A stretch of DNA of 64,000 nucleotides from Pelodera strongyloides (taxonomy: Eukaryota; Nematoda; Chromadorea; Rhabditida; Rhabditidae). The notes below the pieces were generated by a model. It was given only the letters and a program-made list of their open reading frames with translations, was not told where the DNA came from and ran no database searches. The stretch is from contig JAANDG010000408.1 in NCBI GenBank assembly GCA_036852015.1, forward strand, positions 1-64,000, given 5' to 3'. Position numbers and translations under genes: made by a program. Below are positions 1-64,000 of the stretch, one piece after another. Within the stretch, counting starts at the first letter, position 1. Every line of letters begins with the position of its first letter.

Positions 1-863
1 AAACATATTTCGTATATCGTTCCTTTTTCAGATGAAGGTTTGCTTGGACAAATGTGTGAAGGGAGCCCGCGCTGTCCGCGCTAGTCCAAGAAATTAAATT
101 CATTTTTATTGATTCATGATTTCATTTTTTTTACAGACATTTCTTTTCGAATTGGGTGCTATCGTGCTATGTATTTTCTGTGCTTTTTACATAATAATGA
201 AACATTTTGTTGAACAACTTTATTGCGTATTTACTTTGGACGTTCCCTTTCCTTTACATTGCTTGAAAAACGAACACACAGAACACACATACACGCAGGC
301 CACTAACATGTATTCAATATCCGGCAAAAACCTTTTATTATTAACAAACACGAGGCATTGTACTGAGTGAGTCTATATTACGCACAAGAACGAATATCAC
401 ATAATTCTCAAGGAAATTCTCTTTCATAAGAGCGAAAGCTGGACCAGCTATCCACAAAACAATGAAACTATTCCGTTGTAAGGAAAAATTAGCTTTTCTC
501 AGTATTCAGTGTCTGCAATTTCATGGGCAAAAGTCCCCGCAACGTTTAAGCATTACACATATTTTGTGTTATTGGCAGCATTGTCAATTTTTTTTCATAA
601 AATCAGCTGAGTTCTCTGGGATTTACGCTCACGAGATCGCACACATTGAGCTGTCCCTACCGGGGGGTTTCCAAGTGTGCTCAAAAACTATCGTGTTTCG
701 GAACGACACGAGAATAATTTTCCATATTAACTATGCAGGTTTTGTGCAAAAAACTGTAGTTTTGACAGAAACACGGACATTTTTTGGGATACCCAATGGC
801 CAACAAAGTGTCCAATTTAGCCGATAAATAAATCATAACCCAATAATACGAAAAAAAAAAAAA

Positions 864-3800
864 TCAATCGTCCTTTGCAAACAATCGCCACAGATACATA
901 CGAGCTTGTGCGCGCCAATCTCCGTCAAAAGTTCCGACGAACTCGCCGCGTCCCGTTCTCATGTGGCGATCACGTCGCTGCCGTGCGGCCCCGCCGAGTA
1001 CCTAAAATATGTAATTTTAAATTTTTAACGAGCTACTCGTTTTGCATTCAGTTTTCGCAACTGTGATATTTAAAGTGCTATGACACGGAGTTTGCAAAAA
1101 AACGGTTTTGAACATGTTGTGTGCAACTTGGCCTACCCCATAACAATACAAACAAAAACGCACTTGTTCATAATACCTTCGATTATGGCGATCGCGGAAT
1201 ATTTCGAACGTGCGCTCGTATATTTGTTTAGTTTATGAAACGTATGCTGAGCCAGATGAAAAAAGAAGGCAACATAAATACGTTTCATGCTTGTGATAAA
1301 CAGTAAAACGCAAATAGTATCTAGTATCTGGTGATCCGCTTGCAGTAATTTCTGAAGACTTTCGACGTAAGTAAGCAGTTGGCGTACAAGCGCGATGGAA
1401 GCGGGTTTTCCAACAGCAAAACGATTATGGGCGGCCGTTAGGACGCTACTTGCAACTTTCTTTGTGGTAGTCCCGCGTCTTGGTTAGCTACATATGCTCA
1501 ATATTTTATTACATAAAATGCGTACCGCTGCCCACTGCTGCTCGATGATTGACTGATAATAAGCCGCCTTTTTGATGTACTCCTCGTACGGACCCAATGT
1601 CACACGATTCCGTGGTTGAGGCCCAATGAATCTGAAGTATTACACACTGTTTGAGTTTGAAGGTCAAATGGTCTAATGGCTAGCGCGTTTGCCTATAACA
1701 CACACAACCCTAGTTCGGACCGGGCCCGTGACAACAAAATGGATCGGCTATTAACTTTCCTGAGAAACTTAGACCCGAAAATAGATTTCTGTATTGAGCG
1801 ATATAGTACCCGGTCGTCTTTTTCTTAGCGGGTCACCAAGTTTCTAATTTGCGTAAAAATAAAAACGCGGAGCCAATTAGGGCAATTACCCGGGCGTCAT
1901 ATCGTCCAGGTAATGATCGTCAATTGGGCGTCCTCGCGGATTGGCCAATCGTTCGCCATCTGGGCAGAACTTGGAGCGCACGTTCTAGAATATTAAGACT
2001 TGCGCATTCCAAAACCTTGGAGTCCTAAGTCTCGGCACGTGCCTTCTGTACTTTATTAACTTCGGGCGTCCCCGTGACGAGGGTACCCTTTCTAGAATAT
2101 TGACAGTTCAATGAAAAGTAACAATGAATGGTGACAGACACCATACGGAAAAAAACATAACATATGAACACCTTCCACAGAACATAGACCAATTGAATTA
2201 AAACTATATAATACTCGACCTTTAAACTTTTGAACAGCAGATTGAACGCTGTATTCCTATGTATATGTAGTGTTCGCAAATAACTGGGCTTCTCTGCGCG
2301 ATGATCAGATTATTATTATTATGATCAGTCTACTGATCATAATAATGTGCATTTGCATATAATCAAAGAGAGAACAGTATTCCAACAACATAAGCTTCAA
2401 AATCCGGCTGTTCTCACGCTTTGAACTCGCTGGAAAATAGGTGGGCAAAATGGAGGCGAAATAGGAGAAAACTAGATTTACGGAATAAACGCAAACTCAC
2501 AAAGAATTCCCTGGCGTGCTCTTCAAACGGAGTGCCAATGTACTGCGCGAAGCAGTAGTCGTCCTCGTAAACCTGAACAAAAATACATCCTACATGTCAT
2601 CATAAAAGTTGAGCCGTGGAAAGCCGTGGAAAGTAAAAGCCGTGAGCCGTGGAAAGTAAAAGCAGAGAAATGGATATTTACCTGTACTGTTTCTGACCCT
2701 GTTTTTCCCGGCCCTGGAGTGCGACTGTACTGTTCAGTTCCCTTATGTGCATAAAGAGAAATGTTTCGAGTGGCATACTAATTATCGTGTATTTCATATA
2801 CTAACCTGGTCAAACTTCCAATTTTCATCATCCATTGCGTACTGAAGCAGAATGTCCCATTCCTCGAGCTAAATACACCACTAAAGCGTTATGACAAGAG
2901 GTGTGTGGTTTGCGTTTGTGAAACAAATATGGACAGTGTTATGCTCTTTTCTGTGCTCTTTCATTACTCATACACATGTTTTCATTTAAAGGAAGGCAGT
3001 CACTTCAAAATCAACTTTTTTATTCGATTTTCATTAGATGCAAGCAGATTTATAAAACAATATGCAGCCCATAAAAATCCACAGAAAATGGAACTCAGGG
3101 AGAGAAATCAATGAGAATGAGTTTTGATAAATGACCGACGCCGGTGCATATATGCAATTGCCAGGGGTACTTGGAGAATGAACAGCCTGCAGTGTTACAT
3201 CTGGCGCGTGGTTTATCACTGCAGGGTATTTATTATGAAACTCTATACGGGCAATTATAAACTACGGTATATAAGTAAAAGTCATAAACAGGGATTTCTC
3301 TCCCTGAGTTCGTTTTGCCGTACTTTGGCGCTGGAATCGTCGTTTTCTTCACATACTTGAACAATTAATGAAAAGCGAATAAAAAATACGAATTTGTAGT
3401 GACTGCGATCCTTTAAGCAATGAGAATGTAGTTTTCAATATTGAATTCCATTAATTGGCAAATCAACTGCATGTGTAAACTACAAAAGCCTAAGCCTAAG
3501 CCTAAGCCTAAGCCTAAGCCTACACCTAATTGTAAGTTAGGCCTCTGTTCTAAACAAACCTGTCTTTCAGTGACCAGATCGGCCCCCTTGAGGAATGCCT
3601 GGTCGGCCGGGTCGCCGTCCCTGTCCATGGTCTCGTAGTCCACAACCTCGACCTTGTTGGGAAACTGCCATTTCATAAAGCTGAGAATATCGCGGAACGG
3701 TCTCTGGAATAGGACTCACGCATTTTTATACTGTGGAAACGGTGGAACTGTCAGAGAGAGAGAGAGAGAGAAACAGAGAGGGAGAGAGAGAGATAGAGAG

Positions 3801-6418
3801 AGAAGCGAGAGAAAGAGAAGAGGGAGTGAGAAGAGAGAGTGAGAATGAGGGAGAGAAAGAGAAAGGGAGAGACAGAAAGAGAAGAGAGACAAGAGCGATA
3901 GAAGAAGGAGGAACAAGGCAAAACTCAATTATGTGACCACAACAATAAGCTGGTAGCACTAAAACTTACGACATCTGGGTTCTCCGGTGTTTGTCGGATC
4001 TGTGGTTGAAGCAGTAATCCATGACGGGCAGCTTGCACCACACGGAAGATGAGTCGGTCGAAGTTCAGGAGGAGCAGTCGATCAGCGTCTCCTTCGGGCA
4101 GCTGAAACAGGGTGCTTCATTCTCTCTATCACTCTGCTCTTTTTGTCCTCTCTCTCTCTCTCTCTCTCTTTCTTTCTATCCTCTCTTTCTCTCTAAACTC
4201 TCTTTCTCTCTGTCTCCCTGACTTCCCTCTCTCAAATTTTTCACTGCTCTCACATAGTCTCTCGCTCTATAGGTCTCTCCATCTCTCGTTCCGTTCCTCT
4301 CGTTCTCCTCATTCTGTCTGTCTATCTGCCTCTTGGTACGGTTTGCATTGAAATTTCCTACCAATATCACTCTGTCCTGTTGCGGGTTTCTGATGTTGAT
4401 CTTATCCTTATCGGGGACGAGATGACACCAATGGTTGTACAATCTCATCTCCATCTTATGCAGTCGACCCCGCTTCTTTAGAAGACCCTTACGCATCTCT
4501 TCCATTAGGACGCGCTGGAAATTTGCGATAATCATTACTTGCTTATGTTTGTTTATAACGATTACTTATTTGAAAGTGCTCAAAAGCATGAGCTGAACCA
4601 CTACACTAACACACTTTCGCTAAGTAGTACCTCCTATGCACAACTGTTTTCATCTTTTTTCATTATTATCACCTGTAAATTGGAAACTCGATATCTCTAT
4701 AATCAAATCGTCAGAACATTTATTGGTGTTACTATATGAGCCATTTTACCGTATGATTTTGATGCCTTCTAAAAAGCAGAAGTTCTATACATGTAACAAC
4801 TCAATGACTGTTACGCGGAGAGCGCTTAGCGAAAAAAAATATTCACTATTCGTACCGTCACCGCATCTTTGACAGTAAATGCTCGGGAACGGTATTCCAG
4901 ATAAATTCTGGTCCATCTTCGCAAGAGGACTTTCTTGCAGTAATCCGGGATGTAGCTGAAAAAGTTCTTCTTACATTCTTCGTTTTTGAGATAAGATAAT
5001 TCTTGTACACTCGTAACACTTCGTAGAGCTAAAGGCTATACAAGACCAAAATTGACGGTAACTTCAGGAAAAGGATATTTCAGAAAGAATTTAGAGGAAT
5101 AGCATGCGAAGTGAAGAGACGCAGACAGCGTTTCGACGGAAATTCCGAAACCTGAAACGCACTCGTCGTGTGTCATGTCGAAATTCAATGGGACGTCTTC
5201 CCACTGAACCGGGCCCTCTTCGGGAATGTGGTACAGAAGCGTCTGAGGGAGGTTGGGATTCTGAAAACGGCTTCCGTTGTAAGGAGGCATCTGATAGAAA
5301 TCTACCATAGGATTGCCCCGACTATCAAGTTAATAACTTATGCAAACATGGCATTTTCATGACGAAATCTATGCGTAACATTGGTTTCTTTGGTTTGCCT
5401 TTGTAAGTAATAATTTAGAATTATAACATTGGTCAGTGAAATAGCTACTGCCATACGGATTTCTTATTTTTATGCTCTTGCTATGCTCCAATAGATTATT
5501 GGTAGTTCAAGCGCATTTATTTTCCCCCAAATGCAGTCATAAATTAATTAACCCCAAATTAATATGGAGTCATAAATTCGTACACTTTACAATTCATACA
5601 CTACACAGAAAGTCATACACTTTAGAATTATAACATAGTTATTGCCACACCGTTTTCTTTATTTTTATGTTTTTTTTTGCTATGTTCTAATAAATTAGTT
5701 CAAGCCCACCTAATTTTCCCCAAATTATGTAATGTGGAGTCATGAATCCGTAAACAGGTAGCTTTGTCGCAGGAAAATTCAATAAGTACTTTTTTTTACG
5801 TGAGCCAGAACCTTCGCGGAAGGATTATAGAAAGTTGTTCTCTCACCTTCTTGAGGAGCTCCTGGTTCTTCTTTCGGATCTCGTCCTTCTCCTTCTCTTT
5901 TTCTGTTTCCAAGGCTTCCCTCTTCTCATTTTGTTCGCGTTCGTAGCGGACAGGATTGTACTTTGCCAAAACCTGTACGACATAGCTGTGGTTAGAGGTA
6001 AATCGAAACATCATTCTTAGATGCTTAGCGTACAAATCTTGGGGCATAAACCTCATTGCTAAGTTTTAGCTGTTTCAGTTCCAATTTAGAAAAAAAATAT
6101 AGAAAAAATCAAAAATATCAAAAGCTTTCGCTCATGGAACTATGATTTTACGGGATGATCAACAAAGGTGTAAAGCTTGTAATCTTGTAATCCCAACCAA
6201 GGTCAAATGTGTTATATTATACAATGTGGCAACTGTTAAATATATCTTGTCTCAGGTTAGGATAACCAGTCCCGATCTACAAGATATCCTTGAACCTGAA
6301 ATAACGTTGAATAACATTTTTTCACCTCCTCCCGGTTTCTCCACGTTTCTTCCTCGAACTTGGGGCTGAACGATTTGGGCAAGTGGCACATGGCGATTAT
6401 GACAAACTTTTGACGAAC
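864..6418 (-). CDS. Cytoplasmic tail exons of the receptor gene, with charged coiled-coil
   Basis: Exons: 6326-6418, 5847-5972, 5163-5260, 4862-4955, 4362-4514, 3970-4101, 3560-3703, 2806-2868, 2501-2572, 1526-1631 and 864-1001. The second is a highly charged helix (EREQNEKREALETEKEKEKD) likely to be a coiled coil. Others include YIPDYCKKVLLRRW, VEVVDYETMDRDGDPADQAF and YEDDYCFAQYIGTPFEEHA. All exons are phase-consistent except 2501 to 1631. No kinase, PDZ-ligand or other known domain was recognised. The length, about 380 residues, is long for a 7TM receptor tail. Introns hold GA microsatellites, an interstitial telomere repeat and a TTAA foldback element. Confidence 0.6.
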
Positions 6419-9400
6419 CTGAATGTAAACTGTCTTGCTGTATTATGTGCAGCTGCATAAGGGATGGATTGTACTGATACGAATAGTAAGAATACAGTGC
6501 CCCCGCTATGGCGGATCCTCTTTTTGTGCGCGGCGATGACGCCCACACTGTAGCATTTTTCTGTTCACTTTGTATGTCTTTGTGTTTATCAACAAACTGT
6601 GCGTGTACATTTTTGTGTGCGTAATACATATTATATTATAACCGAGAAGCAAATCGCCCAGCATAATGTGACTGACGACAACCCTTATCGCGTCCAAGGA
6701 AAATCAAGTGTTTTATGAATATTATTCGTTCATTACGTCCAGACGAGTATGCATTGCACTTCCCATTTAATTTATGATCATAGGAATTTTAAAACTTTTT
6801 TTCTAGTTATTATTTCACATTTGACTCACCCATCCGGTGGAGCAGTGCATAGTTTGCATTATATTCAGAATTGAGTACAGTATGCTCGTTGCGAAAGCCA
6901 TTCTAGAATATGGTAGATTAAAAATGAATGTCATTTAAAATTGCTGATCGACTACAGTACTCATGATTCCTTCTACTTCTCTCAATCATATTATTTGATC
7001 ATACACGCCTTTGTGTTATTTAATAAATAAATCGACGCACGCATGTTGTTGAAAAATGGCAGTTATATTATAGGAATAGTTTGTAGTCCAGCATTGTAAT
7101 ATATACGGAAAATCCGCAGCAGGATCCCAACCTTTCATCAAATTAAATTCTTCCCACTAATTGTAAAGGGGATGTAACTTACACTTCGAAGTAAAAGCTC
7201 GGTTCATCGGTGCTCCGAACCAGGTAGTACCATTGGAAAAACATCACCATGGGCATAAACGGCGCGTAGAATTTATTGCGGACGACCTTAAACGTATAAT
7301 CATGGTGCTGGGAGTCTCGTCAGCATCAGTATTGTCAAGGTGCTTCTTCCGGCGACTGCGCGTCGCTGTACTGTTGCTTATACTTACATTCCCGAGAAAT
7401 TACTTCATTGCTTACAAGCCTGACCTTATTCACAATCCATTTGTAACAGGGCCAGAGGTTCTCAAAGTACGCCTTTACTTTGATTAGTCCATGAGGGCGG
7501 TGCCTAAATTGTTTTTATTTTTTATTTATTTACTTATCGCGCATACATAAAATTATTTATTTATTTATTTATTTTGTTTATTACGTTTCGTGTATGGTAT
7601 AATTTTCGCTTTAAGTGGTCAGACCCATGGAAAAGGAGATTTGTGAAAGCCGGTGCTATCGTAATCGGATCAATCAAGTTATTCTTTCATGTCCATAGTA
7701 CATAGCCATATCAAGCTTTACTCTTTTTGGTAACATCGTTTGCTCGCTAGTAGTGTTATAGTTATGAACGGATGGATTCAAAGGGGTGGGAAAAAATAGT
7801 CATTATATTCGCGTTATTTGAAAAGATAAATTGATGCACGTCAACTATTGCATTGCGACACACAAACCTCTACAAAACATCCTAATATCAAGGACGAAAT
7901 GCAGTACGAAAGACAGAGAATATAAGAAAACGTAATCTTTTTCAACTTACTTCAAAACCATCCATCCTGCTTCACCAAAGGCGAATCCAAGCAGCGCCAG
8001 GGTCAACATTATCAGTGTGGTCAACACTGATGTCTCATCCTTCGGAGAGGAAAACGCCGGAAGGCACGTCCAACGAGCGACCAACTGGAAACCAAATAAG
8101 CTCAATGCAGAAATTAATTCACTGATTAAAGCGAAATAACATCCGGTTTTTGAAACGCATCTGCTAAATGACTGCATTTTTATTCATTAAGTGCAAACGT
8201 GCACTGTTAGAATAAAAAAAATCGAACCCAATTCTACCCCGCTTCGCATAAATACATAAGAACGCAGTTATTTGAGACACATATCCAAAACTGGACTTAA
8301 CATTTTTTACAATAATTACACTTACGTATGTCCAATAATAGGCCGCGAGTACCGAGTAGAAGACACCAAATCCACAGAACGCGTAATAAACACGGTACTA
8401 AATAAAGTGCATTTTGTATTTTTTTTCAAGCGACAAGCTATTTCATTAAAAGAGGAGGAAAACTTTACTTCACAAATAGTACACTTTTTGGAGGACTCAT
8501 CAATTAGCTTCTAACATAGGCAGTTTCCAATAAAATTTACCGCTGGGGTAGATTACAGGCGTCTCCTGTTTAGCGTGCTGGCTTTTCCTCGCTTCGGGTC
8601 AAAAGCAGAGAAAGCGAGCGAGCGAGCACACTAAACATGAGACGCCTGTAACCTACCCCAGCGGTAGATTTTATTTTAATCGGCCTCAGGATGGAATTGT
8701 GGTGCCTAGCATAGGCTTTAAAAACTGCTTGTCATATCGCTTGATTAAAAAATAAACTTGCCCTGTATGAAAAGTACCAGACGACTTTTCCCTCGAAATT
8801 GCCCCAAGCATTTCTCGATAGACCGTCGACAACGGTAAAGAAGTTTATAGCTTCGTTGGCTGCCATGAAGATCCCTAGAAATTTGCATGATCCAGGAATC
8901 ATGATTCTCTCTATGCATCTCTCTTTCTCTCTCTATCTTCTCTCTCTCCCGCTCTCTCTCCCTCCCTCTCTCCCTCTCTCTCTATCTCTATCTTATGAGC
9001 TAGTGAAAACATAAATTAATGAACTATTCACAAACCATAAGCGTATAGATGGTTGATCAATATCCAAAAAACCCGACAACTGACCGCGTCCACCTGTAAC
9101 AACGTGAAAATTGGCATGCAAGCGGCGTGAGTACGGCGTGCAAGTTGCACGTCGTTTCCATTCCGCGTGCATTTTTTCACGCCACCACGTTGCCAAAGGC
9201 ACTCTTGCACGCATTGGAAATTGTCGAATCTCGTTAATTCAGCTTTACTCACTTTACTCACATTTGTCGAAGCAATATAATACAAAAATTGATATTTATA
9301 GCAATTTCTAAAAAAGTTCAACTGGTTCAAAATTATTAATTAAGAAAATCATTCACCCCAAGAAGCTGAGGGTTCTTCCACAGAACGCCCATTAGACCAG

Positions 9401-10139
9401 CAACGCTCAATGACACTTTCCGAATGTAAGAATACGTTTCCTGAGGATCCTAAATTCAAAACAAACTTGAAACTCTAGTGAGATCGTCGTGATCCATGGA
9501 AATCAACTGGTGTTTGGCAAGTGTTTCAGGCATGTATGAGACTGTATATAGTTTAGATGCCTATACTAGATAGACCCTCTCCGAAGGACTAAGTCCTTGG
9601 ACATTGGACACACAAATGTTGAGACTCTGAACCTGAACTACGTCAGAGACAATCTGAATCTGCCACTAACTATCCGTCACGTACGTACTAGTTAGTAATA
9701 GCGCGCAACGTCTATCGTCTGTATTGTTCAAAGAAAACACCGTTTTCACAAATCCCATTTAGCTGGTTTAGTTGTTTATTTATGTTAGTTTTTCTAACTA
9801 GGGAAACTAAGGTAAGGACACATCTCCTAATCACAAGTATGCTACTAACATCAGGCTCCTCCACAGAGATGTCCATTTTTGCGAGCACTTTTCCAAACAG
9901 CAGTATGAGATTGGTTACACTCATGGTCACCTGGCCGTAAGTTGCCCAAGAGAGGTAGGTGACCTAAAATTAGGATTGTACGAGATGTACGTATAAGTAG
10001 GAGGAATCTTGCATGTGCTCGAAAGACAGTTAAAATGGTATAGCGCGATGTAGAGTGAAACGGAGAAAGGGCCAGAATGGAAAAAAAAGACAAATACTAC
10101 ACTAAGGGGGAAAGAATAAGAATACAGAGAGATAGAGAC

Positions 10140-10180
<41 letters not shown>

Positions 10181-13100
10181 GACAGATAGAAAGAGAGAGA
10201 GAGAGAGAGAGAGACGAAGTAGCGAAAATAGCTGTATCTCGCATCTATTCCTATTAATTCTCACTCAATCTACAGTAGCCCATCCTCTCCAACATACCGT
10301 GCCATTTGTGCCAAACAGGGTCATACTCGTTTTATTGTGTTGGCAACGCTCGCCGAAGAAGTATCCGGGGCATTCACATCTAAACACCACTTTATGAAAT
10401 AAATTATTTTGTGTGGGCCTGTGCCTAACAATAGGCCTCTTTGCCACCTATAGCTACTAAATACAGTGCGTCTCATAAGTTTAGGTGCACCCCCTAATTT
10501 GGCTCTACCATTCTTATTTGACGTTTTTGGGAAAAACAAATCATTCTAGCAAATCGAGCATGGCGAAAAACCCTAGAATAATGAAAATTAGAAAAAAATA
10601 CGATTTTATAAGTATTTGACGGTTTTAAAACCGAAAAACAGCCGTCTCATAAATTTAAATGCATGTAAGAAAATCAATATTTTGTTGGAAAGAAACATTG
10701 TCCATGTATGTAATAAGTAGCTAATGATCTGTACGCCTTATATTCATTTCTACCATGTTCAAAATTGTGCTTGGCCATGATTTAGAGGACCCAATTTTCA
10801 AGCTAAATCATGATTTTTGCAAACTTTGTACATCTCCGCATGCAATACAGCATGATATTGCAAAAGGGAATGGACAGAATCTTGTAGAACTTTTTATGGC
10901 GAACATTTCTACTATAAAAAAATTATCCTTTTTCGTGCACTTTGAAGGAAGTTATGATCATCTGATATTTCGCATTTGCTTGGTTTTGATTAAGGAAGCG
11001 CACGCTAGGGACGAAAAACAGCGCATGCGTGGGTAATTCAAGACTTCATAACTTCCTTCACAGCAAACCTACAAAGACAATATTTTTACAGAAATGTTCG
11101 CCATAAAAAGTTCTATAAGACCTTGTCAATGGCTTTTTACAATGTCATACTAGCATGTCATAAAATTGTCTAACCAAACCAAAAGTTGCAATCAACCATC
11201 AATTAATCAATCTACAAACGGTCCTTGATTGGCTAAACAGCAAGCCCTGAATAAATGGGTCCTAGCCCGAAGACGCAATTTATCATCTGGAACTCGTCGC
11301 CTACAGCTCAGGACCTCTGCGGAACATCATAAGCAAACATTGAAACTGTATTTTCACCCTTGAATAAAGGCGCACGCTCTTGAAGCGTAAAATATTTATT
11401 ATTATTATGTTTGGATATTTTCGCCACCGGCTTATAGTGGTCTCCGTTTTCATTATACATTTTAGAGATACGTAATTCTTACGTATCTATGATTTTACTC
11501 GAATCTATCTCGGTTTTTTATTCTAATTTATGTTCATTTGTATAAGCTGCATAAGAATGCTGATCGTACTCGATGTGTTTCAAAAACCGGCCTTGTTCCC
11601 GGGGAAGGCTATGCATATCAGGGACAATAAGTCTCCTCGAACTCACTCGTAATGTGTGATCATATTCTTACACTTGCCGACTCCGCATTCATTCGTCACA
11701 TTCTGACACATGTTCGGAGACTTCCAACAGGTGAAACGCTGAAAATACACGAATTAATATGAATTTAATTCACATAGTTCTTTGACAACTACGGAGTGTA
11801 TATACATAGTTATGCGCTGGGCTACTTACGCTAGGATATACACGTTGCCTATGTGCTTATATACATTGTTCAAGCAATGGACATACGGTTCCATATTCAT
11901 AGTTATTGCAACTGAAGTATTAAATCCATTAACTTTTCGATGTTGTCATCGATAATTTTGCACAAAAGGTAAAGAAAAAAGCAGCACGCCATACCGTCCA
12001 CCCAGCTTTACATATGCACTTGAAGAGTCCATTTTCTTGTTTTAAACACTGATCGGTTCCGTATTTGTAGCAACTAAAGTATAATATCCATTAAATTTTC
12101 TTTCGATTGGCGTTGTTATTTTTGTGTTTATTGTTAAAAGTTGAAAGAATGGTTTGCTGTACTTTTGCGAAACATAAGGCCATAACAAACGGTAGCCATG
12201 AGAACGATAGATATTCAAGATTAAACCGCGGCGATTCACACAGTCTGCTGGTTCCCATAATTACCCGTGCGTGCTTCAATTAAGAGAAAACGGAAAGGAA
12301 TCTAATGAAACCGAAAATGGGATGTCTCACGCGGAACAGGAGGTTTGCAGGCGCGGGTTTCCATCAAACTCGATTTCTTCTTCGACTATCGGGTGAGCTA
12401 AACTATTAGTTGTAAAACTATCGATTCTACAAAATTAGTCTTATGTCATCAGGTGGCCTAAACCCTAGGGCGTTCCGCGCGTCGCTTCGCCTCGTTGTCG
12501 CGCCCCAAAAACTTCCACATCATTCCAGTATCAGTGGCTCACTGAGAGTGGGCCATATTTTCGTAGCGGTTACAACCGTGTGTAACAGCCGTGGAAATTG
12601 AGCAAAAGGCGAAAGCTGACGGGCGGACGGGCGCAAGCGGACGGGCGAAATATAGAAAGTACTCGGTCTCGTGTCAAACCTGGTGGGTCACATGTGAGTA
12701 GGGTGGGATGTGGGACCCAGGTTCCGTAGGAAGAGCATCTTGTCCTTACTGTCTGCGCCTTATCGTTTTGAATGCACGGAAGAACCACCTGATCTCCCTC
12801 TGCAATTCGTATAATAGCAAAGAATAAACATCATATCAAGCCTGCATTGTATAATATGGTCCACCGTGTGAGTAGTGTTGCTGCAGGTACAAAGCCGCTG
12901 GTTAGAGTAATCAGACAACAAGGATTGACGCTGCCTTCATACCTTTCAGAAATGGTACGCCCTTTGGCAGACCGACGATCTTTGACATTCGGGAATCCAC
13001 GAAATCAGAGAACGAGCAACGATTCCTTTCACAGAATCCTAGAAGCAGTTTTAATTTTTCCCACGTACAATTTTGCGACGTAGTTCGAAATTGGGACACT

Positions 13101-16100
13101 ACCCTATGGAGGGCAAAGTAGCAACACATTTTGTAAGTGAAAGAATACTATCTAAACGTTAGGGAATCAACTTAGGAAACGGAGGAAAGAGGAACCCATT
13201 TGACGACGCTACTCGGTTTTTTGTGTGGTTCAAACCGTAGGCTGACCACTTGGTTATGTCATGTTAACCCTTCATCAACTTGTCAATACATAATCACCAA
13301 ATTGTCAGTGGCAGATTATAAAAATGATTTTTTTTTGTGGAAACTATGTGGTGACCGGGTACTGACGGTTTTTTGCCCCTTTGTGCGTACTGTATTTTCC
13401 AAAAGATCGAAGCTCACTTGGAGTTCGACAGAAGGCGGAAATGTCTCCTCTTCTCTCATCAACAGGCATGTTTATGATTTGATCATTGATCACGAATTCG
13501 ATCTCATACTCCCCGAACAAACTGAGTCGCACTTGAGATAGGCTTGTCACGTTGACCTAATATAGAATCTCTTTGACCTAATATAGAAAAGAAATATACA
13601 ATCATCATATTTCGGTTACTATTGTCACACAGTAACGCAATGTAAATAACTCCACGACAGCGGTTCAATTAAAAAAAGCCGACAAAGCGTTTATATGTGC
13701 AAATTTACCCTCTTTTTCGCCCGGAACGTTTTCGATCCCTTTTCATTGTAGAAGACGAAATCTGACTTGATTCCAGCTTCCTCCCTAATTTTAGGAGTAA
13801 ATATAATGGGTTTTACGGCTATCCCAGGGAAGTCAATGACGCAGTTTCGTTGTGTCTTAAGTCCCTTCACGGATCCATTCAGCACTTATATTTCCACGTC
13901 ACTAACCAGCCAGCAAGATAAATACTATTATATCTATCTGCTCCCTTCTCTATCTGATAATCTCAAATGCTCAAATTAACTCACAACATGTTGATGAACT
14001 GCTTATTTAGGGTTGAGTTGGCGACGTCGCTTGTCCAAGCCATATCGGTCTTATCGTTGAGCAACTGAAGCATGATGGAAGTTTTAATTGCACAACTTCC
14101 AATCAATGTAACACAGTAATCCAAGTAATCAGATGAGGCCAGCACACTTGGTTGACATGATTTCGATGAGTCATCGGACTATAGGAGGGGGATAAATACT
14201 TAGGTACGCTAACAGATTTTGTAATAATATTGATTTTGCACTATTTTCTGAAAAGGCTTCACGTATTGAAGATGAAGACCTGAGACTATTCAAAAGGTAC
14301 CGAGGTCAGTCAACACACAAAGTAGGTTCGATCCCACACGGCGCCTTGAAATATGTCGTTGTTGTCGAATGTCAAAGAACATCACGAACGAATGTGTTTC
14401 ATACGTACCTGACAATAGCTTATGGCCCTTGTGTAAGATCCTGCTTTTGTTATGGGCGCGAGATGGTAGCACATTTCGCCGGAGTCCCAGAAGTTATCCG
14501 GACATGGCTGGTCGCAGTATGCAGGAGCTAAATTATGAAAGGACACTGTCTTCCTCACCCCTCACAATCAGCTTAATATAATTCATTGACAGCGCACATG
14601 GAATGCTGCAGGGAGTGCTTGTTTGCATAAGAAATTGTACTTTGCGAGTAGGTGGATAGCACACCGTATGCCACTCTCCTTTCGCTGAGATTTAAACTTG
14701 GATGCGCAGGTCGTCTGCGCATACTGTAACGAACCCTCGTTGCGAGCAAATCGCACTTTGTTCTTATTCAGGCTTCCGACGCTTTCTACCAGTTGCACTA
14801 ATAAATGATATAACGCTTGTTTGCGTATCGCTATTATGAAGGTGTGTTGTACAGTACACTGTATTGCAAATGGAGGTTTTCATTTAATGCATTGGTAATG
14901 AAAAGTTCTGTGTTTGAACTTACGTTCCGTTCTTGTCAGTTCAGTGGTGTACGAGTAGGTAACCATCACCTGAATTAAATTGTTTTTGTAAAACGGTAAA
15001 ACCCGACTAATTCAAGCGCTGGACTTTGTTTATCATAAATCTTTATTGGTCGATGGAACGTGAATTTTGTAAATTACCAAAAGGAACCTAAGAAGTGCAG
15101 GAAGGACACCAACATACTAACAAAGGTGTCCTTATTGCTCTTGAAAGTTTCTTGAAAGTAGTAGTCTATGGATATAAGTTCGCCACAATAATGAAAAATA
15201 CCGTGAAAAACTCACTTCATCAGGCAGAGTCGTGGTACGGTTTTTATCCGAAGTTGTTTCCAATATGATCACGGGACTCTGCGTGCTTGAAACGTATCCT
15301 GTGACGGTTGACATTTTAGGCCGCTTTGTTGTTTGATCATTCTTTGTTGTTGCAGGAGTGGTTACTTTCGGTTTCTTCGTTCCTTGTTCACTCTTCGTCG
15401 GATCAGTAGTGGTTGCTTTAGGCGTCCTTGTTCTTTGATCAGCCTTGGTTCGTTCAGCTTCAGGGGTAGAGGTTTTCGGCATTTTTGTTCTTTCGGCATT
15501 TGAATGTTCCGGAGTCGTTGTTTTTGTTTTAGTAGTCTTTGTGGCACTGGGAACTGGCTTGGATGTTTTTGTTTCCTTTGTCGTTTCGGTTGACGGTTCC
15601 TTCGTTATTTTCCCAGAGATAGACGTCATTAGTGTCTTAATGTCCATGAATGTTTTCAGGGCTTCGGTTGTTGTTGGGGCAGTTTCGACCGTGGGTTTGC
15701 TCGAGCTTGGCTTGGGCGAGGTTGTCTTGGACGATGCTGTTTTCGTAGTGGACTTCGTTCCGGGAGTCTTCGATAATTTTCCAGTGGTCGAGCTTTTCGC
15801 CTTCTTAGACACTTTTCCTGAGGTCGTCGAACTGCTTGTCGATGGAGCTGAAGTGCTTGATGATTTCAACTCAGATGCAGCAGAAGAACTGTAGCCGACC
15901 TTGGGCGCACCCGACGTTGCACTTTGTGATTGTTCATTTGTCTGCGTCTCTGGAAGAGTTCCACTTGTCGATGTCAACAAAGTTGTGTCAGTTTCAGTTG
16001 TCACTTTGGTCGCGATCTGGCCCGCAGTAGTTGGATCTGAAGAGACTGGTGTGTCGGTTGTCGATTCAGTCAAAGTCAGTTTGATGTTACTTGCGGAGCT

Positions 16101-17855
16101 GGTTGACGTTGCTGAATGGCCATTATCAGTAGTCAGTTCGCTTCGGACGGTTGTTGAACCACTATCAATGTTGGTGGAAGTTGCAACTGTGGAATCTTTT
16201 GCGGCCGACGAGGAGAACGCTTTCTCGACCGTAACTCCGGGGCTGTGTTCGTTCTTGGTGGCGGAAGAGGAAGAGGAAGCGGAGGGTTCGGCAGAAGTTG
16301 AGACGGACAAAGGTGATTGTTCTGTTGAAAAAACTGGTGTGGAAGAAGCAGTTCTTTCAGTATCCACTGGAGATGCTTGCCGCGTCGCTGTTGATGTCGC
16401 ATAGCTTGTGGTTTCCTAAATATGCTACGATATGGACCATTAATGAATTGTTCCTGAATGTTCGTGAATTTCTAATTTTTCAATCGTTATTCTATCAGTT
16501 AGATTTATGAATACTGTGTGAATGTATAAACTATCTATGAGTTAGTAGTATTTGGCATTGAACAAAGAAAAAGATTTTGGCCACCTAGGCAGTTCACATG
16601 TTATATAATGCAATAGGAGTTTTCTACATTGAAAACCAAATAAAATAAAGCATTATTTCGGTCTTACCGTTCTCGTTGAAGGTGTTTCCATACTAGTAGT
16701 ATCCACTTCTTGTTTCGTTTGGCTGAATTGTGTATAGGGGGTCGACATCGTATTGGTCGTCATCGAGCTTGAAGATGTAACCGAATCAGTTCTCTCCGTG
16801 ATTTCCTTTTCAGGCTCGGTAGTAGCTGTGCTCTTGAAGGTTGGAAATCCCGTTGAAAGGGAATGTGGTTTAGTATGTTCTGGTTGCGTATGACTGGTGT
16901 TTGCTTCACTTTCAGATGTTTCTGAAATAACAGCAGTACGAGAGGTCTGCGCTTCAGGGTCAATTGAAATTTCGGCAAGTACGGAAGATGTGCTGGTATG
17001 TTCAGGCGATTTCGACGAAGAAGAGGATACGTAACTAGTGTCATAACGATCTGAAGCAGCAGTTGCAGAAGCAGTCTTGTCATTCCCAATCACTGAAGTT
17101 CCGGGGTCAATTGGCTGAGAAGCGGTTGTTGATGTGGCAGACTGAATGGAGGAGCTCAACGGAGGAGTCGTCCCTGTCGCCGTCGAAGTTGCTGATTGTC
17201 CCGATGGTGTCAAGGTCGTTTGTTCCGAGTCCTTTGAAATAGAAATGGAAGTGATACGTTTTCCAGTCGAGATAATATCCATCGTACTCAAGTTCGACTT
17301 CGTCGTCTCCTTTGCGTAATCCGTGGTATGTTTCGGTGAATCGGTGTTGCTTGTCCATTTGTTGCCTGAAATGGGCATTGTACACTAATAGCAAGGTTAT
17401 AAAACTTTAAATTGAATTGTTTGACTTTAACTGACGATGAGGTGTTCTCGGTTATGTCAATTTTACATCTAGATTACTGCGATTAATTTTCTTTTAAATT
17501 ATGTTAACCGGAAAACTTTTACCTCGTGCAGTGGTTTCGATATCAGTTTGGGTTGTGTCAGAATCGATCGGCGCACTGTGCGTCCGGGATGTCACAATAG
17601 ATGCTCCTACATGTTCTTGAAATAAAATAAAAACATGCAACAACATATAAGGCGCAAAAAAAAATGAAATGAGTAAAAATAACAGATTTATGCTTTTGAG
17701 AAGCGCTGTGCAATTAATATAGTAAGAAGTAACTGGATCCTGATATTTTCTAGGACAAGTATCTACCAACCAATATTTGACAACGTCGTCGACGGGGGTT
17801 TCTTTTCCATTGTCGTTGACACAGTCTTTGAAATCGATGGGGAGGTCATGGGCGG
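864..17855 (-). CDS. Large mucin/EGF/multi-pass membrane receptor-like protein, whole gene model
   Basis: About 35 exons read continuously on the minus strand and encode roughly 1,800 residues. The order is a Ser/Thr-rich stretch, Cys-rich modules, two EGF-like modules, about seven hydrophobic segments, and a charged tail ending in LWRLFAKDD and a stop at 864-866, with an A/T-rich tail just beyond. Almost all exon junctions keep phase. Three do not resolve: 13985 to about 13885, 9449 to 8908 (weak acceptor), and 2501 to 1631, where a micro-exon may be missing. The N-terminus is not certain; a signal-peptide-like exon at 22466-22541 is a candidate. The architecture recalls EGF-7TM or adhesion-type receptors, but I see no GAIN/GPS motif and recognise no family. 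It could also be two adjacent genes. The four blocks are listed separately. Confidence 0.6.
1661..1735 (+). repeat. tRNA-like sequence, probable SINE fragment
   Basis: TGGTCTAATGG fits the pol III box A consensus. About 45 bases on, AGTTCGGACC resembles box B. The ends do not pair as a tRNA acceptor stem, so this looks like a decayed tRNA-derived repeat and not a working tRNA. Confidence 0.35.
2986..3416. mobile_element. TTAA-flanked foldback element, family with 30265-30679
   Basis: The element lies between TTAA at 2986-2989 and TTAA at 3413-3416. Its ends are imperfect inverted repeats (AGGAAGGCAGTCACTTC against the complement of GTGACTGCGATCCT). A related copy in inverted orientation lies at 30265-30679. 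Apparent reading frames shared by both copies are just element sequence. It sits in an intron of the receptor gene. Confidence 0.7.
3488..3529 (-). repeat. Interstitial telomeric repeat (TTAGGC on minus strand)
   Basis: Five perfect GCCTAA units run from 3488 to 3517, followed by two degenerate units to 3529. This is the complement of TTAGGC, the canonical nematode telomere repeat. It lies in an intron of the receptor gene between the exons at 3560 and 2868. Confidence 0.85.
3753..3905. repeat. GA-rich microsatellite
   Basis: Imperfect GAGA tract of about 150 bases inside a receptor-gene intron. Long open frames on both strands here (Arg/Glu or Ser/Leu repeats) are composition artefacts. Confidence 0.9.
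4125..4330. repeat. CT-rich microsatellite
   Basis: Imperfect TCTC tract in the intron between the receptor exons at 4362 and 4101. No coding signal of its own. Confidence 0.9.
6830..10379 (-). CDS. EGF end and about seven hydrophobic segments of the receptor gene
   Basis: Exons: 10298-10379 (end of EGF), 9850-9963, 9357-9449, about 8786-8908, 8326-8397, 7951-8084, 7425-7503, 7183-7307 and 6830-6902. Each carries a hydrophobic stretch, for example SVTNLILLFGKVL, SLSVAGLMGVLW, FLGIFMAANEAINFF, YYAFCGFGVFYSVLAAYYW, LIMLTLALLGFAFG, FMPMVMFFQWYYL and FATSILYSILNIM. A Cys precedes the third segment (SCKFLG), as in many 7TM receptors, but I do not see a diagnostic class motif. Phases agree from 8397 through 6830. 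The 8908 acceptor sits in a GA tract and is weak. Topology would place the mucin/EGF part outside the cell. Confidence 0.6.
8126..8300. mobile_element. Degenerate TTAA foldback element, CCGGCCGG family
   Basis: The left end TTAA-AGCGAAATA with CCGGTTTTTGAAACGCATC matches the ends of better copies at 23474, 48088 and 51451. The right end near 8297-8300 is decayed. It lies in the intron between receptor exons at 8326 and 8084. Confidence 0.5.
8541..8671. repeat. Short foldback element with strong hairpin
   Basis: Inverted arms of about 45 bases: TACCGCTGGGGTAGATTACA at the left and its near-complement (TAACCTACCCCAGCGGTAG) at the right, around a GAGCGAGC-rich loop. No TTAA flanks. It lies in a receptor-gene intron. 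Confidence 0.7.
8920..8996. repeat. CT-rich microsatellite
   Basis: TCTCTCTC tract directly next to the predicted acceptor of the receptor exon at 8908, which makes that exon edge hard to place. Confidence 0.9.
10120..10212. repeat. GA microsatellite
   Basis: GAGA tract inside the intron between the receptor exons at 10298 and 9963. Confidence 0.9.
10463..10680. mobile_element. Possible Tc1/mariner-like terminal remnant
   Basis: CAGTGCGTCTCATAAGTTTA and a second, related GTCTCATAAATTTAAATGCA about 180 bases on resemble terminal repeats of Tc1/mariner elements. I see no transposase frame and no clear matching far end, so this is tentative. The following 350 bases contain further inverted-repeat sequence. 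Confidence 0.3.
11210..11407 (+). repeat. 3' end of a dispersed retroposon with TTA tail
   Basis: The stretch GGACCTCTGCGGAACAT ... GAATAAAGGCGCACGCTCTT ... ends in a TTATTATTAT tail. Related 3' ends occur near 24957-25030 and 57250-57300. The tail suggests target-primed insertion of a SINE or truncated LINE. Confidence 0.5.
11647..14969 (-). CDS. Cys-rich and EGF-like ectodomain exons of the receptor gene
   Basis: Exons: 14924-14969, 14559-14684, 14409-14527, 13985-14178, about 13709-13885, 13418-13556, 12943-13098, 12680-12799, 12331-12397, 11995-12073 and 11647-11738. The 14409-14527 exon reads CPDNFWDSGEMCYHL with a later SYC, a C-type-lectin-like spacing. The 12680-12799 exon (VVLPCIQ, RTRCSSYGTW, LLTCDPP) resembles a sushi or hormone-receptor module. 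The joined 12331/11995 exons give one EGF-like unit (CYKYGTDQC, FKCICKAGW). Exon 11647-11738 starts a second EGF completed at 10298-10379 (CECPGYFFGERC). Domain names rest on Cys spacing only. The junction between the exons at 13985 and 13885 is out of phase as read. Confidence 0.6.
15216..17855 (-). CDS. Mucin-like Ser/Thr-rich ectodomain exons of the receptor gene
   Basis: Four exons with consistent phases: 17771-17855, 17523-17615, 16668-17365 and 15216-16415. Together they encode about 690 residues that are overwhelmingly Ser and Thr, with Lys/Pro-rich repeats such as TTKTPKxSTP near the C-terminal end. There are no Cys residues. This composition is typical of heavily O-glycosylated extracellular stalks. 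Splice donors are good (GTAAGA at 16668, GTGAGT at 15216). The 1.2-kb exon is the longest in the window. Long open frames exist on the opposite strand here, but they are Val/Ser-rich mirrors of the Ser/Thr codons. The block is joined in phase to the Cys-rich exon at 14924-14969. Confidence 0.75.
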
Positions 17856-18076
17856 CTGAAATTAAAATAGAGCCTTAACATGCGCGATATAAATGTTCGT
17901 AATGAATTTTATTATGCTGTGCTTTTATTTATGTTATGTAACTACGAAAACTCTCATCTGTATGTATTACTCTTCCGAAAAAATGTTCAACTAACAATAA
18001 GACTAACAATCAGGAAGTACAGTGTCTACATCTACAAGCTCTTCTCTTATTGCGCAGTTCTATGTTCCTCGCTCAT

Positions 18077-18179
18077 AAAAATAAAAACTTGAGCTAAATT
18101 CGAGCAACTTTGCAGAAATACGGAAGAATTCAGCCGTCGTCCACGGTGCGTTTCAAAAAAAGTCCGGTATTTCGCTTTA
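18077..18179. mobile_element. Right half of a CCGGCCGG-family TTAA element
   Basis: The sequence ends in GGTATTTCGCTTTAA and is similar to the right half of the copy at 51451-51630 (shared GAGCTAAATTCGAG). No left end is recognisable. The surrounding 17.86-18.9 kb shows no other gene signal. Confidence 0.5.
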
Positions 18180-18911
18180 AAGAAAAGACCTAAAATACCG
18201 TTGCGGTTGCGGTAGTGTCGAATAGCGGAAGAACAGGCAGTTCGTCAAGATCTTTCCATGGAGGCTCTGACGCACACTGTTTTCTTGCACTGTCAAAGCA
18301 GTTCACACAAGTTGGAGGCCATTCAGTTTGAGCGTGACATACTGTAAATTGTCAACTACTCATAAATTACGCAATCGGCCGCCATACTAAAGATTGACCG
18401 GCTTAGTTTTTATTCGTTTGACACGTGTTGCGACCCTGTGCAACTAAAACGTGCACGAAAAGGAATCATTCTAGTTTAGAACAATTGCGCGAGATTGTGT
18501 ACATCAAGGAACAATTAGTGCGTTGTGTGAAGTATAAACAATCTATCATCTATCTTCTTCCTTTTTGAGATCCAACTTATATGCCAGCCGGAAGAGCACA
18601 TCGATAAGAAGCTTTAGAAAAGAAGCGAAATAAGTCAATGAAAACAATATCTCGGTCCAATAAAGAATTAGACTAGGCAAGGCGATCTATTCCTGTGTTC
18701 TACTTATTCGGTTATAATTAGGCGTTTTACCAGTGGTCAGCACTGGCAGTTCTTTATAGCACTAGTGTATAGTATATACGTCCCAGAACTGCGCAGTGGG
18801 AAGGGCTACATACTAGCAGTGCGCACGTTTATGGCCACCTGGATCAACTCAATAAATTTACACTAACAAATACCAAATTCCCAGTACAGAATCAAATCGC
18901 TAAAAACTCAA

Positions 18912-19298
18912 GTGGAGGAGGTACTTGCTCATATAGGTGTATCATATCCCGTTGTTGATTTGTTTGCTATGGGCAAGCATCTGGTAAAGGTGCGTTTCGG
19001 CTCACGCGAGGCTGTGAAGGAGGTTCTTGGGAGAACTGCGAAGCTCAGGTTCTCTCCGTTCCCGAGGGTCCACATTAGACCCTCGTTAACGGAGGAACAA
19101 CGGGCGACGCGTTCGACCAACCTCCGGAACGCCCAGCATGAGCGGCGGGAGCGCGAGTCTCGCGGGGAGTTTGTGTTCATCAGAAACCTCCCTAACTTTA
19201 CGGAGTTTTCTGTCGAGCACAGACGTCCTGGCGGGGCACGGGCTCCTCCTAACCATCCGCACCCAAACCAAACCAGACGCGCGTCTAGGTGTAAATGA
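18912..19298 (+). pseudogene. LINE ORF1 C-terminal remnant
   Basis: This 128-residue frame contains LFAMGKHLVKVRFGSREAVK and HIRPSLTEEQRATRS, similar in style to the RNA-binding C-terminal part of nematode and insect LINE ORF1 proteins. It lacks the N-terminal portion. It overlaps the start of the endonuclease frame, as is common in LINEs. Confidence 0.6.
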
Positions 19299-20244
19299 GA
19301 GAGTAGTTACTAAGAGTGAAGAAGTCACCAAAGTTCTGTACAGCAACATACTGTCTCTGAAAAAGAAGTTGCCAGAAGTTAAAGTTATTCTGGAAACTCA
19401 GTCACCCGATATTTTCTTGCTTACTGAAACATGGCTGCAAGATTTGCATACAGATGCTTGCATTTTATCGAACTTAACTAATTACTCTCTTGTTCGTACC
19501 GACCGTGTCAGTACCACTGGTGGTGGCGTTGCAATGTTATATAAGTCACATTTAGTTACGAATGTTATCTCTAAATATGTTGACTACTGGTTTGAAGCTT
19601 TAGTAGTTGATTTCTTTCTATCACAGCCACTTAGAGTTTGTGTTGTCTATTTCAAACCGTCCAGTTCTCTTGAAAATGTGATTTCTCTCACTGAGTATTT
19701 GGCGCAGTTTACTGTAAATGATTACCCTTGTCTAATTGTTGGTGATTTTAACCTTCCTTGTATAAATTGGTGTGATAATTTGGCAAATGGATCAGCAGCA
19801 AAACTGTTTTTAGATTACTGTGCTTCTGCTAACCTTAACCAATTTGTTAATTTTCCCACAAGGAAGCAACATTGTCTAGACCTAGTTCTTACGTGCGATG
19901 ATATAATTCCAACAAAAGTTGTTCCTATGCCTCCTCCACGTAATTGTGACCATTGTTTATTGTCTTTTGATCTGAATGTATCCCTTACTCGAAATGTAAT
20001 TAGACAATCATATGACTTTAAAAGAGCTGATTACGTTTCGATATCTCGAAATTTGGCGGAAATAAATTGGCCAAGTTTGCTTGCCTTTTATCCAAATGCT
20101 TCAGATTTATACAAATTTCTCGTGTGTTATTTGCATGAACTAATGTTTCACTATATTCCTCTCAAAAAGGTATCTGTCGGTGGCGTTCGTATTCCTAAAC
20201 ATATTGAAAATTTAGTTCGTCAAAAGGAAAGGCTTTTCCCTTGA
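19138..20244 (+). pseudogene. LINE ORF2, apurinic-type endonuclease domain
   Basis: The frame holds the endonuclease motifs in order: FLLTETWLQ, TTGGGVAMLY, CLIVGDFNLP, HCLDLVLTCDD and NCDHCLLSFD. These belong to the exonuclease/endonuclease/phosphatase fold that nicks target DNA for target-primed reverse transcription. The frame stops at 20242-20244; the coding sense continues in another frame, so a frameshift separates it from the reverse transcriptase. Confidence 0.85.
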
Positions 20245-22048
20245 TGGACCAAAGTTCCAGTCTAAAGGAAAAATACGAACTGGTTAGTAAACGTTTAAAA
20301 AGTGCTTCCGACAAATACTATGGTAATGTGGAAAGGAAGGTAATTGCTTCTGGGCAATTGAAACAGCTCTATAGGTATATCGGTTCGGGTACTTCGCGGT
20401 CAGTCAAGTCAAATCATACGGTAATTGATATGGAAAACCGTGTGCATGTATCTGATATAGATAGAGCTGATGCCTTTGCACATTATTTCCATTCAAATTT
20501 CACACAAGATGATGCACTTGCCCATAACATCGATTTTCCTGAATGTACCGTGCCTTTCCCCCATATGGATATGGATTCATGTTCAATTCTGTCACTTATT
20601 GATAAATGGAAAATCTCTTATTCTCGTACTCCCGACGGTTTACCTATGCATTTTTTTAAGGAAATTGGCCCTGCAATTTCCGCCCCTTTGTCTGTGATTT
20701 TTAATAGATCTTTAATGTCTGGTGAAGTACCTTACTTTTGGAAATGGTCCTGTGTTATCCCCCTTCCGAAGGGTGACCCTAGCAACTGTATCGTTAGTAA
20801 TTTTAGACCAGTTAGCATAACGAGTTTTCCCTGTAGAATTTTTGAGAAATTATTGGTGAAATGCATTATTGATTTTCCATTTGTAACAAATTGCTTCCTG
20901 AAGAGCAACATGGTTTCTTGAAAAATCGATCAAGGGAAACTGCTATATTACACAGTCTAAACGATTGGACGCTTGCTTTGGAAAACAGACAGCAAGTTGA
21001 CATTGTGTATTTTGATTTTGCAAAAGCTTTTGACCGCGTTTCTCATGAAAAATTAATTAGGAAATTGGAGGCGATGAACTTCCCTGATTATGTTTGCAGA
21101 TGGGTGAAGAACTGGCTTAAAGATAGGAAAATGTTTGTCCGCGTCGGTTCCTCTACCTCTTCCGTACTGGAATGTACTAGTGGTGTCCCACAGGGCTCAG
21201 TCCTAGGACCTATTTTGTTTTGTCTATACACTTCTGATCTTGCTTGTGAGCTTCGCAACTTAGGAATTAGCTTTGTTATGTATGCTGATGATATTAAGAT
21301 ATACAAGGTTATTGAAAATCCACTGGATAGAATCACCATCCAACAAGCCTTTAATCTAGTTCATAATTGGTCTTCCAAATTTCAGTTACCACTGGCACCA
21401 CATAAGTGTCAAGCTTTGTATATTGGTGGTTCTAACCCAAAGGTTGACTATCTGTGCAATGATATTGTGATATCAAAAGTAACTGAAGTAAAGGACTTAG
21501 GATTCATTATTACGGATAATATCTGTTTTTCGAAGCATATATATTTTGTTTGCAATTCCGCTAGAAAAAGAATGTTTGCTCTATTCCGTACACTGAAAAC
21601 TAGAAAAGCCAACGTTCTCGTTCTTGCATACTCTTTATACGTTAGATCTATTCTGGAGTCCGGGAGTGTAGTATTCAATCCCTACAAGAAAAGGGATAAA
21701 CTGGCTCTAGAAAGAATCCAGCGTATGTTTACGAAGCGTGTGTTTATGAGATCTCATTTAGTTGGATTTATGGATACACCAAGTAGTGAAACTAGAAATG
21801 AGCTTCTCAAATTAGATATGTTAGAGAATCGTAGAACGAGAGCAGATGCCAGAATGCTTAGGAAAATACTAGCTGGTAAATGTGGTTTACCTTTACAACG
21901 TATGTTTAAATTTAGATCGTGCAACTATTCTTCTCGTAGAGGTAGTTCTAGGATTGTTATTAATAGGGCATCAAGAAACGTTCGGAAACATTCATTTGTC
22001 CATAGAACTTCCCTTATGATTGAACAAAACGTTACAAACTCCTTTTGA
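20241..22048 (+). pseudogene. LINE ORF2, reverse transcriptase domain split by a frameshift
   Basis: Two overlapping frames, 20241-20921 and about 20880-22048, together encode the reverse transcriptase. Motifs seen are NFRPVSITSFP, EEQHGFLKNRS, VYFDFAKAFDRVSHEKL, SGVPQGSVLGPILF and the catalytic MYADDIKIY. The C-terminal part to NSF-stop is intact. The join near 20885 requires a change of frame. With the upstream break this element is dead. Confidence 0.9.
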
Positions 22049-22465
22049 TTTACTTCGAATTTGCGTGTTTATTTTACTACCACTTTATTATGTTTTATTG
22101 ATTTAGTATGTGTATTTTATAACACAAACTGCACGTTACATTGCTTTCTTTGATTGTCTTTGTGCGTAATAAATTATTATAGTGCGTGGAATTTATAGAT
22201 GACTAAAAGAACAGGGCATGACGGGAATAATTTCGATTGTTGGATTGGGTTACTGTTTACACTTCCACGAAAAGAGCCTTGCCTTTCTTTGTCTATGGTA
22301 TTTTGCTGTTTGAACCTTTTTTTCTGCTACAATATTTTAAATCACTTGTTTATTTTGATGCAAAAAATAGATCTCCCAATTTTTTTTACTTATTTGGTTC
22401 GTGATATAACCTATCGAATGCATGCTCCAAACGAGCAACTTAACTTGAATTCATAAAATACCCAC

Positions 22466-22541
22466 CACAGATGAGTAGAGCTGCGAGTAGACTTGATAAA
22501 GGAGGAAGGCGAGTTCCTCCGTCGAAGGTTGCAGAGATCAT
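22466..22541 (-). CDS. Candidate first exon with signal peptide
   Basis: From an ATG at 22541, 25 codons read MISATFDGGTRLPPLSSLL then a hydrophobic end, followed by a GTGGGT donor in phase 1. It could be the secretory start of the receptor gene, with the LINE in intron 1. The phase does not match the first receptor exon I placed (17855), so either another exon is missing or this is unrelated. Confidence 0.3.
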
Positions 22542-22686
22542 GGCCAGGGAGATTGGTTGACTAAATTATGTACATACATGCACTACACTCCATACCAACG
22601 CTGTCATAGCTAACGCGGAAGGACATGTCCTTAAAAACCCAGGCAGTGCCAGTTCTTTGTACTAATAGCTTTTTTTGGGACACTAT

Positions 22687-22783
22687 ATAGCTGTATCCCG
22701 GGCCGGAACATCCTCACCCCCACCAAAGGTGTATGGTTGGTAGCTGGGTAAAACCAGCGGAGATAAATCTACTTCCCGAGCAG
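22687..22783 (+). repeat. SINE-like repeat, copy 1
   Basis: About 90 bases match 50480-50580 closely: CCGGGCCGG ... ACCAAAGGTGTA ... TTGGTAGCTGGGTAAAACC ... TTCCCGAG. The other copy carries a perfect pol III box B just upstream, which suggests a tRNA-derived SINE. The rest of 22.2-25.4 kb holds one TTAA element and no gene I can support. Confidence 0.6.
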
Positions 22784-23473
22784 ATTATATTTTGCAGTTA
22801 TCCAGTGATCCTGCCGACAAACTACTGTATCAAGACGTAAATGATTGTTGTTCAACATACAGTCGAGTAGGAGCTTACCTTCTGGACGTAGTCTGCTGGG
22901 CCTCTTGGGTCTTGGGTGCCTGTCTCTACTCTGGTGCGCTTTTATGCGATCCGGTATCCAAGGGACTTGACGCGCGGCAAACAGTTATGCCGCGTCCCGC
23001 CCACTTCGGCCGTTGTGCGCCGCTACCAATGTTACAGTAGTTAGCATTATTTATCAAAACAAATCAATGGGACGGAAGTTACCTCTTACATAAAATAACC
23101 AACAGAAGAACAAAGCTTCAGTTAAAATAAACTAGAAACACTGTCGCAGCTCTGAAAAAATATTATCGTCTCGATACTCACAAAGTATTGAATATTTCAA
23201 TCCATTTCTATGTGATCGCACTGCGTCAAGATAGTTACATCACAGCGCTTGTTTCAAATGTATACGCACTGGCGCGTTGGTGCGCATACCTATCGCATGG
23301 ACTCTCGCCGTACGCATGGTCTGTTAGCGCACAGAGTATCACAGCAAGCACACGGTTCTGGACCGAACATTTCTAGTACGCGAGGGCCGCGTCATTTCCT
23401 CACCAGATTATCGCCGTGCACCTCCATAGATGTATCATTCACTTTTCTACCTTATAATAACTTCCGATTTAAG

Positions 23474-23657
23474 TTAAATGCGAAATATCGGCCGGTTTTT
23501 GAAACGCATCGAGTACACCCGCATGTTTATGCTTCATACGCAATTGAGTATAATTTGAATTAAAAAATGGACCCCAATTCGACCGCACTTAGCATAAATA
23601 CGTAAGAATACAGTTGACCACTATGCGCTTGAAAAACCGGCCGCTATTTAGCTTTAA
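23474..23657. mobile_element. TTAA foldback element, CCGGCCGG family
   Basis: TTAA at 23474-23477 and 23654-23657 flank inverted ends: ATGCGAAATATCGGCCGGTTT on the left and the near-complement GAAAAACCGGCCGCTATTTA on the right. Same family as 48088 and 51451. Confidence 0.75.
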
Positions 23658-25413
23658 TCAGGAAGGTTGATGTACCAATATACGTTCAATTTTCTTGATT
23701 GATGTGTTTTACTGAAATTTACGTCATAGATGAGATTCACTACACCATCATATACCAAAGGAGCAAACGAACAAATGTTGCCAGACAACGGGGCAATATT
23801 CTATTGTTATTATAGTAGAATGACCGATTTTTATGCCCAAATGCTGCCTTTTAAGCACTATTTTATTAGCTTTCTGATGAGATTTTTATGACTACTGGCA
23901 TACGGAAGCAGATAAAACTATAAAACGTACAGTAATAATAAATCTTGTGCCAAGCGGTTGTCTGGACGTTGGTCTGCAAATCAGCGAGTATCGAAATCAT
24001 GAAGTCAGTGAAATTGTGCTGAAACTGTGGCGCACACCCAGCTAATGCACATAAACTTATCTAGCTTGCGAAAGGTGATACTGAGGTAACCTTTCTTGTA
24101 AACTGTTACCTTATATATTGTTTATCGTGTGGCATCGGTGGATTTTTCATAAGTTACCTATTGGCCGACCTTTGATCTTGTAAGAAGAAGGCACACCTGC
24201 GTCTTCTTTTTGGAGGGTTGGGGCTACAGTGTGTGGTTGCTTTTCAAAAAGCGGCCGTTATTCCGTTTTAAGGCGGGTAGGGTGTGCGGCGAGTGGTTGG
24301 CGTACATCTTTTTTCAGCAGCCTACCATCAAACTTTGGCGGCTTTGAGATCTCGCCGAGATCAAAGAACTGAATATGCTTTATGCATGCAAATCGGTTTT
24401 CGGTGGGTTTTACTGTTCCCTTGTAGTAAACTACGGTCGCTTTTGTTCTGAAAATAGCATAAGGTCATTACCATACATGCAAAAAAAACCAAACTATACC
24501 TTCGTCTTGCTTGCATAAACGTAGACAATGATACCCCCTCCTCTCTTCCTCATATAGAAATTCATATGCAGGATTTTTTTATAAACCTCGATGTTTCTCC
24601 TAGATCCTAGATCGTTTGAGTGCGGAATAAGAGGACAAATGTTGCTAGACAACGTTGGTCTACATCTGCTTTATATGCCAATCAAAAACACCATTTACGT
24701 CTGAATAATATGAATACGAATGCGATTTTTCTTATTTTTCTTTGAAAATCAGTTCCTCGCTTTTGAAATGGGCCTATGGATTTCAAACTGCCGTCTTTAT
24801 AATTTATAATTGTAGTATATTAGAAAAAACGGCTTAGGGTAATTGTACAACACAAGAATACAGTAATAATGGAATAACGTTGTATATTGGGTATTTGGTG
24901 TGCATGGAATTTGTTCCGATGTTTTTCTACACCAATACGTACAGTTGTACTACCCTAGGACCTCTGCGGAACATTTCATTATCAACATTTGAAAAGGTAT
25001 TGTATCATCACTGAATAAAGGTGCAGTCTCACTTCAGACTCATTTTAAACAAACTATTACCTGAAATAAACAATTATTATTTTGATATCGTCACTGCACA
25101 ATTTATCTTTTCGTCTCGGTCTGTCACGGTAGCTTTCATCCCATGTAAACTTAGGATTTCAAGCGATACAGTACTGGGTGCCCCAGGAGGACGAGGAGTA
25201 CGCTGTGATAGGCCGCACACTAGAAGGCGGGACTTCGCTGACTTCTAGGCACATTTTAATTCACCATAACGCATAGAACGTCTCTTGCCTCAGCATGGGC
25301 CCTTCATTTTTTACGCACGTATGAGTCTCTTTTTTGCCTTTTATTTTACAATACGGAAGGACAAAATGGTTTCTTTAATTATTTGCAGAGGAGAATTATA
25401 TCATCTTCTCAAA

Positions 25414-28400
25414 ATGCGACCTTTCTCCAGCAGAATATGTCTTCTACTCCCGATTGGGATGATTGTCGTGACTTTGGCGGAGAAACAAATTCATCGTCCA
25501 ATGTCGTATTTTGCGAATTGGCGCGTAAGTTATTATGTTGATGTAGTATTTCAAGGGATAGGATACTCTAACTGGCGACTGACTTTTCAACTTATCTCAA
25601 CGCAAACGAGTTGATTTTGTTGCCAAAGCTCCTTTACGCCTGATCTACCGTGCACATGGCTTCTAACTGATAAATAAACGCCTTGTCGAACTTGAGTAGG
25701 GGCACTCTACAGATAGTTTCCAAATACTTTTGCTCTCCTATTTTCAAATATAATTTTTTTTCAAAGGATGAATCCTACATTTTTAGGTATTCCCCTATGT
25801 GCCCAATCCGCCAGATTTCAACCCCCGTGACTATACATTCGAAAATGTGCCCTTCAAGTTGGCAGCTGGAACTTACAAGTGGGGTTTATTTTTTCTTTAT
25901 TTTACTAAAACATTTCTTGCGATTGCAATAAATTTTCGACGATTCTTCAAACTAGCGACCCGCATATCATTTGTATGAATTGTAGCATTAAAAAAAAAAC
26001 AGAGAAACAGAGAAAGGCACAATTTGCTAAATGTAGAGTGGAAGAGATCCGCTGCGAACGAGCAATTCAGACGCATAGAGACACCTCAATAATAAAAATC
26101 TTAATTGAATATAAAATAAAAACAATCTTTCATGCCATACGAGAGCACAACCCTTGTCGACTGCGTGGAAAAGTGTAGAAGTCTTGTCAACTGCGCTTCT
26201 GTTCAATTCAACCATCTGAGGTTTGCTTCCTTACTGCACCATTATTTTAAATCCTAAGCGTCTCAGGCTTCCAAAATCCAGAAGTAGAAAGTGCAGGTTT
26301 CTCATCCAACTGGTTTTTAGTTTTTCCACGAGAAATTTGATAACGAAATTCTTTAATTTACTCACAAAATGTCTTCGATTCTTTGCAGGTCTGTAGACCT
26401 GCGTAAAAATCGAAGAGCCCTTCCCCTTTTGTTTGCACATTATATAGAGCGATATACTGCAAACTTTTCAGTGAATTGTGTTACTTCACCGATTTTGAGC
26501 ATGGGTCGGCGCCGTCGACGATTCCTGCAGCACCACATGGATTCCAAGTCTACAGGAAAGTTGCGTGGTCGGAATCAAGCTGCCCCATGCCTGCTGGTAC
26601 ATTTTTACTATGAACAGAAATTCTTCGACCGGATGAGTCCCACAAACAGCTTTCCCATTATTTCTCATATGAACCAGAAAACAGGACTAAATTGTGCGGG
26701 TCGTGGTTTTCTCGGTTAACTGAGTTAACTCTTGTATTGAATACTTTTTCAACGTTATGCAAATCAGTGAAACACGTTATGGGTTTTCCAAGTATTCTAA
26801 AAACCGTGCATTTTCCTTCCAAGTATCAATTGCAAAGTAGTGTGCCAATCTACCGTAATTTTGGCACATCCGCACTATAGAAAACCGCCATCAAAGCTAT
26901 TTTTTTGTTTAACAAATTGTTTAACAAATGGTCCCGTGGCGATCGGTCGTAAAAACTGCCTGTAGATACTCTCGTGTAGTGCCAAGATACGGTAAATTTT
27001 TCGATACTTGGAAGGAAGTCGGCCATACTTGGAAACCCCATTATGTACATCAATGCAACAAAACCGTGTCTGAACCGCACTACTTTAATACTGTACACCA
27101 TTAGTTGCTTTTGAAACCCAAAGCCATTTTTCTCCGAGTGAATGGAGAATGTGTTTAGGAATGTGTCTGAACAAATTTCTAAGAACAGCCTTTTAACCTC
27201 TTTTTATTCAGGCTGGAAAACTACGGAGGAACCGTTCACCGAGGAATCTACTTTCGATAAGAGTCATGAGACCTCTACAGAAGAACTACCTGATGCGGAA
27301 TCTGCCAATTATGATGTTGATAACACCAATAACGAGGTTCATTGACAGAAAGTCGAAAGTTTTCCTTCGTTGCGTGGTTTAATGTGTGGCCAGAAGACAC
27401 AATCCTTTAAAATTACATCAACGATTTCTTTAGTATTACCATTTACAAATCGTCGTGATGTACTTCTTTTAGGTGACCGAAAAGACCTTCTTGCCAACCG
27501 TACACCGTGCAACTTCTGACAAAACTGGTGGGGAATCACAGACCACGGACATGGAGTTCGTTACCACTGAAACGCCCACTTCAACTCTGGGACTTACGAG
27601 TAACTCATATTGGCATTCAGAATACCGTTGATTTCCTTCGCTTCTCCGCTTCTTGAAGACAGCTCATGCGCTATAAATCAACTCAGCTATCTAAAAAAAT
27701 GAAACAAGTTATGGCATGCGATTCGCACTTGCGAAAATGACAAATGCCTGTCCATGTTCGAGTCGATGTAAATGACAAGGTCCCGCAGCGATTTTGAATC
27801 TAGCATGGATCTATTTCAAAATAGCACTGATCTATTTCAAATAGTACGGATCTGATACACTTTCGCGGCGGGACCATGTCAAATGTGCGATTCGCATGGG
27901 TTACGGTATGCATTTGAATTCATGTAAAATGGCCTGAACATGGACAGGCATTGTCATTTTCGCAAACGCGAATCGCAAACATGGACAGGCCATTCATTCA
28001 TCTTATAAAGGTAAAAGCATGAATTCCGCCATAAAATACGGTGAAAATCACATGTCAGCAGTCTATTATGGCCCGAAGTGATAGTAGAATAAGCACTGGG
28101 TTACTGTTAGCTGCAAGGATTTCTATATTCAATGAGAAGGGATTCGAATACTTTTCAGTGAAATTCACCAAGCTCGAAGTTTGCTTTCTCAATGGATTTT
28201 GGTCAAATGCGCTAGCTTCAATGCAACAGTGCAATGACGCTGAGTAAGCTTTTACTGATCTACGGTCTATTCACTCTTCTTTGTCTTCGCAGGGATACAA
28301 TGTAAAACAAAGTTGTTGTCATATCAAATATATTTAAGGAAAACAGATGTTTGCGTAGCAATTAATGCAGGAGACTGTCAGCTAGCAGACTACCACATCA

Positions 28401-29934
28401 CTTCCGGTTTGTTCAAATTTTTTTATTGAATTCCGGAGTGTCAAGGGGATTCTGCGCAGAAGGCATCTCCTGGCGCAGATTAAGTAAATCTCGAAAGGCG
28501 CATGATGCATGTACCCATAAATATGGCGGCAGCATAAAATAGAAATTTTGTCAGAAACGTGAACAAAACCCGCCGCAACGCACGCAAACAGGTGCATTGC
28601 GGCGGCCCGATAATTCAGTCGCTCCGTCGTACAGCGATTTGGCTTGGCTCTGTACACATGACCCGAATCCCACGTTGAAGTAATTTTTGAGAGGGATTTG
28701 AAATTCTTTTTTTTTCCTTATCAATTTTTTTTGTTTATTTTTATTTTCACTTTCCTTACCTTCAAAACGCAAGCTTTTTTTGAGCCCAACATTCAAAATC
28801 GGGTTGACAATCCCTTTAAAGGGTCAGGCTCACGAGATAAACAATGTTTTTACATTTTAGTATAATCTTCCCATTCTCCAAACGAGATCACACATGACAA
28901 TGTATTTGCTTAATAATTGCTATACAATTTGAATAGCCGGACATTCTGAAAAACAGTATGCTAAATATTTTAAAGAATGCACTCCCTACAACTCCCTATT
29001 TGTACCTAATTGCGTATATTGTTCAAAAATCTTACTGAAGAGGAGATTGTGTACAATATAGGTAAATAATTTGTTTAGCAGGAATTTACCCTGATTGAAA
29101 CATCAAGAATACGGTTTTTCAGAGTGTCGGGATATAATAATTGCCGTGGCTAATAGCTATAATTGCAACTATGTGTTCCTAAATGTGCGAACTCGTATGG
29201 GAAAAAAGGAATATTTTGGCAAAGTAGCAAAATTCTGTTTTCTCGTGAGCCTGACCCTTTAAGTCGAACGTTGTAGAGTATTAAAACACTACTGACAATG
29301 GAAAACATCCAGTAGCACTTAATGGCAAGATATGAAGTTCCTTTTTTTTAAAACGACGAAATAAGAGTGTCACGTATCATATCACACAGAAAGATAAGCA
29401 TAAGAATGTCACACAGAAAGTTAGAGGACGACATTTTTTCTAACACTGTCTACCATTTTAACACCTACATTTTAGGCGGAGCAAAGATCCAAAGATCCAC
29501 GAACAATTATTCAAATAATCACTTATATCTGGCTACCGAGCAGGACCAGTGTGGTGCAACCCTACAATTGCTGCAGAAACAGATCGAAAATCAAGTATTC
29601 CGTAAGTCAAAAGTGCTTTGCCAAAAGTGTAAAAGGGAAATTTGAGCTAACCAGGGAACAATAAGTTGTGTTTGAGGGCTCATAATTTTTTTTCTCTACC
29701 GATTAGCAGCTAATTTTTTCGATTTTCTTTTCCAGCACACCAAACTCTATCTAATAAATATAAAATGATAGGCAAATTCGTGATGTTGCCAACATATTGT
29801 TCCCTGGTAAATGGAAAGATTCATCACACACTCTGCATTTAGGTACGAACTACACAACCACTCCGGGAGAGGGATACGAATCGACTGGACTTTGGGTCTG
29901 GGACGAAGGCTACTGCGATAATGTGGAAAATTAG
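25414..29934 (+). CDS. Secreted protein with acidic Thr-rich linker and Cys-containing C-terminal part
   Basis: Exons: 25414-25524, 25787-25878, 26472-26596, a poorly placed one from about 26678, 27213-27332, 27473-27599, 28111-28243, 29476-29601 and 29843-29934. The start MRPFSSRICLLLPIGMIVV is a clear signal peptide. A Cys-bearing segment (NELCYFTDFEHG, SESSCPMP) follows. Then comes an acidic Thr-rich linker (TTEEPFTEESTF), then FLNGFWSNALASMQQC, DQCGATLQLLQKQIENQVF and GLWVWDEGYCDN before the stop. The last part faintly recalls a C-type lectin fold, but the calcium-site motif is missing and I do not assign it. Two junctions (26678 out, 28243 to 29476) are unresolved. It converges on the first member of the secreted family. 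Confidence 0.55.
26779..27044. repeat. Inverted-repeat element with ATGGGGTTTCCAAGTAT-type ends
   Basis: Imperfect inverted ends: ATGGGTTTTCCAAGTATTC at the left and CCATACTTGGAAACCCCAT at the right. A related element lies at 60119-60281 and a half-copy near 660-810. It sits in an intron of the plus-strand secreted gene. Confidence 0.55.
27715..27992. repeat. Inverted-repeat element, GCGATTCGCAC family, copy 1
   Basis: Left arm GCGATTCGCACTTGCGAAAA and right arm TTTTCGCAAACGCGAATCGC are inverted. The middle repeats GATCTATTTCAAAATAG-type units. A second copy with longer ends lies at 45927-46207. Confidence 0.7.
28816..29262. mobile_element. TTAA foldback element, GGGTCAGGCTCACGAG family
   Basis: TTAA at 28816-28819 and 29259-29262. 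Inverted ends AGGGTCAGGCTCACGAG and CTCGTGAGCCTGACCCT match exactly. It lies in an intron of the plus-strand secreted gene. Confidence 0.85.
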
Positions 29935-29986
29935 ATTCTGAGCTCTCTGGCTGAAAGCAATGTTAATAAAAAAATTCATTCAATTA

Positions 29987-31787
29987 TTATTCTCCACAAA
30001 AGGTTATATAATCATCAACAAGAATGCTTTCGAATGTGTCTCCGTCTACCAAATAGCTATGTCCATCGGCATTACATTCCACCAGAGGACCAAGGTAAAT
30101 GGTGCCGTCTGGTGCTTGAACTCCAATTTCGGAAGTTTCTTCACATCTGTAAATAAACACGCGCTACTTTTCACAGCTGCATATAGGGCGGCTGCAATCA
30201 AGATAAAAAATTTTTTTTAGCGTACCACTACAAGTACCCCATCATTTTTCGTGAGTCTGACTCCTTAAAGGATCGCAGTCACTACAAATTCGTATTTTTT
30301 ATTCTCTTTTCATTAAATATTCAAATATGTGAAGAAAACTACGATTCCCGCACCAAAGTACGGCAGAACGAACTCAGGGAGAAAAATCCCTGTTATACCG
30401 TAGTTTATAATTGCCCGTATAGAGTTTCATAATAAATACCCTGCAGTGATAAACCACGCGCCAGGTGTAACACTGCTGGCTGTTCACTCTCCAAGTACCC
30501 CTGGCAATTGCATATATGCACCGGCGACGGTCATTTACCAAAACTCATTTTCATTGATTTCTCTCCCTAAGTTCGCTTTTATGTGGCTTTTTACAGGCTG
30601 CATATTGTTTTATAGACCTTCTTGCATCTAATAAAAATCGAATAAAAAAGTTGAATTTGAAGTGACTGCATTCCTTTAAAGCGAAATGCTAGCCCCTTTG
30701 GAAAATTTGCATATGATAAGCAAATCCTATGTATCCTATGCTAATTTTGTACGATCGTCCACGGCAATCGTACAAAATTAGCATAGGATACATAGGATTT
30801 GCTTATCATATGCAAATTTTCTAAAGAGGCTAGCATTTCGCTTTAATTTAGCATACCGATAAGCTCCACACATGTAGGCGAATTTGAAGAGAAGGTCATC
30901 AGTTGCCGGAAGGCAATTCACATACTGCATCGGACACGTAGTGGGCACTCCGGTAGCAACTTGTGGGCACGTGAACTGACAGTCTGGATTATATGTTTAT
31001 TAGAAAGTAAACTGAAACAACCATGTGATATAATTAACAGGACTAAAGGAATAATGCAGCGATTGTCCCCGTCACACCTAGCTGGTCTAAGAGGAGCCCT
31101 CTTACAGACTTCTCACTTATTCAGCCCTTATTGTTTTATCACACCGTCGTCGCTGCTCACCACGAGCCTTAAACCTATATAATGTTCGGTTGAACAACGG
31201 TGAACCATCGATACTACGTGTCCAGATGTTCGAAAAAAATTCGGTTACCTGTTGTAGTCGTCGTGGTCAATGTCGTTGATGTAGTAGTTGTGGAAGCTGT
31301 CGTTGTGCTTGTAGTTGATGTGCTAGTTGTCGTACTGGTTGTCGTGCTTGGCAAACTTGTAGTACTTGTGGTAGTGGCGATAGGTGTGGATGTGGTCGTC
31401 GCCAACGATGTCGTCACCAACGATGTCGTCGCCAACGATGTCGTCGCCAACGACGTCGTCGTTGGAATCACAGTTGCTGAGATAATTACAGTCTTATAAA
31501 AACTACAGAAATCTGAATAACAAAAAAAAATAATAATTCAAAAATTTTGTCAAAACGACAGCACTTGTGATTTTGGAGTTCCTTGAAGAGTATAGATAAA
31601 TTGCACCCAGTTATATTAACTAAAATCCGTAAAATGGAGCGGGAGGTCATTGAAGAACAAAGGAAAGAATGTTAAGGATGATCACAATGTCATAAAACCA
31701 ACATGTTGTCTGTTCCGGTGGCTTCACAGGAATACATGACTTTGCGACTACTGGAAAAAGTAGCAAAAATACAATCAGAAACATCAT
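29987..31787 (-). CDS. Secreted Thr-linker Cys-rich family, member 1 (199 aa)
   Basis: Exons: 31703-31787, 31249-31476, 30857-30983 and 29987-30146; phases 1, 1, 2; 600 bases including the stop. Exon 1 encodes the signal peptide MMFLIVFLLLFPVVAKS and SCIPVKPPEQ. Exon 2 is a Thr/Ser linker of about 75 residues with a repeated SLATT unit. Exons 3 and 4 make the shared domain: DCQFTCPQ, PTTCP, NCLPATDDLL, MCGAYR, then EIGVQAPDGTIYLGP, VECNADGHSYL and DYITFCGE-stop. The domain has eight Cys, so probably four disulfides. It is extracellular by its signal peptide. No known family was recognised and function is unknown. Intron 3 contains two abutting TTAA elements. Confidence 0.85.
30265..30679. mobile_element. 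TTAA foldback element, second copy of the 2986-3416 family
   Basis: TTAA at 30265-30268 and 30676-30679; ends AGGATCGCAGTCACTAC and complementary GTGACTGCATTCCT. It is similar to 2986-3416 in reverse orientation. The right TTAA is shared with the next element. It lies in intron 3 of family member 1. Confidence 0.85.
30676..30846. mobile_element. Short near-perfect TTAA hairpin abutting the previous element
   Basis: TTAA at 30676-30679 and 30843-30846. Arms of about 80 bases are almost perfect inverted repeats: AGCGAAATGCTAGCC at one end, GGCTAGCATTTCGCT at the other, with a CGTCCACGG centre. Confidence 0.9.
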
Positions 31788-32249
31788 TTCAGTAACTGAC
31801 AGGCTCTTGGTAGTCCCATAGGAAAATATTTTGACATTTACAGAATCAATTACGAAATATGGATGAGCTGGCCGATGTAGACTGATCTGGGCGTGTAATG
31901 AACATATTCGCTCGGAGAAACTGGGCAGACAAACTCTGCTCTGCTAGTCGTTCTGGTTGTTCAAAAAAGTTCTCAACGACGCCAACCAGATTTTTCTATT
32001 GTAAACTATGATAACTGAAAGCAGGATCAAGTTCCAAAATAACCGAATGATTAACAAATGCGGACTACCCTACCAATATACTATTTGTTCGTACATCGTT
32101 TGTTTTAAATCAAGAAGTTAATAATCTCTCAATAAATAAAATAAACTAAAATGCGTTGAAAGAAACCATTGCCTTTTTGGAGCTGTGCTGTGCCTGGCAG
32201 TGTGATACGGCAAAAAGACGACAGTCTAAAAAGTTCCGGAAAAGGAGAT

Positions 32250-32440
32250 TTATCAAATTAGCGAGACAAACAGTGTAACATGAATCACCTCAAACAAATC
32301 TAATTGATAGTGGCATTTTTGCACAATAGTATTAAATTTAGACAAATATTTAGGAAAGAATCGTAATCTTGGGTGGTCCTTCCTTTTATGGTTATATAAA
32401 TTGGCCAAATAGGAGATTGAAAGTTGAAACAAAAAACTTG
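32250..32440. repeat. Duplicated upstream segment, copy 1
   Basis: This stretch upstream of member 1 (TTATCAAATTAGCGAG, then AATTGATAGTG, TTGGGTGGTCCTTCC) is similar to 36096-36240 upstream of member 2. It shows that the duplication unit reaches past the coding exons. I see no convincing gene in 31.8-33.4 kb apart from the weak frame at 32953. Confidence 0.6.
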
Positions 32441-32952
32441 AGATGTGAAAAACCATTGAAAATATGCCAGGCCGATATAAAAGAACACATTCTTGGACTT
32501 GGCACGTTGCGGTTGGTAGTGGACACTTTTATTGGAGTTCAACTGCTGAGCATACTTGATGATTCCAAGCCCAGCAAGCAGGAAACTTGAGATGAATAAG
32601 ATCTGGACTCAGCGCAAAAAAAACTACAACTCGGTATGCCCAAGGTGTATAAAAAGTTTCTTTTTAAAGGTGCATTTCTGCAATCAAATAAAGGGAACGA
32701 CGTTGGATGTTTATGTGCCCATCAACGACACGAAAAACGAAATAATTGCACAAACCACCCGAAAACCGTCGGTTGCCGGTCATCACATGGTATTCACCGA
32801 AAAAACATTCAGTGACTGGTCAATGACCATTTGGTGACTATGTGGTGACCAGTTGACGACTCTTATCGAGAAAACTTGGTCACGACGAAGAAGTCACCAA
32901 TCAAGTGGCACCAAATGGGTTGGTGCGCGAAAAAATCAGGGAACCATAAAAC

Positions 32953-33219
32953 ATGATTTTTACGAGGACAATAATTGCTTTGCTTGCTGATTTTGTGCTT
33001 ATTCTTGTGTCTCGTTTTATTGTGATATATAGGTACACCGAGGAGTTCTTTATTTTGATTTGGTTGATCTACGCATTATTGGTGTGCTTTCTGTTCATAG
33101 TTTCGCAAAACATTGCCAATATCGAGTGGCTTAAGCCATATGCGGCCCTGCGATATTTTATTGTGGTGCATAAGAGCCTGCGGGTATTCACTGTGCTAGT
33201 TTTTGAGTATCTGTTGTAA
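32953..33219 (+). CDS. Short hydrophobic open frame (88 aa), doubtful gene
   Basis: An intronless ATG-to-stop frame with about three hydrophobic stretches (IIALLADFVLILVSRFIVIY, FFILIWLIYALLVCFLFIV, FTVLVFEYLL). It has no recognised homology and no visible splice support. It may be chance in A/T-rich DNA or a small membrane protein. Confidence 0.2.
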   Translation: MIFTRTIIALLADFVLILVSRFIVIYRYTEEFFILIWLIYALLVCFLFIVSQNIANIEWLKPYAALRYFIVVHKSLRVFTVLVFEYLL

Positions 33220-33611
33220 TTAGCTTTACTTTTACCTAATTGTAAGCCCACTCATGCAGTTCTTATTTCTTGACACATTTTTTGACGTAACAATGCAATT
33301 TAGCCCACATATCACGATCGCGGCAAAATTGTATGAATTTTTATTTGAAATAAAATAAAAGCATTGAACAGTGAGATACAATAATATGACACGTACCGGT
33401 ACCAGTATATATTTAAATTTTTCGAAACAACATGGAAACGAATCGAGTTTTCTTTTATTATTTAGTTTAACTTATATCTGCCGATGTATTTCAGATAACC
33501 TCTTTTTAAGGTTGCGTTCAAAAACAGTTACAGCCGTACGAAGTGAATTAATAAACAAGAAGGTAAGTGAGTGTCTAAATTGACATACAATTTGTTTAGA
33601 CAATATCAGAT

Positions 33612-33691
33612 ATGAACTACACTAGTGAGAAATTGACGGATACAACCCTACTGGTTTCTGGGTATGGGAAACAAAATACTGCGACGCTTGA
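33612..33691 (+). pseudogene. Fragment of the last exon of the 25.4-29.9 kb gene
   Basis: ATGAACTACAC and, after a gap, GYNPTGFWVWETKYCDA-stop match GYESTGLWVWDEGYCDN of the exon at 29843-29934. The reading frame is broken between the two parts. It sits just outside the stop of family member 2, exactly as the full exon sits outside member 1, so it is a relic of the same block duplication. Confidence 0.65.
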
Positions 33692-34400
33692 CATTTTATA
33701 CGTTTTATGTTCACTTCGCAATAATTGTTAATATACGCCGCAAAAGGTAATAAATCCATCGACCATAAACTTTGTGCCCGTTGTTCCATTTGTCAAATAA
33801 TTATGCCCATCGGCATCACAGGTTACATATGGTCCTATATGAATTGTACCATCGGGTCCTTGGACTCCAATTTCTGCCGTGTCGTCACATCTACAATAAA
33901 ATACGAAAAACGTAATAAACTAAATACACGAAATACTTCCAATTCGGAATAGAAATTACAGATGCCAGAAGAACCTAAATATGACATGTTGGTGTGGATC
34001 CGACCATCTGAATCGCCGGTAAACACACTCCCGAAAAAGCAATGCATAACATTCTATTAACATCATCTTACTAGAGTGAGACCTGTTCTGGGAAACAGCA
34101 GTAGCACATTGCACTCTGCATTGTAATGAAGCCGCACAGTTCAATCGAGAGTCCGGTCACATAGAGATGTCGACGCATTCTATGGTACTTCTAATCCATA
34201 TTTGTGCGAAAATCATGTTCCTGGGCCCGGTCAGTTAAGAAATGGATTATATAAACACCCACTGATATGCCCCGCAACCGCCTGTGGCAATGAAGAGAAG
34301 ATCTTCTGTAGCTGGCACGCAAGAAGGGTAGTCTGTTGGACATATTGTGGGTACTTCAGGTGTCAACGGCGGGCATGCGAAGAGACAACCTATAAAGTCA

Positions 34401-34846
34401 TTAAAGGGAGAGGCCCATGAGAAAAAAGTTGTCCTTAATTTACTTACACAGAACGTCCGGAATTTTAGAAATACTTCTGTGAAAACAGCATTTATTTACA
34501 CCTAGAACTCAGAGAGTTATTCCCCGGCAAACTGTTCGGCCAGGTACCGTAATCAGAACGTTTTTACGGTTTATATCCGTTCATTTTCATCCTTTCTCTT
34601 CAAAGTAATGTTAAAACGAATGAGAATCATGCATATGATATTAAAAAGGCGTTTCCAATACTGTAATGCCCAAAAGCGCAAAAATTTATTCTGACTACGG
34701 TACCTGGCCGAACAGTTTGCCGGAGAATAACTTTGCGAGTTCTAGGTGTAAAGAAATGCGGTTTTGACAGAAGTATTTCTCAAATTCCGGACATCCTGTG
34801 TAAGTAAATTAAGGACAACTTTTTTCTCATGGGCCTCTCCCTTTAA
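34401..34846. mobile_element. TTAA foldback element, GGGAGAGGCCC family, copy 1
   Basis: TTAA at 34401-34404 and 34843-34846; ends AGGGAGAGGCCCATGAGAAA and TTTCTCATGGGCCTCTCCCT are exact complements. Inner arms include a GGCAAACTGTTCGGCC-type motif. A second copy lies at 39375-39825. It is in intron 2 of family member 2. Confidence 0.9.
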
Positions 34847-34982
34847 TGATCTATTCCATCACATGCACATTAGCTGTATAGCAAAAAATAAGTCAATGTA
34901 CTTCTCCTCTACCGAAGAAATAAAGAAGCGCAAAGCCCCACGTGGAAGAAATAGTTTTAGAATAATAAAAAGATCCTCACTG

Positions 34983-35165
34983 GTTGTTGTTGTCGTCGTT
35001 GACGTCGTCGTTGTCGTCGTTGTCGTCGTTGTCGTCGTTGTCGTCGTTGTCGTCGTTGTCGTCGTTGTCGTCGTTGTCGTCGTTGTCGTCGTTGTCGTCG
35101 TTGTCGTCGTTGTCGTCGTTGTCGTCGTTGTCGTCGTTGTCGTCGTCGTTGTCGTCGTCGACGTC
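34983..35165 (-). repeat. 9-base coding microsatellite encoding poly-Thr
   Basis: About twenty copies of GTTGTCGTC (plus strand) inside exon 2 of member 2. On the minus strand every codon is ACG or ACA, so length changes in steps of three codons alter the linker without shifting frame. Confidence 0.9.
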
Positions 35166-36095
35166 GTTGTAGACGTAGATGAAGTTATAGTTGATGAACT
35201 AGCAGTAGTGCTAGTCGAGGTGCTAGGAGAGCTCGTGGTCGTTGCCAATGCTGTCGTCGTCGGAACTGCGGTTGCTGCATAATTGATGCAGAGTATACAC
35301 AACAACAAAGAAAATATGACAAAATAAATTTCGAACGCGGCACTTAAAACTATTTGATAAACTACGTTTTCACAGGCTTTTTGACGTATTCACCATTATA
35401 TTATCGAGATCAAAATATTAATAAACATGTTTTGAAGTATATTCTGACTTTATCTGAGGAAAGACATTTTTGTGAAATAAATAGCGTCGATTATTGAAAG
35501 AAATGAACTAACTTGTTGTTTCTGGCGGTTTAATAGGCAAGCATGTTTTTCCAATTCCAGAGAAAAGGAGCAAAAATATACTCATTGTCAGAAGCAGCAG
35601 CATTAAAAATTTTTTAGCAAGGGCAGTCCTCTTCAAGTTCTTTTTACACTTGTTGTCATACAAGAGTTAGAAAATAGGGTTTGCGGTGGCTTCATTTTCT
35701 TATTGAGCCTTGGGCGTGGGATTACGGATCTCGAATCTTGACAGGCGAATTCCGTGATGCTAGTCTTTCTTCACGTTTTTTTCTTTTTTCAAAAAAAAAA
35801 AAAAAAAATGTTCAAAAAGCTCGTGAACTAGCTTTTCGTAAATTGATTATATGAGAGGCGAGGCAAGTCCGGTAAATATAAAATTGAACTCGCCATTAAA
35901 ACGAAAATCCAACATACCGCAATACAAGCATGTTGTAGAAAAGTAAGACGCGCCATGCGCCTTTTTGATCCTTTTCGAAAAGACAGGTCATCACCCAAAT
36001 CTGTGAACAAAATAACATACCAAAAAAGGATCCAAGACATATCCACCAAAGAGACTGGATAAAAAGATAAGAACTGTGCAAAAAGACTGTGGCAA

Positions 36096-36240
36096 GGACA
36101 AATTTATCAAATTAGCGAGGCATCCTTGGAACAGGGAATTTAATTGATAGTGACATTTTCGCGCGAGCGGATTAAATTTGGACAAATGTTTATCGCTATC
36201 GTGCCACTTGGGTGGTCCTTCCCAGTCCAAATTTATGAAT
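36096..36240. repeat. Duplicated upstream segment, copy 2
   Basis: Counterpart of 32250-32440 (TTATCAAATTAGCGAGG, TTGGGTGGTCCTTCCC). No gene is supported in 35.6-36.6 kb. Confidence 0.6.
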
Positions 36241-36640
36241 AGGGGTGGTGGAAATGGGCGAAACAGTCCTGATAGACAAATAAAAGTCAATAAAAGTCGA
36301 GCGATACTACTAGCTACCAAGAAACACGCAAGACCAAGCGAAATTCATATAACAACAGCCAGCTAATTGGTAAGGCATTTTCCAAGTAAAGGACAAGGCA
36401 AAAAAAAAGAGAACCGTAGAGAACAATAGAACACGCTAGTTGTTCACACACAAAGACGATAAAAAATAATCAACAACGGCTACCTAAAAACAGCTGCATA
36501 CTAAAAAACGGCAATCATTAGCTACAATATCCTCAGAGGTGTGTGGTCCCGCAACCCTCAATTTCGGGTGATGGTTTGGCCGTCCAAAAAAACAAGCGCG
36601 TTATAAGGATTTATTATTTCCAATTAAAAATCTGTGCTTC

Positions 36641-37010
36641 TTAAAGGGTCAGGCCCATTTCAAATGACCACTAGTTTTGATTTCCATCTGATTCTCCATG
36701 TCAAATATAGTAGGATGCATATTCACCAATTTACCGTGGGCAGTCATACCCAACTATTTATCGCAGTTGGCACGCTGATTGGCCAATATCGCAATTGCCA
36801 CGCCCAATAGAGCATATTGCCCAATTAGCGCGAAGGGGCGTGACAACTGCGATAGATAGTTGGGTATGACTGGCAATGGTAAACTGCTGAATACTGCGTG
36901 AATTTTGCGCTTGAAAATTAGAAAAATATCGTATCCTACTATATTTGTCATGGAGAATCAGATGGAATCATAAAAAACAGGGGTCACTTGAAATGGGCCT
37001 GAGCCTTTAA
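36641..37010. mobile_element. TTAA foldback element, GGGTCAGGCCCATTT family, copy 1
   Basis: TTAA at 36641-36644 and 37007-37010. Long inverted arms include AGTCATACCCAACTATTTAT and its complement. Related copies lie at 51905-52322 and 60892-61309. Confidence 0.9.
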
Positions 37011-37413
37011 GGCATGTTTATTGAAGCTGACACACCTTTCGATAAAAGGAAAGAAATTGAACAATTAAATCTCGTGAGCCTCCTCCTTTAGAGGTGTACC
37101 ACCGAAATTAACATCTCTTCGATGACAACCTTTCCGACTGATACCTAATTGATTATCATATTTTCATGGTCATCTTATTATAAAAGGAGCAGAGTTTACT
37201 TTTTTTGTTTGAAGCCGCGTGTGAACGCAACGAAAATTTGAATATCTAAAAGCTATAAAAGGAGAGCCGGAGCCCCGTCTTGAGCAAGCGAAATTCGAAT
37301 TTTATTCCGTGGTTTTTCAAGATACGTTGCAAACGTTTCACATAAGTGTGCCCACTGATGTTCCTGCAGTTTGGACTTTGAAAGTCGCCTCAGGCGGCGA
37401 TAGCCGTCTGGTG

Positions 37414-38481
37414 TTAATATACTCCACAAAATGTAGTAAATCCATCAACAAGAATCAACTGAAGTGTAGTAGCATTCACCAAATAACTATGACCATCCTC
37501 TTTGCAGTTCACATACGGTCCTATATGAATTGTACCATCGGGCGCTTGTACTCCAATTTCCACCGTTTCATCACATCTGCAGAAAATAACTAACTTTTTA
37601 GAGAAGTACACTATATATTCAACAGTTTTGTGAGCATAGGTGCATAGGATATCTTTCCTAAATTTTCTTCTTGTTGAAAGAATTTTCAGTAATTCATTTT
37701 AAGGGGCCGCTTGTTGAGACTTTTCAGTAATTAGTTTTAAAAGATCGATTATTTAATTAAAAACTCCACTGATATGATCCACAATCGCTAGAGGATTTGT
37801 AAAGAAGATTTTCTGTGGCTGGAACGCAAGAAGCATAGTAGATTGGACATGTGGTTGGCGCTGCTGGTGTCAACGAGGGACATGCAAACAGGCAATCTAA
37901 AATGAAATGTTTGCTTACAAGCGGTGTAGCCGGCAACTATAGGTTGGTGAGAGAAAAGGGAGGATCACGAGGATCAGTAGAGACAAGATCAGTAAGGCTA
38001 GGACTAGTAGGAAATAATCTCTAGACGAGAAAATTTCACCAGTGGTCGTTGTCGTCGTTGTCGTTGTGGTGGTGGTGGTTGTGGACGTTGAAGTGGTGCT
38101 CGTGGTGGTAGATGAAGTTTGAGTTGTAATTATTGAACTAGTACTAGTGGAAGACAGCGTGGTGGAAGAGCTAGCGGTCGTTGTCAATGATGTTGTTGTC
38201 GGAACCACAGTTGCTGAATAGGCAATCGTAAGGTATGTGTTTTCCGAAGGTTTGCAAATGGATGGGACTTTATTTGAAATGTATTTCATACGGCCAGTTA
38301 TAACTTTCCTCATAAACCCGAAATATTACTATGAAACTTATACTATACTTATACAGTAGTCTTTAACTAATCATGCGAATAATGAAAATAACTAACTTGT
38401 TGTTTCAGGTGGTTTATTAGGTAAACATGTTTTTCCACTTTCTGAGAAAAGCAGCAAGAATATACACAGATCCATCAGCAT
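37414..38481 (-). CDS. Secreted Thr-linker Cys-rich family, member 3 (182 aa)
   Basis: Exons: 38397-38481, 38040-38213, 37770-37896 and 37414-37576; phases 1, 1, 2; 549 bases including the stop. Signal peptide MLMDLCIFLLLFSESG, then KTCLPNKPPE. The linker is about 58 residues of Thr and Ser. The domain reads DCLFACPSLTPAAPTTCP, SCVPATENLLY, DCGSYQ, then CDETVEIGVQAPDGTIHIGP, VNCKEDGHSYL and DGFTTFCGVY-stop. The third and fourth exons are the same lengths (127 and 163 bases) as in member 2. All splice sites are canonical. It is the cleanest reference copy against which the deletion in member 2 can be seen. Confidence 0.88.
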
Positions 38482-38905
38482 TCTAACAAACAGTTCTTCG
38501 TTATGTATGAAATATAAATGAACTTATATTGACAAATTTGCTTGTTGTTTTTGTAATAAATGTTATGTGTTATGCTAAAATAGGGGGGTTATCTGCCTAG
38601 CGCAGGCTTTCCAAGATCCTTGGGCGTGTGTGCGGGCACCGTTCTAGAAACTAGTCAGACAAAAGGTCACGCTTCGTTTTTCCGTGTTTCATTTATGGTT
38701 TAGAGGCGTGGACAACTAGCTTTTCAAAAATTTGATCACAAACAACCGTATATGAAAAAAAAACACCGACTTTCGTACGAAATTCAAATGTTCATGATTC
38801 GTAGAAAGAGCGAAAATCATATGACAAGATAAGATGTCCTGTAACATTCTGATTTTTGAAGTATAAACACTGCAACATTTGAGGGTTCTGGATAATGTGT
38901 TTATT

Positions 38906-40537
38906 TCATATGTACTCTTCATACACTCCACAAAACGTAGTAAATCCAGCGACAAGAATTAATTGGCCCGTTTCGGAGTCCTGCAAATAGCTGTGCCCAT
39001 CGGCTTCGCAGTTCACGTAGGCTCCGAGGTGTATAGTGCCGTCCGGTGCTTGCACTCCAATTCCCATTATATCATCGCATCTGACAGAAAAGAGACAATT
39101 CGAATTAAATAAATGTATATTTTTACGCAAGCTCTAGGGCTTATTCGCTTATTCCTACGCGAGTTCCTGCATATTGCAAAATGCAAATTCCTAAATAATT
39201 ACATTTCCTACGCGAGCTCCTAGAGCAAACCACTAAATGTTGCGCGTAAATTAGAGATACCATCACTCCACATACAAATTGGATTCCATGTCCATCGTCT
39301 GAAACAAACCTAATTATTTGATGTTAGCAGTTTTGGGAGGAGTAAATTTTCTACCGCAGCGCATGGTTAGTTGCTTAAAGGGAGAGGCCCACTAGAAAAA
39401 AGACTTTCTTAATTTACTTGCACAGAAGGTCCGGAATTTCAGAAATATTACTATGAAAGCCGCATTTCATTACGCCTAGAACTCGCTGAGTTATTACTCG
39501 GCAAGCCGTTCTGGCCATGTACCATAGTCGTAATCAATTTTGCTCTTTTAGGGTATTAAAGTAATTGGAAACGCGTTCTTGTAATGGTATCAATGTTCTT
39601 CATTCGTTTAACAATTATTATGTAGAACGCTAATGTATGCATATAAACCGTAAAAACGATATAACCTTTCTGACTACTGTACCTGGCCGAACTGTTTGCC
39701 GGGGAATAACTCTGTGAGTTCTAGGTACAAAGAAATGCGGATCTCATATTAACATTTCTGAAATTCCGGACATTCTGTGCAAGTAAATTGAGGAGAACTT
39801 TTTTCTCATGGGCCTCTTCCTTTAATACGTTGCCTCCAAGACAAGGTAAATATAGATATTATCTAGTCACTCTACTGATATGATCCGCAACGTCTTGAGG
39901 ATTTGTACAGAAGGTCGTCTGTTGCTGGAACACAAGATGCAAAGTAGATCGAACATGTAGTTGGTACGGCAGGTGACAATGGCGGGCACGAAAATAGACA
40001 ATCTGAACTATTTGAGCTACAAACTAATTCTCAAATGTTTCAGAGCGAGCTTCCTTCTTTCGCTACAGTACACAAAAAAGCATCATTATTTTCATATTGT
40101 TGGTCCCGAGAGTGTCGAGCTAATATGTAGCAATGTAGCAATATTCATACAATAAGTAATGAGGGAAAGTCGAGATGAAAAACTTCACCGCGTGAACATT
40201 TTTGAAATTTAGTGTGTAATTGAATTAGTACCGATGACAAATTATAAATAAATAGTAAGTTCCTTTTCGTGAGCTCCACATCGTAAAAAAATGTGGCAAA
40301 TTTTTCAAAAAAAAAATATTTTTACCGTTGGTTGTTGATACTGCTGATGGAAGCGTCGTTTCTAAAATGACAAACAGAGTGGAAACTAACAACGCCCTTG
40401 ACTGACACTTCTAAATAAACACTTAAGGTCAATGCTAGTTTAAACCAACCATTCGGTGATTCTTCATCCTCCTTACATGTATCTGCGCTTGCTGCGAACA
40501 CGACGAAAACAAATATTAGTGACAAATTCCCGTCCAT
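38906..40537 (-). CDS. Secreted Cys-rich family, member 4, short linker (141 aa)
   Basis: Exons: 40450-40537, 40326-40361, 39876-40002 and 38906-39080; phases 1, 1, 2. Signal peptide MDGNLSLIFVFVVFAASA, then DTCKEDEESPNG. The linker is only ETTLPSAVSTTN. The domain reads DCLFSCPPLSPAVPTTC, SCVPATDDLLY, RCGSYQ, then MGIGVQAPDGTIHLGAYVNC, DGHSYL and GFTTFCGVYEEYI-stop. The tail is four residues longer than in members 2 and 3. Intron 3 holds a TTAA element. It is head-to-head with member 5. Confidence 0.88.
39375..39825. mobile_element. TTAA foldback element, GGGAGAGGCCC family, copy 2
   Basis: TTAA at 39375-39378 and 39822-39825; inverted ends AGGGAGAGGCCCACTAG and ATGGGCCTCTTCCT. Related to 34401-34846. 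It is in intron 3 of family member 4. Confidence 0.88.
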
Positions 40538-41246
40538 ACCGTCCTTAAATAACTGTTCTAAAAATATTTAGAATTAAGCTATGAGGCAAGCATAGCATAA
40601 TCAACACAAGAGTTCTATACAATACAACTTCTCCCACGGTGAATAACTGAAGGGATAATGCGATTGAAGAACTGAAATCAGAGCTTGATGGGACTAAGTA
40701 ATAAGAAGTGACAAGTGACAAGTGATGAAATTATGCCTAAAAATGAAAACAGTTATTGAACCAATTGAACGTATACAAATTGGTTTCTGTATTTCTTCAG
40801 CACAATAATAATCCATAAAGTGTGAGCCACCTTTTTTAAATGTATCAAAGACTCAAAACAAGATATGGATGGCACTCTCAACTGTGGTTCTGAGAATTCA
40901 AACGTTAAACTAAATTTCGGGAGTAATATTGCCGATTTCCTTTTCATAATAAAAAAAACCCCGGTGGCTCACATCTCAAAAACGTGGCTGTATTGTACGA
41001 ACTGACTTTATGGACTATTATTGTGCAGAAGAAATAAGAAAACCACAGTTATTATTACTATTATTTTACTCAGCACGATGTTAGGTATTTGTTCAATTGT
41101 TCAATAAGCATTTTCGTTTTTCATTACGCCATAATTTGTAACGATTTGGCATTTTCTAAACCACATCAATCAATACCTTTAGTTCCACAGGTGATCATTG
41201 CATATACATAAATGAAATGACATTCTTATACGCCGTTGGAGAATTT
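40538..41246. promoter_or_regulatory. Shared upstream region of divergent members 4 and 5
   Basis: About 0.7 kb separates the start codons of two family members transcribed away from each other. I see no other gene and no specific factor site. Regulation from this interval is inferred from position only. Confidence 0.35.
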
Positions 41247-42183
41247 ATGTTTAGAATTCCAGCGTTGATGCTTGTCGCGGTAATATTTGTAATCGTCTTG
41301 CTCACATCAAGCGCCGACTCCTGCAAGGAGGATGAAGGTTGGTTTAATAGAGCATTGGGTCTAGGCAACAAACGAACTTTCCGTCGGGCGTATGGGCGTT
41401 ACTAGACTGCTTCTTTTTTATTGGATTGTCTTTTGGTCATGCATACACTTTTAGTCTGAATCAGGTTATTTGTTGTATTTTGCTCCTGTTTAGAAACGAC
41501 GCTTCCATCAGCTGAATCAACAACCAAAGGTAATCCCTATATTGTGAAAAGGGTTACTCTCCGCAATCACCACGTCGTCGACCTGTACAGCTACAACTAT
41601 GACAACCACAGGCAAAAGACATACATGGACATGAAGGTTGCACATTATCAGAGTAACCGAATCAATGGTAATTTTTAGACTGCCAATTTACTTGTCCGCC
41701 GCTGACACCAGCTGTTCCTACGACATGTTTTGAATACTATGATTCTTGCGTACCAGCTACAGAAGACCGGATCCGCAAATTTCCCTATGTATGTGGATCA
41801 TATCAGTGAGTTGTGGTTTATGTCATAGGTCATAGGTAGGGACCCTATCATATTCGTCGGGTGAATTTGTGTATGCAAAAATAAAAATCATATGCTTGTG
41901 TGGTGGAAAGTGGAAAGTACACTTTTTTTATCATGAAGTTGTATCTCTAATGCAACAATAGTGCAGGGTCATAGAACATATGGAAATGTGTATATGTGTA
42001 CCTTTACTATTCTGTTTTAGGTGTGCGAATACGTTTGAGATCGGTGTACAGGCATCCGATGGGACACTGTATATCGGACAGTCTGTGGATTGCCGAGAAG
42101 ATGGTCACAATTATTTGATCGACGGAGAAACCCTTACTACGATCCTTGTCGACGGATTTACTACATTTTGCGACGAGTTTTAA
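41247..42183 (+). CDS. Secreted Cys-rich family, member 5, short linker (138 aa)
   Basis: Exons: 41247-41337, 41494-41529, 41679-41805 and 42021-42183; phases 1, 1, 2. An upstream in-frame ATG at 41217 would add ten residues; I chose 41247 because it gives a compact signal peptide (FRIPALMLVAVIFVIVLL). Exon 1 ends SADSCKEDE. The linker ETTLPSAESTTK is almost identical to that of member 4. The domain reads DCQFTCPPLTPAVPTTC, SCVPATEDRI, VCGSYQ, then CANTFEIGVQASDGTLYIG, VDCREDGHNYL and DGFTTFCDEF-stop. It is the only member on the plus strand. Confidence 0.88.
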
Positions 42184-42315
42184 TACCTTGCAAACAAACG
42201 TTTTATAAGAATCAAAGAGAAACTGCATGTACATACTAGTTATCGCAATACTTTGTTCCCCACACTCAAAAGTCGGCTTGTTCGTAACCATCAATGTTCT
42301 CACTGGTGCTTCCTC

Positions 42316-42395
42316 CTTACTAATATTCTTGTCGACGTATCTGCTACCTTTTGCGCGAGTTTTAATAATTTTAACAAACGCGAATCAAAGAGCAG
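42316..42395 (+). pseudogene. Decayed duplicate of the last exon end of member 5
   Basis: CTTACTAATATTCTTGTCGA, then ACCTTTTGCGCGAGTTTTAAT and AATCAAAGAG, matches 42131-42222 in order, with scattered changes. It is a tandem partial copy of the 3' coding end plus 3' flank. The stretch from 42.4 to 42.9 kb shows nothing else. Confidence 0.7.
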
Positions 42396-42984
42396 TGTTG
42401 AAGTTGCTTGAAGTTGCAGGAAAATACTGTTTAGTTTGAGCGCAACAAACACATTATGCGCCAGTGACTATGGGCACACACAAAAAATACTTTCTCAATC
42501 AATCGGAGAAAAGTCTCCCAATAAGCTTGAACACTGATGCGTGAAGCACGGCAACAAAGTTAGTACGGAAAGTAAATTGATGCAACCGTATGCTCAACAG
42601 AATAGGTTCAGTCGCATCATCACGGGTTGGATTTATGAACCCAGCAAGATACCGTAATCGAATCTCAGCCAGCTAAGAATTGGTCACACCGACGACAAAT
42701 AATTATTCCATAACATTCGGTGCAAAGTATCTCAACAAGCAGCACAAGTTTGCCTAATGAAAACAAATCATTGCATGAAGTACGACAACAAAATACGGTG
42801 AACGAACTGATGCATTTTGAACTCCAGACAACTTAGGTACGCAGGCCATCCCGCATCCTCTCGCCCATCCTCCTTCTTTGAAATCTTTATTTTTTGAAGG
42901 GGAGAGGGATTGGCCCATATTTTCAAAAGGTGAACCAGAACAACGAGAATAAATCCGAGTTAATCGGATACGACTCCGCCGTTT

Positions 42985-43193
42985 CCATACTTTTGAAGAT
43001 TCCGGTACGGAACGTGAGCAACGGATCCACAAAGACGCCGCGGACGTTAGAGACCACAAGGCATCGGTTGTCAGAGCGACAGCCGCTGGTCGACGAGCGG
43101 GGGTCCGACGAGATTCGCCGCAAAGTCCAAGAGCGGAGGTCCGCCTATGTCATCTCCATTCCATCTTATTCCGCAATGCACCGACACCCCTAA
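42985..43193 (+). CDS. Candidate coding exon, GC-rich, unknown
   Basis: A GC-rich island stays open in more than one frame. One frame with high third-position GC reads RRKVQERRSAYVISIP and stops at 43193. Another ends in phase 2 at a GTAATT donor at about 43188 and would join the exon at 43349. I cannot decide between them and recognise neither. Confidence 0.3.
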
Positions 43194-43348
43194 AACAGTA
43201 ATTTGTACATAAACTCTAGTGATTTTTTGAAAATACCACGTATCACCTAAAAGTAAAAAGAATGGTAAGCCGCTAAGGAGCCGGGACGTTTACGAGCACG
43301 AGAGGTCTAGTAGAAAAAAAGAACACCGAATGTACCTACCAGATTTAG

Positions 43349-43932
43349 GTTGGACCCAGGTAGTTTCAAACCCATGATCACGGTCAGGAGAGACTTCATA
43401 CGGAGCAAAGGGACCGGGAGAAAGAATTACTGCACCACATTAGGAACGGTGATCGTCCCGGGTAGGCCGAAGGGTGCAAGCGAGAAACAGAGCCATGAAG
43501 ACTCTCAAGCAGGACCGAGACACTTCTCTAAAATAAACAAGGTTAAATAGTGAAACCATTGAATGGATATGAATAATTGGTAGATAGAGGCATACCATCT
43601 TGGGGAGAAGAACAGTGCACTAATGGTATGCGGTGCAGAGGGTACCATCTATCTACCCTACACAATTTTAAGCTCTGTTTGCACGTGTTTTCATCTCAAA
43701 GTTCTCAAAAGGGACAAACCAGTCATTTCCGCATTTTTCATACGTTCGTTCCATTGCGATGAGCGACGGATGACCACGTCTCCAGCATTTCCAGCAGAGT
43801 TTCCAAGTTATGCCCAAAGAAAGGCCAGCTTCTTCAGAAACAGCAACGGAGTTTGAACCCGCGTGCCACTCTTCCCAGGCCGCTGCTCCAACGATTTTGT
43901 CAAGCCGCATCGCCAGAACTCGCTCCACAAAG
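43349..43932 (+). CDS. Two candidate exons of an unknown plus-strand gene
   Basis: Exon 43349-43541 (TTTAG acceptor, AAG/GTTAAA donor) reads MITVRRDFIRSKGTGRKNY and GTVIVPGRPKGASEKQSHED. Exon 43786-43932 (TCCAG acceptor, AAG/GTTAGT donor) reads HFQQSFQVMPKERPASSETA and ends RIARTRSTK. The phases agree (0 to 0). Composition is polar and low in complexity, as in regulatory proteins, but no domain was recognised. The downstream continuation is not visible. Confidence 0.35.
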
Positions 43933-44145
43933 GTTAGTGCCTAAATAGAAAGGACGAAAAGGGAAAGTTCGCATAAGAAAATTACTGTAAGTGACATAAT
44001 TGTCGTAGGCTTCCTTTAAAAAAACTGTCGATATTCTACCATGGCCTTTGTGTATTAAAAATGAGACACCATAAAATCGATATGTGCATAAAGAATGCAA
44101 AAGAATATATGTGGTTTATAATGGTTGGCAGGTAGTACTAAGAGA

Positions 44146-44181
44146 TAGAGAGAGAGAGAGAGAGAGGCAGGTAATAATAAG

Positions 44182-44216
<35 letters not shown>
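44146..44216. repeat. GA microsatellite
   Basis: Two GAGA blocks separated by CAGGTAATAATA. No gene signal around it. Confidence 0.9.
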
Positions 44217-44218
<2 letters not shown>

Positions 44219-44362
44219 AAAAGAATATTTCCAAAATCACTGTATGTTAACTAATCGAAGCATATCTAGGAGAATTCTGTAAAGAAAGCCAGCCAGCTAA
44301 AAATTCTTTTCCCATTTTTCCTAAGTACCCAGTCCTTCACAAATCAAAAAGCATAAGTGCAA

Positions 44363-44570
44363 CCTAATGCCCCAGATAGAACGCGCGCTCTAGCGGGCTC
44401 TGAATCGCTAGCTCGGAGTCACCCGGTCAATTCGGAGACCGCTCTAGCGCGCGCCCACGCGGGGGCACGTTATAAAACGGGGCCTCAATTGCTCTCTCGG
44501 AGTAGACCGGCCCGACCAATTGTGGTACCCATCTCAATACGTGATCTATCTAGGGCATTAGATCACAGGT
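44363..44570. repeat. GC-rich inverted-repeat element
   Basis: CTAATGCCCCAGATAG at the left and CTATCTAGGGCATTAG at the right are near-perfect terminal inverted repeats around a GC-rich core with repeated GCTCTAGCG and CTCGGAGT motifs. It is quite unlike the A/T-rich surroundings. Confidence 0.6.
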
Positions 44571-44824
44571 ATGCTAGATGATTTGTGGAGAACTGGGCTC
44601 TTAAGAAAAATGGGAAAAGTACGCTACGGAATCACGCTAAGGAACAAAAAGGAACATTATGGTAAGCTAAGGCGCAGGAGGCACGTTACGGTAGGTACCT
44701 ATGGGGCATGGTGGTAAGCTATGCTATGTCGGTAAGATTGGCGTAAAACGGGGCTGGAGGGGTGCAAGGTTCAACGTTGTTACGGTTTCCTAATAACGAA
44801 AAAATGCGGAGACAACTAAGAAAT

Positions 44825-45002
44825 AGAGAGATAGATAAAGACGGATAGACAGAGAGCGAGCGAGAGAAGATACAAAGAGAAGAGAGAAGAGCGAGAGTGA
44901 GAGATAGTGGAAAGAGCGAGAAGTGAGGAGAAAAGGGAGGAGAGACGAAAAAAAGAGAGAGAGAGAAAGAAAGCGGGAGAGAGCAAGAAAACGAGAGAGA
45001 AT
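44825..45002. repeat. Imperfect GA-rich tract
   Basis: A long impure GAGA/GAAA tract directly beyond the exon ending at 45043. Confidence 0.85.
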
Positions 45003-45042
45003 GGAGACAATAGAGGAAAAGAGAGACCGAAAAGTGTTTCCT

Positions 45043-45509
45043 TTACTGGTATAAATCAAGGAAACGCACCCAACGGAGATCCAGGAGGTCGTGGTTCTCC
45101 ATGATGTTGCCCCGGTCCTGGTCTACGATGTCGACTTCGTCGTTGCCATCCACGTGCAGCTCCTTCGGCACCACGTCATCAAGACCCCATGCCGAGTTCA
45201 CAGAATTTTTCCAAAAGTGCACTGTACCGTTGTCGATTCTAAATGGATAACAAATTAGCTTGAAATTCATTTCCGTGAAAAAAAGGTAAGTAAAAAACTT
45301 TGGAAACAATTTAAATTAGCTTAATGGTTGCATAAACTACATGAATATATAAAATCTCTAATAACACTCCCAAGCATATATATATACCGAAGCATTGAAA
45401 CGGAGACAGCAATACCTTTTAAATTGACTGCTTTAGCTCTTGGGCCGGTCGGTATCCAATGCAACACTTGAATGAGGTTTGGGATACGGCAAATATCGTT
45501 GTCGTTTGC
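45043..45509 (-). CDS. Two exons of an unrecognised minus-strand gene
   Basis: Exon 45388-45509 (TTTCAG acceptor) reads ANDNDICRIPNLIQVLHWIP, TGPRAKAVNLKG and SVSMLR. It ends in phase 2 at a GTATAT donor and joins in phase to 45043-45238: IDNGTVHFWKNSVNSAWGLD, then VPKELHVDGNDEVDIVDQD. The frame stops at 45043-45045 after RFLDLYQ, or a GTGCGT donor at 45070 ends the exon earlier. Neither upstream nor downstream exons were found in 45.5-47.4 kb or below 45 kb. The fold is unknown to me. Confidence 0.5.
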
Positions 45510-45926
45510 CTGAAATATACGCAGCATTTATAATGCACTTACACAATAAGTAATAAGTAGCAGAAAACAAACAAACAGCAGCACAACATATAAGAAGATG
45601 TAGAAAGAAATGTGAGAGCGAGCAATACTTTCGGTACTACGTGTGAAAGAGAATCATCTAAACTGACACTGAGAATCAATAAAAATAAATATTGCGGCAA
45701 TTAGAACAGGCAATTATAAAAAGTTGCGATGGAAGACAATTAATTCAAGAACAATTGTATTAGGACTCTACTATGCACGTAGCGTGTAGCCAATTAACAA
45801 AAAGAGAAAGCACATGACACATGTCGGTTTTACATGTTTTACATGATAATCTACAGAACTGGAAACAAGCAAAAATAAATTTTACATAGGATATTGTTGC
45901 CAGTGGTTAGAAGGTAATCTAATGGG

Positions 45927-46207
45927 GTTTCCATGTATGCGATTCGCACCTGCGAAAATGTCAAACCGCTGTCCATGTTTGAGTCGATGTAAATGGCAGG
46001 GTCCCGCAGCGATTTTGGATTTAGTATGGATCTATTTCAAAATAGTACGGATCTAGTATGGATCTGATACACTTTCGCTGCAGGACCATGTCAAACGTGC
46101 GATTCGCATGGGTTACGGTAGGCAGTTGACATGCATGTAAAATGACTTGAACATGGACAGCGGTTTGTCATTTTCGCAGGTGCGAATCGCATACATGGAA
46201 ACCCCAT
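45927..46207. repeat. Inverted-repeat element, GCGATTCGCAC family, copy 2
   Basis: Outer ends GGGGTTTCCATGTATGCG and CGCATACATGGAAACCCC are exact complements, followed inward by GATTCGCACCTGCGAAAATG and its complement. The interior matches 27715-27992. Confidence 0.85.
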
Positions 46208-47411
46208 AAAAGGTACCTGTTCACAACATGACTGCAATAATCACGCATTTCTTTCCCCTCATTCTAATATCGTCATATTCTAATTTTATTTTCGTGATTT
46301 ATTCTAATTTATGTATTCTAATTAATTACCGGAGCGCGGCAAGAGAAACGATCAGCATGCGCTTCAGCGAAATACGTTTCAGCCCGAGTTTATGTAACAC
46401 GCTGATGAGGTCGCGGCGCACTTATTAGATTGAATAGCCGGTTCAAAAGTATAATATAACAGCTGTTTTTACAGCATAAACAGCCGTAATTGCGCCCTTT
46501 TTTCGCCGCGCGAAACTTTAAAATATTGTGTCTAAATATCAGACACAATATATCTTTATTAACATTTCTCTACTATATAAATAACAAAATTCGCGGAGAA
46601 AACCAAAAAGAAGTGTTTTTAGTCAGTCAAAAAAATTCATTTTGTTTATTTCCAGTTTCCAAATTTTAAACTTTATCACATACCACGTATAAATATAAGG
46701 CTCGTTCTAATGCTTGGGAGTTGTTTGTGTTCCTTTCTCTTTATTGCTATGGTTTATATGTATTTGTTCACTGTTATAATAAAGAGTTCTATGCATAAAA
46801 TAAACTTTGATCATGATATCATGATGACTAACGGACAGCTGAATAAAGTCAACTATATCCCCTCCCCCTCAGCATGAGTACTTAGGTTCTCAGGTCCAGG
46901 TTGTATCTATTTACAAAGTAGACCTACCAGAGACCACTCGGATGCTTTCAATTCACATATTTTGCATTTTATTTTCTATTTTTCCAAATTCCTTAAACCA
47001 ACGGAGAAACATCCACAACACACCTAAAACATTCAAAACTTATGTTTGCTTACCAGGGCATTTAGTATTTGAAGAAACATCACAACTGTTTGTGTCTTGT
47101 TGAGAAATTGAGAGAGTTACTTTGACCGGTTACTTAAACTGACCGATTTAAGTTTTGCACCAGTCACATAGGAAGTTTATAAACCAATTTAACAATTAAA
47201 ATCAGCAGGTCTTACTCCCTACCTTTATAATTGCAGAACTGTGCATTTATGAACAAACAGCATCGCTGAGCGTAGACGTTCCTTATGGCAGTGGTTTCAA
47301 TGCTACACAATTAACTGATTTTCGATTGCTTGTTTGACTGTCAATATTCTTAACTTTGACACCGTGACACAAAACTAAGCAATTGTTTAGTTTCTAGCGC
47401 CGCGCTCCGAC

Positions 47412-49078
47412 ATGATTTGGTCATCAATATTGCTGCTGGTCTTCGGTAAGTTTTTATGCTTTTCTCCAAGAAAAATGTAAAAATGTATTTTGATTCAAAT
47501 GTCGACCAAAACCCCAATTTTTCATTGGCAATCTAAATTCATACGATTTTTTGTGCTAATATAGGTGTTGCTTGAGGCTAATATAGGTGTTACTTGAGTT
47601 TTTGTGCTAATATAGGTGTTACTTGTTTACGCTCTGTTTCTCGGGTCGTGCGCGTTCGCGATACTATTAAAACATAGTCGTAGTAGACTTCGGTTTCGTC
47701 TTTGGCTTGTAGTTAGACTTATGCTTAGGCTTATGTTAGGCTTTCTTGTCGATTTCTACTGTACACACGTATCGGATAATTAAACCTAATTAACTTTACA
47801 GTTTCCTCATCAGTCGCTCAAGGCCAAGCTCAAAGCAGTCAATGCTCCTTTCAGCGTGGCGATATTTCGGCAAACTGGAGTGTGAGTGCTAACAATAAGT
47901 AATACTCATATTTTTGTTATTCAACCATTCTTCGCAACTACAAGAAGTGTGCAGTGTTTGCCACAATTCACTTTGACGGTTGTTTGTTTGCTTGAAAAAA
48001 AGTGCCAATTACTGGAGGCACTTTAGTTCCACATTAAGGAGTCTTCCTCCTTTCATCTTATTACACCATTTCTTTTTTGACATCATATTAAAGAGAAATC
48101 CCGGCCGGTTTTTGAAACGTATCGTCGACAGCTGAATTCTCACGTATTTATGCTGTGTTGCTAGCTCGATTTTTTATTCTAATTTATGTTCACTTGCATA
48201 AGCTACATAGGCATAGGAATGCTGGTATACGGCGTACTTGATGTGTTTCAAAAACCGGCCGGTATTTCGCTTTAAGAAACGCAATAATTATGTGCACATC
48301 ATAAGTATTTCAGGTGACCGATCAAATGATCACAATCAACTTCACGAAAAGTAATCTAGGTAATAATATGTGGACGGGGATAGCATTTGGACCCGGAATG
48401 GTATGTGGAATTCTCTTTCTTTCAAGTATTCTGTATCTGTATCTTGTATTATGTACTCTGTACTCTGAACTCCCTACTCTGTACTTTATATTCTGTTTAG
48501 TATTCTATATCTTCAACGAGCGGTTACCTCACAAATTAGTGGCACTCGCGCCAGCTGAGCTTGCGTAGCGCTAACCCAAGGGACTTAACCTTAGTCCAAA
48601 TTACTCCGTCAAACATTTCAGTCAAACCAAGAGGTCGTCCTTTTTCGCGTGATGAACTTCCATGCAGAGATTCTCACAGGTGTGTAAATTAAAACTTTAG
48701 TATTTTAATGAATGTTGCTGAAAGTTAGCGAAACCCAGTTAGCGAAATTGTCATTATCGGGAAGTTTTAACATTTCTTTGATTTCTTCGGAACTCGTAGT
48801 CTAGACTTCTAGACTGTCATATAGGAATGTGTTGTCTTGAAGTGTCCTTGAATAAAAAGTAAAATGTAAAGGAAAAGTTCTGACAAAAAGCGTAAAGCGT
48901 AAAGCAGTATATAATTATTCGTAGGATACACTACCGGATATGCACCTCCCACCCTCACTCCGTCTCTGACTGTGACGCCAATTATGGTGAACTATAACAG
49001 TAAGTGATTTGAATTCGATCGTGAAATATGCACAATAGTGAGAGTAGGGAGGACGAATGGGAGAGGGAGTAGAGAGAA

Positions 49079-49164
<86 letters not shown>

Positions 49165-49241
49165 AGAGAAAGAGAAGAGATAGAGATAGAGAGAGAGAAA
49201 GAGAGAAAGAGAGAAAGAGAGATAGATAGAGAGAGATAGAT

Positions 49242-49272
<31 letters not shown>

Positions 49273-50300
49273 GTTATCATTTCATTACTCTTTTTCGTTG
49301 TCTTTCCTGCTGCTATAGTAATTCAACTTCTGCGGGAACTACGATTTGAAAGTCTAAAATGTGGTAGTGTTCCAGGCAACCAGCTCACTGCAAGTTTCAC
49401 GCGGCCGCTGGCCGCTAATGATCCCAACATGAAGGATCTTTCACAGTGCATGACGTGGTCGGTGAGTAATTATCCACATATGGATATGTTAACTAACGTC
49501 CGAAGTAATTAACGATGGGTAATTAACGTCCGAAGTCATGTCACCAAAAACTGCAATTGCCATACATGGGAAACCAAAAACCCCAATATGGCCCCGATCA
49601 AGTCTCAAAAACTCCGTCCTTGGTCGGGGCCATATCGGTTTTTCCACTTTCATATGTAGAAGTTGAGATTATGAAGGAAAAAACGCTACTGGAAATCAAT
49701 AGTCTTCTAACCAATAATTTTTTTATAGTTTGTCGACTCGGGTTCCGTTGTGAATGGTGGAGGTGTTGGAAATCATTTCGCCATGCCACAACAGGTAAGA
49801 ACTATCATTTTTGTTTTACTCTGGACCTCAGGCGGGCAGCGCGGACATGTCCGCGTCCGCGGGAAAAGATCTGTAAATTTTGAAAAACTCGAGACAGAGA
49901 GAAACAAGCCCCGCCCTCTTTTCTGCGTCTCCGTCTTTCCCATGTCAAATCAAAAAGGCATCTCTTTCCCGCAGACGCGGATTCGCATCTCCGCGTTGCG
50001 CGCCTGAGAACGTAGTACTAAACTCTTTGCTAGTGAGATAAACGAACCATACCTTGCTTGGTACTAATTCACTAATTGCAGTGTTACATAGTGTACAGTC
50101 ATAGTTGAATTCCTACTACAACAATATCCTTCACTGAACTAAGCAAAACTCGTACTTTTCAGACGAACGTCTGTCCTCAGCAATGTCAATCAACTTCAAA
50201 TACACCGCAACGAGACTATGCACTAAACCCTGTGCCCCTCGATGCTTTATTTAACAACAAGGAGAGCCAGCGGTACGACGGGTTGTATGGCCAAAAATAA
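47412..50300 (+). CDS. Secreted DOMON-domain protein (207 aa)
   Basis: Eight exons: 47412-47445, 47802-47881, 48314-48400, 48622-48679, 48925-48999, 49376-49461, 49729-49794 and 50163-50300; all phases agree and total 624 bases with the stop. The start MIWSSILLLVFG is a signal peptide. The DOMON features are CSFQRGDISANWS, ITINFTKSNLGNNMWTGIAF, GPGM, EVVLFRVMNFH, NQLTASFTRPLAANDP, LSQCMTW and GGVGNHFAMPQQ. It ends TNVCPQQC then a polar tail, YGQK-stop. DOMON is a beta-sandwich that in known cases binds haem or sugar; the ligand here is not evident. Small secreted DOMON proteins are common in nematodes. There is no membrane anchor. Intron 2 holds a TTAA element and intron 5 a long GA tract. 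Confidence 0.9.
48088..48275. mobile_element. TTAA foldback element, CCGGCCGG family
   Basis: TTAA at 48088-48091 and 48272-48275; ends AGAGAAATCCCGGCCGGTTT and AAACCGGCCGGTATTTCGCT-type (read GTTTCAAAAACCGGCCGG). It is in intron 2 of the DOMON gene. Confidence 0.88.
49069..49275. repeat. Long GA microsatellite
   Basis: About 200 bases of GAGA with a short G run in the middle. It lies in an intron of the DOMON gene. Confidence 0.95.
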
Positions 50301-50439
50301 TTAGGATATTTTTTGTCACAATAAACAGATATAAGAACCTAAGAAGCCCTTCGTGACATCGTATGTGCAAAATACAGTTACTAACAAGTGGACGTAAACA
50401 AAATGTAGGGACAGTAGTTTTCCATGTGATTGACCCCAA

Positions 50440-50585
50440 TAACCGGTACAAAGGCAAGGCTCTTGCTCCACGCCACGGGTCACTGGTTCGATACCGGCCC
50501 GAAACCCCCTCACTATACCAAAGGTGTAAAAGTTGGTAGCTGGGTAAAACCGGCGGAGCTAAATCGGCTTCCCGAGAATATTGGT
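50440..50585 (+). repeat. SINE-like repeat, copy 2, with pol III box B
   Basis: GGTTCGATACC matches the box B consensus. The following ~90 bases match 22687-22783 (ACCAAAGGTGTA, TTGGTAGCTGGGTAAAACC, TTCCCGAG). Probably a tRNA-derived SINE. Confidence 0.6.
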
Positions 50586-50860
50586 CACCGGGAGACTGAA
50601 AGTCGGCCACGCAGTCTTCTTAACTGTTTCTGCGGATTTCGGTTGACAAACGGGGTGCACTTTATCTTTTATCTTTTTCATTAACCTATGTAAAACTGCC
50701 ATGTCATATGGTCATGTTCCAATTCCTTCAGAGATATGTACATGCATAAATGCATAAATGCCTGGTTGACATTATGCATACGTTTCACACATGCCTAATA
50801 GCAAAGTCTGCATGTGTCTATGTTGTTGTGTTGAAGAAAACTACACGTCTTCATAAATTG

Positions 50861-50934
50861 TCATTACATCTCAATCAATGATGTCCCTTATGCGTCTTTA
50901 CACGTTTTCATAATTTGTTATTTCTACATCTCAA

Positions 50935-50957
<23 letters not shown>
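50861..50957. repeat. Tandem duplication across the che-1 stop codon
   Basis: TCTCAATCAATG followed by TGTCCCTTATGCGTCTT occurs at 50869-50898 and again at 50930-50959. The second copy is the end of the che-1 coding sequence and the first lies in its 3' flank. Confidence 0.8.
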
Positions 50958-54937
<3,980 letters not shown>

Positions 54938-55860
54938 TTCTGGAAGATATGGTAAATTCTAAATGAAAACATGGTTACCGTATCCAGAAGGTAACATCAT
55001 CGGTAGGCAGATGGTACTGTTTACACAAATGAACAATTTGGTGATACATTCTAGGTGTAGCAGGATAGAAAGCATGTTTATTGTATCTGTAGACACAATT
55101 GCATTATTGTGGGTAATCTGTGCAGTCATTGCTTCCTTTATAGACATTAATTTTCTACTTGCATTTTTTAAACTGTACCAATAAAGATTTATAAATATAA
55201 AAAATTGTATACATTTATCAAACGATACCAAATGCTGTGCACCTGTGCACCACAAAATGATATAATGAAGCGAAAACAATAGTTATTAAATTAAAGAATC
55301 GCCTACTTGACAAACAAAATTAAAACTAATTGCCAGTGGGCTGGCTCATTAGATGAAGACATAGATATAGGCTGTCTGCATCTCGTCACACAATCTTCCA
55401 GGTGACGACTATATCGCGGGTCCCGGCTACCGTACACCCATAATCCCCAGCCAACTGGCCAATGAGGGGCTTCCTTCTGCCCTACAGGTAGACAGGGATT
55501 AAATTCCAAGAAGGAGCCCAGATTAAACAAATCGACCGGAATTGAGGATTGCCAAGTAATCTTAGGATAAGCAATAACAAAGGATTAGGAGTATATCGGA
55601 GGTGAGTAATTGGGGGTTACGATAACAAGGAGAGCCATTTAGCTTGAGGTCGTGGCGGATCCGAAGCAAAAGGTAACCCTATGGTAATTCACATTGGGAA
55701 AATGGTGGGCGAGTTTATGTACTGGAAACTTTTACACAATCTCTCTGTTTAGCATATGTTTACTAATAAACTCCTCTACCAAATATTTTTCACTTTTTGT
55801 TCATTAGATCATGTGTATATTCAAAATCCGAGACAAAATACTGTGAAGAACGTTTATTAT

Positions 55861-55907
55861 TCATTCATATCCAAGTTTCTTCCCATACTTTTTCAATTCG
55901 ACCACAT
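55861..55907 (-). pseudogene. Stray copy of the iPLA2 terminal exon end
   Basis: After a TAG acceptor the minus strand reads VVELKKYGKKLGYE-stop, against MVELKKHRGKLGYE-stop at the end of the iPLA2 gene (60441-60536). The A/T-rich context after the stop is also similar. No other iPLA2 exon is seen within 54.96-57.4 kb, so this is an orphan duplicate or an alternative last exon. Confidence 0.6.
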
Positions 55908-56561
55908 CTACGCCAAAAGTAAAGAATTAGTTTTTTTCTTTTTCTTTATTCTGTGTTTTGTGCGATCTTATAAAGTCGCTACCAGCAAATCGTGCAACTA
56001 AATCTATTTTTTTTTTGTTAAATTACCACGCAGTGTGTGCATCACGATGAAATTATGAAAATAAAGTAGTATATAAGACAGTATAAAAGAAAGTAGCATT
56101 TGTAGTTCCTTATGGTACCCCCAGCCAATTGTGCCGCCCTTGAGCTAGTTAGTTGACGCTTTTGATTCGATATTGAATAAATATGAGTTAGCAGGTTTAC
56201 ATGACTCTGCCCATGGTCCAGGTCCACGTCTAAAAATATCAGTTGCATTTCTTCACTGTGATGCGAGGGATGCCCGCTGTCATTTCCACTCTCCAAATTT
56301 TTTTTCAATATTTCCTCTCTATCTAGCTTTGTCCATCGTGCTTACTCGTATACGATATTGGGTCGAAACGGGGTGTCATGATAACTCATGACTCACTTTG
56401 CTCTCAAACTGCTATTGTTCATAATTTCATTTGTACATCCTAAATTTATACACTTACTTTTCCTTTATGGTATTTCATTTTTTCTTTTACTTTATAAGCA
56501 GCGTGCCGGTTGCCTTTCGATTACTTGTCTTGTAATAAAACATACACTCGATAAATATCAC

Positions 56562-57042
56562 TTAAAGGGATGGGCTCACTACAAAATGACCTTGTTTTTA
56601 TGCTTTAGTTTGATTGTACAAAGGTAAAATTAAACAAAGAGCATAAAAAAAGTTTCTTGAATTACTCCCTAGGGAAGATATTAGGTAAAAAGGGTGAGTA
56701 TTGATTTATCTTCCGATAACGTGAGTAAACAAGATAAACTAGGGAAGCTAAGAGATATGACTGAAACACACTGTTTTGAGCAAAATAAACTGTAGTTTTC
56801 ATCGTTTATTTTACTTAAAACAATGAAAAACAGTGTGTTTCAGCCATATCTCTTAGCTTCCCTTGTTTATCTTGTTTACTCACGTTATCGGAAGATAAAT
56901 CAATACTCACCCTTTTTACCTAATATCTTCCCTAGGGAGTAATTCAAGAAACTTTTTTTATGCTCTTTGTTTAATTTTACCTTTGTACAATCAAACTAAA
57001 GCATAAAAACAAGGTGATTTTGTAGTGAACCCATCCCTTTAA
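56562..57042. mobile_element. Near-perfect long TTAA hairpin element
   Basis: TTAA at 56562-56565 and 57039-57042. Two arms of over 200 bases (AGGGATGGGCTCACTACAAA ... and its complement) differ at only a handful of positions, so the insertion is recent. No coding capacity. The surrounding 55.95-57.4 kb has no supported gene. Confidence 0.95.
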
Positions 57043-57421
57043 TTTGCTTCGTGTGCCTCACGATATGAAAAAAATTGAAATGATCAAAATCTTCCATCGA
57101 AAAAAAAGTCCGTCGAAATCTGAAGCCATAGTTTTAAGAATGATGTACCATGCCATGATTCATAAATAACTTATATGTAAACCGAAGCTGGTCAGCAAAA
57201 ATCATTATCCAAAGGAGAGCGCAAAACACAATTTCAAATCATTTTATCACCCTTGCATAAGGCGCACGCTCTTGAGGCGTAAAAGATTTTAAAGATTTAA
57301 AAAAAATACACATCAACACCGGATAGAAAAGGAAAATGTTTATCGTACTTGTATGTGTGATAATATTACTGTTTTATTGTACTACGTTTTGAGAATGCAA
57401 GTACGAGCAATTATAAAAAAT

Positions 57422-59575
57422 TTAGACGAGGCCACAAAAAGCCGTAAAGTCATCAACGTTAATCCGTTCACCAGCCGATCCATCTCCGATTAAAAGTGAT
57501 CTTGTGCCGTTTGGTGCACAATCATACGTATTTCCGACGTACTGTGTTCCGTCGGGAGCTACCACCCAAATGTCGAATGTAGCAAGGCAGCTGAATGAGT
57601 TATTTTATGTAATATGGAAATCTTTATCATAGCAGTGAATAATTACACACAAACGAACAGTAAAGCAAAGCACTAGCCTATCACAATGAGGCCCAGCCAC
57701 CTATGGAGAATTGGCCTAAATGTGAGCCGTATTAGGCATAAGCTTGTCTGCACTACTGGAATTGTGCCCGGAAGGGTAAAATAAATATCATACATAAAAT
57801 ATATTTCAGCAATAAGATCACAGTATACTACGCCGTACCAACGCTGCGGCACATTGTATTGTGAGCTTGCTGATGGTATGGTACCTGGAACATTGCTCTC
57901 CGAAAGCTAAATAATAAACTAACATTAAAGGGACGGGCCCATCAAAATAAACCCATATATTGCATGTTTTTATAATTTGTATAAAGGGGGTTTATTATAA
58001 TATATGTACACTAAATTTCGGCTAGACTTTATCACGCTGAAATTTTTCGGTGTCGATAAACGCATAAGTGTACCGTAGAAGACACACAATTGCACCTTTA
58101 TTTTCTTGTCGCGTGTCCCGGGGGAATATGGCTATATAGACAGATGGTCTCCCGGGTCCCAACCAGAGCGAGGTATCCTCGGGAGACACGGTAAGGAAAT
58201 AAGGGTGCAATTGTGTGTCTTCTACGGTATACTTATGCGTTTATCGACACCGAAAAATTTCAGCGGGATAAAGTCTAGCCGAAATTTAGTGTACATATAT
58301 TATAATAAACTAGAGTGGGGTCAAAACGGGTTGAGCGGTGAACCGCTCACAAAGAGGCGAGTCAGTGAGTTGAACCGCCCTTTTGTGAAAAGGCGGGCTC
58401 GGGTTGACCCGGACCGGCCTTGTGAAAAAGAGGCGACTCCGGGTCAGAGCCGAAAATCGAAAAGAAAAACGGACGGGTTACCTATGTTAACTTAAACTTC
58501 TCGATAATATTTAGTATGTTATATACGATAATAATTGCCCTCTACCGTTTACAATTATATTTAATTACATTTACTTGACGAAAGATCCGTAAATTGGATA
58601 TGATTCACGTGGGTCACTCACTACGGGCTGGCTCATGAGTCACTCTCTAATCGGGTTGACCCGTGAACCGCGCGTGATGAGTCACTCATGTGAATCGCTC
58701 AACCCGTTTTGGCCCCACTCTATAATAAACCCCCTTTATACAAATTATAAAAACATGCAAAATATGGGTTTATTTTGATGGGCCCGTCCCTTTAAGTACA
58801 AAAAACAAGGAGAATTGGAACGCCGCACGCTATGTAACATTCTAAAAGCAGCCATCTTCAAAGATAAGCAATGGTTCAATGATGTGTAATGATGGAGCAA
58901 ATCTAACCTAAAAGTTCCGCAGCGTACTTCACTTCTGAAAATGACGTCGCCAGCCGCTGGCACACATCCGTCGTACGTGCCAGGGCAGAAATCGGGAACA
59001 GCACCGGGCAGAGGTTCACATGCCATTGTACAGTCCGCTGAAAATAATAAATCGGCTTGCTTTCTGAGTAGGAAGGTGCAGCAAGAAACCTTATGTTATG
59101 GGCGAATTTCGCGACTACAGTATTAAATGTTGAAGTAAAATAGCAATTCGAATAGGTTAATACATAAAAGCACAGTGTTTTTTGGCTCACTCGTCATAAT
59201 ATGTTCAAGGGAGGTGATCTTATTATATAAAGGAAAAGAGTTTGTTTGGTCTTTTGTTTGTATGAACGGAACGAAAGTTATTCATAAAGTCGGAGAAGAG
59301 CCCGTAGGACTGGTATGTGATTTTCAAGCTCTTACTTGTCGTCATTGGTGCATTTGTGGCTGTGAACGTGGGCGTCGATGCTGAAGTAATCAAAGTCACT
59401 GTGAATTCACTAGGAAAGTGCTGTAATTTTCACATAAAATTGAATTTCGCTACCCTGAGCATGAAAGAGGCCAGTGGAGTTGCTCAAAAGAAATCATACC
59501 TTCTGGTTCATCATCCTTACAGGAATCAGTTTGTGCTGAGAAGAAGACTAGTACGAATATCAGCGAAAGGAACAT
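57422..59575 (-). CDS. Secreted Cys-rich family, diverged member 6 (139 aa)
   Basis: Exons: 59500-59575, 59336-59380, 58908-59037 and 57422-57590; phases 1, 1, 2 as in the main cluster; 420 bases with the stop. Signal peptide MFLSLIFVLVFFSAQT, then DSCKDDEPE, like members 4 and 5. The linker is ASTPTFTATNAPMTT. The domain reads DCTMACEPLPGAVPDFCP, GCVPAAGDVIF, RCGTF, then ATFDIWVVAPDGTQYVG, DCAPNGTRSLL and DDFTAFCGLV-stop. Cys positions are kept but sequence is much changed. It lies 15 kb from the cluster, beyond the DOMON and che-1 genes. Intron 3 carries a TTAA element with a nested hAT-like element. Confidence 0.83.
57925..58795. mobile_element. TTAA foldback element carrying a nested insertion
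   Basis: TTAA at 57925-57928 and 58792-58795; ends AGGGACGGGCCCATCAAAAT and ATTTTGATGGGCCCGTCCCT are exact complements. The arms include the CACAATTGCACCTTTATTT/GGGTGCAATTGTGTG pair. The right arm is interrupted by the element at 58311-58722. Confidence 0.93.
58303..58730. mobile_element. Nested hAT-like non-autonomous element with 8-bp target duplication
   Basis: TAATAAAC occurs exactly at 58303-58310 and 58723-58730. Between them, 58311-58722 begins TAGAGTGGGGTCAAAACGGG and ends with the near-complement (CCCGTTTTGGCCCCACTCTA). An 8-bp duplication and such ends are typical of hAT transposons. It is 412 bases with no transposase. Confidence 0.9.
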
Positions 59576-60118
59576 TTGTCGCGAAAAGGTCGAATCTGTA
59601 GTGATAAAATGGATGCTTCACAATGTTCTTTATCAGATATTGTGAATCTTCGAGTAATCGCTGCATCGAAAAGGAAGCTCTGCGATAGAGATGTGACGGA
59701 CTCATGGAAGCCAATCAAGAAAATAGGCCGCTAATAAACCAAAACTATAGTTAACTGTACCCTGTACCAAGGAAAATAGAATGGTGCGCAGCGTCGATCT
59801 GTAGCAAACAAGTCGTTCGGCGGCAGCCAGTGGCGAAAATGTGTGCAATTATTTTATTTTTTAAACTACTATTTCCGTGTTTCCATGTATGGAAAAGCCA
59901 CGTTTTATAATCTTCGCACGCAGTTTACTATTGTGCTGAATTATTGTGTAGATATTTGCTAATAAATATCTCATAAAAAAACAGTTACTTTTATTGGGTT
60001 CTGCTTTGACACAAGGAAACGATCAACAGAATAGAAGTAGAGTTGTCTGACAACGTAGAGGAGACAAATTTATCATAATTGTCATTGTCATTGTTAGTTG
60101 ATACGCTACATACAAAAT

Positions 60119-60281
60119 ATGGGTTTTCCAAATATGGGGACATTTTACCGTATTTTGGAAATACACGATATATTTTTTTAATTTTTCATATTATATATGC
60201 AATATGCAAGTTTCTTGCAGAAATACGGTAGTATTGACAGAATAACACCGAATTTGTGGGATACTTGCAAACCCCATTATG
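60119..60281. repeat. Inverted-repeat element with ATGGGGTTT-type ends
   Basis: ATGGGTTTTCCAAATATGG on the left, GGATACTTGCAAACCCCAT on the right, with TTTACCGTATTTTGG and AAATACGGTAG inside. Related to 26779-27044. The stretch 59.6-60.4 kb holds nothing else. Confidence 0.5.
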
Positions 60282-60440
60282 GTTCATATGATATGGTTCA
60301 TACCCATACCATACCCAGTGTATATGTTGAACACATTCATCCAAGGCGTGTTGTAAAACCAAATACCTCCCATACATTTTTTGTGAACCAATAGTTTTTG
60401 TAATTTCAAAATCAAAACAAAGCCCAGAAATATTTTTTAT

Positions 60441-63400
60441 TCATTCATAACCAAGTTTTCCCCTGTGCTTTTTCAATTCGACCATATACTTGGCGAGAGA
60501 GTGCAGGTCGGCAGAGACTGGTCCACGGAGGTAGGCCTGCAGAGTATATTGTAGATTATTGTTACTGGAACGTACATCTAGTAATATTTTGTTGCTACTC
60601 ACCAAACCAAGGGTTAACTAGCAATTAATGAAATCTAAATATACACCGGCTATGCTTCTCCAAGTAAACAAAGTTTATTCCCTTGCTTTTCTTTATCAGG
60701 TGAAACGTATCGTATGTGTGCGGCCTACTTTATTGGTCCACCTTTCCCTATCAAAATGCGCGAATCATTAGCAGAGTCATCAACTAATAGAGTAAACCAG
60801 CTGCTCACCATGACTCCCCAAAGGAACTCGACCAATTGGGTTGCGTTCGAGCACGTCATTTCGATGCGATTCTGAATAAATATCAATTTTCTTAAAGGGT
60901 CAGGCCCATTTCAAATAACCCCTATTTTTGATGATTCCATCTGATTCTTCATGTCACATATAGTAGGATACGATATGTTTCTAATTTTCAAGCGCAAAAT
61001 TCACGCAGTATTCGGCAATTTACCATTGCCAGTCATACCCAACTATTTATCGCAGTTGTCACGCCCCTTCGCGCTAATTGGGCAATATGCTCTATTGGGC
61101 GTGTCAATTGCGATATTGGCCAATCAGCGTGAATGGGCGTGTCAACTGCGATAGATAGTTGGGTATGACTGCCCACAGTAAATTGCCGAATAGTGTGTGA
61201 ATTTTTCGCTTCAAGATTAGAAAAATATTGCATCCTACTATATATGACATGAAGAATGAGATGGAATCATCAAAAATAGAGGTCATTTGAAATGGGCCTG
61301 ACCCTTTAACCGATTTTGAGCAAAGAAAACGTTACGAAAACATGTTTGCAGGTCGGAATGAAAAAGGAGTACAGCTTCAAAGTGAAAATATATACAAGCC
61401 ATAAACATAGTTAGGTTTTGAGACAGAGCTAGATGTAGACATATAGAGTGAAAGTAGAAACAGAGGGAAAAAATGATAGTAAGAGAGAGAGAGAGAAAGA
61501 CATAAAGAGAGAGAGAGGGGGATAGAGAGAAGGGGTAGAGTCTGTAAAATTTGTATCTCACAATCAGTCTCACATACCACATTCGGCGGATCGATCCTGA
61601 AGAATGGTGCCCCGATTGCGAGCGACCATTCTGTTGCATGGTCTATCTGAGGTCCTACACCATTCAGCGTCTAAAAAGTTGTATTTCAAATTTACTATCG
61701 CGGTGGGTATGTAGTCCTGCTGACGCACACGATAAAGGCTTTATTACATGTTGTTGATGGCGCAAGATCCAGAAAAAAAGCGCAAGATCCAGAAACAATA
61801 CTCATAACTAACTAAAATTTCCCAGAAATTCTTTCCGGGAAAATACAATAGCATAATACCCTGAGAGTAGCAGGGAAACAGACATAAGCTCTTCGAGGAA
61901 CTGAGGTCAATATAGCTTATGTGGTTGTAGCGCTCTTCCTTTTGCTCTCTAGCATCATTCGTGGAAACCGGGTGGCCGTGCAAAATGCTACGGCCTAGAC
62001 TCCAACTTTGATCCCATTTCTTGAGAAATGCCACGCAATGGGGGGGCTTACCTGACTCATAACAGCGTCGATCAGATTTCTCGACTTCCTCATCGTTTCT
62101 GGAAAATAAACAGTGGGGGGACACAATGACACAGCGAGATTGCGGTGCGCTAAAAGAGGTTTTGAATGTGTAGCTTGTAAGTTGCCTCCTAAATGAAATT
62201 GTAGTCTGGGTGTCGGAGTAGGAATCAAATCACGCTTCATCTGATAGCCATTCGAACGATCTTCCACATCCCAACACATGGTTGAGTTTGCGCCTTATAT
62301 GGCCTCAAGCAACACTCGATAAGGAAAAGCTGTTCAAAAAACTTGCGTTTATGAAAGAGAACCCGCGATTTTCTGTAATTTCCAAAGCAAATTCCCGTGG
62401 TTTTCCGAGGAGTCACGCGTCCAGTACCCAGAGAAACCACCAGACCCAATGGGGATATCGGACCCTAAACTCATCATGAAAAATGTATGAAGATCAATAA
62501 ACTACCGTCATCTCTTTCCTTCCTTGTTAAAAATAAACACTTTAAACATGATCTGGGTATAAGCACAACAAAAAGATTCGTTATATAACTAAAATTATAA
62601 TTACTTTACGCTACCGTAGAGAGGCGGTACTTTAACCTTTATTATGGTCTAACCTTATTCGCCAGAAATTGTTCCCTCTGTGCCATATGAAACTCGGAAA
62701 GGAGTGCCATAGTTGGATTTTTCATGATAACACCTCCATCCGATAGATAGTTCCGAGTAGGGATCAAGAGAGGTGCTGCCCTGAAAAGCTTTTCTTTTCG
62801 GAAATTCTAAATTATACCGAGGGAAAGTACTCCTACAGTCAGGTATTGTCCTGTGCACCAGCTGTGCTAGAAACGATCTGTTGGTAATGTCGATAGGAGG
62901 AAGTCAAAGAGTAAAGATAGTGAACTTGACAGACGACAATGAACAGAGTGCTGCAGCTGGCTACTAGCCAACGGCGATATATTGTAAAGCATAGGAACAT
63001 ACGACGATGCCATCAGTGCTTCAAAAATCAGCGTATTTCTAGAGTCGCCGAAATTTGATGAGCTCTCAGCGAGAGTGTACGGTAGATCTCTTCCAATGGC
63101 ATAGTTTCGAAAGAGACGAAGTTGAGCTGGCACTGATCGTCCGTCAGTTGCGGTGCAGAAAAATCTGAAAGTTGTATTTGTTTTTCATGGTGGAAAGCAA
63201 GTAAGTGTTTGTGAAAGCAATTGGCTAACTGGGGCCCAAACGGGGCCCAGTTCTATGAAGCAACATCTCAATTAAGGGTTTCTTTCTTTTGGTGGACAAC
63301 AAAAAGCCCAAGAAATGTCATCCAGAATCCAGAATAAGTAAAGCACCATCCAGAACACACAATAAGTAAATCAAACCTCGGACGAATCGTGTCCAAAGTT

Positions 63401-63694
63401 GTGTCCGACCCAACGAGGTCCTTGATTAATTCTTCAACGATCTATAAAATTGGTCAAAGCGAATTGTAAAAAATATAAATAGTCTTACAATTAAAGCTTG
63501 AAATACGGATATACATACATACAAAAATATAGGGAAGTGGGAAGTAGGCCAATCTTAGTGTATAGTTAGTCAGTTTAATAATAATTGGAATAAATTACCT
63601 GTTCTCGTTCCTTTGGATATTTCACTTTGCTATTAAAAACACGATCGGTTCGGCTTAGAAAAGTTCGTATCTCTTCTTCGATATTGTGCACGAC
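60441..63694 (-). CDS. Calcium-independent phospholipase A2 (PLA2G6-like), C-terminal part, 5' end outside window
   Basis: Exons: 63599-63694, 63377-63441, 63003-63164, 62654-62780, about 62290-62464, 62052-62098, 61578-61646 and 60441-60536. Conserved patatin-fold signals: LSRTDRVFNSK, FFCTATDGRS, LRLFRNYAIG, FEALMASSAAPLL, the catalytic-Asp motif YLSDGGVIMKNPT, LVVSLGTGR and WSLAIGAPFFRIDPP. In the family the Asp of DGG pairs with the Ser of GTSTG; the Ser exon would lie beyond 64000. Enzymes of this family cleave the sn-2 chain of phospholipids without calcium. The 3' edge of the SLGTGR exon is unresolved in phase. The C-terminus AYLRGPVSADLHSLAKYM to LGYE-stop is clear. The last intron holds a TTAA element. 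Confidence 0.85.
60892..61309. mobile_element. TTAA foldback element, GGGTCAGGCCCATTT family, copy 3
   Basis: TTAA at 60892-60895 and 61306-61309; ends AGGGTCAGGCCCATTTCAAA and TTTGAAATGGGCCTGACCCT. It is close to 51905-52322 and lies in the last intron of the iPLA2 gene. Confidence 0.93.
61480..61535. repeat. GA microsatellite
   Basis: Short GAGA tract in the last iPLA2 intron. Confidence 0.9.
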
Positions 63695-64000
63695 TGCAAA
63701 AAAAAGGGGTATTATTATCAGCTACTGCTAAAATTCTTTCCTTGTGCATTGACGTTTGTGGTGACCGACATGGTACTAGCGCAGCAAGGGATTTTGTGGA
63801 GCTTGAACTCTTTTAGAACTAAGTATGCCCATTGCTGACGAAGAAAAGCGCACTCGCGACGGTATTGTCGCACCGCTAAGCGCCAAGTTACTTTCATAAG
63901 AAGCGCATAGTATTATAAACTCACTCTAATACGTAAAATGTAGAGCTCCTCCACTTTATGGCACTGCGGGACCACTGCACTACAGTACCCTTTCTAATAT

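What the first reader, a model, noticed from the sequence alone, without database searches (positions are those of the whole stretch)
29987..42183. Local family of small secreted Cys-rich proteins with an exchangeable linker exon
Five copies here and a sixth at 57422-59575 share one gene plan: signal peptide exon, linker exon, then two exons making an eight-Cys domain (DC..C..P..C..SCVPAT..L..C..Y, then EIGVQAPDGT..C..DGH.YL..FC). Intron phases are 1, 1, 2 in all, and exon 3 is 127 bases in members 1-5. The linker exon ranges from 36 bases to 294 bases, from ETTLPSAESTTK to long poly-Thr. Conserved domain with a freely varying mucin-like linker suggests surface or secreted products under diversifying pressure. 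I recognise no named family; function is inference.
Basis: partly seen in the sequence, partly recalled or inferred. Interest (0 to 1): 0.8.

Follow-up and report, generated by a model that had tools for sequence, protein, structure and literature searches.

The report
Nematode mucin-like genes with swapped fronts
A roundworm carries a family of small, probably secreted proteins built from a conserved eight-cysteine domain joined to one of two front ends, one of them long and threonine-rich like a mucin, and the DNA shows that these parts have been recombined between gene copies.

Summary
All six gene models hold: 18 of 18 introns GT..AG, phases 1,1,2, exon 3 of 127 nt (130 in M6), eight aligned domain Cys. 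The genome is a nematode's (SL1 leader at 315 places). The family is not local: 23 distinct copies on ten contigs entered a domain tree, besides fragments. No Pfam family, solved structure or homologue was found, but no nematode proteome could be searched. The linker does not vary freely: there are two front modules (exon 1 + exon 2), A (C.RTQPPEE, 132-294-nt poly-Thr exon) and B (CK.DE, 36-63-nt exon). Fronts lie on the domain tree as if at random, and domain trees holding A or B as one clade are rejected (p-AU 2e-6, 0.001). Two C100 genes share a tract from exon 1 through exon 3 with 20 mismatches in 790 columns, against 122 in 478 outside. The domain is under purifying selection (dN/dS 0.05-0.22 where defined). 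Best reading: mucin-like coat proteins in the style of Toxocara TES-120 with a new cysteine domain, reshuffled by recombination in phase-matched introns. Function is inferred.

The parts
31703..31787 (-). M1 exon 1: signal peptide + front A (SCIPVKPPEQTT)
31249..31476 (-). M1 exon 2: 228-nt poly-Thr linker, symmetric phase 1-1
30857..30983 (-). M1 exon 3: Cys domain, first half (127 nt)
29987..30146 (-). M1 exon 4: Cys domain, second half
35513..35603 (-). M2 exon 1: signal peptide + front A (TCLPIKPPETT); a later ATG may be the start
34981..35274 (-). M2 exon 2: 294-nt poly-Thr linker; contains a 9-nt tandem array (34989-35164, 19.2 copies, 94% matches)
34263..34389 (-). M2 exon 3: Cys domain, first half (127 nt)
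33728..33890 (-). M2 exon 4: Cys domain, second half
38397..38481 (-). M3 exon 1: signal peptide + front A (TCLPNKPPETT)
38040..38213 (-). M3 exon 2: 174-nt poly-Thr linker
37770..37896 (-). M3 exon 3: Cys domain, first half (127 nt)
37414..37576 (-). M3 exon 4: Cys domain, second half
40450..40537 (-). M4 exon 1: signal peptide + front B (DTCKEDEESPN)
40326..40361 (-). M4 exon 2: 36-nt short linker (ETTLPSAVSTTN), 91% identical to M5's
39876..40002 (-). M4 exon 3: Cys domain, first half; nearest to M3 (77% nt)
38906..39080 (-). M4 exon 4: Cys domain, second half
41247..41337 (+). M5 exon 1: signal peptide + front B (DSCKEDE); the second ATG may be the start
41494..41529 (+). M5 exon 2: 36-nt short linker (ETTLPSAESTTK)
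41679..41805 (+). M5 exon 3: Cys domain, first half (127 nt)
42021..42183 (+). M5 exon 4: Cys domain, second half
59500..59575 (-). M6 exon 1: signal peptide + front B (DSCKDDEPE)
59336..59398 (-). M6 exon 2: 63-nt linker
58908..59037 (-). M6 exon 3: Cys domain, first half (130 nt)
57422..57590 (-). M6 exon 4: Cys domain, second half; the domain groups with C100_216 (95/85)

Best explanation
A nematode multigene family of small (138-224 aa in the window) secreted proteins made of three modules: a signal peptide with one extra Cys just behind it, a linker, and a C-terminal eight-Cys domain encoded by two exons. SHOWN: gene plan and phases; genome-wide copies; two front modules (A long poly-Thr, B short) that do not follow the phylogeny of the domain they are attached to; one recombination tract between two paralogs that spans the linker exon; purifying selection on the domain. 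INFERRED: secretion; O-glycans on front A, which would make it a stiff mucin-like stalk that holds the domain in an extracellular coat or mucus; pairing of two chains through the odd ninth Cys; the domain, held constant by selection, doing the binding. Recombination between paralogs in phase-matched introns (the linker exon is symmetric 1-1) and slippage of the Thr-coding repeats would change stalk length while leaving the domain intact.
For: Six models with phases 1,1,2; the same plan in paralogs. Exon 1 type and linker type go together in 19 of 19 copies where I saw both. Fronts on the 23-row domain tree need 7 (A) and 6 (B) changes, against shuffled means of 6.8 and 6.2; shuffles as low in 372 and 294 of 500; starred branches force at least 5 and 4. 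Domain trees holding B or A as one clade are rejected (p-AU 0.001 and 2e-6), while exon 1 groups B (94/96; partly by definition, as classes were named from exon 1 and linker). C100_207/C100_226: tract with 20/790 mismatches, 122/478 outside, 0 of 200 shuffles reach it; linker exon 132/132 identical, exon 4 136/163. dN/dS 0.05-0.22 where defined. Front A linkers are 79-85% Thr+Ser in the eleven measured. Nine Cys from the one at the end of exon 1 onward in 6 of 6 window members (M3 has a tenth inside its signal). No hydrophobic tail after the last Cys (by eye).
Against: No transcript, protein, glycan or localisation data. Front B linkers in the window are only 12-21 aa, so the mucin reading covers only part of the family. 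Within the window alone the discordance is suggestive, not significant (M4+M5 as a clade: p-AU 0.088; M1+M2+M3: 0.079), and the identities behind it stand on a background of about 60-70% for unrelated stretches with the same aligner; the 36-nt linker comparison is noisy (M3/M5 86%). Direction cannot be told: fronts may move, or domain exons may be homogenised locally. Only one recent tract was established. A few copies look broken (C100_219r, C521_65, C846_22).
Confidence: 0.6

Rival explanations
1. The discordance comes from local homogenisation of exons 3-4 (concerted evolution by gene conversion between neighbours), while fronts A and B are two old lineages that stay put.
For: Sister domains with different fronts are often neighbours: M1-M5 form one domain clade (100/100) with 3 A and 2 B; C326_157 (B) and C326_162 (A) lie 5 kb apart and are sisters at 98/89; C521_65 (B) and C846_38 (A) are sisters at 100/98, and a near-identical copy of the former (4963 of 4965 aligned bases, 72 gap columns) lies on the latter's contig. 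M4 and M5 stand head to head with alike fronts.
Against: C521_67 (no linker recognised) and C20_163 (A) are sister domains (98/93) on different contigs, so proximity does not explain all. In the one clear recent tract the linker and exon 3 are shared while exon 4 is not, so the domain is not the unit.
Confidence: 0.3
2. It is a divergent branch of a known nematode secreted family: the C6 domain (PF01681), or another Cys domain carried on Thr-rich linkers.
For: C6 matches occur in this genome (6, of which 5 over the cut-off); those read are also split in two exons, and Thr-rich stretches lie beside some of them. The last four Cys are loosely spaced as in C6 (by eye).
Against: No C6 hit in 20 of 20 members scanned, of 23; profile comparison shows nothing (probability 0.1, but the C6 profile had only two sequences); the intron is in another place and phase in the two C6 genes read; eight Cys against six.
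Confidence: 0.2
3. Small Cys-rich immune or antimicrobial effectors (or food- or toxin-binding gut secretions) in which the linker only spaces or protects the peptide.
For: Small, disulfide-rich, apparently secreted, in clusters with recombination between copies and some broken copies.
Against: Low dN/dS across the domain, with invariant P, G and V and nearly invariant I positions besides Cys, fits structural constraint better than an arms race; site-level selection was not tested.
Confidence: 0.2
4. Reproductive secretions (copulatory plug, seminal fluid or eggshell glycoproteins).
For: Thr-rich mucins and fast-changing paralogs are common in such secretions (general knowledge, no call).
Against: No expression data either way.
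Confidence: 0.12

Closest known systems
Toxocara canis TES-120 mucins MUC-1 to MUC-5 (review PMC3611597, passages read)
   Same: Small secreted nematode proteins (176-316 aa in the review's table) with a Ser/Thr-rich core of varying make-up joined to short Cys-rich domains; several paralogs.
   Different: Their Cys domain is the six-Cys ShKT, repeated at one or both ends; here it is a single eight-Cys C-terminal domain with no ShKT hit, and front B members have almost no mucin core.
Schistosoma mansoni polymorphic mucins SmPoMuc (PMC2576457; abstract, outline, section 18 part 1 of 2 and section 19 read)
   Same: Small multigene family with a variable 5' mucin part, mosaic genes from recombination between paralogs, and purifying selection on the conserved part.
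   Different: A trematode's genes, of 15 exons; exon 2 occurs there in tandem copies; polymorphism between individuals was shown there and not here. No sequence comparison was made.
Heligmosomoides polygyrus TGM family (PMC10516467, passages read)
   Same: Nematode secreted multigene family with Cys domains each made by two exons, and exon modularity.
   Different: CCP-like domains in tandem; no Thr-rich linker is mentioned in the passages read; no sequence comparison was made.
Pfam C6 domain PF01681
   Same: Domain with C-x2-C at the start, coded by two exons; Thr-rich stretches nearby in this genome.
   Different: Six Cys; no Pfam or profile similarity; intron in another phase and place in the two genes read.
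Meloidogyne incognita Mi-MUC-1 (PMC6638177, summary and passages read)
   Same: Ser/Thr-rich nematode mucin-like protein inferred by its authors to be on the surface coat; a functional model for the coat reading.
   Different: Single gene studied; not compared in sequence here.

Membership tests
C6 domain (PF01681) | Scores over the Pfam cut-off | tested here: not met
   No C6 hit at E<=10 in 6 of 6 window domains or in 20 of 20 members scanned, of 23
C6 domain (PF01681) | Profile similarity to C6 members of the same genome | tested here: inconclusive
   hhalign probability 0.1 over 7 columns, but the C6 profile had only 2 sequences
C6 domain (PF01681) | Same internal intron (phase 0, some residues behind the fourth Cys in the C6 genes read here) | tested here: not met
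   Here phase 2, directly before the sixth Cys; only two C6 genes read, by eye
DUF281 (PF03436) | Pfam match | tested here: not met
   None in the members scanned nor in the genome at E<=0.01 (in which no control genome rang)
Toxocara TES-120 mucins | Signal peptide and secretion | tested here: inconclusive
   Hydrophobic start in 6 of 6 window members; no signal-peptide program was run, secretion not measured
Toxocara TES-120 mucins | Ser/Thr-rich mucin core | tested here: inconclusive
   Met for front A (79-85% Thr+Ser in 11 measured), hardly for front B (12-21 aa in the window)
Toxocara TES-120 mucins | Flanking ShKT six-Cys domains | tested here: not met
   No ShKT hit in the domains scanned (exons 1-2 were not in those scans); eight Cys with other spacing
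Toxocara TES-120 mucins | O-glycosylated, in surface coat | not testable with these tools
   Needs protein chemistry and localisation
SmPoMuc-like polymorphic mucins (works-like comparison) | Mosaic genes from recombination between paralogs | tested here: met
   one recent tract, older discordance across the family
SmPoMuc-like polymorphic mucins (works-like comparison) | Purifying selection on the conserved part | tested here: met
   dN/dS 0.10-0.22 in 9 of 10 window pairs and 0.05-0.17 in 4 of 6 C100/C20 pairs; the other 3 pairs saturated
SmPoMuc-like polymorphic mucins (works-like comparison) | Variation between individuals | not testable with these tools
   One assembly only; the near-identical contig pairs show nothing on this

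The most novel reading that the evidence does not exclude
The clusters act as an exon bank: because the family introns have one phase plan (1,1,2) and the linker exon is symmetric, neighbouring same-strand copies (M4-M3-M2-M1) could be joined in new combinations, by ongoing ectopic recombination between individuals and perhaps by splicing across genes, so that a worm population carries a changing repertoire of stalk-plus-domain mucins, a nematode counterpart of SmPoMuc.
Probability: 0.1. Interest if true: 0.8.

Novelty: new variant of a known kind. Interest (0 to 1): 0.5.

Why it matters
It appears to be an undescribed cysteine domain on a nematode mucin plan, and it offers a natural test of how modular secreted proteins evolve: two fronts, one domain, fixed intron phases and a readable recombination tract. 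Nematode coat mucins can decide what sticks to a worm (Mi-muc-1 knockdown lowered bacterial endospore attachment; passages), so a family whose stalk is swapped while the domain is conserved is a candidate for that interface. The coat role itself is not shown.

Tried and rejected
Homologue searches gave nothing: the protein collection with A1 (5 of the 6 window proteins, E<=1; the best 7986 candidates scored), with M4 alone (E<=10, 7 candidates) and with A3 (20 of 23 domains, E<=10, 364 candidates). That collection may hold few nematode proteins and no positive control was run, so this is not evidence of absence elsewhere. A solved-structure search with the six window domains listed 10 sequences, nine of them designed repeat proteins (best E 1.7e-8, no single stretch passing; that Cake and SAKe names mean designs is recalled), matched through the DGTIYLG-like part; with 20 members these disappeared (best E 1.9, MORN repeats). 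Rejected as chance. Weak Pfam hits (DUF7316 E 0.14 in 2 of 20; Glycos_transf_2 E 0.036 and LptD_2 E 0.32 in 1 of 20 each) rejected.

IQ-TREE codon runs did not print omega; I used Nei-Gojobori estimates instead. The comparison C100_285/C100_219r aligned usefully only in exon 4 and was not used as a conversion case. An exon 1 search (13 matches) hit exon 1 of known members or their near-copies in 11 cases; the other two (C100:212395, C100:223656; E 0.05-0.06) were not examined further, so I saw no exon 1 of this kind joined to another domain, but did not rule it out.

Literature: searches (0 papers; 3 listed of 4; 20 of 24; 12 of 23; 8 of 8; 15 of 23,894; 6 of 6) listed no paper that by title and start of abstract describes this family. 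Open-licence papers only; four papers were read in part and none whole.

A first and second attempt to hand in this report were returned: the first for a check against the calls, the second because four fields were not objects.
Full report
WHAT IS THERE. Six genes in the window share one plan. I located every exon boundary in the raw DNA and translated the joined exons. M1-M4 and M6 lie on the minus strand, M5 on the plus strand, head to head with M4. All 18 introns run GT..AG; phases are 1, 1, 2 in all six; exon 3 is 127 nt in M1-M5 and 130 nt in M6. Products are 138-224 aa: a hydrophobic start, a Cys just behind it, a linker of 12-98 aa, and a C-terminal domain of 95-100 aa with eight Cys at matching positions. 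With the one at the end of exon 1 that makes nine Cys in all six; M3 has a tenth inside its signal. Starts are predictions: M5 has a second ATG behind a possible splice acceptor, and M2 a later one too.

WHICH ORGANISM. It is a nematode; I could not name the species, so I do not know whether it is parasitic.

NOT A LOCAL FAMILY. Searches of the genome with exon 4 and exon 3 peptides gave 28 and 30 matches, and with a second pair of queries 30 and 29; the tool calls such counts lower bounds. Three sets are near-copies: C862 against C100:285k (3041 of 3043 aligned bases identical, 46 gap columns), C846 against C521 (4963 of 4965, 72 gap columns), and C323 against C846 (exons compared by eye). 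After dropping these, 23 copies on ten contigs (C408, C100, C326, C521, C846, C20, C283, C288, C572, C156) entered the tree. Left out were C521_81 (exon 4 only), C846_22 (exon 4 cut short) and weak matches on C644, C1155 and C35. C100_219r lacks the second Cys and shows no stop in the 60 nt behind exon 4, and C521_65 has an apparently shifted exon 3 (by eye); both may be broken but were kept in the tree, the latter partly masked. Of 16 further copies measured, 15 gave a usable exon 3: 127 nt in 10, 118-133 nt in 5, phase 1 in and 2 out in 15 of 15.

TWO FRONTS. Exon 1 and exon 2 come in two matched kinds. Front A has an exon 1 near C-x-R-T-Q-P-P-E-E (C-[IL]-P-x-K-P-P-E in M1-M3) and a linker exon of 132-294 nt; the eleven measured are 79-85% Thr+Ser. 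Front B has C-K-[ED]-D and a linker exon of 36 nt (M4, M5, C521_65, C326_157), 54 nt (C288_1) or 63 nt (M6). Where I saw both exons, the kinds agree in 19 of 19 copies (14 A, 5 B; in C100_219r the linker has no clear acceptor). Only the linker was seen in C326_157 and C100_222 (doubtful exon 1), and only exon 1 in C100_216. In C521_67 no linker was recognised; its exon 1 ends 161 nt before exon 3. So the '36 to 294 bases' are two classes. In M2 the linker contains a 9-nt array of 19.2 copies, a likely source of length change.

FRONTS DO NOT FOLLOW DOMAINS. On the domain tree (23 rows, 97 columns) the labels need 7 changes for A and 6 for B, no better than shuffled labels (means 6.8 and 6.2; as low in 372 and 294 of 500); well supported branches alone force at least 5 and 4. 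Sister domains with different fronts are C326_157/C326_162 (98/89), C521_65/C846_38 (100/98) and C521_67/C20_163 (98/93); M1-M5 form one clade (100/100) with both fronts. In the exon-1 tree (21 rows, only 30 columns, few resolved forks) B forms one side of a branch (94/96) and A needs 2 changes, with 0 of 500 shuffles as low. That grouping is partly by definition, since the classes were named from exon 1 and linker motifs; the independent test is the domain tree, where holding B or A together is rejected (p-AU 0.001 and 2e-6; the labels were set before the tree was built). Within the window the same pattern shows in nucleotides: M4 matches M5 in exon 1 (80%) and exon 2 (91%) but M3 in exon 3 (77%) and exon 4 (75%), where M4/M5 have 69% and 68%. 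This is weak on its own: unrelated stretches score about 60-70% with this aligner, M3/M5 reach 86% over the 36 Thr-coding bases, and p-AU is 0.088 for M4+M5 and 0.079 for M1+M2+M3.

A RECOMBINATION TRACT. C100_207 and C100_226, about 19 kb apart, were compared along their length. A tract from just before exon 1 to the end of exon 3 has 20 mismatches in 790 columns; outside it there are 122 in 478; none of 200 shuffles reached this contrast. Within it the linker exon is 132 of 132 identical and intron 2 236 of 239 (exon 1 81 of 88); beyond it intron 3 is 60 of 105 and exon 4 136 of 163. C100_226's exon 4 is closer to that of C100_222 (blastn 89.3% over 178 nt) than to that of C100_207 (84.4% over 180 nt). 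A segment carrying the linker has therefore passed between paralogs, or been kept alike, by gene conversion or unequal exchange. Two pairs were tested in this way; the other, C100_285/C100_219r, aligned usefully only in exon 4. So one recent case is established.

SELECTION. Nei-Gojobori dN/dS for the domain is 0.10-0.22 in 9 of 10 pairs of M1-M5 and 0.05-0.17 in 4 of 6 pairs of C100_207, C100_222, C100_226 and C20_163; the other three pairs are saturated. Only four pairs have dS below 1 (0.34-0.96), with ratios 0.08-0.21. The domain as a whole is conserved by selection. Single sites, and the linker, were not tested.

HOW IT MOST LIKELY WORKS. Shown: the plan, two fronts, exchange, purifying selection. 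Inferred: secretion (hydrophobic start; no tail behind the last Cys; no prediction program run), O-glycans on the Thr-rich linker, a role as a stalked coat or mucus protein with the domain as the working part, and possible pairing through the odd Cys. The linker exon is symmetric (1-1), so loss, gain or swap leaves the frame intact, which would fit the linker-free look of C521_67. The chief rival for the discordance is local homogenisation of domain exons; sister domains with different fronts are often neighbours, which fits it, but C521_67/C20_163 do not, and the C100 tract does not respect the front-domain boundary.

WHAT IT IS CLOSE TO. No Pfam model matches credibly, and solved-structure searches found nothing credible. 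Exon 4 alone is predicted as six strands with fair confidence and resembles small barrels no better than a common arrangement would. C6 fails on Pfam score, intron place and Cys number; the profile comparison is inconclusive. In plan it is nearest to Toxocara TES-120 mucins, which join mucin cores to ShKT domains (passages), and in genetics to SmPoMuc, whose genes are mosaics with a constrained constant part (sections read). It belongs to neither: ShKT was not found here, and individual variation is untested.

LIMITS. There is no expression evidence. No eukaryote proteome could be searched, so 'new domain' means new to Pfam and the collections named here. Searches of the paper library listed nothing on this family.

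Noticed in passing
window 30676-30846, 34398-34849, 36640-37011, 39375-39825, 57925-58795: Inverted-repeat elements in or between the family genes (outer arms 80, 161, 42, 137 and 75 nt, 83-99% complementary; regions picked by eye), several with TTAAAGGG-like ends, read as TTAA-type miniature transposons. The ones in M2 intron 2 and M4 intron 3 are kin (73% over 467 nt).
   Followed up: partly
window 29842-29932 and 33608-33690, plus strand: Two similar plus-strand exon-like stretches just behind M1 and M2 (..GYESTGLWVWDEGYCDNVEN* and ..GYNPTGFWVWETKYCDA*), the second with stops upstream; alignment score 50 against a best of 43 in 300 shuffles. Perhaps remains of another gene copied together with the family genes.
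   Followed up: partly
window 42315-42392: A second, degraded copy of the end of M5 exon 4 and its 3' flank lies about 180 bases downstream (local alignment score 93 against a best of 42 in 300 shuffles).
   Followed up: partly
G000 C100:222580-222654 (minus): An inverted 75-nt copy of exon 3 sits inside intron 3 of gene C100_222, so it could form a hairpin with the real exon.
   Followed up: no
window 15132-17384, minus strand: Two long Ser/Thr-rich open frames (427 and 243 aa) that look like exons of a large mucin-like protein in the same window (by eye).
   Followed up: no
window 18867-22048, plus strand: Open frames (384, 237 and 391 aa, and a shorter one before them) that look like a non-LTR retrotransposon (endonuclease-like and reverse transcriptase-like; by eye).
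   Followed up: no
G000 C26:1276-12412: Nineteen exact SL1 copies spaced mostly about 600 bases apart in one tandem array.
   Followed up: no
window 40537-41247: M4 and M5 are head to head with alike upstream DNA (92% over 38 nt) and alike exons 1-2, so this end looks like an inverted duplication with a possibly shared promoter.
   Followed up: partly
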